Origin: Chondrosia reniformis
Taxonomy: Eukaryota; Porifera; Demospongiae; Chondrillida; Chondrillidae
Direction of reading: 5' to 3'
Assembly: GCA_947172415.1 (NCBI GenBank)
Contig: OX359189.1
Location: 7,144,501-7,208,500, forward strand
DNA: 64,000 nucleotides
Below, piece after piece: positions 1 to 64,000 of the stretch. Numbering within the stretch: the stretch's first letter is position 1; each line of letters starts with the position of its first letter. The position numbers and the translations under genes were made by a program. A model generated the notes under the pieces. The model was not told the origin of the DNA and searched no databases. It worked only from the letters and a program-made list of their open reading frames with translations.

Positions 1-121
1 AGTCCTTGCAGAGGCTTAGTGCAATTAACTCTCTTAGCATATTATTAACTTTCTAAACTAAATGGTACAATTCTCTAATACCTGACAATGTACGTATGTA
101 CGTACGTAAGTGCAGTTATAC

Positions 122-3100
122 CTTTAGTGTTAAAACTCCCGAAGCTAAGGTCCTATTTGGTGTCTCATAAACAGCATCTTCTCTCAACTGATAGGCTACT
201 CCATTGTGCCTCCATCTCTTGTACTCGAGGGAGTTCACTATAGGCACCTGATTGGAAGGTACATACAAACTGTACATATACGTATGTACTGTACGTAGTA
301 TGGTCGACACATCATCACTATAATACTGCATCAAAACATACTAGGCAATTTTAAATACAATTTTTTTGATGACAATTTTAAACACAGTCCTAGACTTACA
401 ACTTTAGGGCTTTGGATGAGAAACCTTTTTTCCTTTTTTTCCCCTTATAATGACAGATTGGGTTTATTGTATACCCAGTATGTATATTGGCTGTTCATAT
501 TCAATAGATAACTGTGTATTTCAATTTTATCCATTAGATAAAATTCAGCATTTATGATTAAGGACTGTAGATTCAATCCAATTAACCTTAACAATATTGG
601 AATAAGAAACCAAGGTATGTACGTACCATCTCTCCCAACTTCATGTGGTAGTCCCAATCAAATACACCATCTCTTGCATCATACCTGGCAGATGTTAAGT
701 AATGTCTTATCCTCTCATCCCTACATATGTACATAACAACATTCAATGGTACACTGAAAATGTACACGCATACATATACATACGTACATTATGTACGTAT
801 GTATAGTTCATCAATGCCGAATGGTAACATACAAAATACAATGAATATACTGTATAGTAATGGTCCTATAGTGAAGGAGGTACACTGACCATAAAGTGGC
901 AATATCAAACGTCCTATCATCCTGATGTCGCCAAAACTTAAAAATTCCTTCCAAAATGTCACGTTCCTTATACTACACAAACCAAAAACTAGACTTAGAG
1001 CAGTTATAATAAGAAGATTCTACTGGGGTCACTGATGAGACTGGATATAAGAAATAGAACAAATTAAACAGTATTACAGATAGACTAGACACTTCAATTC
1101 AAAGTACCAGATTTCTGATTAAAGAGATAAGCATATATAATTTACGTACATAGTACATTTACAACACACATTAAAGAGGGAGAGATGAAAGGAACATTCT
1201 GTGGTTATTGAAACTCAGTGGTAGAACACTGGTGGTCAAATCAGCCATCTATGATATTAAACAGTTGTATATTTGTGGCCTAAAACATCCTTCTTGATCA
1301 CATAACCGAGATCACTCCCTACAAAAAGTGCAGCTTTAAAGACATGTCTACCTAGCATATTATATGAATTCTAAATTAACAATTAAATTTGTATGTACGT
1401 ATATCCAAAAGCATCGGCTGAGCCCTTGTCAACATAGCCTAGGTTAACCAACACAAAAAGCTACATGTGTGCACCCAATTAGGAGACCAAAACTTCAAAG
1501 ATGCAGCTACGTATGCATAGGGAACAGAGGAATAGAGACAGAAAAAGAGAGACGCAGCTATATCAGGTATCAGGTATCATTATTATACTGGAACACACTT
1601 AGCTCAATGTACGTAACTACTTCACAGGAGCCCAGAGAATTACAAAAAAATGAAAGAATATCAACCCAAAAATTAAAGTTGGACAATTATTACGTTACAA
1701 AGAGACTAGCTATAAAAATTAATAATGATTAAGATTCTCTAGTGCAGAACATCTCTTTCTACCATGTCCTTAAGTTTGAGGTGCACTAATTCAAGTTAGA
1801 TCGTTAAAAGGTGAGAACGCCAGCGCTTAAGGCACAGATCAAAGTTAGAAACCAAACTATAACGTGTACGTGTACATATGAATCTTAAACTCATGAGGTT
1901 TCACTTCAAAGTTCTTAAATAAATTAGGTCAAACATAATTACAAAATTTATAAAATTAATTTAACTGGGATTACCACAAAAAAATCACAGAAAGTGATTT
2001 CAGTTCACTGACCTTTAAGGTAGAGAGATCTATTAAAGGTAACCTTAACTTCTGAAATGCATCATCAGTCACCATCCTGTGGAAAATATGACCTTTAATT
2101 AAGGAAGGATGGCATCATTGCACAACATTGCACACAAAAACAGAAACAGAAACACGTAAACTGTCACATACAACATCAATGTGAATCTCGAGCTGGAGCC
2201 ATAACAACAACTGACCTAATCCAGTCTTCACAGGATTTCCTCAAATAGTTCATAGTCTGTCCTCGCACTAGGGAGTTACTGGTGAGTTCCAAATAGTATT
2301 CAATCCTCTCTAAACATCACATACATCACATCACATAAAGGATTCACAGAAGATCAAGATAAAGAAAAAGACAAAGACTCCCAGGATCACTGATGAAGGG
2401 TGGAAATTCCTGTCTGACCCAGTGGAGAAGAAAATGAAAGAAAGGAAAAGAAGGAAAAAAAGACTCTTGTATCTTCATCCAAAGCTCTCTTCAGGTTTAG
2501 TTCCCCTATAGGCTCTTTTACAGAATAGGCATAGCATGTAGGAAAATGGAATCTTAGATTTTTCATGCAATAATATCTCTTAATGGTACATATGGAGAGG
2601 AGTTTACTTGAATGGAGTTCACAATCTATTAACATATAGAACTATTAAAATATACAGAGATGTAAAAACAGTAACACGAGCGGGCTTTTTTCAGAGAAAA
2701 CAATACACAACCTCTTATTTGAACTAATACATGTTTGCTCTCCCTAGCTGCAATGTTTGATATTCCTGCAATGTTTATAATGCAAATTAGCAATTATCCA
2801 TACATCTTAATGTATTGAAGATATTTGTGGTATGCACTCCTAATGAAGTGTAAAATGTACACATTAGTGTACATAATATTTAGTGATGACACATACGTAT
2901 ATATATATATACAGATGTATATATATATATACGTATGTAACATGTTAAACAGCTTCAACTTCTTACCTTGAAGGCCGACTTTACTTAATGACTCAGTTAG
3001 TAGACTTAAAAATGCAATATGTCTTGCATAATTCTCCATGCTGGCTTCCAACATATAAAACTATAATTCAAAAAGACAGTATATAATTATTATACACATA

Positions 3101-5037
3101 TGTACGTATATACACATGGTATTTAGTACATTCTTGATATTTTAATTAAAGGGTTATACTCATGGGATGCCTATATTTTTTATATTGCAATACAGCTGTT
3201 CCAAAAGGTTTAGGACTCCATGGAAAACTTAGGGAAATTTAAAAGTTTAGACTGTGATAAAGAGATAATGGTATTATTTCAGTTGATACAATGAACAATT
3301 AATCAAAGATAAAATTCACCACTACGTGCTACGTACAAAAATACTTATACTTGTTGTCACTGAAGAGGAAATCTGGCAAGCCCCTATAAATGATGATTGC
3401 ATGTATGTATACACAAAACATACACTTTATATGATTCTTAAAAGGTAACAGACTATATATGTGACAGGGTTAAAGAGGTTACATTTTATCTGTAGTTTAT
3501 TTTAGTGTTTCAGAGATTACTCAGAGGTGAAATCCTTTCCTAGCGTACACAGAAGTAGTAAAATCTGTCTATGTGACTGGTGAACCCCTATAAAATAATG
3601 CAAGTAGTACATTCAGCGTACAAAATATGTAAACACAAACCATGTGTTATATACAAGAGAGACCTGACATTCGCTGGATGTACTGATATCATATGCACAA
3701 TAATGAAGTTATCCTGATTAAATATAGCTGCCAACACAACAAAGGGAAAATTACAAAATTAAAATTAAACCTGAAACTTGTAGAGGTGATGTCTTAAGGT
3801 AGAGAACCTTTCTACAATCTTATTGCTAGCAGAATTATCAAATGTACTGACATCACTAACAACTAAATCATGATATTATTCTCGGCCTATCCTCTAAAGC
3901 AAAGAATGCATACCTTCCCTTATTCCCCAAAACTTTGATACAATACCCTAAGTCAGATTAAATATAACCACAAGGTCCACTTCTCAACTAGATGATAAGA
4001 ATATTATCTTCTGTGTAGGATTTGTGATAGAATATCAATCTCATGCCAAATGGCAACTGTAATTCAAAATACGTACCTTGCTACATTATATAAAATTATA
4101 AAGGATCCAATACTTCTCCTTAAATTATCATGGAACTCCTGTCATACAAAACTATACATTTTATGGAAATTACGTACATACAGGAAGAACTTCACACTTC
4201 CATTTTAGTAAGGCTTTGATGATGAAAAAGAATTATTGATGTTCAAAGCTAAACAGAAAATGTAGTCATCATATTATTTATGATTAGTTCAGAACCATGT
4301 GAACAAATATTATAAAGTAAGTAAATTTCCAAATATTTCCAAAAGTGACAGTTACTGATATTTCCACTCACATGAAGCTGTCTATCAGTTTGGCCCGTGC
4401 ATGAAGCCATTGTACGGAGGACGTGACGTAAGTCTGCTGCTCCAACTAACAGCACACTAAATGTATCTGCGAAGTGAACTCACAGAGTATCACAAAGCAC
4501 ATATGACATTAACATGCAGTTAATACTAAAAATAGTACTTTATGCAAATAATATTATCAGAAATGCATGGATCTATATATCAAGTTACTATTTTTGGTAA
4601 AACACATTCCCATGCTCTTCCCATCATAACAGGAGTACAAAGATAATTTAATGTAGATAAAATTTATTATAACATTTACAGTTCAATCCTTCTGACAATT
4701 AGGCAATTAACTATGACCTGATCTGCAAATATTTATTATCCATGAATACACATACAGCAATTAGACAGCAGCTGAAATTTCATATTTTCTTGTTTAGAAT
4801 TGCATGTTTCTCACATACCCGAATCAGATATAGCAAGCTTTCCGTTCTTATCTGCTTTTTCAAACCAAACCTCTGTATGAATAAATGACATGCACTAACA
4901 CACGCTATGTACGTACAACAACATTGATACACAGGTAATGCATCTTTTATGGTTAACGTACGATCGTAAACATCAGAGAGGTCCATTGAAGGCGTTACGC
5001 CCCACCAAACACTTTCCCCCAGCCCCTTTGCCGCCAT
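122..5037 (-). CDS. DNAAF3: Dynein axonemal assembly factor 3-like, N-terminal half (partial at left edge)
   Basis: Cytoplasmic factor needed to preassemble axonemal dynein arms of motile cilia (known for the family). Eight spliced exons with continuous phase: 4917-5037, 4372-4466, 2967-3060, 2216-2309, 2013-2076, 890-972, 627-720 and 122-247, totalling 771 nt or 257 codons. The translation follows the vertebrate protein in order: an N-terminal WWGVTPSMDL, then VLLVGAADLRHVLRTM, MLEASMENYARHIAFL, YKERDILEGIFKFW, RHYLTSARYDARDGVFDWD, and YKRWRHNGVAYQLRED followed by TPNRTLASG. The start is the ATG at 5037, just before the conserved WWG motif. The last visible exon ends in a GT donor, so the C-terminal half lies left of position 1. 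Intron 3 (2310-2966) hosts a retroelement 3' fragment. The family call rests on my memory of the vertebrate sequence, but the match is long and collinear. Splice sites are moderately to highly certain. Confidence 0.86.
2338..2566 (+). repeat. Retroelement 3'-end fragment in DNAAF3-like intron 3
   Basis: A copy of the dispersed sequence that forms the 3' part of the retroelement at 31926-33564. It ends at the shared terminus TTAGATTTTTCAT. The hammerhead-like core is damaged: CTGATGA is present but the GAAAC segment is deleted between GGTGGAAATTCC and TGTCTGACC. It lies antisense within the host gene. Confidence 0.8.
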
Positions 5038-7765
5038 TTTCTGGATAAAAATGGCGCAGAACTGTGTTTTTCCAGCTGGCTGCTAAGTTCATGTCATGAA
5101 TGTAATTATGTTGGAGCAAATATGAATCATGTAGTAAATTGGAAGAAAGGTGATGGGTTAATCAGCTGATCATTATTAAGTAAATCTTTATTGCTTATGA
5201 TGTACTTTCTGAGTGTTTTTATAAAGGTTTTTGCGTCTTTTAAAATTTACAGTGACTACAGCATAGGAAATAGGAAGTATATCCCATAGGAAATCTGATC
5301 ATAATCTTCCCTGACTGTGTGTTAATTTCTAAACAGGACACTGTTTTGAATTGTAAAGATTAATGCAAAGCAAGGCTCTTTATGTATACAGAGTGCATAA
5401 AACAGAGAGAGTTTTCCAAAGCGCAATCGTGGCTGAAAATTGCAACATGAAAAAATGAGTTGCAAACTACCCTATTTCTAATTATATGCAAGACAAAATT
5501 GCTGATTAATGCTCTGTATTACATAGGAAGCAAAAATACTATATTGTTTGATCCACTATTAGAGAATTACAGATAGAGTCCTCAAATTTTTAATATCCAT
5601 TCCTATGAAATTTACAAGTTTGCTGCTAAAAATAGTATACCTTTTTCATAGAATTGAAGTCTAAGAATAGACTTCGCTTCTAAAAATAGAAATCGTTAGC
5701 TGATGTAATCTCTTTTCTTCACTTGTTTGGGTGCCACCAAAGGTATAGACAGGTTATCCTTTTATTAATTTTTCAGCTGTCCTGAGAAATATGATATTAT
5801 CCAAGTCAGTCACAGGACTATTTTTAGACTTAGGTGTTTCTATGTCAACCATTAAGTTTTACTATCTGAAATTTGACTACAAATTTAAACAATGACATCA
5901 TCATGTCTAAGATAACTGACAAAAATCCCATAATTTTTTGCTGATGTTAATCCAGCTGGTTTTGTATCTCTTAGATTAATAGTGGGTGTACGCAGCAATG
6001 GCAACATAGTGTTTACTGGATTTAGCACAGCTAGCTGTCTGGTTATGTAGAAGTACAGCTACACATCCTGTGACCTGTGACTGTTCTAGTTTGTGGGCAT
6101 TCACCCAATGGCTGCTGACATACAAATTTACATCAGATTTTTTAATAAACCAGGGAAGTTGCTTATTCATATATGATACTACAGGCTGATGAAATATTAA
6201 TCCATTCACTCTTTGAAACCTAGAATACCAGTTTTATCTGGTATTTGTGCTAAATCGATGCAATATTACTATAACACCTTCAAACCACATGTATTTAAAG
6301 CATTATTAAAAGCTAAGTAAAGTAGGATGAGGAATTACATTAAAATCTATTGATTTTTCAATTGCCCTATCACAGAACTGTTACCCCCAATTTCAAATAC
6401 ACTACGTATATGCTTTCCTTTCATTCTAGTTCAAGTATCAAGTATTATTGTAGCAATTGTATGGTAGCAGGGGATGTTTTTATACGAGGTACTTATCCTC
6501 TATGTACCCTGACTTAAGGAATTTACAAACTAATATTGTTGTTATGGCAAGTCACCGCTTTGTTTACAAACACTAAGTAAGGTATTTTTGAGTTGCCTAA
6601 GAGACCTGATTTAAACAAATGATCTATTATAAATTCCTTCCATCAGCTGGTATGTTACAATAAATGATATTTCACATCATATCTTATCTTCTTAAATCAT
6701 CAGACTACTTGTCACTACCTTGATGAATGTTGGTTATGGTAGCAAATCATTTTCTGTCTTCAATGCAAGCTTGGCAGCATTGAATGAAATTCCATCAATT
6801 ATATTGCGACCAACTTATGTAAATGTTATGCTTTGTAAGGTTTTAATGTAGTTGTTGTCCTACTTGATCAGCACAATGTTTAATTTACTTATGCAATATG
6901 TTATGACTTCATGTGACTTTAATGGATAATGTAAGAAGTAATTTAACTAGCTGGAAGGAAATAGCACTTATAACTAATTAGACCAATCAGATCAGTCCTT
7001 TTTGACTCATGTTTGGAAGTGAACGAGTAATCAGTAGCTGCTTTTCACACTGATCTAAATATAGTAGAACCTGTTCGAAAGGTCACCGCTCTTAGAAAGG
7101 TTTCGTCTCGTCATTTCGCTCTTAGACAGCCTCTGACTTAAGGGGGTTATTTTAATTGAGGGCCAAAAATTCACATTACGTTTAAACCCTTTAAACCCTG
7201 ACCTACCTAATGCAGGCGGATGAATGAGGTCCCATGGGTGATTGTATGGGTATTCTATATAGGTTTCAATCTTAGATTTTAGGTACATATGTACTTAGTG
7301 TGAAAGGTGAAAGGTCAGAGCTAAAGGAATACTTGTTATTCCTGCTCTACTTGTATAGTGGGTACAAAGATTTGTCTCCTTCTCCTTATATATACCAATA
7401 GTACATGTGTGTTTAGGCATTGTATAGTTCTAATGATAGAGTCTAAATACATACGTACATACGTATATACGTATCGCATTATTACAGTTGAATAATGCGA
7501 AACATGTACGTAATGATTCCAAGTTGGCCATTCTTTGAAGGGAGCACCTCCAATTATATCTTGCTCCTGTGGTAAATCTTAACTCTTTCTCATAATGATT
7601 AGTTAGTTATTAATTGAAGCTGAAGCTTAGAAAGACTTGTCTGAGCATTGAGTGGTTATATGAGAGTGTATATGTATTATAAAGGAATCTACGTATGTAC
7701 AATGGCTTAAGAGTTTTCTTTTATTGAAATATTTTCTTGGAGACTTGGGAGCTGCAACTTAAATC
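5038..7765. other. Intergenic stretch upstream of the DNAAF3-like gene
   Basis: No gene is supported. Only short open frames occur, without splice-consistent neighbours or recognisable motifs. The first few dozen bases upstream of 5037 presumably hold the DNAAF3-like promoter, but no clear TATA element was seen. A string resembling a pogo/Tigger terminus (AGTAGAACCTGTTCG near 7064) has no visible partner. Confidence 0.4.
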
Positions 7766-8004
7766 ATGAAAAATCTAAGATACCATTTTCCTACATGCTA
7801 TATGCCTATTCTGTAAAAGAGCCTATAGGGGGACTAAACCTAAAGAGAGCTTTAGATGAGTCTTTTCTTCCTTCTTTTCCCTTCTTTCATCTTCTTCTCC
7901 ACTGGGTCAGACAGACAGCTGTTTCTGGGAATTCCACCCTTCATCAGTGATCCTGGGAGTCTTTGTCTTTTTTCTTTATCTTGATCTTCTGTGAATCCTT
8001 GGCT
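7766..8004 (-). repeat. Retroelement 3'-end fragment, hammerhead-like core nearly intact
   Basis: Minus-strand copy of the 3' end of the element at 31926-33564, ending at the common 3' terminus (ATGAAAAATCTAAG as read on the plus strand). It keeps CTGATGA, the GGG/CCC helix and GAAAC. The stretch after GAAAC carries an extra TGTC. A short direct duplication of CTTGATCTTCTGTGAATC follows to about 8028. Confidence 0.8.
7897..7959 (-). ncRNA. Hammerhead-ribozyme-like motif (second best copy)
   Basis: On the minus strand, CTGATGA (7947-7941) is followed by GGG-loop-CCC, then GAAAC (7925-7921), AGCTGTC and TGACC. The flanks can pair as stem I (TCA/TGA, GG/CC, CTCC/GGAG). Compared with the copy at 33367-33425 there is a 4-nt TGTC duplication before TGACC, which may impair folding. 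The A-A juxtaposition at the base of stem II is non-canonical. Confidence 0.4.
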
Positions 8005-9629
8005 GTGAATCTTGATCTTCTGTGAATCATGTTAAAGATAGCTCAGAATCTCAGGATCACAGATGATAGAATAAATTTTAGAGCTTAAAGATGTTCTGAC
8101 AGTTGTATATGAAGGCAGTTATACTGTACCTACATGCAAACACTACAGTACTCCGTGTACTCCTATACTGTTGCCTTATAATTACTACTGTTGTATATTT
8201 CATCAACAATTTGTAATATTGCACAGTTTTCTATATGACGTATATACGTACCTCACAGTAATAAGTGCTTAAAGTTAAAATTACCATATGGCCAGTTTTG
8301 AGAGCAATCTGCCAATATTTCAACTGCCAAACTACGCCAAATTTAGGAGAACGAAATTTACCAAGCTCTGCCAAATGCCAAAATTTAGCAATCAGCCAAA
8401 TATTCTTCCTGCCAAAATTTCCATCTATATGGTATACTGTTTATAACCTTTCTACTCCCACCAATACCTGATTTGCATATACTTTCTACTGCAAAATTAA
8501 AGTATATAAAACTAATTTGTTTTAATACATAAAAGATTTGAGCTGTTTTCAACATACATGAGTATCTGAGTGCAATAACCATGGAAATTAATCAATCATG
8601 AAATATTCATACAGGTATTTGCTACAATAGCAGTGATGCTATTAATTAAAATATTTTAATCACACCTTATCTGATTATTAAGTGTCTGACATAATGTTTA
8701 ATCTTTACTATATTTAGCAGTGATGTCGCTAGTTTATTTACTCAGCTGATGAATTTTTAGCTTTCAAAAAACTGTCAAAGCAGCACACATATGCTAACCA
8801 CAAGAACTTTAGAAAGCTTTTAGGCTCCACTAACATTTCAAATATAGTAACGTTACATCATTCCTAATTTAGTATAAAGGGGAAAAACCCTTAAAATGTC
8901 AGCTGAAAGGTTTACTTCACATGTACTGCTAAATGTAAGTGCTTACTCTTTGAAAGCACTTACTGTAAAATCAAGTTGAAAATCTATGTTCATACACTAC
9001 AAAGGAAGTCTATTAATCCAGGCATTGTTTTTTGCCGATTAGATGAATTTTCAATTTGATGAAACTGTTAGCCTGTCTAATAATGGTGTAATATTATGTT
9101 CATGTTGATTCTCATGTAGTGATAAATGTTGGGTTACCAGATAATAAGATGATGAATTAATCCAATAATGGGAGGCACTCAAACTCCATTGGTTAACTAT
9201 TTGTGAAACTTAGTTTATAATAAGCTAATATGACATACAGCATGTTAAGAGTAAAATAGAGAGAAGAAATACTAGGCTTTAAACCTATGCTTTTACTTTT
9301 ATTCTGTACTAGGTCTTTTGGGTATCCTAAAATTGTATGCACATTAAGGAACAAATGCATGTATGAAAAACATTGTGATTAATGTTCAGCTTTGAATATC
9401 TACAGTATTTAGATTGCCTAATGTCAAAACAGAATTTAAATTTAATATTATTAGTAGTATGTACTTTCAATCTCATTCATACATTCTCCATATCTTGTTA
9501 CATCCAAATAGTTGAAGCAAAGAAGATGATGTACATACATATATCGGCCAATGGCAGATATAAATAGTGATAAATATCACTGAAAGGGTCTACCAGTTAT
9601 TTACTAACTCTGATATCTTGTCTGGACAC
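8005..9629. other. Non-coding stretch with a GCCAAA-rich TIR element
   Basis: No gene is supported. The only structured part is 8282-8434, described separately. The rest is AT-rich sequence with scattered TACGTA motifs. Confidence 0.35.
8282..8434. repeat. MITE-like segment with short TIRs and repeated GCCAAA
   Basis: The ends are TACCATATGG and ATATGGTA, an imperfect terminal inverted repeat. The interior carries the hexamer GCCAAA or close variants about eight times in 150 bp, for example at 8336, 8379, 8385, 8394 and 8410. Coding capacity is nil. A non-autonomous DNA element is the simplest reading. Confidence 0.35.
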
Positions 9630-9863
9630 ATGAAAAATCTAAGATACCATTTTCCTACATGCTATATGCCTATTCTGTAAAAAGAGCCTATAGGGGAACT
9701 AAACCTAAAGAGAGCTTTAGATGAAGATACAGTAGTCTTTTCTTCCTTCTTTCATCTTCTTCTCCACTGGGTCAGAGAGCCGTTTCTGGGAATTCCACCC
9801 TTCATCAGTGATCCTGGGAGTCTTTTTCTTTTTCTTTATCTTGATCTTCTGTGAATCCTTGGC
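9630..9863 (-). repeat. Retroelement 3'-end fragment
   Basis: Minus-strand copy with the shared 3' terminus. The core reads CTGATGA, then GAAACGGCTCTC, so the expected GTC cleavage triplet is changed to CTC and the single C-G pair of stem III is lost. It is followed up to about 10020 by a more diverged piece of the same 3' region (ACTCTCACTAGGTTTAGTTC). Confidence 0.75.
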
Positions 9864-10029
9864 ACATATACTGTACCCTAACATTGTATATATTGTTATT
9901 TATTGACTCTTTCCTTTTGATGTTTGTATCCTCATCCAAAACTCTCACTAGGTTTAGTTCTATATTATGCCTTTTACTGTGTAGTGTGTAGGAGAATTGC
10001 GTTTTTGATTGCTCATACCTGATGAAAGA

Positions 10030-13000
10030 CCACATTGTAGCATATGTCAAATACTTTAAATTGTGCTGAATATGCTCTAAATATAGAGACAAGTTTGTTT
10101 AGTAATTGTATTAGTTCCGGAACTTTCACATGTCTGTCACACTTCTTCCTGTTACGTATGTGGGAGGTACTTGACATGCATGCTTGCACATTCTTTGGTC
10201 AACTGATAATGCCAGCTGAGCACATGCTAGTTCCAGCTGTTTAATATATATCTAGATGTAATATAAGTAGGTGAAAGAATTTGGTTAAACATTGCTTATA
10301 TGTGATAGTTATTATACTTCTACACTCATTTCAAACAGGTATTTGGTTCTGCGTAGATCAACACATTACCTTGCAATTTGTAGATATTTTCAACATCCTT
10401 CAAGGATGCATATGTAGGTGTTCCATAGTTTAAACCTCTCAATGATCTCAGTTTATAGAAATGTCATAAAAAATGTTTTGACAGATCATGTGTGTAGCAG
10501 TAGAAGGGGTGTGTCAAGGGTGTGACTATATATAGAGGTACATGTGTAGAGGTGTGTGACTATGAAAACAATGTGTCAGCAGAAAGGAGGTTTAGGATTA
10601 AAGACCAAAGTGTGGATAGTTTGTAGACAAAATGTATAATGTATACCCTATAGCCATATGAATCATCTTGATTTTAGTAGTCAAGAGGCTCATGCATGGA
10701 TATGCTCATTCTCAATCTGAAAATATTGACCTATTCTTTGGAGTGTATTATATTCTATATGGAATACTAGATATATCTGATTTTATGATAACTTTAAAAA
10801 GGTGCATATTGAGGGAAAACCTCAATGAGATGATACAAAACAGAGGTCAAAAAATTCATACAAGTACAGCACAATAATAGGGTGGTCATGTTTTTTGTTC
10901 AATCCCCTAAACTGTACCAGAATCCTATGCATTTGTCCAACGCTGAGTGGGTGGGACAAGACTTAGTGTGATATGAGGCACACCTTCCTGTGGTGCATGG
11001 ATAATTTTTCAAGGGAAAGTACCTGACTAGAATAGACTTTGCAATTGTCCTACGTATATCCTATATATACATACATTATACTTAAGAGAACATATAGAGC
11101 TGTGAATAATCATAAGGATACAGTTTTGAAAATGATTTTTGACCATGTAAAGGTTTCTGAATACTGTCAGAGCTTATCATGACTTACCTATAGCTTTAAG
11201 TATTGCTAGCCTAGAATGGCATGCAGTACTGAGTTAATTGAGTTACTAGCAGACTCGCGTAAAGGTGACTATCAAATGTATTATGTTGTGTAAATGGCAA
11301 AACGTAGGCATGTACATACATACGTAGGCATTGTTGGATGCTTAAAATAAATATAGTGAAAGAGTTGTGAATTCATTTACAGATTATTTTCCACTGTCAT
11401 AATCTTTCAATGTATACTAATATTACATAATTTTCTTACGATATTACTCTTTATGCACGTAACTATATAAGCATATGTGAAAGATCCCCACATTTGATAC
11501 GTATGTACATTTAAACATATTTACTCAATACTGTATCTTAGACATGTGTTCACATGCAGAAAAGCAATGCAAATTTTGGAAAATGGCCATGGAAAAAGGA
11601 GGTTGTATGTTTGGGTTTGAGAAATAGGTAACTTAAAAATTTTATTATTTATATTTATTATATTATTATTATTAGTTAAAACTTGAAATACTTGTTATTA
11701 TGGATTATTACCTGACTGCAGTTACAAGGATTTAGGATATTTTCATAATATTATTTAATTAATGTATTCCCAAATGTTGTGCAATTCATGTGTCTAGTGT
11801 ACATTATCCAGAGGTTCACGTGCTTTTGTCAATATTAAATTCTTGAATATATAGTACATCTCAATACCTCCCCCATCTATTATCATCTGTCATGTGGGTC
11901 ATGTGTCAGATCTTATGACTGCATGGTCCAGGTTTGAAGGGACATTAATCCATTATATCCCAAAGGTCAATTTCGTACTATTGGGATTGAACAATGCAAG
12001 CAATGTGCGATGGTATGTATAGGGTATTGTGTGGCACAATAGTTTTATGTATGGCTTCGGCATGATTGCTTTGATCCTCCCAAACTTAAGAGAAGCTCTA
12101 CAAAGTCTAAATTTGTGTGGGATGATATCATTATTAATACAGATATTGGTTACCTATTTCATAGTCCATAGTGGACGGCTTCTCAATTGTGTGTATTGCA
12201 TTTTGTTGCAATACTTGCATGTGTATTAAAGTGTTTTGTAAGTAAGGGTTGTTATACTGCATTCTGTCTTAAGTCATTGTGGATTAAATTATTGTGGTTC
12301 AGCATATATACCAATAGGAGTTTACAAAACAATATGTTGCATTAGTATTACTTGGTCTATTCTTTATTAGCAAACAACTATATTTTAACCCGAACTTGCG
12401 GTATGGGCTAACATATATAGAGATATACGTGTATCCTATAGGAATATACTTAACAGTAAGGCATCTACGTATATAGCTTTCATTGTGTTCATATTTAGAC
12501 AATAACATCATATTTAATTTTTAATGTTTATCATGATCTAGACTGTTTCCCTCAAGTATTCATATGTCATGGGAAGCTAGGGACTATTTGTGAATTTTAC
12601 TTAGTCAGGGCACACATGACACACAGCTTTAGGGCAAATAGTAGTGGTAAATGTATGTCTCAATTTCACATGCCACCACATTGTCCTTGTTTTATATTAA
12701 ATCAATAAGTATACGTACATATATGTATTTACTAGCATGGTACTATTTTGTGTATTGCTAAGTCATATTCGTTTGGGAGTTAAACATGTAATTTTGTTTA
12801 GAATGCACTTCACGTGAGAAAAGGGTTATACCCATGCTATTGATTAAATGAATGACTCTCCACTTTTACTAAAGATATCCATTCAAAGTCAATTATGAAA
12901 ATACAACTGAAATCTTCATTCAATGTTTTGTAAGCGCTAAATCGCATTTGTTTATAAAAATAATTTGTATTCCTGTCGGCTTGTATAATGTACTTTTGTA

Positions 13001-14890
13001 GAAGGGTTCACATCCCATTTAGTGATGAACTCATAGTAGATTTACGTATTGCATCACAGTGCTGAAATTGGTCACACAAGCACTATAGAGCTTTCATTGA
13101 CTTATCTAATCCATGGCTCCCTACTTTCCTTCAATCTCAAGTACCCATCATTGGAGTGGAAAGACACAAGATGTTGCTGTTAAAAACACATTTTTATTTA
13201 CCTCTACTTTCTCTTGCATGAAGCAATATATGATAGCTACTACAAAACATATGCCAACAGTTTCAATCGCATGGTACGATAATGTTTACATGTTAAATGC
13301 TAAATGCAACTACTTCAAGTAAGGTTTGTTTTGAATAGAATTGTATGATTAACTATAGAGTGATAATTAAACTAAAAGTTCATTTTCAAACATCAAAAGT
13401 AGGGAAGGTTTTGAAAGAAACTATGATTGGTGGAACACTATTATACTGAGCTATAATTGCCACATGCAATTAATTACTGCTAGTAATACCTTATAATAAT
13501 AATTAACGAGTTCATTATTAATATTAAAATCAATGATATCCATTATACATACGTACGTAGGTAGGTAGAACAAGCTATAGCTGACTATATGTACAAATGG
13601 CATGTTAATTGAGTGCATTTACGTATTTCAAATAAAATGTAGTTATAATAGACTATTTGCTAATTACACCATTCATAGTCATACATATTGTGTATATATA
13701 TGGCAGAAAAGATAGACTAAATGACAATATCATGAATCCACCATATTCCCAACAACGCTAATTCAATAAAATATTTTCTATATTTGTCAAGTGGCACAAT
13801 TGTGGTGCAATCTTTGTCTTGATGTTTGAAAGGCATCATTTGGATCAGCTGGCAAACAGAAGACATAATACAAGAACAAAGAATGCATTCTACGTAAATA
13901 CATCAAATTTTATCCATCTCTGTAGCTATGTTGTATATGTTATGATGTAATTAATTAGTTAGGTTTTACTTCCTGTGTGTTAAGGTCAAATTTCAATGTG
14001 TCCTTGTTCTGACTTCAGAACAGGATACAAATATTTAAAATTAAAATCGAATTTACACTTTTTCCTGTGGTGCAATACATTGATGAGATCAGAGATAGTG
14101 GTGCAAATACCATTATATGACAACTGAAGTGGGACTAGCACATCACCAACATATAATATGAGAAAGAGTACTCAATATACAGCACAAATCCCATACAACA
14201 GGTGAAGTGTATAGCAACAGCAATAGATGAGCTTAAACCTATAGCTACAGCAACACAAAATGTAAACTTTTAGCACACTATTGTGGTTAACCATTGTTTA
14301 CTTAATAAGCAAAACAGCAACCATAGTTCCTTAAAGAGCAGTTTACCATCACTATTTTTGTTTACATGTTTATTTAGCGGATATAGGTTCCTCTGATGAG
14401 CTAAGCACTATGTCCATCCAATTCCTTATTGGCTATCCCCGACCTAGAGCACTCAGCAACCAATGTGTGGAGGTCTGCAAACCTGTTTACATAGACACTA
14501 GACAAGTTAAAACTGACTCCATTTTACCATTACCTCAACATGTGTACCAATTGCACAGTTATAGGTTTCACATACATACTTTATACATACTTTATACTTT
14601 CACATGCCACTACAGCTATTCAGTACGTTACCACACATTGTATATAGGTGGATAGATTTACAACCTTTATTTTTTTACTGTTTTAGCAACATGCTACGCA
14701 TGCTAAACCTTGCGACATTAAATTTACATACAACAGCAGAAATCTTACAATGGTATACACTTCCCACTATGTTCTATTATAACCCATGATGCACTGAAAA
14801 TATGAAATCATTAGCAGAAGCCAGTCAAGGAGGGGAGGAAGTTAAATCATTCTTAATCTAATTGAATTTGAGGGGGAAATCCTTCATAAA
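10030..14890. other. Intergenic stretch between repeats and the first P450 gene
   Basis: I see no supported gene here. Open frames are under 100 codons, AT-rich, and lack splice-linked neighbours or recognisable domains. The sequence holds many TACGTA palindromes and poly-A/T tracts. Distal regulatory elements of the P450 gene could be present but cannot be pointed to. Confidence 0.35.
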
Positions 14891-14899
14891 TTAGGAGGG

Positions 14900-14907
14900 T
14901 ATTTAAG
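14900..14907 (+). promoter_or_regulatory. TATA-like box of P450 gene A
   Basis: TATTTAAG lies about 64 bp upstream of the first in-frame ATG at 14971. This spacing fits a TATA element and a short 5' UTR. Sequence resemblance only. Confidence 0.3.
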
Positions 14908-14970
14908 CAGGAAAGAACTGCTTAAGTGCAGATATTGCAGAAGAAAACGTTTAAAACACTTGCAACCACT

Positions 14971-16780
14971 ATGAGTACAAGGATAATAGTACAGTCAAAC
15001 CAGCTTGGTCAGAAAGCTATACAAACCACAATGCAGCATTTGCATACAAGTATGAAGGCCTTCACAGATATTCCTAAAGTTAGAGGTCTGCCTATAATTG
15101 GCACTGCCCTTGACTACACTAGGAACCAATTTAAAGGGAAACCATTTATTATGCCTCTTGAGAGACAGAAACTATATGGAAATATTTACAGAGAAAGGCC
15201 AATGCCAAATGGACCTGAGTTTTTAGTAACCTTAGATCCAAGTGATGTGGAAAAGGTTTTTAGAGTAGATGGAAAAGAACCACACAGACCAACCTTTAGT
15301 GTCTTTGATGAGGCTAGAAAGGTTGCCAAGCAACAGAGAGGATTAGTCCTAACGTAAGCTTCACTACCCAACCACAATACTCACAAATTAAATATTAAAA
15401 ATTAAACAAATTATAAAACATATAAAAATTATAAATCATTACAACTATAATTTTACTAATATAGGCAAGGTAAGGACTGGTCAGGTCTGAGGAGACCAAT
15501 TTCCAAGTACATGTTGACACCGCCAACTGTACAGGAGTACGTACCACAATTTAACCAAATAGTGGCAGACTTTGTACAATTTTTAAAGCAACAGAAAAAT
15601 GGACAAGACCAAGTAGTGGACAATGTAGCATCCAGTTGCTTCCGACTCACCCACGAGTGCATCAACCAGTTTCTGTTGGGAGAGAGAGCCAATGTGCTTG
15701 GAGACTCTTACGAGAAAGACCACCTCAGGGTGCTCAACTCCATTCAGGGCTTTCTCAGTCTGGCTGGGGAGATGCTCTTTGAACTGCCGCTCTACATGAT
15801 ATATCAGACAAAGAAGTGGAAGGCAGCTGTAAAGTCACAGAACGAGGCCATTCAAGGAATGACTAATGTAAGTACACTTATATAACACTACAACACACTA
15901 AATTCTGTAAGCCTACCTACCTCTGTAAGCAAGTCTTAATATTAATGTTTTGCAGTATTAATTATTCCATTTCCATTTAACTTGTACAGATTGTTGCAAA
16001 GAGAATGAATCAAGTCATGGCCAACAACAACGGCGAAAACAATCTTTTAACCCATATGCTTCAGTCTGGATTTGATCCCGAGACCATAGTACACAATTCA
16101 GTCTCCCTCACCGTTGCGGGAGTAGACTCCACATCATTCACCTTGCTCTTCACATTGTACTGTTTGGCAAAGAACCCTCACATGCAAGACCAATTGAGGG
16201 AGGAAATCAATTCGGCTTGGGGAGACAGCAAGACGCTGTCCATGGCACAAATTAACAACATGAAACTGCTCTCAAATTGCATCAAGGAAGCTCAGAGATT
16301 GTATCCAGCTGCTCCCTTTAATGCTAGAGTCATCAAACAAGACCTTCAACTTTCGGGATACCAAGTGCCTAAAGGTACGACTGTTTTGATGCCCTTCTAT
16401 GCCATGGGAAGGATGAGTCAGTGGTTTGAGAATCCCGAAGAGTACGATCCTCATCGCTGGTCGAGGGAGGACAAGGCAGTCTCCAGATTTGCTTCTCTTC
16501 CCTTTGGATTTGGAGCAAGGATGTGCATTGGAAAGAGAATAGCTGAACTGCAGCTAAAGATGTCCATAGCCTATGTAAGTCCACTAAACATTAAACAATC
16601 TAAAACTTTACTCATATGAAGTCAATATTGTTACACAGAAATTGATCGTATCTTTCTTCTATTTTATAGCTGATGAAGAATTTCAAAGTTGAGTATCCCC
16701 TTGCCGAGCCATTTGGCATCGTCCAAAATGTATTTCTAAATGCAGACAGGGAAGTACCAATGAGATTTGAAGACATTTAA
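14971..16780 (+). CDS. Mitochondrial-clan cytochrome P450, copy A
   Basis: Heme-thiolate monooxygenase, probably imported into mitochondria and fed by adrenodoxin. The substrate (sterol or similar lipid) cannot be told from sequence. Exons are 14971-15353, 15465-15867, 15990-16574 and 16670-16780, giving 493 residues, normal for the family. The frame is open upstream to a GTG at 14926, but the first ATG is at 14971. Visible motifs: hinge PKVRGLPIIGTALDY at about residue 45, I-helix AGVDSTS (305-311), K-helix ExxR as KEAQR (E362, R365), FENPEEYDPHRW, and heme loop FGFGARMCIG with the cysteine ligand near residue 441. The gene lies tail to tail with copy B, 1.6 kb apart. Exons 2-4 and introns 2 and 3 are nearly identical to B, whereas the presequence, intron 1 and 3' UTR are unrelated. 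The mitochondrial assignment is inferred from the hinge motif and N-terminus. Confidence 0.92.
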
Positions 16781-18380
16781 ATGTGAAAAAACGAACAGAA
16801 CCTACATGACAACTTTATCATCCTTTTGATTAACCCCTTTATTTAATAACATTTGTTTTTATTTTTTTAAACTGATTTACTTACAATCCCAATCTAATGT
16901 TTGTAATTTTTAATTCAAGAATTTCTCAAATCAAATGTATAGAAAGGGAACAAAGTGTTATGAATCATTTAGTGTACGGAAATCGAAAGATGGCATTAAT
17001 GCATATATTTGAACATATTATTATTGTACATAAATTATATTGCATATGTACGTAGGTAGATCACAAAAATGCGCTATACCTATGTAATATAGTAATTTCA
17101 AAAATCACCATTACGTACACGAAGCTCTTTCCATATATTGAGATTATATTGACGTGCGAGCATTTAAAACGACAAATTGGTGTATTCACAATAGAAGTAT
17201 CAGCAACTACAAAAAGGTATTCGATTCTAAAAGCGGATATATTGTAAAACGTCTTTTCGAAACAAAAATGGCATAATACAATACTACGAATGTATAATAT
17301 TGAAAAGATACAACAAATTTGACGGCCAAAATAGTATGCATATATTAACGTACCTCACATAAATAGTCCCGATTACAAAACAACTACAACGCTATAGAAA
17401 TATAACTACAAGTCAAGGGTTGAACACACTTGAAACACTCATAGCAATACGAAGAGAAGCCGTTCAAAAGCAGGATATGATCTCAGTAATTAGGTACGCC
17501 ATTTTCCCAACAGAGGGGGTAATTTCCCGGTTGCACTAGCCAAGCTAACTTGACATGTGTACAGACTTTCGTAGGTTGACGAAGTAGTAACGTTTCAGAG
17601 ATACCAGGGATTCTTCGGACAACCCTTTTATGTAAGGATAATTAAATATGCAGTTAATGATTGTTTGTATACACTTTATATTTATTATTTACTGCAACTT
17701 TTGAAGGTTTTCAAAACATACGTAGCTACCACCGAAAGTGATTCAAAGAATGGGTCTCTGAATCTTTTCATGTTCCTCGATTTTGTATACCATATCCAAG
17801 TTAATTGTATTTCGGCATATAATATGAACTTTGAATCGGATATTGCAATGCTTTGTTTCCACCCAAAGCAGAACGACCTGATTTTGGGTAAAAGTCTGCG
17901 TGAGCGCGTCAATTTTTTTATTGTATCATTTAGCGCTCTCGGTCCAAAATGATGTTAGATCTCTTTAATATGTAAATTTATTACTTACTTTATTTCTTGA
18001 ACACTAATTACGATGGCAACTTTGAAGTAGGGATTTTTCGACTATTATTTTGTCTCATCTTATCTAGCAGCGCAGATTTAAGGGATTTTAAGTTTTAAAC
18101 TAATTCAAATCATTTAAAGATGTGAATACAAAACTCAACAAAACAGAAAAATAAATAGCAATAGAATACTACAGTTGAAAATTTACAAGGGTATTCAAAG
18201 ATTGAAAGTTGAAAAACTAAATTGTTTCAAACACAAGTTATTTCTTTAAAAATATATAACTTTGACTACAGAAAAAGTCATGTGGTACAGGTAAAATTGT
18301 CGATAAATAAGGTTTTCCACACATGCATACATACGTACGTATATATTGTGTCATGTTGTACTGAAAGTCATATTCATTAT
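16781..18380. other. Spacer between convergent P450 genes
   Basis: Holds the two 3' UTRs. About 17100-17950 is richer in CpG than the surroundings. It has an open frame at 17665-17952 (+) and an overlapping one at 17685-17912 (-), but neither shows motifs or splice-linked partners, so no gene is called. The flanks of the two P450 genes share no similarity here. Confidence 0.4.
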
Positions 18381-20223
18381 TTAGATGTCTTCAAATCTCA
18401 TTGGTACTTCCCTGTCTGCATTTAGAAATACATTTTGGACAATGCCAAATGGCTCGGCAAGGGGATACTCAACTTTGAAATTCTTCATCAGCTATAAAAT
18501 AGAAGAAAGATAACGGTCAATTTTCTGTGAAACAATATAATTGACTTCATATGATAAAGTGAGTAAAGTTTTAGATTGTTTAATGTTTAGTGGACTTACA
18601 TAGGCTATGGACATCTTTAGCTGCAGTTCAGCTATTCTCTTTCCAATACACATCCTTGCTCCAAATCCAAAGGGAAGAGAAGCAAATCTGGAGACTGCCT
18701 TGTCCTCCCTCGACCAGCGATGAGGATCGTACTCTTCAGGATTCTCAAACCACTGACTCATCCTTCCCATGGCATAGAAGGGCATCAAAACAGTCGTACC
18801 TTTAGGCACTTGGTATCCCGAAAGTAGAAGATCTTGTTTGATGACTCTAGCATTAAAGGGAGCAGCTGGATACAATCTCTGAGCTTCCTTGATGCAATTT
18901 GAGAGCAGTTTCATGTTGTTAATTTGTGCCATGGACAGCGTCTTGCTGTCTCCCCAAGCTGAATTGATTTCCTCCCTCAATTGGTCTTGCATGTGAGGGT
19001 TCTTTGCCAAACAGTACAATGTGAAGAGCAAGGTGAATGATGTGGAGTCTACTCCCGCAACGGTGAGTGAGACTGAATTGTGTACTATGGTCTCGGGATC
19101 AAATCCAGACTGAAGCATATGGGTTAAAAGATTGTTTTCGCCGTTGTCGTTGGCCATGACTTGATTCATTCTCTTTGCAACAATCTGTACAAGTTAAACG
19201 GAAAACATTAATATTAAGACTTGCTTACAGAGGTAGGTAGGCCTACAGAATTTAGTGTGTTGTAGTGTTATATAAGTGTACTTACATTAGTCATTCCTTG
19301 AATGGCCTCGTTCTGTGAATTTACAGCTGCCTTCCACTTCTTTGTCTGATATATCATGTAGAGCGGCAGTTCAAAGAGCATCTCCCCAGCCAGACTGAGA
19401 AAGCCCTGAATGGAGTTGAGCACCCTGAGGTGGTCTTCCTTGTAAGAGTCTCCAAGCACATTGGCTCTCTCTCCCAACAGAAACTGGTTGATGCACTCGT
19501 GGGTGAGTCGGAAGCAACTGGATGCTACATTGTCCACTACTTGGTCTTGTCCATTTTTCTGTTGCTTTAGAAATTGTACAAAGTCTGCCACTATTTGGTT
19601 AAATTGTGGTACATATTCCTGTACAGTTGGCGGTGTCAACATGTACTTGGAAATTGGTCTCCTCAGATCTGTCCAGTCCTTACCTTGCCTGCATTAAGAA
19701 ACATAGAATAAAAGTTTTATAGAAATTTTATTACACGTATTATATATTTACATCTGTATATACTTTATATTTATTTAAAAAATTATTTACAAGTGTTGTG
19801 TATGAAAACGTTTTAAAATACTGTAACTTACGTTAGGACTAATCCTCTCTGTTGCTTGGCAACCTTTCTAGCTTCATCAAAGACACTAAAGGTTGGTCTG
19901 TGCGGCTCTTTTCCATCTACTCTAAAAACCTTTTCCACATCACTTGGATCTAAGGTTACTAAAAACTCAGGTCCATTTGGCATTGGCCTTTCTCTGTAAA
20001 TATTTCCATATAGTTTCTGTCTCTCAAGAGGCATAATAAATGGTTTTCCTTTAAATTGATCCCTAGTGTAGTCAAGGGCAGTGCCAATTATAGGCAGACC
20101 TCTAACTTTAGGCACTTCAGAGTAGTCCTTGATCAGTGCAGTTGCAGGTATCTGCAAAGACACATGCCTGGAGAACACCAGAGGTCTGAAGGTAGGCCTT
20201 ACAAAGGTTGTTAGTTGATTCAT
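18381..20223 (-). CDS. Mitochondrial-clan cytochrome P450, copy B
   Basis: Paralogue of copy A with the same role. Exons are 19832-20223, 19286-19688, 18600-19184 and 18381-18491, giving 496 residues. It starts at the ATG at 20223. The first 36 or so residues are rich in Arg, Ser and Thr without acidic residues until the hinge, which fits a cleavable mitochondrial presequence. From PKVRGLPIIG onward it differs from A at only a handful of sites (for example KED for EKD, N for K in AAVNSQ, L for Q in LLSGYQ, D for N in ANDNGE). The AGVDSTS, KEAQR and FGFGARMCIG motifs are intact. Introns 2 and 3 align with those of A apart from small indels. Intron 1 (143 nt against 111 nt) does not align, and the 3' UTRs are unrelated. 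No inactivating change was seen. Confidence 0.92.
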
Positions 20224-20930
20224 CTCTAATTCTAGAATGCTTGCAAGGTAGGCATTTTGCAGCTTTATAGCTGCTGCAAGAGCAAAACTGTTGAGTCATT
20301 CTTAGCACTTCCTTCTGAATAAATGGTTAGCAATCATATAAAAACCACAAGTATTTACTTCCACAAGAACTCTAAATGTTAATTACAGTGTTAGTTTACA
20401 TAGGCATTAAAATGCATGCAAAATATAAACAGTGCAAAACGAAGCTTATGTTAAGACTCTTCATTATGGGCTTGCCTTTTTTAAAAGTTATTGCGAATTT
20501 GTTTTAAAAGCCATAAATTACATAAACAGTTTCAGGAAAATTTCTGCCTGCAAGTGGAATGTAAGCTTGTTCCATTCCTAAGCGATGTTTTTATTGATAC
20601 TAATTGACTAATCTAATATTGAAGAGTATGAACACTAAGTTATAATTAGATCAAATTATTATGATTATATTGTACACATGATTGTTGAAAGTTCTGTTAC
20701 TATATGATGACATCCACTTTCAAGGTTGGCTATTAATAGAATCAATCATTATTGTCTGAATGTACGTACATATGTAACAATTGTTACAGTAATTTATTAA
20801 GCTATTTATGTATGTATATTAATGGTGATGAATAACAATATAGTGTGCTGGTAAGTAGATACAATTTCACATTTATATCCTATTCAAACAGCATTCATGA
20901 AAGTACACATATAGAGTTTTATATAGAGAG
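20224..20930. other. Upstream region of P450 copy B
   Basis: AT-rich and non-coding. It presumably contains the promoter of copy B, but no clear core element was recognised. It does not resemble the region upstream of copy A. Confidence 0.35.
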
Positions 20931-21080
20931 CTAAGGACTTGGAGAAGAAGAGAATTCGAAAAAGACAAAGACTCTTAGGATCACTGGTGGAAGGTGGAAT
21001 TTCCATAAACAGCTGTCAGGCCCAGTGGAAAAGTGAAGAAATTTTTAGACTGTATCCTTGTCGAAGGCTTTATAGGTTTT
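20931..21080 (+). repeat. Diverged retroelement 3'-end fragment
   Basis: A degraded plus-strand copy, recognised by the order AAAGACAAAGACTCTTAGGATCACT, GGAAGGTGGAATTTCC, AACAGCTGTCAGGCCCAGTGG. The hammerhead-like core has changed from CTGATGA to CTGGTGG. Confidence 0.6.
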
Positions 21081-22621
21081 CTCTGAATGATCTATTCTGT
21101 AAGTATCTTTTCTTAGTCTCATTTTGATCTCAGTTATACCTTAAGGGAAAAGGATAGGACAGTATATTGAATATGTAGAACAATTGACTTGTTAAACGAA
21201 GTGAGTACATCTACTTCACAAGAATAGATTAATTTCAGTAAAACGTTCAGAGATCAAAATGAGTTTGAAGCTTTCCCAAATGTAGACTTTGCCACAATAG
21301 TCTAGCTGCACTTGAGTTATCTGATTGTTGTACTAGTAAGTAGTAATGCCTTAGAATACATACAGGACATGCACTTCCCATAGTAGGCATTAGTGTGATA
21401 GTTGATTAATGATCTTGATCATGACTTAATCTCCTAATAAAATGGAAGTCATACATCTGGAGTTCCAGGAATACACACTGCTATTTGCAACTAACTGAAA
21501 AAGACATGTACATTTTTAAGGAACCTACAGTACGAAAGATATTGTAAGGATTCATCATAATTTGCTAAATGATTTGTGAGGAACTGGATACCTCTAGCAT
21601 GTAGAGTGTTCTGCATTCCAGACACTCAAGATTATAAAGTGTTAAATGAAACTTGTAAGTGATGATAGAAGGAGAAAAGGTCAGTACTTATATACATGCA
21701 TACATTGGCTACAGTTTCCTAGCTAAAGGCCTGCACGGTTGATATGCATAAGCATGAGGCTTATGAAACATGCAGATGAAAATGGACTGACTAGAAAATT
21801 TAGCCAATGTATGCATGTATATATAATTTAGACTTTGATCATGTTATTTTAGACATTTATTTCAATATGAATGGCAAAATACGTATATACCAACAAGTAT
21901 ATATACATTTTGCATAATACTGTAAATCCACTATATAATATGTATAATTGCGATGTCCATATGGATCATTATGTGTACGCATATACACATCACAAAAAGA
22001 TTGTATACATTTATGTATATGTGTAAATATTTTGTTAGAAACCTGTTCAACCTGTGCAATGTAAAACATTGTTCAACCTGTAATTTGTCTGCCCTAGCAT
22101 TTGCTGCAATATATGGAATTAGTAAGTCATTTTAATGTATACTTAATATAGGGAGCTACGTATACATACGTATATACATTTACTCCTATTGTAACACTAA
22201 TTTAGAGTTTCATCATTTTAGTTTTACATGTGTCACTGATCCATCTGACCTTTTGCAAGGGGCTTTAAGGCCACCCAAAGTTCATCAAAGTTCAAGAGGT
22301 CTGTCAGGTGCACCATATGTATATTGATGTCTCATTTTTGCAATTATATATTACTAACAGGTTATGTAAACTGAGAAATAGTTTAAATTGAGATTCTATT
22401 AAAACTATGATTCATTGTCAAATTTCCCCCCAATATCCCCAGTAACCACCAGAGGGCAGTTGTCATAGTAACTGATCCACATGTCCTACGAGGGTCAATC
22501 AGTCATTTGTTATGCAGTGAATGATGCAACACTCTAAACTACGTAGGTGTAGACTCCTGCAGTTTGTTTTGTTAGTGTTATAGATCCCATGTAGGCTGCA
22601 GGGTAGTTGTTATTCGTAGTC
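21081..22621. other. Non-coding or undecided stretch with one TIR element
   Basis: Contains the hairpin element at 21688-21824. Between about 22220 and 22510 both strands show short splice-bounded open frames (for example NFDELWVALKPLAK on the minus strand and DPSDLLQGALRPPKVH on the plus strand). Phases do not join convincingly with neighbours, so no gene is called. Confidence 0.3.
21688..21824. repeat. MITE-like element with 23-bp perfect inverted ends
   Basis: The left end at 21689-21711 (TATATACATGCATACATTGG plus CTA) is exactly complementary to 21801-21823. Similarity continues inward with mismatches (CTAG on both sides). There is no coding capacity. It could fold into a stem of more than 30 bp. 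Confidence 0.6.
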
Positions 22622-23774
22622 ATGGTGTCCGTAAGGTCACTGTCCAATCATGAACACAGCAAATGTGTATATACCCCAACTGGTATGATTGTTTGGTTAG
22701 GGGTTGGTCCACATGGGTGGCCAGCTATATTAGGTAACTTGTGTATGATGAAATAGGATAACTGGCTATAATGGAAAGGTCATATACTATAGACACGTAT
22801 GGTGCTCATTTCTACACTGGAGTAATTAGGTATATTTAAACGTAGTCTAGCTAGGACTTATAGTTATATATAGCTTTATTATTAAAGGGATTTCCTCTTA
22901 AGCAAGTTACTTATGAGATTCTACTACATGTACTTTTGCAGTATCCTAGCAACAATGATAACGCATCTTAAGGAATTAACGTATTAAGTATCCGTACATA
23001 CATATATGTCTTTTTAATCTACCTTTCTGGAGGATGTCATTGTGGCATTATGTACATATTTATTCATACGTATATCTCTAATTATAAAGTTACGTACTAA
23101 TTTGTATAAAGGATAACTGTGTACTTATTTGCAAGGAAAACTTACATACGTACATATTCTAAATTTTAATATGGAACATTTATGGATATGGATATCCATA
23201 TGGATCAATTTTTAGGTGTACTTTGAATTCATAATAATGTTTTAAGATAACAGTACGTATATCACATGCATCCGCTTAAGGTGACATAATAAGGCACTTT
23301 AACAGAAAAGGTTATACTAAAGTGAAGAAGCTCTGCATCATCCATCAGTATTTGGGACTATCTTGAAAGCTTTATTGGCTTCAATTGGCTTCTGTGTGTC
23401 TGGAAGTAAGTATGTTAATTAGTAAGGCAATGATAAAATCTGTAGTGCTTCCCATCTGCTTAGTGAGATAACAAAGGAGTACAAGAACTAAGGCTTAAGA
23501 GCTTTTGGTATGCATGTATAAGGCATTGCCATTCAAAAGTAGTTCCAGAAGCCATATTAGCCTCGTATGCTATATGCGGAAATTGAGATGGCATCCAATG
23601 GAATAGTTACATTAAACACATACAATTAATCATCAATATAGCCTATACTTCCTTATCACACCAAACAGTCAATGTATAGTTGTTGGAATTGTGGGAGGAT
23701 TATTTCCTTTTTACAAACAGCTATCTTTTGTTTCATGGAATGTTGTTAAGCAATATCAGGATGGTGAATGCTAG
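22622..23774 (+). CDS. Small putative membrane protein (tentative three-exon gene)
   Basis: Not recognised. Exons 22622-22682, 23349-23405 and 23680-23774 join in consistent phase (1 then 1) and give 70 residues. The N-terminus is MVSVRSLSNHEHSKCVYTPT. A long hydrophobic stretch (about residues 22-51) follows, with FGTILKALLASIGFCVSG and VGIVGGLFPFY, and the tail ends in KQYQDGEC. One long or two short helices would make it a small membrane protein. The initiating ATG overlaps a minus-strand ATG in the same CATG. No polyadenylation signal was found close by. The model rests only on splice signals and phase, so it could be chance. Confidence 0.35.
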
Positions 23775-24597
23775 GATACAGGAAATTATGAAAAACAAAG
23801 GTAATGCTGCATCTCTTCTAAATAAGTCTATATCATATAGTAATAACTATCTAGCTACAAATAGCACATCTATAAATGACAGGAAATTGCATTCAAATGA
23901 GTGGGAGCATTTAAAAAAATCCTTCCTTTTTTATAGTAATTGTGTAATTGTGTAATTGTGCTGCTTGTGCTTAATTGTCTTTAAAGTCATACCATGCCTA
24001 GCTGCGTTCATGTACATACACTTATCATGGGATAGGAAGTATATTCAAATTATGTGGAACTGACATTGTAATCAATTATGAAAACCATTGCTACGTAGGT
24101 GTCCTTTATCCAAGAAGTACGGTGTGGATGGTCAAAATGTGTGTGGTTTTTCTCAGTTATCTTAACACCTCCAATTACCAATTAGAATAATTATATTATT
24201 ATTTTGGAAATGACTCATTTCCAACTTATTATTTAATTTCCAGGTTTTAGAAACATATTCCCCTGGCTGCAACCTTTATGCACTCTATTACTAAGAGTTA
24301 ATTTCTAGGTGTTACCCAATGAGTCTACGTACCTATACAAATCTATTTAAAGCAGGCATTAGGTAGAATCTGGCTCAATAAACTCTTCTAGGAGTTGAAG
24401 CTCAATCAGACATACAAGAATGTTTGGCTATGCGCTATGCTGATGTAAATATGTTAATGTATTATGTTTACTTTTATGAGCAATTTTGAAAAATGATAGA
24501 ATGTACAACTATTTTGAGATAATGCAAACATACTTATTTGATCATTATATACATAAGTTTAGTTATACATTAATATGCGTATCCTTATTTGCATATA

Positions 24598-24690
24598 TAA
24601 GGATTCCTTCTAACTACATCAAACTTATCTTTTGGATGGCTCATCCTTTGACTTTTTGAGCTTCTAGAGACGTTTCGACCCTGACTCATG
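24598..24690 (+). repeat. Dispersed repeat, second family (copy 1)
   Basis: AAGGATTCCTTCTAACTAC, AACTTATCTTTTGGATGG and ACGTTTCGACCCTG match, in order, the repeat at 57381-57547. A shorter piece with the first motif lies near 55008. Probably the degraded end of another retroelement. Confidence 0.5.
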
Positions 24691-24729
24691 TGGGTATTAT
24701 AATTAGATGTCTCCTTTGTATTACATTAT

Positions 24730-26124
24730 ATGCAAAGTTATGACACAATATATGAATATGAGTTCATCAAACCAACTTCCTATCCAATAACTGACATAAA
24801 CAGAAAGGTGAAAATCTCTAAACACTGGACTTGTAAACTGATGTATTCTGACATACGTAGGTACATACTTGTGTGTCGGTTCTGTTTTAAGGTCAGTAAA
24901 GAAATCCTAAAACTTGCATATATATGGCAAGTGACAAGTTAAATGCCCTCAGACCTTAATTGTGATGTCATCTTGTTCGGCTTGTAGCTCCAGCCAAATG
25001 CAACCTTTGATGGGAAGGTCATCATGTGTGGATTGACAATCATTTCCGAGAAGAGTGAGTCATTATATACATATATTGTAAGTGTATGATTTATATTTAA
25101 TATAACTGTATTAGATGTACATGTCTCTCTTATATATACCACACTATGAAGTAAACAATATAAGTATTGTACTGTATATATTTATATACATAATTATACA
25201 CCTGTAACGTTTTCTTTGAATAATTGAATAGCAAAATGGCATCTCTCTAAGAATATACATACTTTTATATCTGTAGACTGTCACTGCTGCCCTATAGTTA
25301 CATAATTACCATAAATGCAGAACAATATAAATGATATCACGTGTATGTATGTACATACTGAAAGCATGTGCTAATACATACTATTATAATGTTTGTGGGC
25401 AGTCTATGTGCACATGGTTTTGCATATTAATTCTGTATAGAAGCTATACTGTACTTATAATTGATTTACTTATCCACGTCAACAACATTTTTGAGAAGCA
25501 AATGCCTTACAGTTGTAGCTTACTTCCTTCATTAACGTTCTTTTGATTACTGTAATATTTGCTTGTCATGGCTATTGGAAGCTGTAAAAAACACTTATGG
25601 TATTCCAATCCTTGACCTCTCTGTAGTATACATTCAGCAGGTCAGCCAAGTAGGTTTGATGTCAAGAAACAGAGACAAGGAGCACATCCTGGGTACATTC
25701 CCTCCTTCCAACCTTTGAGACCATGTGACGGGATGTGTGTAAGCTCAGCTGAAGAGGTGAATAATATTATGCAGTATCACATAACCACATCTTAATAACA
25801 GCTGTTACTCAACTATTATGCTTTTGGAAGGAATATGTACGTATATATTTATGTAATTAAGCGTTTCTTCATGAGTTGGCTTAAAGAAACTTCATGATGC
25901 AATGTTTGCTTCTTGAATTTGGTCTTATACTGGTATAAGATAGAAAAAATAGAGAAATCCTTAAAATGTAATGCAAATGCTATATTATGCTGATACTCTA
26001 TAAGTAATTATAAAGGATGAAACTAAACATACGTATATGTTTACAAAGTCTTGCAAATATTGTTTGTATATAGTTGTTGCAACAGGAAAGTAGGTCAAAT
26101 ACCAGACTACATTCCTGTGATTAA
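24730..26124 (+). CDS. Small hypothetical protein (tentative four-exon gene)
   Basis: Not recognised. Exons 24730-24807, 24994-25054, 25638-25756 and 26074-26124 join in phase and encode 102 residues with no predicted signal peptide or membrane helix. Pieces include YEYEFIKPTSYPITDINRK, NATFDGKVIMCGLTIISEK, and a basic, Pro/Gly-containing SRFDVKKQRQGAHPGYIPSF. The start is the ATG at 24730. The third exon could instead begin at 25641, one codon shorter. An AATAAA at 26142-26147 lies 18 bp past the stop, supporting the terminal exon. The style (short, basic, proline-containing, many short exons) resembles ciliary microtubule-associated proteins, but that is a guess. Confidence 0.42.
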
Positions 26125-26141
26125 TGAAGATCATTATTTGC

Positions 26142-26147
26142 AATAAA
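26142..26147 (+). terminator. Polyadenylation signal AATAAA
   Basis: Canonical hexamer 18 bp after the stop codon of the tentative gene ending at 26124. Confidence 0.4.
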
Positions 26148-27238
26148 CAGCTGATTAAGACAGATTATATTTAGCAGTGGATGTACCTTGCCATATATGT
26201 ACTATATGTGTGAAGATTCAGCACTATTGTGTATTTAAAACTGACAAACAGATGATTACCCTGTATATAGCTAGTCAAAGAATGGATGCATGTAGTGCAC
26301 TTGGTATAATAGCTGGAATTTGTCACATTAATTTCCATTACATACATTGTTCAAGGTGTCTATATGTAATAGTATTGTAGTTTCAGATCCAATATACACT
26401 CAGTATGACTCTAATACATTCCATTCTTTGTAGGAGTTAGTTATTATTATACGTATATATGTATACTGACAAATATAAATTGTGTTGCATCAATTTGATG
26501 CCACACCTTACAATCATAACTCCATTTTCCCAACTGAAAGCTCAGTTCCTGTTGTTAGTATGTATATGTTATAGAGATTATATGCATACTATATATATAA
26601 ATGTGTTATACATTTATCTAATTATAATGGGGCACTATGTATATGAATAACTTAACTAGGCTGGTGGAGCTAACCTTTGAGATAACATTCTTCTCCTAAT
26701 AGCAGACTGAGTCATGATCAATAATAATTGTTCCTTCTCTTTCTGGTAATTTTGTATAAATATATGTTTGAAATCCACTGACAATGCAGCTCATAGACAT
26801 GAACAAAATATGAAAAAGGAATTTAAAATATTGCAAGAGCATATATAAAAGTACCTAAGGTATTCCACTACACAGGCAAAGGGATTTATAAGGCTGCTAT
26901 TTGCAATCTCACCCAAATATGATATGTATGTATTATAGAAATATATTGTATACATACCATTCACTATTAAAAAATGTAGTGAGACATTCTCAATAGTATA
27001 TATCTACACGTACAGAGGCAAGTGGTCGTAAAATTCTGTAGGAGGGATATAGATATTGTATTATCGTATTAAATCCAGAAGTCACAATTGTGAAACAAAA
27101 CTACACAAAAGGCTTTGATGTGATATGACTATAGACCTAAAGTGAAGAAGTGTTTGTTGAAATGCATTAAATGAGCTACAAAGTTTGCAAGTAAACCTAT
27201 AATTATTAGTAAGCCTATTGCATGTCATCCATCATGTT
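26148..27238. other. Non-coding stretch between the small gene and gene 1 of the cluster
   Basis: No gene is supported. The piece at 26641-26800 (GGAGCTAACCTTTGAGATAACATTCTTCTCCTAAT) resembles the Calx-beta exon at 27590-27733, suggesting a decayed exon copy on the minus strand. It presumably also includes the 3' UTR of gene 1. Confidence 0.4.
26657..26800 (-). pseudogene. Decayed copy of a Calx-beta exon
   Basis: On the plus strand GGTGGAGCTAACCTTTGAGATAAC, then CCTTCTCTTTCTGGTAATTTTGTAT and TGAAATCCACTGACAATGCAGCTCATAGACATGAAC, align in order with the complement of gene 1 exon 19 and its flank (27621-27750). Gaps and substitutions break the reading frame. It looks like the remnant of a further tandem unit. 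Boundaries are approximate. Confidence 0.5.
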
Positions 27239-30200
27239 TCATGGGAAGATTGTAATGATAGCTTCTTGCTTAGTGCTCTGTACTCCAGGTTGAGGATGGA
27301 GATAGAGAAGAAAGAGCTCTGGACCTTCTCTGTTCTTGTCCCTCAACAGCTTTACCATCACATTGTGTTTCTCTTCCATACTTTTTAGAGATGAAAAGAC
27401 CACAAATGGCGTCTGTAATATGTAGTCCACACCTATGATAGGAGAATGACACAAGAATAAACTTTAACTAGTTCTGCAATCAATTTTCACTTGATTAATG
27501 AATATAACAAAGAGCAGCCAATGTTTAATGATACATACACTATATATGTACGTAGTTAAAAACATTTAATACTGTACAATAATACTTACCAGGCCTTGCA
27601 GTAATTGTTTGTTCCGTTACTGGCACAGCTAACTTTTGAGATAATCTTCCTCTTCTAATAACAGTCACATTCAACACAGTACCTTCTCTTCCCGATAAAT
27701 TTTTATATTCAAAATCGACAGAGAGTGCAGTTCCTAGTTCATAGACATGAACATAGATATGAAAAAGTTATAGTACTGTACTTGTCATATATAATATAAT
27801 TACCATATTATATTATGTACCCACGTACATGAACTATATAAAAGATATACTTATAATATAAAATAATAAGAATGTGTATATACGTATATACCCTCATGAT
27901 CATCATCCAGTATTGTGACAGTTGTTGGTAAAGCAAGAGAAAGGAAACTCAGTTCTTCACTTGTATTATTATGCATCTCAAGTGTCAAGTAAAATGATTC
28001 TGTATCTTCTTGAAAGTTATCATTAATGATATGTATGGTAGCAACACTTGATACAGTAGTGTTTGGTTGAAACACTGCTACATTTTGAATTCCATCAGCA
28101 AAATAGTCCAAAAATTCTAGAATTAAAGAAAATTGAGATATGTTTCAATGATCCCCCAAAACCAAAATCTATAACTGTAGTGATTCAGAATTTAACAATT
28201 AAACCAAAGAGTTGATGTATGCCTTTAATATGTACTAATATACGTATATATAAAATGGCTGTCTTTATTAGAAGTATTTTTCCACTAGAGATTTGAAGCA
28301 AAGTTTTGAAATTAGCAAAGTAAAACATATATGTAATGCAACAAATATTGGACTCACAAAAATTAACTTAAATATCTTATACCTTTGGCAGTCCCATCTG
28401 ATGGTTTCACTGTGACTGAAATATTAACAGGCAATGATGTTGTTCCATTCATAATCAGTTGTACAAATAGCAAAGCTCCATCTTCAGTCAATAGGTAACT
28501 ACTGTTGGCAAACTTTATTTCAAGCACTACAAACAGAAACAACAAAGTTCACTGCATCTTTTACTCATAGTTATGTTGTCTGTAAACAACGCACACTCAT
28601 CATCCTCAATAACAACTGGTACATAATTGTTCAGCAATTTGACCCTTTTTTCAAGTCCTTCTGGTAGGTCAAACCTCAGATAAAACATCTCTTTTGGTTC
28701 AGCAATATCATCATCCACTATAACAATATCCATTTCTGTAGAGTATTGATCTCCAGGGAAGAATCGTACTCTCTCAGTCTTCTCAATATAGTCAGTCCCA
28801 TCTATTATTATAATTGAGAGCATGAAACATTTCCTTCAAATATCCAAACAATACTATGTATTATAGACCCACTTTCTGCAGAGTCTCTTATTGTACTTAT
28901 GAATACAGATATTTGTATGCTGTGTTTAGCTGGACAGTACACATTATCAATGAGAGGATCCAATTGTAGTACTTCTAATCTGACGTGCAATATATCAGAT
29001 TCATTGACATCATATGTTGCATATTGGAATTGTAGGTATAATCCTGCGGAGTATATATAATAACATTTAATTAAATATTGACATTGCTTATTTTTGCGGA
29101 TACACAGGAGTATTATGAAATATTATATCTACGTATACGTATTAAATTGCAGTTTTATATATATACATAATATGTATCTACATATACCATCATCATCCTC
29201 AATGGCTACAATAGTCTCATTACGAGGACCTGGTAGAATACCCAATGACTGAAGGTAACTGTTGATAGTGAATGTCAGTACAAAGTACTCTGTACTCTCT
29301 ACAACACCATCATCATTAAGGAAGAACTCCAGATGTGTAGAGTTCAATCCAAGGGATGGATCAAAACGGACTTCTCCTCTACTGACATTGCTTGGTGGTT
29401 CATAGTCAATGCCTGCATGCATGTGGAATATGGTAAGGATATGATTACAGCATATTATTATACACACTTAAAGGTAAATTTATACATTTGTTTAGCTAAA
29501 AAAAGATTAAATGTAAAAAATTGTATGCGTATTTAGCTATATATATAAAAGCAAATAGTATAATGTATATTCATGATTATACCATTCACTGCTGTGGCTC
29601 TGTTGAGAGAATCTGTTCCGTCAAACTTCAATACAGAAACAGTCACTCTAAACTTTCTAAGAATTGGTTGAGATGCATGGAGACCAATAACAACACTTTC
29701 TCCTTCCTTTCCATAGTAATCCTTATAGCCAAATTCAATATATGTTGAACCTGATGAAGTGTATATATATAATAAAAATAAAATAAAATAAAACCCCTAA
29801 ATATTATTACTATAATATGCATGTACATTAGAATATGTACCTTGGACGGGAACATTCATATGCATCACTGCAGGACAGACACGTTTCAATCCTCTCACTT
29901 CAGGTTGCCCAATCACACATTCTACACACTTTGCATGATCTGGGATAGCTACCATTGCATTACTGGAACTGCTTGCATGTTTAGCGAAAGTTACTTTATA
30001 TTTGATGCCATTGTCAGATGTAATGCAATTGGTTGAGTTAGTTTTAAAGTAGTTCCTTTCAAAATTGTTTAAATCATCTGCATTGATTTTATATAAGTGT
30101 ACAGAACATGGGAAGCAAACCTTTACATACTATACATGAAAATCATTCTGCATAGTTAATGCTTTATCAAAATAGCTTACCATCTGGTACAAACTCAAAA

Positions 30201-33200
30201 CATGATATTGTTAGAACAACAGAGCTTAAAAGAGTCTGTTTTGTAACAAGTTGCACTCCTTGCTGAGTAGCCCCTGGTGCAATGGTAATTTGGTCTGTTG
30301 AAAAGTGAACTTCTGCTTCTGTATATATATAATAAATTCTAGAATTCTTATATTATCATTAATTTTAATGAGACTTTAATACCATCGTTATCCAGTATAG
30401 TGATTATAGCTTCTTCTGGTTCTCCCTTCAGAGCATCTACTCCATCTGGTATAGTGAATGAGATGGTGAATGTCTCAGACTCCTCCCATCCATTATCATC
30501 TATGATGTTGATTCTGATGGGACTAGACTTGGTTGTGTTAGCAGTAAAGTGAGCCACATAGTCAACTGGTTGATAGTCTATGCCCAATTCTGCAGGAGTC
30601 AAAAATGTGACGTTTGTTAGCTTCATAATATATAATAAGTTGCTTGAGAAATATATACCATGCAAGGTTGAAATAAAAGATTATCTACAAAAGTGTTATT
30701 CCTTATAGACATCTCTTTTTCTTTATACAAAACAAATTATATAATGAAGGACAATAAACTCAACATTGATATATATACTACGTATTATATTATTGGAATT
30801 TCAATAGTATACTTAACAAAGATGTCATACAGATATAACACAAACCTGCTGTATTATCAAGATATAGTAAGTTAACTGTCAAGTTATTCAGTACTTTACC
30901 ATGACCAAGAGTAGGCACCAAATATACTATGAAATAAACGCTGTCTTCTTTCACAGTTCTTTGACTGGTTTCAAAGTGTAAAAGAACCCCTGTATATATT
31001 ATTTGAAGAATTCAAGACAATTACAGGTTGAGTAGAATGCATTGTTTATATACATTTACCATCTTTATAAAAACATGACTTTTTATTAGATTAGACATTG
31101 CCATGGCTATTGGGTATAAACCCGTGAGCTGTATTTACATATAGGGTATATATAAAACAGTTATGACCCAATATCTCGGACCTTCTACCATGTATAATTA
31201 CTCAGCTACATTGTCCTGGGCTATAACTATATATACGTACATACATTTCCGTGAGCTGTATTTTCACATAGAAAATTTTAAAAGAGCCTTACACAGTTTA
31301 ATATATTTGAAGAGTATAATAGCAACAACAGAAAATTCATGATTACATACCGACACAAGTCCTTCCATCACTATGTAACTTATATCCTTCTCTACATCCA
31401 CACTCATAACTCCCAATTGTGTTAATACAAACTTGAGTGCAGTCGTCTAGCAAAAGTGCACACTCATCAACATCCCCTACACATACAGATTTAAATTTAT
31501 AAAATCTTTTATGAAACTTGGAAGAATATGATGAATAAATTTGAAGCTAATTAGAAGTATGTAATATATACTTACATATATACATGCACTTGTGATACTG
31601 TATACATGTCTGCATTAAAAATCTAAACACCTATATACCTACGTATATGGTATGATTATGTAATAATAAAAGATCTGTTTTCCTAGCTTAAAGACTTATA
31701 ACTTATAGAATATAGATTGAGCAGTAGCTATACGTACATATGTACGTGCGTACGTACGTATGCATAGTTTCTTACAGCCATTTTCATTTTTTCCACTGCA
31801 TGTACATGTGCCATTTTTTATGGTGATTGTACATGCATAGATATATGTATGTATTATATAGATACTTACTTTGTACAACAAGAGTTACACAGGATTGGTT
31901 TGAAGTCAGTCTATAAGTACATATATAAGTACAGTGTAACCTTCCCTCTTTTCACTGGATGCCTAAGCTACATAAGAATCCCTACAGCTACAGATTCATA
32001 GCTGCCTCTCACAAATGTACTACCAAACCCCTTTCTAGATTTCTAAATTCGGCACTCAGACTAATTTTCAAACATTTTAGAGAATACTGCCTAGGTATAT
32101 ATAGGAATACATGGTGTTAATGCCTTTTGGATAGTAGAAACTCACTAGAAGTCTTAGATAGTCTTAGGTCTATACCCACTAGAAAAGTCCAGCTAGCTAG
32201 TTTTGATTTTTCTACTTTATATACAGCGATCCCCCATAACCTATAGCTACTTAAAGATAAGATTACTAACCTTATTCATAGTGCCTATACCTGTAGGAAG
32301 TCCCAATATATAGAAGTCTATGAGGATAAAGCCTTTTGGTCTAACAATGTCTCCAATAAAGCAGTCACAGCTGTTCATTTAGTAGAGCTCTTTAATTACC
32401 TTATTGACAACATTTATGTATGTGTAGACGGTTCTGTATTTAAGCAATGTGTAGGTATCCCTATGGGTACTGACTGTGCCCCTGTAGTTGCTAATCTTTT
32501 TCTATTTGCCTATGCATAGGAGTATGAGTTTATGAAAGGACTACTTAAGGATAACATCACCTTAGCTATTAAATTTTCCAATACTTATAGGTATATTGAT
32601 GACCTTTTATGTATTAACAACAAGGATTTTGAACTGTCAATTAGTGATATTTACCCCAAAGAATCGAACTTATTCTTAAAAAGACAAATACCAGCCCTAG
32701 AAAATCCCCCTTTTTAGACTTAGATATAACCATTACTAATAATCAATTTATGACTAAAGTATATGATAAGGGAGAGGACTTTAACTTTGATATAGTAAAT
32801 TTCCCCCATTTAGATAGTAATATTCCTAATACCCCAGCCTATGGTGTCTTTATTTCACAACTAATTAGGTATTCCAGAATATGTAGTGACTTCTCCAGTC
32901 TTCAGGCTAAAAGTTTGCAGTTATGCAGTAGGCTTATTAAGCAGGGTTACAAATACTGTAAGCTAAAATCAACCTTTAAAACCTTCCTATCCCGGCAGTC
33001 TCTAGTTAGAATCAAGTATAAGCAAAAAGTAGCTAGTATGCTTAAAGACTGTCTTGTGTTACCCCATATTATGTTACCCCACCTTCAAAGAAATGTTATT
33101 ACTATAAGACCTAAGGGTAGACTTATGTAATATGTCCTACTTGTGTCTATAGTTATGCTGAGTCTGTTTTACCTATAAGCAAGATTACTAATCAATTCAT

Positions 33201-35932
33201 AAAAGTTAATTGGACCTACATTCTTTTCATAAAATTAAATTTCATCATGTGTCTTAGTTAACACCTTATTGAACTTTTGGCGCCAAAATAGTGTATATAA
33301 GGCCCCTAGATTTAGCATAGAGAGCCAAGGATTCACAGAAGATCAAGATAAAGAAAAAGACAAAGACTCCCAGGATCACTGATGAAGGGTGGAATTCCCA
33401 GAAACGGCTGTCTGACCCAGTGGAGAAGAAGATGAAAGAAGGGAAAAGAAGGAAGAAAAGACTCCTGTATCTTCATCTAAAGCTCTCTTCAGGTTTAGTT
33501 CCCCTATAGGCTCTTTTTACAGAATAGGCATATAGCATGTAGGAAAATGGTATCTTAGATTTTTCATATACAGAGTAAATTAGTATATATATATGCTGCA
33601 CCACTTCTATAATCATGCATATACAATTATCTTAATTGCAACTCACCCATTACTATCCATTGCATAATAGCAAAGCATGTGAGATCCAATATCAGATTCA
33701 GATGGTGTCCAACTGATCCTAACAGACCACTGATTGTCATCACCTCTGGTCAGATTGGACTTTTGTAGTTGAATACCAAATGGTGTAATAGTAGCCAAGA
33801 TGGCAGTAATACTGTAGAAAGATCTCATCATTATAATACATATACATATAGATGCTATATATAGATATATACATAAGGTTGACAGAATAGGAAAGTTTTA
33901 ATTAAAGGATGACTTTACCTTGAACTATAGCGGGCTTGTGCTGTTATGTAATAACTAAAGAGGATTCCAAAATAAATAGTTCTGACAGCTCCATCAGGTA
34001 GTGTAGCATCAACAATCCAAGGTTCCTGCCCACAACTACCAACACTAATTACTTTTACCAAAAACTGCAGTGGAATACTACTAAGAGGAGCTGTATCAGT
34101 TGAAGAAGCAAAGTCCTCAATCTGTATAGCTACTGCATAGTAACCAGTTCTTTGTCCTCTAGAATTGTAGAGTAGTTCACACTTTCTCTGTTTATAACAA
34201 AGAAGGATTAATGTTTTAAGCACCATTATAATATCTTAGAAATGATCATGAATATTAATAAAATCATAAAATAGCTTTAATTTTGGAGAAGTAATTATTC
34301 TAGAGATAATGTTTCAAAATAATTTATTATTTTGACATTTAGGGCCTTGAACCAGTTTAAATTTTAATTAAAGTCTCTATAATTTTAATAAGCTTACCTC
34401 ATTCAAGAAAGAGCCTGGAAGTGCTTGACACACTTCATTACATTCACCTAAACCACTACTGGCCCACCGACATTTGACATTATCACCATCATAATCTGCA
34501 ACTGTGTATATATAACAATATTCAAAAGATATAAAGATATATAGTATACCTACGTACGTATAGTTATCACTAATGTTACCTGGAATCTTAATTGTATAAG
34601 TACATCCATACTGTACTCCAACAACTTCAGCCATTGCAGTGACAGGAGATGAGTTCATCTTACCAGATCTTCTGATATATTTGTATTTCATTCTTAACTC
34701 CCAATCAGCACCAGAACCTACTCTCTGTAGATTTATCCAATAGCCATTCCTATACCTACGTGCACGTATATGTTTACATTTTCAAGACAAACGACTGGGT
34801 ATTGTTATTATAATTCTGCATGACTATCCACTACATCTATTCAATAATGAAAGGACTATAGGTAACTAGACCTAATGAGAGCTTTGGATGAGGATACAAG
34901 AGTCTTTGAATTATCTTTCTTTTTCTGTTCCACTGGGCAGACAGATGTTTCTGGGAATATAAACCTAAATTCATCAGTGACCCTGGAAATCTTCTGGGAT
35001 TCTTTGAATTAATCCTTAAATTTTAGCTCTCTCCTAATTGCGAGGCTTACAGATTCAATATTAATTAAAGGTTCCAAAAATGTATACTTTACATTAAATA
35101 TATAGCTGTTACTGTCTTTTAATGTGTATCGTACGAATTGTATAAAAACTTACGATGCTTCAAGTGATGACACAGAAGGATAATAAGTGTAACTTCTTCC
35201 ACCTGTTCCATAAAGTCCAGGAATGTTGTCATAGCAATAGAAAGACATTCTATATGAAATGGATCCACTGCATCCAGTACGACAGTATAGATATCTATAG
35301 CTACTGTAAGAATAACGTTCATTTATATAATTAAGCTGTCCAATGCTGCAAGTTTCTTGTTCAGTGAAACGTTGGCTAATCTCAATCTATATAACAAAAA
35401 TGCATAATAGTAAAGGTGAATAGGACATTAGGGAAGACATATTAACACAAAACAACTACCACATCTCAGAAAAATTATAATTTGAAAGTGAAGTGAAAGG
35501 TGTATATATAGTATATATAGGAGTGGTGCTACAGCTATATAGTTGTTGCATGTATATATGCATGCATACACATTTTAATGTTTGCAGATGATATATATAC
35601 AGTGATGGTCACACATTTACTGATTTATAGAGGAACATTGAACTGGCTGAAAACACAGTTTAAAGGATTGCCAACTTTTTCCTATATATATTTCAACTAC
35701 GTACCTATATAAAGGCCTTGGAGATGTGACAACATATATGTATGCATGATTTCAAACTGAAACAAATTGCTTAAATTGTTACCAAACTTACCTCAGTATT
35801 ATTGCTATATGGCTCTATTGCTCTCCACATGATAATACCTCCTTCGAACTCATAATTAGAGAAAGTGGGTGAGCACAATACAAGCAACAGTGCTGATACA
35901 AAGGTGACAGAGAAGGATTTCTTGGACTCCAT
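27239..35932 (-). CDS. Cluster gene 1: secreted EGF/Calx-beta repeat protein
   Basis: Extracellular matrix or adhesion-type protein, 1152 residues, 20 exons: 35792-35932, 35154-35386, 34580-34755, 34398-34501, 33919-34187, 33647-33811, 31870-31910, 31351-31476, 30846-30989, 30383-30589, 30181-30318, 29841-30077, 29583-29750, 29188-29412, 28873-29043, 28595-28801, 28383-28526, 27892-28116, 27590-27733, 27239-27432. Start MESKKSF is followed by a hydrophobic signal peptide; the equivalent Met is used by gene 2. Residues 28-376 are the shared ectodomain, beginning [10 protein letters not shown] and ending in an Ig-like module ([20 protein letters not shown]). Residues 377-418 form a calcium-binding EGF domain ([12 protein letters not shown]). 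Residues 419-1152 form six two-exon modules, most ending with the Calx-beta signature ([29 protein letters not shown]). The second module is atypical and cysteine-bearing. No C-terminal membrane segment. Intron 6 holds a retroelement. Calx-beta domains bind calcium and occur in sponge aggregation factors; the specific function is unknown. Confidence 0.87.
31926..33564 (+). mobile_element. 5'-truncated retroelement with reverse transcriptase remnant (Penelope-like, tentative)
   Basis: Inserted antisense in intron 6 of gene 1. The plus strand carries a reverse transcriptase starting inside the domain: [16 protein letters not shown], then [63 protein letters not shown] and [18 protein letters not shown]. 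The frame is broken by a TAG near 32518 and a frameshift near 32665, so it is inactive. The non-coding 3' end has a hammerhead-like motif and stops at TTAGATTTTT. The 6-bp sequence CATATA borders both sides (31920-31925 and 33565-33570), consistent with a target-site duplication. The matching gene 2 intron is empty. The GIPMGT/YIDD type and hammerhead association suggest the Penelope-like class; a search is needed to confirm. Confidence 0.8.
33367..33425 (+). ncRNA. Hammerhead-ribozyme-like motif in retroelement 3' end
   Basis: Core CTGATGA is at 33379-33385 and GAAAC at 33401-33405, with the putative cleavage triplet GTC at 33410-33412. Stem II is GGG-TGGAATT-CCC. Stem III is minimal (AC/GT closing GGCT). 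Stem I pairs GGATCA with TGACCC (one C-A mismatch) and, past an internal loop, CTCC with GGAG. Short stem III is typical of ribozymes described in Penelope-like elements. The departure from consensus is A-A instead of G-C at 10.1/11.1. All other core bases match. Activity is not proven. Confidence 0.55.
34862..35012 (-). repeat. Diverged retroelement 3'-end fragment in gene 1 intron 2
   Basis: Minus-strand fragment recognised by ATGAGAGCTTTGGATGAGGATACAAGAGTC, CCACTGGGCAGACAG, TGTTTCTGGGAAT and TTCATCAGTGACCCTGG in the same order as in the longer copies. Confidence 0.65.
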
Positions 35933-37685
35933 TTCCAGGGTCACCTTCTGCATTGGCTCGTACTCTTCACACTTATATACATAGTACATTCAATGACGCT
36001 TTATGATGCTTGATGACACCTGGATAAGTCTATTAATAGTTAATATGGTCAGCAAAACATAGTGACCATCTATACACTTAGCTAATCATGCAAAGCCTGT
36101 GGTAAATGAACATGCAACCTACAAACAATAACAACAACCTTAATTTAATTACCCGTATGTTTTAACACAATTTATTGCTTGTTTATTCAACCATGTGGAA
36201 CCTACGTAGCTCTCTCCTTACACTATCTATATTTTAGTATGCAAAGGTGGAGGTATCATATTATATATATATATATAGGATTTCAATTTAAAATTAGAAT
36301 TTACGTACCTTCAAATAGTAGAGATATAACACACAATTAACCATTCAAATTACATGTACACTATATACATATATACATTCATACATAAGGCATATCCCGT
36401 TGGACTATACATAATATTATACAGTACTGTAATTCAATTTATTGATAATCTTTTTACATGATAGAAGTAATCATCAAAACATAGGCAATCATTTTCAAAC
36501 ATCATGAAGAGGGAAAAACATGAAAGAAATTTCAGGGAATTGCATGAACCCAGGACAGCTGCTGAGGTACAATTGCTACATTTGCCGCAGCAATCCCTAA
36601 TATTTTCCCCTTTTATAGATACTATGACTACTATTGAAAGAGTTAAATTGCCTTAATAAGCAAACAGTGCACGTATCATTACATTTCTCTGTAATCCATG
36701 CATAGACAGACTGAGTACTCTAACCTGTCTTGTACAGGGATACACACCAAGGATTAATTACTAATACTAATACAAAAGTGATCTATATAAGTGTACTAAT
36801 TAATATATGACTTTTGATTTAATACGTACATTTCATTGTAAATGAAATCAATATGAGTAATGTTCATTCTAACACCCAACCAAAATTGAAGTGTTTAAAT
36901 ACTTTATAAATTTGAGAACCTCAGGAGAAATGAGTGGGTGGGGTAAAAGGTAAAATCAAGAGTCAAGTGACAGTAGTAGCTTTCAATGAACTGGGAGTAG
37001 GAGGAAATGTGACATTGATAAAATGAGATAAAACTGGGTTGCATTGTGCATGCATGGAAAGAGAAAACAAAATGCAAATAGAGGTCATTATATGTAGTTA
37101 TATGCTGTATATATATATATACACAAAGCTTATAAAGAGACAATATAAATAGGTATATTTAAATATATAGTCTTGTGTTATAAATAAAAATGATTAGACA
37201 GATTGGGATAAAATAACAATAAAAATCTATTATCAAACTTGTGGTATAATAATATTAATTATAAATGGTGATTCAGATAATTAAATATTTTACCTACATA
37301 TAATACAATAATAAACTAATGAATGTGGCACTTTAAATTAATGTACATAATTGCATATGCATAATATGCTTGGAGCCTCCTGTGACCCTTCCAATTACTT
37401 AACTATACATGCCCCACATAGTATACATACATATATTGACTAACCTATATATTAGAGCATATATACATAACACAACTATAGCTAGTCCCATGCAAACACT
37501 TAGAGTGCATAATATATTAATCAGCAATTTGAAACAACAGTACATGTTGAAGGTTTAGTGTGATTACAGAGTTTAGAAATATTTGATCACATGAAGTGAT
37601 CATATTTGTTAAACACACATTAGCTACACACACTCTAGTTGCCTATAAAATCGATATAGTAAAGCCTTTCAATCTTTTGTCGTTG
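35933..37685. other. Intergenic region between gene 2 and gene 1 (5' flank of gene 1)
   Basis: No coding sequence. It shares blocks with the 5' flank of gene 2: ACAACAACCTTAATTTAATTA near 36131 (compare 49437) and ATGAGTGGGTGGGGTAA at 36930-36946 (compare 50491-50507). This suggests that the tandem duplication included upstream DNA. Confidence 0.5.
36930..36946. promoter_or_regulatory. Block shared by 5' flanks of genes 1 and 2
   Basis: The 17-mer ATGAGTGGGTGGGGTAA recurs exactly at 50491-50507, upstream of gene 2, within a longer imperfect match (CTCAG before, AGAGTC after). It is either a retained regulatory element or part of a dispersed repeat; a weaker match (ATGAGTGGGTTCAATC) in a gene 4 intron near 59570 favours the latter. 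Confidence 0.3.
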
Positions 37686-40600
37686 TCATGGGAGGATTTT
37701 GATGATAGCGTTCTGCTTGGTACACTCAACTCCAGGAGGAGGATGGAGATAGAGAAGGAAGAGCTCTGGTTCTTCTCTGTTACTGTCCCTCTGTAGCTTC
37801 ACCATTACATTATGTTTCTCCTCCAAGCTCCCAAGAGATGAAAAGAGGAGATAGGTTGTCTGTAACTTGTAATCCCCATCTAGTATAAAAATACTTAAAG
37901 CTTCAGTATACGTATATACGTATATACCTGCTAGATAACATGATAATGCCACATATGGGAGGTGACAAAAGGGGCTTATATATACGTGTGTATGGCTCTA
38001 CATACAAGTAATCCATATAAATGCGTAATTTTCTTTTATTAACTATCTTATATAATCTCATGATCCTTTTATCACATATGGACATACATAAACGTATATG
38101 TAGTAAGAGATTGTGCATGCCTTTATAAATACATAATACTTGCATGCATTATAATACGTATATACGTATGTATTATACACTCACGAGACTTAGCAGTAAT
38201 AGTTTGTTGTGTCACAGGTACAGCTAATGGTTGAGATAAATTTCCTTTCCTCACAACAGTCACATTCAGTACTGTACCTTCTCTCCCTGATAATTTTGTA
38301 TGTTCAAAATTAACTGATAATGCAAATCCTATACAGTTGAGGCAACCATGTAAACATCAGCAATGTGTTATACATAATAAGCAAAACATTCTTATCATCA
38401 TAGCCTTTGTACGACTCAGTGCAATTAACTCCCCCTTTTTCATTGTGTTGTGCATAATCCTGCTAGAAGAATGGTGGCATATTCATGACATTGTAAACAT
38501 TACATTACAGGACCTGAGAGTATAAATACTAATTATCACATCTTAATTTAATTTACCATAACTGCAAAGGTTTAAATTGTGGGGGAGTACCTACGTATAT
38601 AATATTTACTGCATCTATGAGGTGCCCCATAACAATATTCAAAACTATTATGACACAAATTCCACTCTAGTGGAAGTAAACTGTACTAATATATATATAG
38701 AAAGAAAAGAAACAATGATATACATTAGACAATAAAAACTTGTCTACCATCATGATCATCGTCCAGTATTGTAGCAGTTGTTGATAAAGCTGAATCAATA
38801 ATATTCAGTTCTTCATTTGTATCATTGTGTATCTCAAGTGTCAGGTAAAATAGTTCCGTTTCTTCTGGAATGTTATCGTTAATGATACGTATGATAGCAA
38901 CACTTGATACAGTAGTATTTGGTTGAAATACTGCTACATTTTCAACTCCATCAGTAAAATAATCAACAAATTCTAAAAGTAAAAAACATTTTAACATTTA
39001 GCTCCATATATGGTTTACTATATGGTTATATATACATGCATTAAGATTTATATATATATATAGAAGGGTGATGGATGGATAGATAATGTTGGATGGATGG
39101 AAAGACAGATATATATACGTACAAAGTATATATATACAAAGACTCACTATATACAAGATCCAACTGATGATAAAATTAATACAATATTAATGTCATTATA
39201 TACACACGACACAAGCATTACTTGTTATCACCACAGTAGATAGAAATGTGATCACCTTTGGCAGTTCCATCTGATGGCTTCACTGTGACTGAAATAGGCA
39301 GTGATGACGTTCCATTCATAATCAGTTGCACAAATAGTAAATCATCATCTTCCATCAATAAGTAACTACTGTCAGTAAATACTATTTCAAGCCCTATCGC
39401 AATATAGGACAACAATTATTGTTCATGTACTATATACATGTACATACGTACCTTCATATGGGAAGAATATATAGGTACGTACGTATATACATATCAAGTG
39501 ACTTGTGATCGATGTAATTTTGGGTACATATACTGTAAAGCATTCTATCAAAATCTTGCGGATTACACAATGGGGAAAACAACAGTCAGCCAAATGTATA
39601 ACAAATTTATGTGACAAGGCCAGTAGTGTGTAAGGCACTCTATTATCATTTAAAATGGGCTAGGAGTGCTTTACGTGATTTATGGCAATCAGTGTGGCCC
39701 TCATTGTGTGATTGGCTTTGTCTCTTTATCAGCAACTTGACCCCAACCCAAATGCTATAAACTTAAAGCCCTCCTAGCCCACTTTAAGTATCATATCATA
39801 TTAATTACGCAGTATAATGGCAATATTTAAATGATATAGATATCATGTTGCCACAACGCACACTCATCATCCACAATAACAACTGGTACTTCATTGGTCA
39901 GTAGTTCAACTTTAGGCTCCAATCCTTCTGGTACCTCAAAGTGAAGGTAAAACGTCTCTTTTGGTTCAGCAACATCATCATCCACTATAACAATATCCAT
40001 TTCTGTAGAGTACCGATCTCCAGGGAAGAAACGTACTCTATCAGTCTTCTCAATAAAGTCAGTCCCATCTATATAATATGTATATATACATAAGGATATT
40101 AATATAATGATACATGAAAACGTAACAACTGGTACCATCCCTACATAGAGAGTACTACCGTACATATACTGTATATGCGTATGAATACAACATAAGAAAT
40201 ATTTGTCACACTAATGATACATGTTATATGGTTACCCACTTTCAGCTGATTCCTCTCTTGTACTTATGACTACAGATATTTGTATGCTGTGTTTAGCTGG
40301 ACAGTATGCATTATCAATGAGAGGATCCACTTGTAATACTTCTAATTTGACACTCAATCGTTTATCAGATTCACTGACAATATATGTTTCATACTGGAAT
40401 TGTAGGTATAATCCTGTAGAGTATATATTATGAAACTTTCAACTCTACGCACATGTTAATTTTGATGATTATGTAAATAAAAGATAAAAAGTTACCTAAT
40501 GCTTGAAAAAAGTGAATAAAAATGGGAATTTTTATTGTAATACTGTAACAATTAATGTACTTTGCAAGAATAACATTTGTGACCCCTGCATTCGAGACCT

Positions 40601-43600
40601 CCTATATATGCATAACTCATCCTAACACTATAACTTACGGTCATCATCCTCAATGGCTACAATAATCTCATCACGAGGACCTGGTAGAATACCCAACGAT
40701 TGAAGGTAACTGTCAATAGTGAATGTCAGTACAAAGTACTCAATACTCTCTACAACACCATCATCATGAAGGAAGAGCTCCAGATATGTAGAGTTCAGTC
40801 CAAGGGATGGATCAAAACGAACAGATCGTCCACTGACATTGCTTGGTGGTTCATAGTCAGCACCTGTGGATAAAATGTTAGACATTTCCATATACATACA
40901 GCATGTTCAGCTACGTATATATATTGTTATAAGGATATATAAAACTGATTTGCACATATAACTGAATGTACAGGTCCATACCACTCAATGCTTCTGCTCT
41001 ACAATGAGTGTCTGTTCTCTTAAACTTTGATACAGAAACTGCAACTCTAAACTTTCTGATAATTGGCTGTGATGCATGGAGACCAATAACAACACTTTCT
41101 CCTTCCTTTCCATAGTAATGCTTATAATCAAATTCAATATATGTTGAACCTAGAGTATCATATATAATACAATTCCATTATTAAAATAAATAATTAATTA
41201 CTACAATACGTACATGTGTATTAGAATATGTACCTTGGACGGGAACATTCATATGCATCACTGCAGGACAGACACGTCTCAATCCTCTCACTTCAGGTTG
41301 CCAAATCAGACATTCTATACAGTTTGCATGATCTGGGATGTCTACCATTGCATAAGTGGAACTGCTTGCATGTTTAGTGAAAGTTACATTATACTTGACA
41401 CCAATATCAAATTTATCAGTAGAATTAGTAGCATCAAAGGAGTACCTTCCCAAATTGTCCGCACCTCCTGTATGTATGTAATATGGAAGAAGGAAAACAA
41501 ACATTTTAGATTATTACTCTTCCTTTAAAATGTAGCCATTAACAAGAATATTAATTTGTCAATGGCTTACCATCTGGTACTACCTCAAGACAAGATATTG
41601 TGACAACAGTAGGCCACAGAAGAGACTGCTTTGTAACAAGTTGCACTGCCTGCTGAGTAGCCCCTGGTGCTATGGTAATTTGGTCGGTTGAAAAGTGAAC
41701 TTCTGCCACTGTATATTATGTATAAACATCAATTAACAATAATTAAATAGCTAAAATAAACTTTAATACCATCGTTATCCAGTATAGTGATTGTAGCTTC
41801 TTCTGGTTCACCCTTCAGAGCATCTACTCCATCTGGTATAGTGAATGAGATGGTGAATGTCTCAGACTCCTCCCATCCATTATCATCTATCATGTTGATT
41901 CTGATAGGACTAGACTTGATTGTGTTAGCAGTAAAGTGAGCGACATAGTCAACTGGTTGATAGTCTACGCCCAATTCTGAGGAGAGATATAGTGATAGTA
42001 ATTTATCAAAGCTTGCAATATATACGTACTCCCAGGATCACTGATGAAGGGTGGAATTCCCAGAAGCAGCTGTCTGGCTCAGTGGAGAAAAAGATGAAAG
42101 AGAGGAAAATAAGAAAGAAAAACTCCTGTATCTTCATCCAAAGCTCTCTCCAGGTTTAGTTCCCCTATATATAGGCTTTTTACAGAATAGGCACAGCATG
42201 TAGGAAAATGGTGTATACGTATATGTATATATTATGGTTTCTACTGAGAGTTCATTATATTACTTCAGCTATATAAAAACAGATACTCAATATTATCACT
42301 GTACATTTGTATATATTTTTATGTAATATGTATATACATCTACGTAAATATAAACATATATTTTTTTGTGTCAAGGTGACACTGTAAACAAACCTGCTGT
42401 AATATCATGATATTTCAAGTCAATAGTTAGGTTATCCAGTACTTTGCCATGACCAAGTGTGACTACCAAATATACTATGAAATAGTCACTGTGCTCTTTC
42501 ACCACTTTCTGATCAGTATCAAAGTGAAATTGAACCCCTGTGTATTACATATAAAATTAAAGCCAAGATTAGACTGCAGTCACTTGGCTGGTTTGGCATA
42601 ATAGGTTTCCAATGATTTATTTGTTCATATATAATCATAGAGTACGGTAGTACTCTATAAGTAGGGATGGCCGAAAAAAAACATGGCCGCCCTATTCAAT
42701 GTATTATCAATTAACACCTCATAAATCAACAACGTTCAGATTTTCGGTTGCATTCGTGTGTTTGCAGTCGTTTTTGCATGCTTTTCTAAACGCCAAAACA
42801 TGTTACGATGCTCTACAACCTTAGCAAAGTGGTTAAACCGAAATAGGCCAAATTCTGCAATTCCTCATTTTTTCTTCTTCTTCTTCTTCTTTTTTCAAAT
42901 GAGCTAGCGCTAACATGCGAACTTACGCAGGTACATACAAATACTAAATCGTCATGAATGTTTCCGAACTAGGGAATAGGCTACCCTAGATTTCAACGCG
43001 CTCCAACCGAAGCGTGTTACTTTTGAAAGTGCCCAATTTAGGGCCTCTTTGAACGCCATTTTTTAATTAAGTTTCAAATTCTCTGTATATAAAATAAGTA
43101 ACCCGAATGAGTAATATTTGTGGTACTGCCGTTACCCGCGATCGAATTTCTTAGTCGCTTTGCAGGGCCTATATACAGTCGTATTCTTAACGATTATGGA
43201 CCCTTTAATATCCTAAACTGAATGTTTAAGAACGGTAGAAAACATCTTATCAAATTTGGGATCTTTTCGGACGCCATTTTTTAATTTAGAGCTCTCTATT
43301 ATATCGTCTATTCTGCTACTTTATTTCGAGTTTTCGCCAAGAAAACTTTCAAAATAAATATTAACAAGAAAAAAGGAGCAATACAAGTTGAAGTTAAAAG
43401 TAGGGATGGCACTATAACAGTGATTGGCACATCTAGAAAAAGTAATGAAACAAGAAAGTGATCATATGGTAAGGCTAACATTGCAGAAGTGGCATACTGA
43501 AACTTAACTATACACATCACTTCTATGTTTGGGCGCATCGATCCCTACTTCTAGTATATCCATGATGCGCCCAAACATAGAAGTGATGTGTATAGTTAAG

Positions 43601-46600
43601 TTTCAGTATACCACTTCTGCAATGTTAGCCTTACCATATGATCACTTTCTTGTTTCATTACTTTTTCTAGATGTGCCAATCACTGTTATAGTGCCATCCC
43701 TACTTTTAACTTCATTTTTGAATGTTTTTATTTAACTTTATTTAATTCACCTACATATTGCTAAATAATATATTATTGTAAAGTCAAAACTAGCTAGCTG
43801 GACAGTTTTATTAGAGTTTGTGCATGGAGGTTTATTTGAACAGAGTACATACCAACACAAGTTCTTCCATCACTACGCAATTTGTACCCTTTTCTACATC
43901 CACACTCATAACTCCCAATTGTGTTAATGCAAACTTGAGGGCAGTCATCTTGCAACAGAGCACACTCATCAATATCCTCTGATTGCACATGTATATAGTA
44001 GAAATGATATTTGTTTTTGTGAAGTAGACACACATGTATTAATTAACAAATTATTAAAACTTATTGTGGATTGCTCTATGTTTATGCATATAATTCTCAT
44101 GTTCATTCACTTACCTTGTACAACAAGAGTTACACAGGATTGGTTTGAAGTCAGTCTATAAGTACATATACAGAGTAAATAAGCATTCACACTATCTGCA
44201 CTACTTATAATAATACAGACAGTCATCTTAACAACTCACCCATTACTATCCATTGCATAATAGCAAAGCATGTGAGATCCAATATCAGATTCAGATGGTG
44301 TCCAACTGATCCTAACAGACCACTGGTTATCATCACCTCTGGTGAGACTGGACTTGTACAGTTGAATACCAAATGGTATAATAGTAGCCAAGATGGCAGT
44401 AATACTGTAAAAGGTATTAATATAAAGTGTTTAGATTTAGTGTTTTGCATACTACATACATACTATATATGACTGTATTGGACAAAAATGTTCATGTATA
44501 TATAATTCAATTCTAAATTGAGGGATTTTGAGTTTATAATCTAGTGAAAACAAGTCTTCTTTTGTATTTCCTTGGGATGACTAAATGCACTGTACCTTTT
44601 TCCAGAGAAAGCTTGAGCTGTTATGTTGTAATTAAAGTTGGCAGTCTTGTTAACATTTAAAGTTATAACTCCAACAGCTCCGTTAGATAGAGTACCATCC
44701 ACAATCCAAGGTTCTTGTCCACAACTGCCAACATTGAGTACACTTACCAAAAACTGCAGTGGAATACTACTGAGAGGAACTGTATCAGTTGAAGAAGCAA
44801 AGTCCTCAATCTGTATAGCTACTGCATAGTAACCAGTGCTTTGTCCTCCAGAATTGTATTGTAGTTCACATGTCCTCTGTTGATTTGGAATAATATATAA
44901 ATAAAATTATATTTGAGTTATATATTATTTGAGTATATATACCTATAAATTATACTTATATTATGTACATATACACTAGCAAGATTCGAGGATATATACA
45001 AGTGAAAATTGGTGAGGCAAATGATTACAAGGGTATCCAGCTTGAGATTTCAAGATTATATGCAGTTAGTGTGCCATATATAGGTTGACAAAAACTACAT
45101 AAAAACACTACAAATGTTTCTAACACAAATTGAGAAGTTAGCAATTAAATCATAATGTATGAAAAATCTAATATACCATTTTCCTACATGCTATATGCCT
45201 ATTCTGTAAAAAGAGCCTATAGGGGAACTAAACCTGAAGAGAGCTTTGGATGAAGATACAGGAGTCTTTTCTTCCTTCTTTTCCCTTCTTTCATCTTCTT
45301 CTCCACTGGGTCAGACAGCCGTTTCTGGGAATTCCACCCTTCATCATGATCAGTGATCTTGGGAGTCTTTGTCTTTTTCTATATCTTGATCTTCTGTGAA
45401 TCCTTGGCTCTCTATGCTAAATCTAGGGGTCTTATATACACTATTTTGGCGCCAATTAAAAGTTAAAAAAAAGGTGTTAACTAAGACACATGATGAAATT
45501 TAATTTTATGAAAGGAATGTAGGTCCAATTAACTTTTATGAATTAATTATAAATCTATTAGTAATCTTGTATATATATAGGTAAAACAGACTCAGCATAA
45601 CTATAGACTATAGCATAACTATAGACACAAGTAGGACATATTACATAAGTCTACCCTTAGGTCTTCTAGTAGTAACATTTCTTTGGAGGTGAGGTAACAC
45701 AATATGGGGTAACACAAGACAGTCCTTAAGCATACTAGCTACCTTTTGCTTACACTTGATTCTAACTAGAGGCTGCCAGGATAGGAAGGTTTTAAAGGTT
45801 GTATGTACTTCTAAACTTTTGTAATCCGTAATTAGCTAACCTCATTCAAGAAAGAGCCTGATAACACTTGACATACTCCATTACATTCACCCAATCCACT
45901 ACTGGCCCATCGACACCTGACATTATCACCATCATAATCTGCAACTGTTTACATATATGAATAAATGGGAGTTAATTGCACTGAGCTGTGCAAATTAAGG
46001 CTACGATGATAAGCAATAATACAACATTGGAAAGTTACAGTATATATATATTAATACATTTAATAGTAGTTGGTTATATACATATGATACCCAACAAGAA
46101 ATGCTATGGTATATACAAACATTAAGACAGAATATCAGCTTTAGTTCCTGCTACATTTGCTATCTGCAAAACTTTAACGTATATATGAGGCTATAATTAA
46201 TATAGTGAATATTTTCTGTTTTTCTGAAATTTCTATTAATGTGATTTACTGTATGTCAAAATTAAAATTAAACAAACTGGTCACTATCCCAAAGGTAGTG
46301 GCGTTGACAAAGTGAGTAGAAATATGTACTACGTATCTGCATACGTACAATAATTATCAGCCAAACATTTTTTATTTAAGTTACCTGGTATCTTAATTGT
46401 ATAAGTACATCCAGACTCTACTCCAACTAATTCAGCCATTACAGTGACAGGAGATGAGTTCATCTTACCAGATCTTCTGATATATTTGTATTTCATTCTT
46501 AACTCCCATTTAGGATAACCTTGACTTCGTATATATACCCAATGGCCATTTGCATACCTACAAGTAAATAAAAAACATTTACAAAAATGATGTTAGAAGT

Positions 46601-48662
46601 AGGAATGGTGCGCCCAAACACAGAAGTGTATGGTTAAGTTACTTAAATTTCAGTATATATATATATATGCAACTTCTGTATGATTAGCCTTATCATATAA
46701 TCAGTGTCTTGTTTCGATACTTTTTGCAGATGTATTAGTGAACACTGCCATTCCTACTTCTAACATCATTTTTGCAAATGTTTTTTATTTACTTGTATTC
46801 CCCCTTTTTTCCTCTTAATATTACTTGTTTTAAATTGATTTGAAAGTGTTCTTGGCGAAGATCTCAAAATAACGTCTTAGACTCTTAATTAAAAAATGGC
46901 GTCCGAGAAGACCACAATTTTCGCTCTTCACAATTAACATGCTTTTTGTAGAGCGCATTCAGATTTAGGGCCGTCTATTCCCTAGTTCAGAAATATTTAT
47001 GACGATTTATAACTTGTACGTGCCCGCATAAGTTCGCATATTAGCGCTAGTCTATTCAATAAAAGAAGAAGAAAAAATGAATTTTGGAAATGGGCCTATT
47101 CCTGGTTACCCACTTTTTGAGCGATGTATAGCGTGTAGAGCGTCGAAGCATGTTTTGGCATTTAGGAAAGCGTGCATTAATGGCTGCAAATAACCGAATA
47201 TAACCGAAAATCGCTTCGTTGGTGATTTATGAGGTGTTGATTGCTAATACATAGAATAGGACGGCCATTTTTTTTCGGGCCATTCCTACTTAGAGAGTAC
47301 TACCGTACTCTCTGATATACATTGTCAAGAAAAATGTGTTTTAAATTTGGTATATAAAAATATGCACTAGATGATATAGCTATTACAATATGGCTATATT
47401 ATTAATAAATAAATCTTAGACAACAGATTGCAGATTGATCTGATTCCACGTTAAATATATATAATTGAGAGTGTTGACTAATTGACATATAATCATGCAG
47501 TGTAAAGTTATAAGATATTACACCAACTAGCCAAGTTACAAAGCCTTTCTTGGTTGCATGGGGGAATGAAATTCTATATATATATATTATATCACTTCCT
47601 AGTCATCCAAGATGGGAAAAAAATATCAAAGAACCACAGACAGCTGTTTTTCCCTCCTTAAATCTCATCAGTGCAGTATACTTTGAAATTAGTGGTGAGT
47701 TAGAAACTTATTAATCCATCACAAGGGAACCAAATGATTACGGCTATAAAATTCCATGCACTACTTTACTTACGATGCTTCAAAGGATGAAACTGAGGGA
47801 GTATAACTAACACTATTTCCTCCAGTTGCATATATTCCTGGATTGCTATCATAGCAGTAGAAAGACCTCATGTAAGCAATAGATCCACTGCACCCACTAC
47901 GACAGTAAAGGTATCTATTACTTCCACTGTAACGTTCATTCATATAAGCAAGCTGTCCAATACTACAAGTTTCACGTTCAGACAGGCGATAGCTAATTTC
48001 AATCTACAGAGCAAAATTCACAAAGTATATCACTATTGGTTTTATATATATATGTTGGAGATTAGTTTTAAAAGATACATACGTAGGTACAGTATATATT
48101 GTACATTTACAGTAGCTATCTGACCTAGGTTATATAGGGCCAGGTATATAACTGGAGAGCTCAGGATTTTACATGGGAGAATTTATTGAGGAAAAAATGA
48201 GGTTTTAGGGTACTATCAAAGAAATCTAAAGAGTTTAGTTAAATAATTATTATACTTTAGCAAGGATCGATAGTCTAAGATATAGTCTAACTGAGCTATA
48301 CAGGCCTGGGATTAAAGTATAATTTATAATAGCTATTATGATCAGGGGTCCACTGATGGGCAAATATATGATAATGAAAATACTGTCTAGCTATTAAATA
48401 TATATATGCATCCAAATATTGACCTATAGATCAAAGTAATTAGGTTTATAAGGTATAAAAACTGCCTAGACGTACTCGTGCAAATTAAATGTTTATATAT
48501 GTATATATATTCAATATTTACCTCAGTATTATCGCTGTATGGTTCTACTGCCCTCCACATGATAATACCTCCTTCGAACTGCTTATAAGAGAGAGCAGGT
48601 AGGCACAATGCAAATAAAAGTGTTGATATAAAGGAAATGGAGAATGACCCAGTGGATTCCAT
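37686..48662 (-). CDS. Cluster gene 2: secreted EGF/Calx-beta repeat protein
   Basis: Paralogue of gene 1 with the same 20-exon plan and 1152 residues: 48522-48662, 47774-48003, 46385-46557, 45841-45944, 44596-44876, 44240-44404, 44115-44155, 43853-43978, 42394-42537, 41770-41976, 41571-41708, 41234-41467, 40982-41149, 40639-40863, 40240-40413, 39862-40068, 39256-39393, 38748-38972, 38185-38328, 37686-37879. It has a signal peptide after [10 protein letters not shown], the shared ectodomain ([10 protein letters not shown] ... [20 protein letters not shown]), an EGF domain ([16 protein letters not shown]), then six Calx-beta-type modules ending with ILDNDG, AIEDDD, VIVDDE and ILDDDHDG. Only in-frame codon differences distinguish its exon lengths from gene 1. 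No membrane anchor. Introns host a retroelement fragment, two related TIR elements and a small MITE, which explains the longer span. Likely calcium-dependent matrix or adhesion protein; no enzyme motif. Confidence 0.87.
38355..38445 (+). repeat. Dispersed short repeat with CAGTGCAATTAACTCCC
   Basis: The order AATAAGCAAAACATTCTTATCATCATAGCC, then CTCAGTGCAATTAACTCCC, is shared in reverse orientation with 45961-46040. The window start (16-35) carries a related TTAGTGCAATTAACTCTC. Unclassified. Confidence 0.45.
39650..39787. repeat. MITE with 24-bp terminal inverted repeats
   Basis: The left end TTAAAATGGGCTAGGAGTGC (from 39650) and right end GCCCTCCTAGCCCACTTTAA (to 39787) are inverted repeats with few mismatches. 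It lies in gene 2 intron 16, which gene 1 carries in a shorter form without it. Non-coding, 138 bp. Confidence 0.65.
42029..42212 (+). repeat. Retroelement 3'-end fragment in gene 2 intron 9
   Basis: It begins right at the hammerhead-like segment (ACTCCCAGGATCACTGATGA). The core is altered to GAAGC in place of GAAAC and TGGCTC in place of TGACCC. It is truncated before the common 3' end. Confidence 0.75.
42660..43704. mobile_element. Non-autonomous TIR element with nested palindrome
   Basis: Terminal inverted repeats are AGTAGGGATGGC (42660) and GCCATCCCTACT (to 43704). It is preceded by the palindrome GAGTACGGTAGTACTC. It lies in gene 2 intron 8. A related element in opposite orientation lies at 46598-47290 and a 66-bp derivative at 58846-58911. 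No transposase is visible. Its right third is an inverted duplication described separately. Confidence 0.65.
43389..43714. repeat. 151-bp near-perfect inverted repeat (hairpin)
   Basis: Arms 43389-43539 and 43564-43714 are complementary with a single mismatch noticed, separated by a 24-bp spacer. Each arm carries its own AGTAGGGATGG end. As a result the same short open frame appears on both strands, which is an artefact of the palindrome rather than a gene. Transcribed within the gene 2 intron it would form a long double-stranded RNA. Confidence 0.8.
45159..45802 (-). mobile_element. 5'-truncated retroelement copy in gene 2 intron 4
   Basis: Minus-strand copy covering the last part of the reverse transcriptase frame (KDCLVLPHI and flanks) and the complete 3' non-coding region to the shared terminus. 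It aligns with 32967-33564 of the copy in gene 1. The hammerhead-like core is disrupted by an insertion (CTGATCATGATGA). Confidence 0.8.
45961..46040 (-). repeat. Second copy of the CAGTGCAATTAACTCCC repeat
   Basis: Inverted relative to 38355-38445, with the same motif order. It lies in gene 2 intron 3. Unclassified. Confidence 0.45.
46598..47290. mobile_element. Second non-autonomous TIR element, inverted
   Basis: Ends are AGTAGGAATGG and CCATTCCTACT, flanked on the right by GAGAGTACTACCGTACTCTC. The interior matches the element at 42660-43704 in reverse orientation but has only one copy of the 150-bp arm segment (46598-46757). It lies in gene 2 intron 2. Confidence 0.65.
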
Positions 48663-50762
48663 TTTCTATCTCCTGCAGCCCTCTCGTTACTCTACCCACT
48701 ATTATATAGATATCTATAGCACGATATATCAATTTAAACTTACTTGATCGTATAAGATTATCGTTAACACTATGCGCATGTCCATTTTTAACCTGTTCAA
48801 TCTATAAGTTTCCGTGCAACGCATATTTTGAACGCATTTGCCTTGATACGTACGTCAATTGAACGACTTCGGATCATCGACCCTTATATCGGCATATCGA
48901 ATGCCCATGGATAGTACAGCATTATACGTACGTACAAAGACTTGTAATTGCTTGTTGTATATAGCTGACTCTAATCTAACCTTTTAGAACCAGAACATGA
49001 CTGTGTGGTAACTGAACCTTCTGAGTACTATAATTGAATTTCACTCATAGCCAAAAATATAACCATATATATAAGTAAAGTTGTATTTTTCAGCCACACA
49101 TAGTAAAAAGAAGCTAGGCCAGTCCCTTAAGCCACATCTATAACTAGATACAGTAATAATAAAAATTAGAATTTATATGACCAATTCCATTTCTTCATTT
49201 TTCTTATAGGTTACACAAACATGTGATACAGAAGATAATAGTGAGAACATGAATGCACATAGTCCAATTACAATTCAATTATTAAATATAAGGCCTTATA
49301 TACACAGCACTATATTCAAGGTCCTACAAGCATAGCTATAGCCTGGTATAAATATATATATGTAAGCTGAGGTCTGTGGGAAGTCAATCATAAATCAGAC
49401 ATATACACAGCTTGCTTTCATGGAGTACACATCAACAACAACCTTAATTAAATTAACTGGTAAAGGTTTCCCCACAAAATTATATTTCAATTTTCAAAAG
49501 TAAAAGAAGAAACCTCATATATCCTCATCTAAATTAAAACAATCACTACAAAGATAAGGTTACGGTACAAGTTTAAATTTTTCAATCCTTACTACTTTAT
49601 AATCCATTATTCCTCCATGCAAACCAATTACTTCTTTAGTTGACCATGAGCTCTGTAATATAGTATATAGGGTTTCATCCACAATTTTAAAAGATATATA
49701 TTATATGGATCATATAGTGTATTTTAGCATGTAGACATATTATGCATGTACAATTGCAATTTGAATTCTTGGTGACAAGGTTTGGCTGCATGAATAGCTG
49801 TTGTAATCTTATATTTTACAGATCTAGATCTAGAATTATAACTGTATGGTTCTCTCTGGTACTCTTTAATTGATATAAACAAATTCAAGTCAAAGTATAT
49901 CTGCTGTGGTTTGACTGTAGTCCACCATCATTGTTGTTGAAACCTTTGAACCAATCATAACAGAGTCAGAATGTCTTGAAGCTTCAACACTCATGAGCAT
50001 GATCATCAGTTATGCATGAATGCTGACAACAGAGTTCCATATCCCAGTAACCTTGTAGGCTGATACAGATTCTGACCATGTATAACACCCACAGATCCAG
50101 CTAGACTCAGACATTATTATTATTTACAGTCCAATTATACATGCAAGTTATAATATAAATGTGTAGCTTGACAATAATTTTAGACTATGTATACTAAGTC
50201 TTGTATTAAAATCCTTTTTAGCTGAAATCACATGAAGGCTGAAGCCCTAATAGTGTAACCATGCATGTAGGATGTCTTTCATTGTAAATGGCTGTACTTC
50301 ACAAGCAGTGAACTTGAGTAGGAGAGTAGTCCTGAATGGAATTAAAGGCATGCAAAGCTCATCATACTGCATGATGAGTCCTAATAAGGAAGAAGCTGTC
50401 TATGGCTCAACTATCCTTTAAATTGAGTGGCAGAGTGGAAGGAAGACCCATTAGATCTATACCAATTAGCTCATCGAGCTCTCAGAAGACATGAGTGGGT
50501 GGGGTAACTAAATCTAGAGTCCACTGATAATCTGAGCTTATATATGTACGTACATAAAATCAGATTTTGATCTTAAATTCCTCTATTTTTTCCATGACGT
50601 AACATGCAAATGCAAGAATTAATGCCTTATCATATTATGAGGCAGTTGATAAAAATTGATATTCACAACATATAATTTTGAGAGAGAACCCACAACCGCA
50701 TGCAAGACCTCTACGGGTAAATAAAATCTTTAATAGAATATTCTTCTAACTTAACTTGATAG
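48663..50762. other. Intergenic region between gene 3 and gene 2 (5' flank of gene 2)
   Basis: No coding sequence is supported. It carries blocks shared with the 5' flank of gene 1 (near 49437 and at 50491-50507). No TATA element was confidently placed. Confidence 0.4.
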
Positions 50763-50768
50763 TTTATT
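50763..50768 (-). terminator. Polyadenylation signal of gene 3
   Basis: AATAAA on the minus strand about 41 bp after the gene 3 stop codon. Confidence 0.45.
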
Positions 50769-50808
50769 ATAAGTAAAATATACAACTAAAAATTCTTTTG
50801 GAAAGTGT

Positions 50809-53800
50809 TTATATATAATATGGTCCATCCTTTTCTTCAGAGTAATTTGCTGCTTTGATATTCTGATTATTCAAACCATAACAAGGATTACTTTTCATTG
50901 TGATGTCCGTATCATTAACACTTTCATAATACACTTTATCTTGATTTGATGGTTGTCCTCCATTTTGTTGTCCCTTCTTTCTCATAATGAGGTAGGTTAT
51001 ACAGATACTAATTAGTGAACTCACAACAGACACAATCACTACTACTGCAGCACTTACACCAGCAGCTACTGGGATGGAGCAGTCATCTATTTGTTTCAAG
51101 ATGTAGCAATGATGTGCAATAAGTTTATAGTTTATATACAGTACTTTTTGGGTCCGTTGACCAGACTGGACATTGTAATCAGTAAAAAGGTTATCTCTGC
51201 ATGGTGATGTCATTCTAGTGGGAAAGTTTTCTCAAATGGTAATTGGGAGTGCCAACCAATTATCAATTGCAATGTCTGGACAACGGGCCCAAAAAGTACT
51301 GTACTCAAAAAGCAATAGACAAGATGTATTGCAGAGAAACAACAAAAGCAATGCTCTATACAATTCAACCCACCTTTAAGATCACTAACTTGGAGTTGAT
51401 TACATTGCACTATATACAATATATTAGGCATAAAAATAATTCAGCAAAACCCATAAATATATACGTACGTATGTACAATTACTTTATATTTAACATAACA
51501 AATCAAAAAAATCACAGTTAAACATAAACAAGTAAAACATTTTTGGGCTGCCTCCCCCACATTCGAATTACTTGAATGCTTTGTTTGGCTTTCATGTAGT
51601 CATAATCTAGGGACAGCCCCATAAAATGGTAACACAAAGAGGTGATATCTTGAAAATTGACCTCAGGACTTGTACAGTTGGTTTAGAATATGTATACACC
51701 AGTCGGTTTAGACTATATACCAGTCATTTCACTTAGTTATCTGTTACTTAACTAAATGGCACATTACACCTACCTCATATTGAATATGCTAACCATATAC
51801 TAAACGTGCATTTATACTAATAATAAAGTGGTGTTTCTAATCATCAAGCTAAGACCCAAACCCTACTCATGATCAGGGGAGAGGTATAATTGGTTACTGA
51901 TCACCATCAACACAGGAGAGCTGGGAAAGTCTATCTCAGTATATAATGATGATGATAAGACTATTAAGGTATGTCACCTAATTTTGATTCATAAAACTAC
52001 TTCTTCATTATAATCAGCTTCTTACTTGAAACATTAAGTGTGACACAATATTGGCTTGATGTCAACCTATGCATAATGAAATAAATTTACGTAGTCTATA
52101 TAGAAACAAAGAATTTATATACGTACGTATGTAGGTAAACGCAATGCACATAAGACCAGCCTTGTGACATGTGATTGTGAGTTGTCATATAAGAACCTCA
52201 TACTATATATGTAATTTACAGTATATAAGGAGGACTATATATGATAATGCATGAACTGTGAAGTTATCATGACAATAGTGCAATGCACTCCTTAATATAC
52301 AGGGCTGCATAGAGAGGGGTGGGGGCATTTGCCCCCCTAGGATTGATTTTGACCCCCCTCGACTTATGGGAACCACCTAAACTGCTTTGACATCCTCACC
52401 ACCTAAATTTTGAAAAATTTCATTTACCCCCTCTGGCCCTAAGTTCTGCATACAGCCTTGAATACATCAGCACAACCACAATCAGAGGGAAAATCATAAT
52501 CATATCATTATGTTCACAAGGGCATGAAGGGCTGCAGGCAAATTGTGGTTTTACATTATACCAAGGTTTAAGCTTCAAGTTCACTTACCCTTGGCTATCA
52601 ATGGCATAGTAGCAAAGCAGATGAGGACCAATATCAAGCAGTGAAGGAGTCCACAGGATATTCACTGTCCACTCAAGCTGATTGTTTGATGAAGTGGTGA
52701 TTGAGAGGTCAGACTTCATCAGTTGAATTCCAAATGGTGTGATGGTAGTTATAATATCCACAATGCTAATGCTACAAGGTTAGACATACATGCATACTTT
52801 ATCTATACTCAAAATTTAAGTGTAAATTTATGATTATAATTAGAGCTTGAAGTAGCCATTTTAGAACACACAACCTAGGCACTGTCAAGAACATTAGACA
52901 TACGTATGCATGCGTATGCACTGACAAGCACATACGTAAGTATCATGCACCTATACAAAAAATAAAAAACCTTAGTTTATATGTATTATATAGCAGTGAC
53001 TATAATACAATAAAAATAATAATATCTATAATAATCTAATTACCAAATTATACCACATTCATCCTTCGTATATGTCCACTATTGTATATATATAGCAGTG
53101 ACTATAATACAATACAAAATAATAATACAGCATTCTAGTTACCAAATTATTATAGCACATTCATCATTCTTACGTACGTACTTTGAATTTCTGGTTTGAG
53201 CTGTTATAAACCAGGATATAGAATTTCCAACAGATATGTTTAGAAATGCATTGTTAGGTAGAGTAGCATCCACAATCACAGGTTCTTGTGTACAATTACT
53301 AATGTTCACTGAATTCACCAAAAACTGCAGTGGAATACTACTGAGAGGAACTGTATCATTTGAAGAAACAAAGTCCTCAATCTGTATAGCTATTGCATAG
53401 TAACCAATGGCAAGAGGCGTTGTTGTATTGTATGTAAGCTCGCATTTCTTCTAAAAACATTAGAATACATATACGTACGTACATGACAGTAGTTTTAAGA
53501 ATGAAATAAACAAAAAATCTTATAATTAAAGACACATACATGAATACTCTAATACATCTTTTTTCTCATATGCTACATCTACTTTAGGCCTATAGGGAAC
53601 TAAAACTAGGGAGAGCTTTGGATGAGGATACAAGAGTTTTCTTCTACTTCTCTTCTTCTCCATGCACTGGGGCAGACAGCTGTTTCTGGGAATTCCACCT
53701 CCTTCAGTGAAATTGGTAATCTTTGTCTTCTTGTTGATCTTTTGTGAGTCTCTGTAGAATTATGCGCTAACTAAGACATGGCATTAACAGTTAATTAATA

Positions 53801-56724
53801 ACCTCATTCAAGATGGCTTCTGGTAAGGTTCTACACACTCCTCCACACTCGCCCAAATTACTGCGAGCCCATCGACATCTGACCTCATCACCATCATAAT
53901 CTGCAACTGTTTAAAACATGTACGTATATACATGTATATAAGATAACTAGCTTGCATGCATGTGTATGTACATATATACACCTACATAAACATAAATATC
54001 TCAAAATATATAGCAAATGTTTATACACAATTATGATTCTCTTGAAGTGACATTTTCTTATGAGCAGCTGGAAACTGATCATGAATGGCTGCTATTAAAA
54101 TATTTTTAATAAGCTAACTTTAAGATTAAACGTTTTGTTTGATACATACATGATGATGACTTGTTATAACTAAACAAAAAGTCATTTAAAAGAGCATATG
54201 TCATTGAATATAGAATAAAAGTATTTTGAAGGTTAGGAAGGTATAATTGTAACAATGCCTGCTATATACGTACATACATTGGTACTGTTACATATACCCT
54301 ATTATTACCTGGTATCTTAATTGTATAACTACATCCAGACTGTACACCAACAACTTCAGCCATTGCAGTGACAGGAGATGAGTTTAACGCACCCAATGTT
54401 TCCGTGTACCTATAACTTATCCTTAATTCCCATGATGAACGATTTCCAGAGGCCATTGTAACCCAACTTTCACCCATAAATCTATAGATATATGCAAAAA
54501 TTGTAAATTGTAGTGATCGTTACACATGCATGATATATAACTTTTCCAATAGTGCAGCAAGTTTTTTTAATTTATTTTTTACTCCTGAATTACAATTAGC
54601 ATTAAACATTTATCAAAAGGTATGATGTATAAAGTGTTGAGACTTACGATGCCTCAAATGATGACTCATTAGTGTTGAAAATGAAGCTTCGGCCTCCAGT
54701 AATGCCAAGATCTGTTACATTATTATAGCAGTAGACAGTCATTTCTTCTGCTAGAATTCTACTACATCCAACACGGCATTCTAGACTTCTACCATCCACC
54801 GAAACCAGCGATCCCAAAGTACAATTTTGTCTTCCAGTTATGCGATAACTTATTTGAATCTGTATGTTATTGTATGCACAGTTATATTCTGTACATTATA
54901 TTGAGAATATATACGAATGTATACACAATAAATGGATAAAGAATATTCTGTCTCTTCATCTTCATATATACTATTCATAATAATAAACATTTCTCTATTT
55001 AATAGAATAAGGATTTCTTCTAACTGCCTCAAACGTATAGTATAAAACGTATAAAAGGTTCACAAACCAAAACTGCTTCTTTAGACACTCTAACAGACGA
55101 AAGATGAACCTTCTAAAAGATAAGTTTCTCTACTTGTATGAGAATATTGTAGAAGGTCATTGCAAAGTCCAGTATAAACCTGTTTATAAATGTGACTTGC
55201 ACAGGAGCATAGGAAGCCATCATATGTATGTAGGCCTGCTGGTCCAGTTTTGGCAGGACCATTTTTTGATGCAAACTTATAAAATTCTTTTAACTTCTAT
55301 ATATACTGGGTCAACCCCAAGAAAAACTTCAGCTGAAGTTAAGCAATCCTAGCTACTTAGAGTAAAGCTTAAATGTTTGTTAGTTGTTTCAGTTTACTTT
55401 ATCGTTAACAAATTTATCTTTCTTTACATATAATATGGTAAACTGAAAATATTTACATTTCAATGGTGATAAGTGTTTATAACTCCAATGCAAGAAACTA
55501 TATACTGGTAACAAAGGTATAGCAAAAACAATGTGTAAGATCTGTTTCACTTCTTGTTTAAACTTTAAACTTTGCACATATCCTGTTAATTTGTGTAGTA
55601 TATATATACAGTAGATACCTCCACCCTTATTAGTTTGTTGCCATGGCAATGTGGTATAAATATTAACATATTACAGTATTTATATAATTACAATCAAGTA
55701 CGTATATGTACAATACAGGTTGCTCTGGCTCTTGGGATAACTACAGTTAAGATTTGTCATTGCATGCAAATTCGTATAGTGTAGCTATATAGGCATCATA
55801 AAATGTACGTACTCCTACTATCAGCTAACTTGACATCCTCACACTACATATGTACGTATAATGTATAGAGCAATAGTTTATTGTTTGTAACCAAACAGCA
55901 TATTGAATGCACATTTAGTAAACTACGTATGTGTTACATTATTTCCAAAATGTCAGTCTCTTTAAGAGCAGTCGCATGCACGAACAGTTTGATGTACCTA
56001 GAGGCTCGGAAGCTAAGGCCATAAGGTTTGACTATATTTGTACAAATGGCTACTGAATATATACCAAAGGCTTGAAAGATGATATCAAGAGTACACACTT
56101 ATGTGAAACCTTTTAATAATGTAAACCACAAATGTAATCCATTTGTCATTATGTAAAGTTTACAATCTGTAGAGTACTATTTACGTACACGATGATCTAA
56201 ACAGCTTGCTGGTAGCAGGAGTACTTTTTATATGGTGCCTAAGTATAATACACTATGTAGCACATTGACTTACGTACAATAAAACTTTTACCGTTTAACA
56301 TAAACTTGATTGTATTGTTTAGCTTAAATCTATAGTTCAATTATTCGATCCGTATTCTAATATTTACTTCCCTTACAGAGAGTGCGGTGAGTAAAGTTTG
56401 TGGTATCGCTAGCGGACTCTCCCCTCCCCCATACCATTTAAGCCTATATTCCTATTGACCTCCTTAAAGAGTTAAATGCTATGTCTAGAAATTTAATTTT
56501 AAGGTGGATCAAACAATAATATAAAACGTATGCTTATTGTAGCCTACCACATTTCTTGAACCGTCATGAAGAGCTCTCCACATTATTATCCCCCCGCCAA
56601 AATGAGATACACAAGCAGAAGGAAAGCAGGTAGCGAACACGAATAACACAGGCACAGCTGATGTGGCAAGCATCATTATTCTACCTGATGGTGCTCTCTT
56701 TACTATATAGATGGTTTGCGACAT
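50809..56724 (-). CDS. Cluster gene 3: transmembrane receptor-like protein with the shared ectodomain
   Basis: 478 residues from eight exons: 56548-56724, 54648-54859, 54309-54481, 53803-53906, 53182-53450, 52589-52771, 52026-52066, 50809-51086. An in-frame TAA precedes the ATG at 56724; a second start at 56676 would give a tighter signal peptide (MMLATSAVPVLFVFATCFPS). Exons 2-7 match the ectodomain of genes 1 and 2 in order, length and phase ([54 protein letters not shown]). After exon 7 a single last exon replaces the EGF/Calx-beta part: DDCSIP, a helix at about 393-421 (AAVVVIVSVVSSLISICITY), stop-transfer RKK, then a 57-residue tail. The tail has tyrosines at 439, 440, 456, 468, 476 and 477, including YESV and the PTB/endocytosis-type motif NPCY (453-456), and ends PYYI. 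Inferred type I receptor or adhesion molecule; ligand unknown. Confidence 0.87.
52310..52460. repeat. hAT-like MITE (tentative)
   Basis: CAGGGCTGCAT at the left and the complement of CAAGGCTGTAT at the right form an imperfect TIR, with G- or C-rich runs inside (GGGGTGGGGGC, CCCCCCT). It lies in gene 3 intron 6. No clear 8-bp target duplication was found. Confidence 0.4.
53568..53757 (-). repeat. Diverged retroelement 3'-end fragment in gene 3 intron 4
   Basis: Same motif order as the other minus-strand fragments (GGGAGAGCTTTGGATGAGGATACAAGAG, GGGGCAGACAGCTGTTTCTGGGAATTCCACC). The CTGATGA segment has decayed to CTGAAGG (read as CCTTCAG on the plus strand). Confidence 0.65.
55008..55045 (+). 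repeat. Short piece of the second dispersed repeat family
   Basis: AAGGATTTCTTCTAACTGCCTCAAACGTAT matches the beginning of the repeats at 24598 and 57381. It lies in the large first intron of gene 3 (54860-56547), which otherwise holds no feature I can support. Confidence 0.4.
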
Positions 56725-56961
56725 TTAGTCTACACACCTCAGAGAGGGTGTGAAACTTGTTGGAACTGCAAGGTTTCGATTGATTTCGACCTTTGTGGAC
56801 AAACACCTACGTATACCATATTTAGTCATTGGAATAGGTTTGCAATTGCTGCTTCTGTGTTTTTGTGAGGAAATGCCTATATTTGAACACATACATAGTA
56901 AACACTCTTTTATGTTGTGCATATGGCATCTAAAGAATACGCCTTTCATTATCCATCATGG
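56725..56961. promoter_or_regulatory. 237-bp spacer between gene 4 stop and gene 3 start
   Basis: It must hold the 3' UTR end of gene 4 and the promoter and 5' UTR of gene 3. No AATAAA or TATA box could be placed with confidence. Such tight head-to-tail spacing is unlike the 1.7-2.1 kb gaps between the other cluster genes. Confidence 0.4.
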
Positions 56962-59900
56962 TCATGGGAGGATTCTGATGATTGCTTGTTGCTTAGTGCT
57001 CTGTACTCCAGGGGGAGGATGGATATAGAGAAGGAAGAGCTCTGTGCCTTCTCTGTTACTGTCCCTCTGTAGCTTCACTGTCACATTCTGTTTCTCATCC
57101 ATGCTCCCAAGAGATGAAAAGATGATGAATGTTGTCAGCAAGCTGTAATCAGCGCCTACATGCACAGAATATACATATTATATGGAGAATAAGTAATACA
57201 TAGTGATCTGTGATCATGAATGATTACTATTCATTTTCAACTAAATTAACTGTTAAACTTCAATTGACATTATACATACACCCAGATATATGATTATACA
57301 ATCAATCATGTATATATAGTGAACACATCCCCTATATATAGACAGGTGGTCATCCTTACATTGTAAACTCTATAATAGAATAAGGATTCCTTATAACTGC
57401 GTCGAACTTATCTTTGGGATGGTACATCCTTCGACTTTTGAGCGTTTAAAAACGCAGTTGGTTTTTCGATTCTTGGTCAAACGTTTCGACCCTGGGGGTC
57501 TTCATCAGTCACTGAGGAAGACCCCCAGGGTGGTACATCCCAAAGATTGTAAACTCTACATGTACAGTCATCAATATGAGTATATGCTCTTAAAAAGGGC
57601 TTTTATACTAAGGTCTATAGTATAATCCTTTGTTTGAAGAAGTGTTGATGATTGCTCAATAAATAATTCTCTACAGAAGGATTGCAATATATAAGTAACC
57701 CTTTTCATTTCACTTATATAATAAGTGTATATATGTGGATGGATGCACCTATGTGCATCTGAAATTGTCCAGCCATCATAATCAGGGTCTTCCTCTCAGC
57801 CTTAATAAATTACAAAATTAATATACTATACTACTACGTAGTTTACTCCATACATTTTTGGTTCATTCTACATTCTACATACTTGGAACTGCAGTAATGG
57901 AATGGGCTGTCACAGGTACACCAAGAATTGCAGATAACCTTCCTTTTCTCACAACTGTCACATTCAATAAAGTGCCTTCCCTTCCGGACAGAACCGTGAG
58001 CTCAAAATCCACAGATACTGTAGTTCCTGTATAAAAATAATATAATGATTTGAGAGTACATATTTTGTGTTGCTACTGATTATATATACATGTTCCAATT
58101 ATATAAAATTATGCAAGCCATTCAAAAATTACAGAAAACAGTACTAGTGCTTCCAGTAATATACGTAAGTGTTAGGTTAATAATAGCACATACTAATATA
58201 ATTGTATGTACGTATATAGTACATAAATATACCATTCCAATCATCATCCATTACAGTAACAGAGGTCGTTGCATTGGGTGTTACAATATTTAGGTCTTTA
58301 TTTGTATCATTATGTATCTCAAGTGTCAAGTAAAAGAATTCCGTTTCTTCTGGAATGTTATCATTAATGATATGAATAATAGCAACATTAGATACAGTAG
58401 CGTATGGTTCAAATATTGCTACATTTTCAACTCCATCAGCAAAATAATCCAGGAACTCTACAAGTAGAGAAAAAAATTATGTCCTCACGATCAAAAACAA
58501 ATATAATCTATTTCTATGGTTATAAAATAAAGTTTAATCCAAGATTAAAGGGGGTTAATGAACTGAACTGGTTGCAACTGCTATATAGTCCTAAATTGAG
58601 ATGCTGCTTCGAGCATGTGCGTGCAGTCATTGCCTCATGAAGGTGCACTGAGCAGTGGTAGGACTTTACATAGTTCCTGACATTTTCTTTTTCTCTCTCT
58701 CAGTATTGTAACATATCTCCACTCTAGTAGAGAGTGTGATTGGGAATCTGGTTCTGTTCCCCTCTGGTGTGTCCTCTTCTGTGAGTCAATGTAAGTATAT
58801 ACTTTGACTTGTACTGTTAGGCTCAAGGGCGATCCAGTGATCATATAGGGATGGATGCACTTAAACATATACATCAAATAGGGCAGTTATGTTTTTTCAG
58901 CCATCCCTACTTAGGGAGTATACTATGTATACTTTAATAGTATTACTGTACCCTTCAATAGTAGTAAACATTACACAGTCCATGCATTTTGGTAAGAAAT
59001 ATTCTGAACTTTAATATACCTGTAGCAGTTCCATCTGATGGTTTTACTGTGACAGATATAGGAAGTGAAGATATTCCATTCATAGTTAACTGAACCATTA
59101 ACATCACACCAGCACCTTCAGTCATTACAAAACTGTTTTGATCAAACCATACTTCAACTCCTAGTACAGATTATATATATACATATGTATATATCATAAA
59201 ATAAACATTTATATATACTACAAATAAATATACACGATAATCAAACCACAGATATATATGTTTACGTATATAGATAAAGAGCCAATGACAGTTGATTAAT
59301 TGGATTATCACAGTAACCCTACTGTTGAGGCCAAATTCTAATGTCTCTCTCATAATATAGTGAAAGGATTTCTTTGACTTTCTGTGTACTTAAATCTCTC
59401 AGACGTATAGGACTTATACAAGATGCATTCTAATACAATCAGCTTGTGTAACTATATCCCAGATAGGCTACCCTATATATTTTGCATGCCATATATACTG
59501 ATCCATCCAATTAAGTAGAATAAAACATTGATCTTTCCCATTTGAGCACCTGAAGGGATATGAGTGGGTTCAATCATAAATTTGGCCTTAGATCTTATAA
59601 AGATTTTAACATCTCTTATTTTCATGTCCAAGGAAGAATAAAACAATCATGACTATATATTAGTAGAGTTTTTGTATATATGTATGATTAAGGTAATATT
59701 TGTCATGTCTAAAATATGTAAATTATGTGCCCTTCCACAATCTACACGTACTTTCATCATCCTCAATAACAACTGGTACTTGATTGTTCAATAGTTTAAT
59801 CTTAGGCTCCAATCCTTCTGGTATCTCAAAGTGAAGATAAAACATCTCTTTTGGTTCAGCAACATCATCATCCAAGATACTAATATTCATCTCAGTAGAG

Positions 59901-62900
59901 TATTGATCTCCAGGGAAGATCGAATCGTACTCTCTCAGTCTTCTCAATAAATTCAGTTCCATCTGTACCAGTTTATAATGAAAACATTTGAATTGAAAAA
60001 AAATATAATCAACATAGGATCACTTTTAGCTGATTCTTCTCTTGTCCTTATAGTTACTGTTACTTGTATACTGTGCATAGCTGAAACATAATACCTCCTG
60101 TAGACCGAGTCCACTTGTAATACTTCTAATCTGACAGTCAATCTTTGATCATATTCATTGACAATATATCTTGCGTACTGGAAACTTAGCAGTAAGCCTA
60201 TATATATACCCATATATACAATTTAATTAACGGAAAAAGTATAATTTGCATTGTTATATATCTAACCACATAATAATGACATTATAATACATGTGCAAAC
60301 AAACATTTAAGAAATGCATGCATATGGTTCTCCTCTCTGTGTACATGACTCTCGTGCACTTACTATTGTTATCCTCAATGGCTACAATAGTCTCATCATG
60401 AGGACCTGGTAGAATACCCAACGACTGAAGGTAACTGTCAATAGTGAATGTCAGCACAAAGTACTCTGTACTCTCTACAACATCATCATCATTAAGGAAG
60501 AGCTCCAGATATGTAGAGTTCAGTCCAAGGGATGGATCAAAAGTAACATATCCTCTATTAATATTTCTTGGTGTTCTTACGTAATTTTGTGGACTTGGTG
60601 TGATTGGTGGTGTTATTGGTAGTGACCCTGGTGGTTCATAGTCAGTTTCTGTAATGTACATATTTATATATATATAATATATACGTACGTATATATTTGT
60701 AACTTGCATGTATGTAGTTAATGTAAATACTTAACATGTACATATATATTATACATAATGTATGCCTAGTAAAAAACAAATACTGTAAATCACTTTAGTT
60801 ATATAATGTCTTTATAATATACCTTTTATTGCATATGGTATGTTGAGTGAATCTGTATTGTTAAACTCCAAAACAGAAACTATCACATTGAATTGTCTTA
60901 TTAAAATTGGCTGTGACGCATGGAGACCAATAACAACACTTTCTCCTTCCTTTCCATAGTAATGTTGGTGATCAAAATTAATAAATGTTGGGCCTATAAG
61001 GGAATATTATGTACGCACATATAAAAATATATCAGTAGATCAATTCTTCAGTAAAAGGCCTATATATGGGGAAGTAAGCCTAGTGAGAGCTTTGGATTAG
61101 GATATATACAAGAGTCTTCTCTTCATTCCTCTGCTCCACTGGACTAAACAGTTGGTTTTGAGAATACTACCCTTCATCAGTGACCCAGCATGGAAGTCCT
61201 TCTGAAAGTTCTGATTATAAGATCCTTATATATATATACTTAGATCCATGTACGTACGTACATACAGCATATACAAACATACGTATGTATCTCAAATATT
61301 TGAGAAAAATGCTTACCATAAATTGGTACATGAAGATGAATAATGGTTGGAAACCCAAGCTTTACTCCTCTCACTTTAGGCGGCCATATCACACATGTCA
61401 AACACTTTACAGGTGGAATATAAACAATGGCTTCACTTGAAGTGGTAGCATGTTTCAAGAAAGTTACATTGTGTTCTATACCAGCATTACAATTATTCCA
61501 TTCATCAGATATACCTGAGAAATAACAAGTTGCAAAGTATACATTATACAGTATGAATATATATGTATATCTTTTTCAGTGTGTAATTAATGCACTTTTA
61601 TAATGTTTTAACTGTTAGCATATGGCATACCATCTGTGACAATACAAGATAATGTAAGATTGTAAGGAGTTAGTATAGACTGCTTTGTCACAAGGTGTAG
61701 AGCATGGAGAGAAACTCCTGGTTCTATGTTGACTTGATCTGTCGGGAAATGAACCACAATTTCTACAAAAGTGGAACGTTTTCAAGATCTAAACTTCACA
61801 TTGAACTATTGTCACAATTCAAATGTACCATCGTTATCCAGTATAGTGATTATAGCTTCTTCTGGTTCACCCTTCAAAGCATCTACTCCATCGGGTATAG
61901 TGAATGAGATGATGAATGTCTCAGACTCCTCCCATCCATTATCATCTATGATGTTGATTCTGATGGGACTAGACTTGGTTGTGTTAGCAGTAAAGTGAGC
62001 CACATAGTCAACTGGTTGATAGTCAATGCCCAATTCTGTTGATCAATATAAAATCAAATGGATTGTGATACTGGAATTCATGCACAAATTGATATACTGT
62101 AAGCTATATAGTTAGTTAGCACTTATAAATATATTTTTCTCTATCCACATATCTATATACAAATGTTTTGTAAGTACGTATATATACCTGCAGAATAATC
62201 CTGGTATAGAACATCAATTGTGAAACCTTTTGTTACTTCTCCAAGAGCCAACAAATAAACTAAAATGTAGCCATTGTTTTCTTTAACATTTAGAGGACTG
62301 ATTTCAAACTGAAGTAGAGTTCCTATACAATTACAATTATAAACAATGTAAAATTTTATAAAGTTTTATTACCATGCAAGGAGAAAGGACATTCATATTT
62401 CTGCAGCCATTTTCTTTGTAGGCTATTATCTATGCTTTGCACTATAGGTTCATACCGACACAATTCTTTCCATCACTGTGTAACTTATATCCTTCTCTAC
62501 ATCCACATTCATAACTCCCAATTGTGTTAATACAGATTTGAGTACAGTTGTCTTGCAAAAGTGCACACTCATCAACATCTACGTCCTCTATTTGATAAAG
62601 AGCTTTATATCAAAATTACCAATGTGCAAATATGGCAGAGCTTACCGACACAAGTTCTTCCATCACTTTGTAAGGTGTATCCATATACACACGCACACTT
62701 ATAACTCAACAATGTGTCAATACAGATCTGAGTGCAGTTATCTAGAACAAGGCTACATTCATCCACATCCTCTGCACCATATTTATATAGCATAAAAGTA
62801 AAAATAGAAGAATAGAAGAAATTAATCCTTTCAGTTATATACATAAATTATGAAAGGCTTTTAAATCATGAATTGAACATGTTATAATTTTTGTACTTCA

Positions 62901-63845
62901 ATCCTTAAAGCTTAAAAACCACACAATCTATACGTACATACCTCATGACAATTAGAGATCAAATAAAGAGCCTTGACCTTTCAGTGAATTTAAATTTATA
63001 CATATAAATATAATACAGTAATCAGTAGTTTCTATTATATTGATGGTAAATGAATTATATTATCAGTATAATAGTTTCTATAATACTATTAATGGTACAT
63101 AAAATGGATGCTTCCATTGAAATATATAAGATTTTTTTCTAATACCTTGTACAAATAGTTCCACGCAAGATTGTGCTGAAGTCAGCCTGTGCACAATAAG
63201 AAAATGTTATTCTAATAAATATTTTTCTTAAATCTATGGCCACTCACCAATTGCTATCCATTGCATAATAGCAAAGCATGTGAGATCCATTGTGGTATTC
63301 AGATGGTGTCCAACTAATCCTAACAGACCACTGGTTGTCATCACCTCTGGTGAGATTGGACTTTTGTAGTTGAATACCAAATGGTGTAATAGTAGCCAAG
63401 ATGGCAGTAATACTGTAGAGGTGTATGGAGAAATATTATAAACCCCATATTATCTTACATCTGAGTGCTCATTCTTATACTGAGACTGTATGTCATCTAG
63501 TATCATTTTTACAAACCATTTCACTGTTGCTTTTTAAAATTAGGATAGCAAAACACTATATACAGTATGTATATACCTTGAATTATAACTAGCTTGTGCG
63601 GTAATCTCATAATTGAACTGATTATGGTAGGTAATAACTTTGACAGCTCCATCAGGTAGTGTAGCATTAGAAATCCAAGGTTCCTCTCCACAACTACTAT
63701 CATTTATTACATTCACCAAAAACTGAAGTGGAATACTACTGAGAGGAACTGTATCAGTTGAAGAAGCAAAGTCCTCAATCTGTATAGCTACTGCATAGTA
63801 ACCAGTATTTTGTCCTACTGAGTTGTATTCTAGTTCACATGTCCT
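56962..63845 (-). CDS. Cluster gene 4: EGF/Calx-beta protein, 5' part outside window, frameshifted
   Basis: Seventeen exons visible: 63577-63845, 63248-63412, 63146-63186, 62646-62771, 62456-62587, 62188-62322, 61829-62035, 61631-61762, 61317-61514, 60823-60993, 60364-60648, 60024-60197, 59752-59962, 59020-59160, 58233-58457, 57883-58026, 56962-57155. The first three equal ectodomain exons 5-7 of genes 1-3; exons 1-4 lie beyond position 64000. Two EGF domains follow (DVDECSLVLDNC and [12 protein letters not shown]) where genes 1 and 2 have one, then six Calx-beta-type modules. Exon 60364-60648 is about 20 codons longer, with a Pro-rich insert (LPITPPITPSPQN). Exon 59752-59962 is 211 nt against 207 in genes 1 and 2 owing to a 4-bp insertion at about 59920-59923, which shifts the frame to an early stop. 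All other exons stay open in frame, so this is either a recent lesion, an allele, or an assembly error. Confidence 0.8.
57381..57547. repeat. Fold-back repeat with CTGATGA/CGAAACG hairpin
   Basis: Contains the perfect inverted repeat CCCTGGGGGTCTTC / GAAGACCCCCAGGG (57491-57504 and 57517-57530). It also has outer inverted pieces ATCTTTGGGAT near 57411 and ATCCCAAAGAT near 57537. On the minus strand CTGATGA, a GACCC/GGGTC helix and GAAACG are in hammerhead-like order, but stem I does not pair well. Confidence 0.5.
58846..58911. repeat. Short derivative of the AGTAGGGATGG TIR element
   Basis: TAGGGATGG at 58846 and GCCATCCCTACT at 58900-58911, followed by GGGAGTATACTATGTATACT. Lies in a gene 4 intron. 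Confidence 0.45.
61060..61205 (-). repeat. Diverged retroelement 3'-end fragment in gene 4 intron
   Basis: Recognised by CCTAGTGAGAGCTTTGGAT, AGAGTCTTCTCTTC, CTCCACTGGACTAAACAG and CCCTTCATCAGTGACC in the family order on the minus strand. The core is decayed. Confidence 0.6.
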
Positions 63846-64000
63846 CTGTTTTGATATATACCAAGCAAAAAAGCATTGATGCATTTACATACATACTGCT
63901 AATAGCATAGGAAATATATCAGAATATGCATTGAGATTATTATGGGAACACATAATGGACAATCCAGGTGGTCAAACCTATATATGGCTTCAAACTTCCC

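Follow-up and report, generated by a model that had tools for sequence, protein, structure and literature searches.

Gene 3, in the window (the whole 64,000-nucleotide stretch of DNA analysed here), yields a spliced product of 478 residues from eight exons on the minus strand, with a signal peptide, a head region, a single transmembrane helix and a 57-residue tail, in that order. Judged from sequence, it is probably a chimera: a type I single-pass receptor in which short gene conversion has recently brought in the helix and proximal tail from a cluster of FN3-type receptor genes, or made them uniform with that cluster, so that a different sensor sits on the same tyrosine output. Coordinates are collected in Table 1.

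Exon boundaries in gene 3 were set by hand. Overlapping GT dinucleotides are possible at the exon 5 donor, where phase was used to choose, and exon 7 was located because it resembles the seventh exon in genes 1, 2 and 4. All seven introns are GT-AG and the exon phases join; the junction of exons 7 and 8 is in phase 1, as is the end of exon 7 in genes 1, 2 and 4. An AATAAA lies 40 nt past the stop codon. By eye, the signal peptide likely starts at an internal Met. The original prediction that gene 3 keeps the head of its soluble neighbours is borne out by exons 1 to 7, which are similar to those of genes 1, 2 and 4 (54-62% identity in exons 5 and 6); exon 1 shows 40% identity over 45 residues to the first exons of genes 1 and 2. 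Searched against Pfam, gene 3 gave two weak matches, neither over the cut-off, and the best match of its head among PDB sequences had an E-value of 0.48. Gene 3 shares with the soluble family the head exons and not the EGF and Calx-beta modules, which were sought in positions 48700-52600. The best match there (E 0.017 over 10 residues) was rejected as a hidden remnant; identical queries recovered the EGF/Calx-beta exons of genes 1, 2 and 4.

Table 1. Features of gene 3 and of its soluble paralogues in the window.
Feature	Position	Strand	Remarks
Gene 3 exon 1	56548..56724	-	signal peptide and start of head; GT donor, phase 0
Gene 3 exon 2	54648..54859	-	head; 40% identity to genes 1, 2
Gene 3 exon 3	54309..54481	-	head; 52-54% identity to genes 1, 2
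Gene 3 exon 4	53803..53906	-	head; motif ADYDGDEVRCRWA...GECGGVC; has genome matches
Gene 3 exon 5	53182..53450	-	head; 54-60% identity to genes 1, 2, 4
Gene 3 exon 6	52589..52771	-	head; 59-62% identity to genes 1, 2, 4
Gene 3 exon 7	52026..52066	-	short, closes head, LTSSQYCVTLNVS; phase 2 in, phase 1 out
Gene 3 exon 8	50809..51086	-	juxtamembrane region, transmembrane helix, cytoplasmic tail, stop; phase 1 acceptor
Putatively homogenised block	50918..51085	-	helix and proximal tail to YYESV; 94-98% DNA identity to 9 exons at C1:6.910-6.969 Mb
Gene 3 transmembrane helix	50983..51051	-	residues 399-421; by hydropathy
VYYESV	50917..50934	-	ITIM-like YxxV motif; in 7 of 12 other copies, 5 of these with helix
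NPCY	50878..50889	-	PTB/endocytic-type motif; aligns without gaps to NPAYG of cluster tails
Gene 1	27242..35932	-	head, EGF, Calx-beta; last exon without helix; soluble paralogue
Gene 2	37689..48662	-	head, EGF_CA, Calx-beta; last exon without helix; soluble paralogue
Gene 4	56962..64000, 5' end outside window	-	head, two EGF, Calx-beta; last exon without helix

A receptor end had been predicted to replace the EGF and Calx-beta modules in gene 3. This stands in that no remnant was found and a helix and tail are present, but the end is not private to this gene. The first ~168 nt of exon 8 show 94-98% DNA identity to nine exons of an FN3-type receptor cluster, 204-285 kb away on the same chromosome and on the opposite strand; three poorer copies of the block also lie in that cluster. 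A DNA search of the gene's own genome found the block in 13 places, gene 3 and 12 others, all 12 at C1:6.910-6.992 Mb, and no copy outside the cluster and gene 3 among the matches listed. Protein searches with exon 8 returned the identical set plus weak relatives elsewhere in the genome. Such family counts are lower bounds, as the genome search scores the best candidates. None of the head exons of gene 3 was among the matches listed in the cluster region; exon 8 alone was.

The exons upstream of the cluster tails score over the Pfam cut-off for FN3 in four of five pieces (L018, L019, L034 and L064, and not L016). No Ig domain scored over its cut-off in any of the six outer-exon pieces tested, and "Ig-like" is a description by eye only. 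Gene 3 has no such ectodomain by Pfam cut-off. Junctions read in the L018 gene of the cluster are in phase 1.

Similarity between gene 3 and the cluster has sharp boundaries. Six of the 12 copies were carried into the distal comparison, the remainder being excluded for a frameshift, stops, gaps or a missing helix. Within the block, these six in-frame copies show 4, 5, 5 and 15 differences in 165 nt, and 4 and 4 in 144 nt; directly downstream, each shows 19 differences in 45 nt (Fisher p 2.6e-11 to 1.1e-6 across the six). The synonymous divergence, dS, is 0.05-0.16 within the block and saturated outside it, on few sites (about 8.5 synonymous sites in the distal tail). For head exon 5, dS between gene 3 and its array neighbours, genes 1, 2 and 4, is 0.38-0.78, with exon 5 of genes 6-8 left out. 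No DNA match between gene 3 and the cluster was found in the flanking introns or the remaining tail. Of 15 aligned distal-tail residues, six are identical, and four of these are the NP-YG of NPxYG, a motif kept despite the saturated synonymous sites around it. A tree of the block core is poorly resolved (supports of 15-66, with one pair at 100), so the case for which way the transfer went is built on the copy numbers (12 to 1) and on the cluster copies being more widely spread.

Two other accounts of exon 8 bear on this result. Constraint on synonymous sites could account for part of the low dS in the block. In the extreme form of this idea, very strong purifying selection extends to those sites, no exchange was recent, and exon 8 is an old part of gene 3 whose tail must not change. 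The block is indeed the most conserved part among the cluster copies too, and the gap-free alignment of the distal tail shows an old common origin for the whole exon. We nevertheless regard this account as unlikely, since dS rises from low values to saturation within exon 8 itself, over the 15 codons that follow the block, and since five cluster copies (L020, L028, L031, L034 and L064) have the block or its immediate surroundings altered by substitutions, deletions or stops. The tail exon family is not uniformly constrained, because 5 of the 12 other tail exons have lost YYESV, NPAYG or both; the other seven retain both. It is very improbable that exon 8 goes unused, gene 3 being a pseudogene or soluble fragment and the exon belonging to a separate, decaying copy. 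Decayed copies do exist, as several in the cluster and the damaged array gene 6 attest, but all eight exons of gene 3 are open, with canonical splice sites, fitting phases and the AATAAA after the stop.

The predicted helix and 57-residue tail with six tyrosines, YESV and NPCY are present in the eight-exon model, the helix scoring 2.59 on the Kyte-Doolittle scale over 19 residues. The ITIM consensus is [S/I/V/L]xYxx[I/V/L] in a cytoplasmic tail, and VYYESV matches it. When the tail was shuffled 20,000 times, an ITIM-type motif arose in 9.4% of the shuffles, NPxY in 4.6% and both in 0.36%, for motifs picked after the tail had been seen; the at least 12 further copies of the exon and the retention of NPxYG are better evidence than these odds. 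An ITAM consists of two YxxI/L units 6-12 residues apart. Gene 3 has YESV-x12-YGLN, which does not fit, and five cluster tails have YESV-x12-YG[LV]V, with V standing where an ITAM has I/L. Where these five tails have their second YxxV, gene 3 has YGLN, which rules out a bipartite, ITAM-like reading of its tail. NPxY is present in both families, as NPCY in gene 3 and NPAYG in the cluster. Genome matches, counted by exon, number at least 82 for SH2 and at least 7 for PTB. An exon common to another receptor family, the likeness of VYYESV to an ITIM, the kept NPxYG and the SH2 and PTB domains encoded in the genome are consistent with the predicted signalling capacity of the tail. A separate origin of the distal tail, from the tails of genes 6-8, was considered and rejected (best match 6 residues, E 0.16).

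Two further alternatives concern what the protein does. Gene 3 could encode an endocytic or scavenger receptor, with NPxY driving uptake and VYYESV incidental. NPxYG is the best-kept stretch of the distal tail, and cluster copy L020 lacks YYESV yet retains NPAYG. This alternative is rather unlikely in view of the joint retention of both motifs in 7 of the 12 other copies and of the weakly similar tails on C8, C10 and at C1:6.845 Mb, which carry YExV/I and [NS]PxY (these tails were chosen through similarity and then checked for the motifs). Somewhat more credible, if still doubtful, is the idea that the soluble and anchored head proteins may form a ligand/receptor or homophilic recognition pair, possibly in allorecognition. 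One array does carry the head on secreted-type genes 1, 2 and 4 and on anchored genes 3, 7 and 8, side by side as predicted. The layout would fit paired receptors, with the head on secreted and anchored ends, but the heads have diverged (40-62% identity in the exons compared), and elsewhere in the genome the head is built into other architectures.

The chimeric receptor has partial counterparts in several known systems. Sponge aggregation factors reportedly contain Calx-beta domains, as do the soluble neighbours of gene 3; unlike them, gene 3 has no Calx-beta, and its soluble neighbours begin with the head and EGF domains. Hydractinia Alr ectodomains are of Ig type, whereas the head of gene 3 has no Pfam match over the cut-off. 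Alr receptors are like gene 3 and the cluster in being clustered invertebrate receptors with tyrosine-motif tails, in their case with ITAM/ITIM motifs (as cited in PMC12065747). In Botryllus, secreted, EGF-containing fuhc-sec and membrane fuhc-tm lie 227 bp apart, according to PMC3691228; here the stop of gene 4 lies 237 bp ahead of the ATG of gene 3, a likeness that favours the recognition pair. The fuhc locus and the fester co-receptors also resemble the present loci as clustered receptors with YxxI/L/V core motifs and ITIMs (PMC12065747). They differ in that here, in the sequence of one genome, secreted and anchored proteins have a paralogous head without an Ig match, and the signalling exon is common to a structurally different receptor family. 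Mammalian CEACAM genes likewise combine concerted evolution by short gene conversion with co-option of a transmembrane exon, in CEACAM32 (PMC7042247). The present case turns the CEACAM paired receptors around. In those, the ectodomains have been homogenised and the signalling ends differ; in gene 3 and the cluster, it is the helix and proximal tail that appear homogenised, on unrelated ectodomains.

In the mechanism that we propose, exons 1-7 of gene 3 are the head of a tandem array, and exon 8 is a member of a family of transmembrane/tail exons; the 12 further copies located are all in the FN3-type cluster, 0.2-0.3 Mb away. The head, EGF and FN3 junctions that were read are all in phase 1, so the helix/tail exon can splice behind any of them. 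About 168 bp of helix and proximal tail would have been copied recently, or repeatedly, between the loci through short gene conversion, while ectodomains, introns and distal tail diverged independently. The tail would be tyrosine-phosphorylated by a Src-type kinase, recruiting SH2 proteins at YYESV and PTB/endocytic adaptors at NPCY, and the head-type sensor would drive an output common to the FN3-type receptors. The soluble, matrix-type paralogues with the shared head are plausible ligands or competitors. The pattern suggests that signalling tails were passed between unrelated receptors in an animal, probably a sponge; titles and abstracts, in a partial coverage of the literature, gave no description of such sharing in a sponge. 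If this is right, an early animal lineage standardises receptor output and varies the sensors, the signalling exon staying near-identical within diverged surroundings. Gene 3, genes 7 and 8, the FN3-type cluster and soluble genes 1, 2 and 4 would be candidates for coupling a matrix-type recognition protein to tyrosine signalling. A much bolder extension, which we rate as a long shot, would unite the head array and the cluster in a single complex of recognition genes, spanning 0.36 Mb or more (C1:6.91-7.27 Mb). Its phase-1 helix/tyrosine-tail cassette would pass between unrelated receptor families by gene conversion, and diverse self/non-self sensors and secreted relatives would feed one kinase/phosphatase readout; the whole would be a candidate counterpart, among sponges, to the fuhc and Alr complexes.

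The head array holds at least eight head genes in tandem; genes 1, 2, 4, 7 and 8 were read exon by exon. Gene 3 had been taken for the sole receptor version of the family, which is incorrect, as helix and tail exons occur downstream of EGF exons in genes 6-8. Genes 7 and 8 have open exons encoding the head, EGF domains, a helix unrelated to that of gene 3 and a Tyr-rich tail. Gene 6 is an interrupted version: the reading frame changes within the third of its EGF exons, and an in-frame stop codon immediately precedes the helix. The suggested search for further anchored paralogues succeeded with genes 7 and 8, and also returned candidates on C11. Four head copies were examined there; L068 and L070 have no comparable helix exon in the stretch examined, and L049 and L069 are each followed by a strong helix exon, a candidate for splicing to the head. 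Calx-beta exons are abundant in the genome, with at least 154 matches, and it is this abundance that makes a sponge the probable source. A partial reading of gene 5 gave head exons, with one Calx-beta match between genes 5 and 4.

Manual splicing of the minus strand gives gene 3 eight exons, separated by seven GT-AG introns in consistent phases, and a product of 478 residues. Its head exons pair one by one with those of neighboring genes by similarity (exon 4 via genome matches), and the tiny exon 7 was placed through its resemblance to the seventh exon of genes 1, 2, and 4. Exon 8 encodes a hydrophobic helix (hydropathy 2.59 over 19 residues), then 57 residues with six tyrosines and the motifs VYYESV and NPCY. 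The spliced model, helix, and tail bear out the original prediction of an anchored member of a soluble family; the predicted lack of EGF and Calx-beta regions likewise held, as a similarity search between exon 6 and gene 2 found no remnant. In genes 1, 2, and 4, EGF and Calx-beta exons come after the same head. EGF_CA scores 53.1 bits in one gene 2 exon, Calx-beta has one listed match over cut-off in each of the three genes, and further EGF/Calx-beta exons were assigned through similarity. The last exon of each has no helix (best hydropathy 0.41 to 1.03). These soluble paralogs are reasonable candidates for ligands of gene 3. Gene 4, of secreted type, and anchored gene 3 lie on the same strand, with 237 bp between the stop of the former and the start of the latter. 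This recalls the Botryllus fuhc locus, where secreted and membrane genes are 227 bp apart (PMC3691228; PMC12065747), although compact spacing alone is no proof.

Features discussed in the text, with their locations (C, contig; L, locus of the same genome)
Feature	Location	Strand
Gene 3	window 50809-56724	minus
Gap, gene 4 stop to gene 3 start	window 56725-56961	
Twelve other exon 8 copies	C1:6.910-6.992 Mb	plus
L062	C1:6933446-6933613	plus
L063	C1:6937283-6937450	plus
Far end of head array	C1:7.27 Mb	
Gene 6 (L065)	C1:7225673-7225404	
L067, tail-like exon	C1:7265845-7265627	minus
Helix and tail exons L054-L057	C8:465-510 kb	
Helix and tail exons L052, L053, L058, L060	C10:841-873 kb	
Weakly similar tail	C1:6.845 Mb	
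Weakly similar tail	C9:4.988 Mb	
Dispersed repeat (and others)	window 53759-53529, 45338-45223, 34958-34846, 7995-7890	

Exon 8 DNA finds 13 places in its own genome among the matches listed: the gene 3 locus and 12 further sites that all lie within a cluster of FN3-type receptor genes. Nine of the 12 show 94-98% identity over 118-168 nt, one shows 81%, and two are short fragments. Upstream of the cluster tail exons, four of five pieces tested (L018, L019, L034, L064) score above the Pfam cut-off for FN3 and L016 falls below it; the outer exons appear Ig-like by eye, with none of six pieces tested reaching the Pfam cut-off. Phase 1 joins link outer, FN3, and tail exons in the L018 gene. Gene 3 exon 7 and the EGF exons read in genes 6-8 also end in phase 1, so the tail exon fits behind any such module.

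At the DNA level, gene 3 matches the cluster from the first bases of the exon to directly after YYESV, while a DNA search of nine cluster loci aligned neither the intron nor the remaining tail of gene 3. In-frame comparison across the full stretch covered six of the 12 copies. Inside the block, they differ from gene 3 at 4, 5, 5, and 15 of 165 nt (four copies) or 4 and 4 of 144 nt (two); over the next 15 codons, each differs at 19 of 45 nt (Fisher p between 2.6e-11 and 1.1e-6). Values of dS are 0.05-0.16 within the block and saturated beyond it, where about 8.5 synonymous sites were available. For gene 3 head exon 5 against genes 1, 2, and 4, dS is 0.38-0.78. The distal tails align gap-free, with nine residues from YESV to NPxYG in both and 6 of 15 residues identical, four of them supplied by NPxYG. 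The simplest history for these sequences would start from an exon of ancient shared origin, or one captured long ago; a short stretch coding for the helix and proximal tail would then recently have been converted or captured. Support in a tree of 11 core sequences was too weak to give the direction of transfer; we infer the cluster as source because it holds 12 copies against one in gene 3. The L018, L019, and L028 tail exons have a different start (SNPSLSxCA) on the same helix block, a second indication that sequence is exchanged inside the exon, here toward its 5' end.

This borrowed, homogenized signaling exon is of greater interest than the soluble/anchored pairing first proposed for gene 3. 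In mammalian CEACAM genes, where gene conversion also occurs and a transmembrane exon has been co-opted, homogenization affects the ectodomains and the signaling ends differ (PMC7042247), whereas in gene 3 and the cluster it is the signaling exon that is homogenized. A partial literature search found no description of receptor families that have unrelated ectodomains but a helix/tail cassette in common. Tyrosine motifs are present in the FcoR receptors of Botryllus and the Alr receptors of Hydractinia (PMC12065747).

Both YYESV and NPAYG survive in seven of the 12 other copies, five with the helix and two (L062, L063) in which in-frame deletion removed it; the latter could represent soluble or cytosolic variants, or be in decay. 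One more keeps NPAYG only, one is frameshifted, two have early stops, and the 81% copy is altered in both motifs. The cassette is therefore common without being strictly fixed. In five cluster tails the sequence is YESV-x12-YG[LV]V, near the ITAM layout with V replacing I/L; gene 3 has YESV-x12-YGLN, which is not ITAM-like. Further groups of helix and tail exons on C8 and C10, weakly similar to gene 3 exon 8, carry YExV and SPAYxxV motifs. Among these weakly similar tails of other receptor groups, those at C8, C10, and C1:6.845 Mb have YExV or YETI, then [NS]PxY, and one on C9 has NPCY with YQTS in place of YExV; this recurrence is only suggestive because the tails were selected by similarity to the query. 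SH2 domains bind phosphorylated YxxV, and PTB domains or endocytic adaptors bind NPxY; the genome has 82 SH2 and 7 PTB exon-level matches (E<=0.001). Beyond the architecture, phases, exon sharing, and block boundaries observed here, gene 3 would couple a head sensor to the output used by FN3-type receptors, with its own distal tail, for which an own-genome search found no match elsewhere.

Genome search extends the head array past the window, and the further anchored paralogs that were sought do occur: genes 7 and 8 encode the head, three EGF exons, a helix (3.05), and an 82-residue tail with six tyrosines ending LYEPVDI. Gene 3 is one among several anchored head versions. The exons of gene 6 resemble these, but here, in contrast to genes 7 and 8, the reading frame changes in the third EGF exon and is interrupted by an in-frame stop immediately before the helix; this reflects either a decayed copy or an assembly error. 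Elsewhere, a strong helix exon that may be spliced to the head follows two of four C11 head copies examined (L049, L069), and a C4 head gene (L051) continues with FN3 exons, three of three pieces exceeding the Pfam cut-off. Because head genes continue in such differing ways (EGF/Calx-beta, helix and tail, FN3), the head is a reusable front end. A separate tail-like exon (L067), LYEKVD...ESNPAYAALN followed by a stop, lies some 1.1 kb downstream from the helix exon of gene 8 and is either an alternative last exon or a remnant of another receptor. A dispersed repeat also occurs inside and near these genes, with a recurring pseudo-ORF, for example GGGIPRNSCLPQC.
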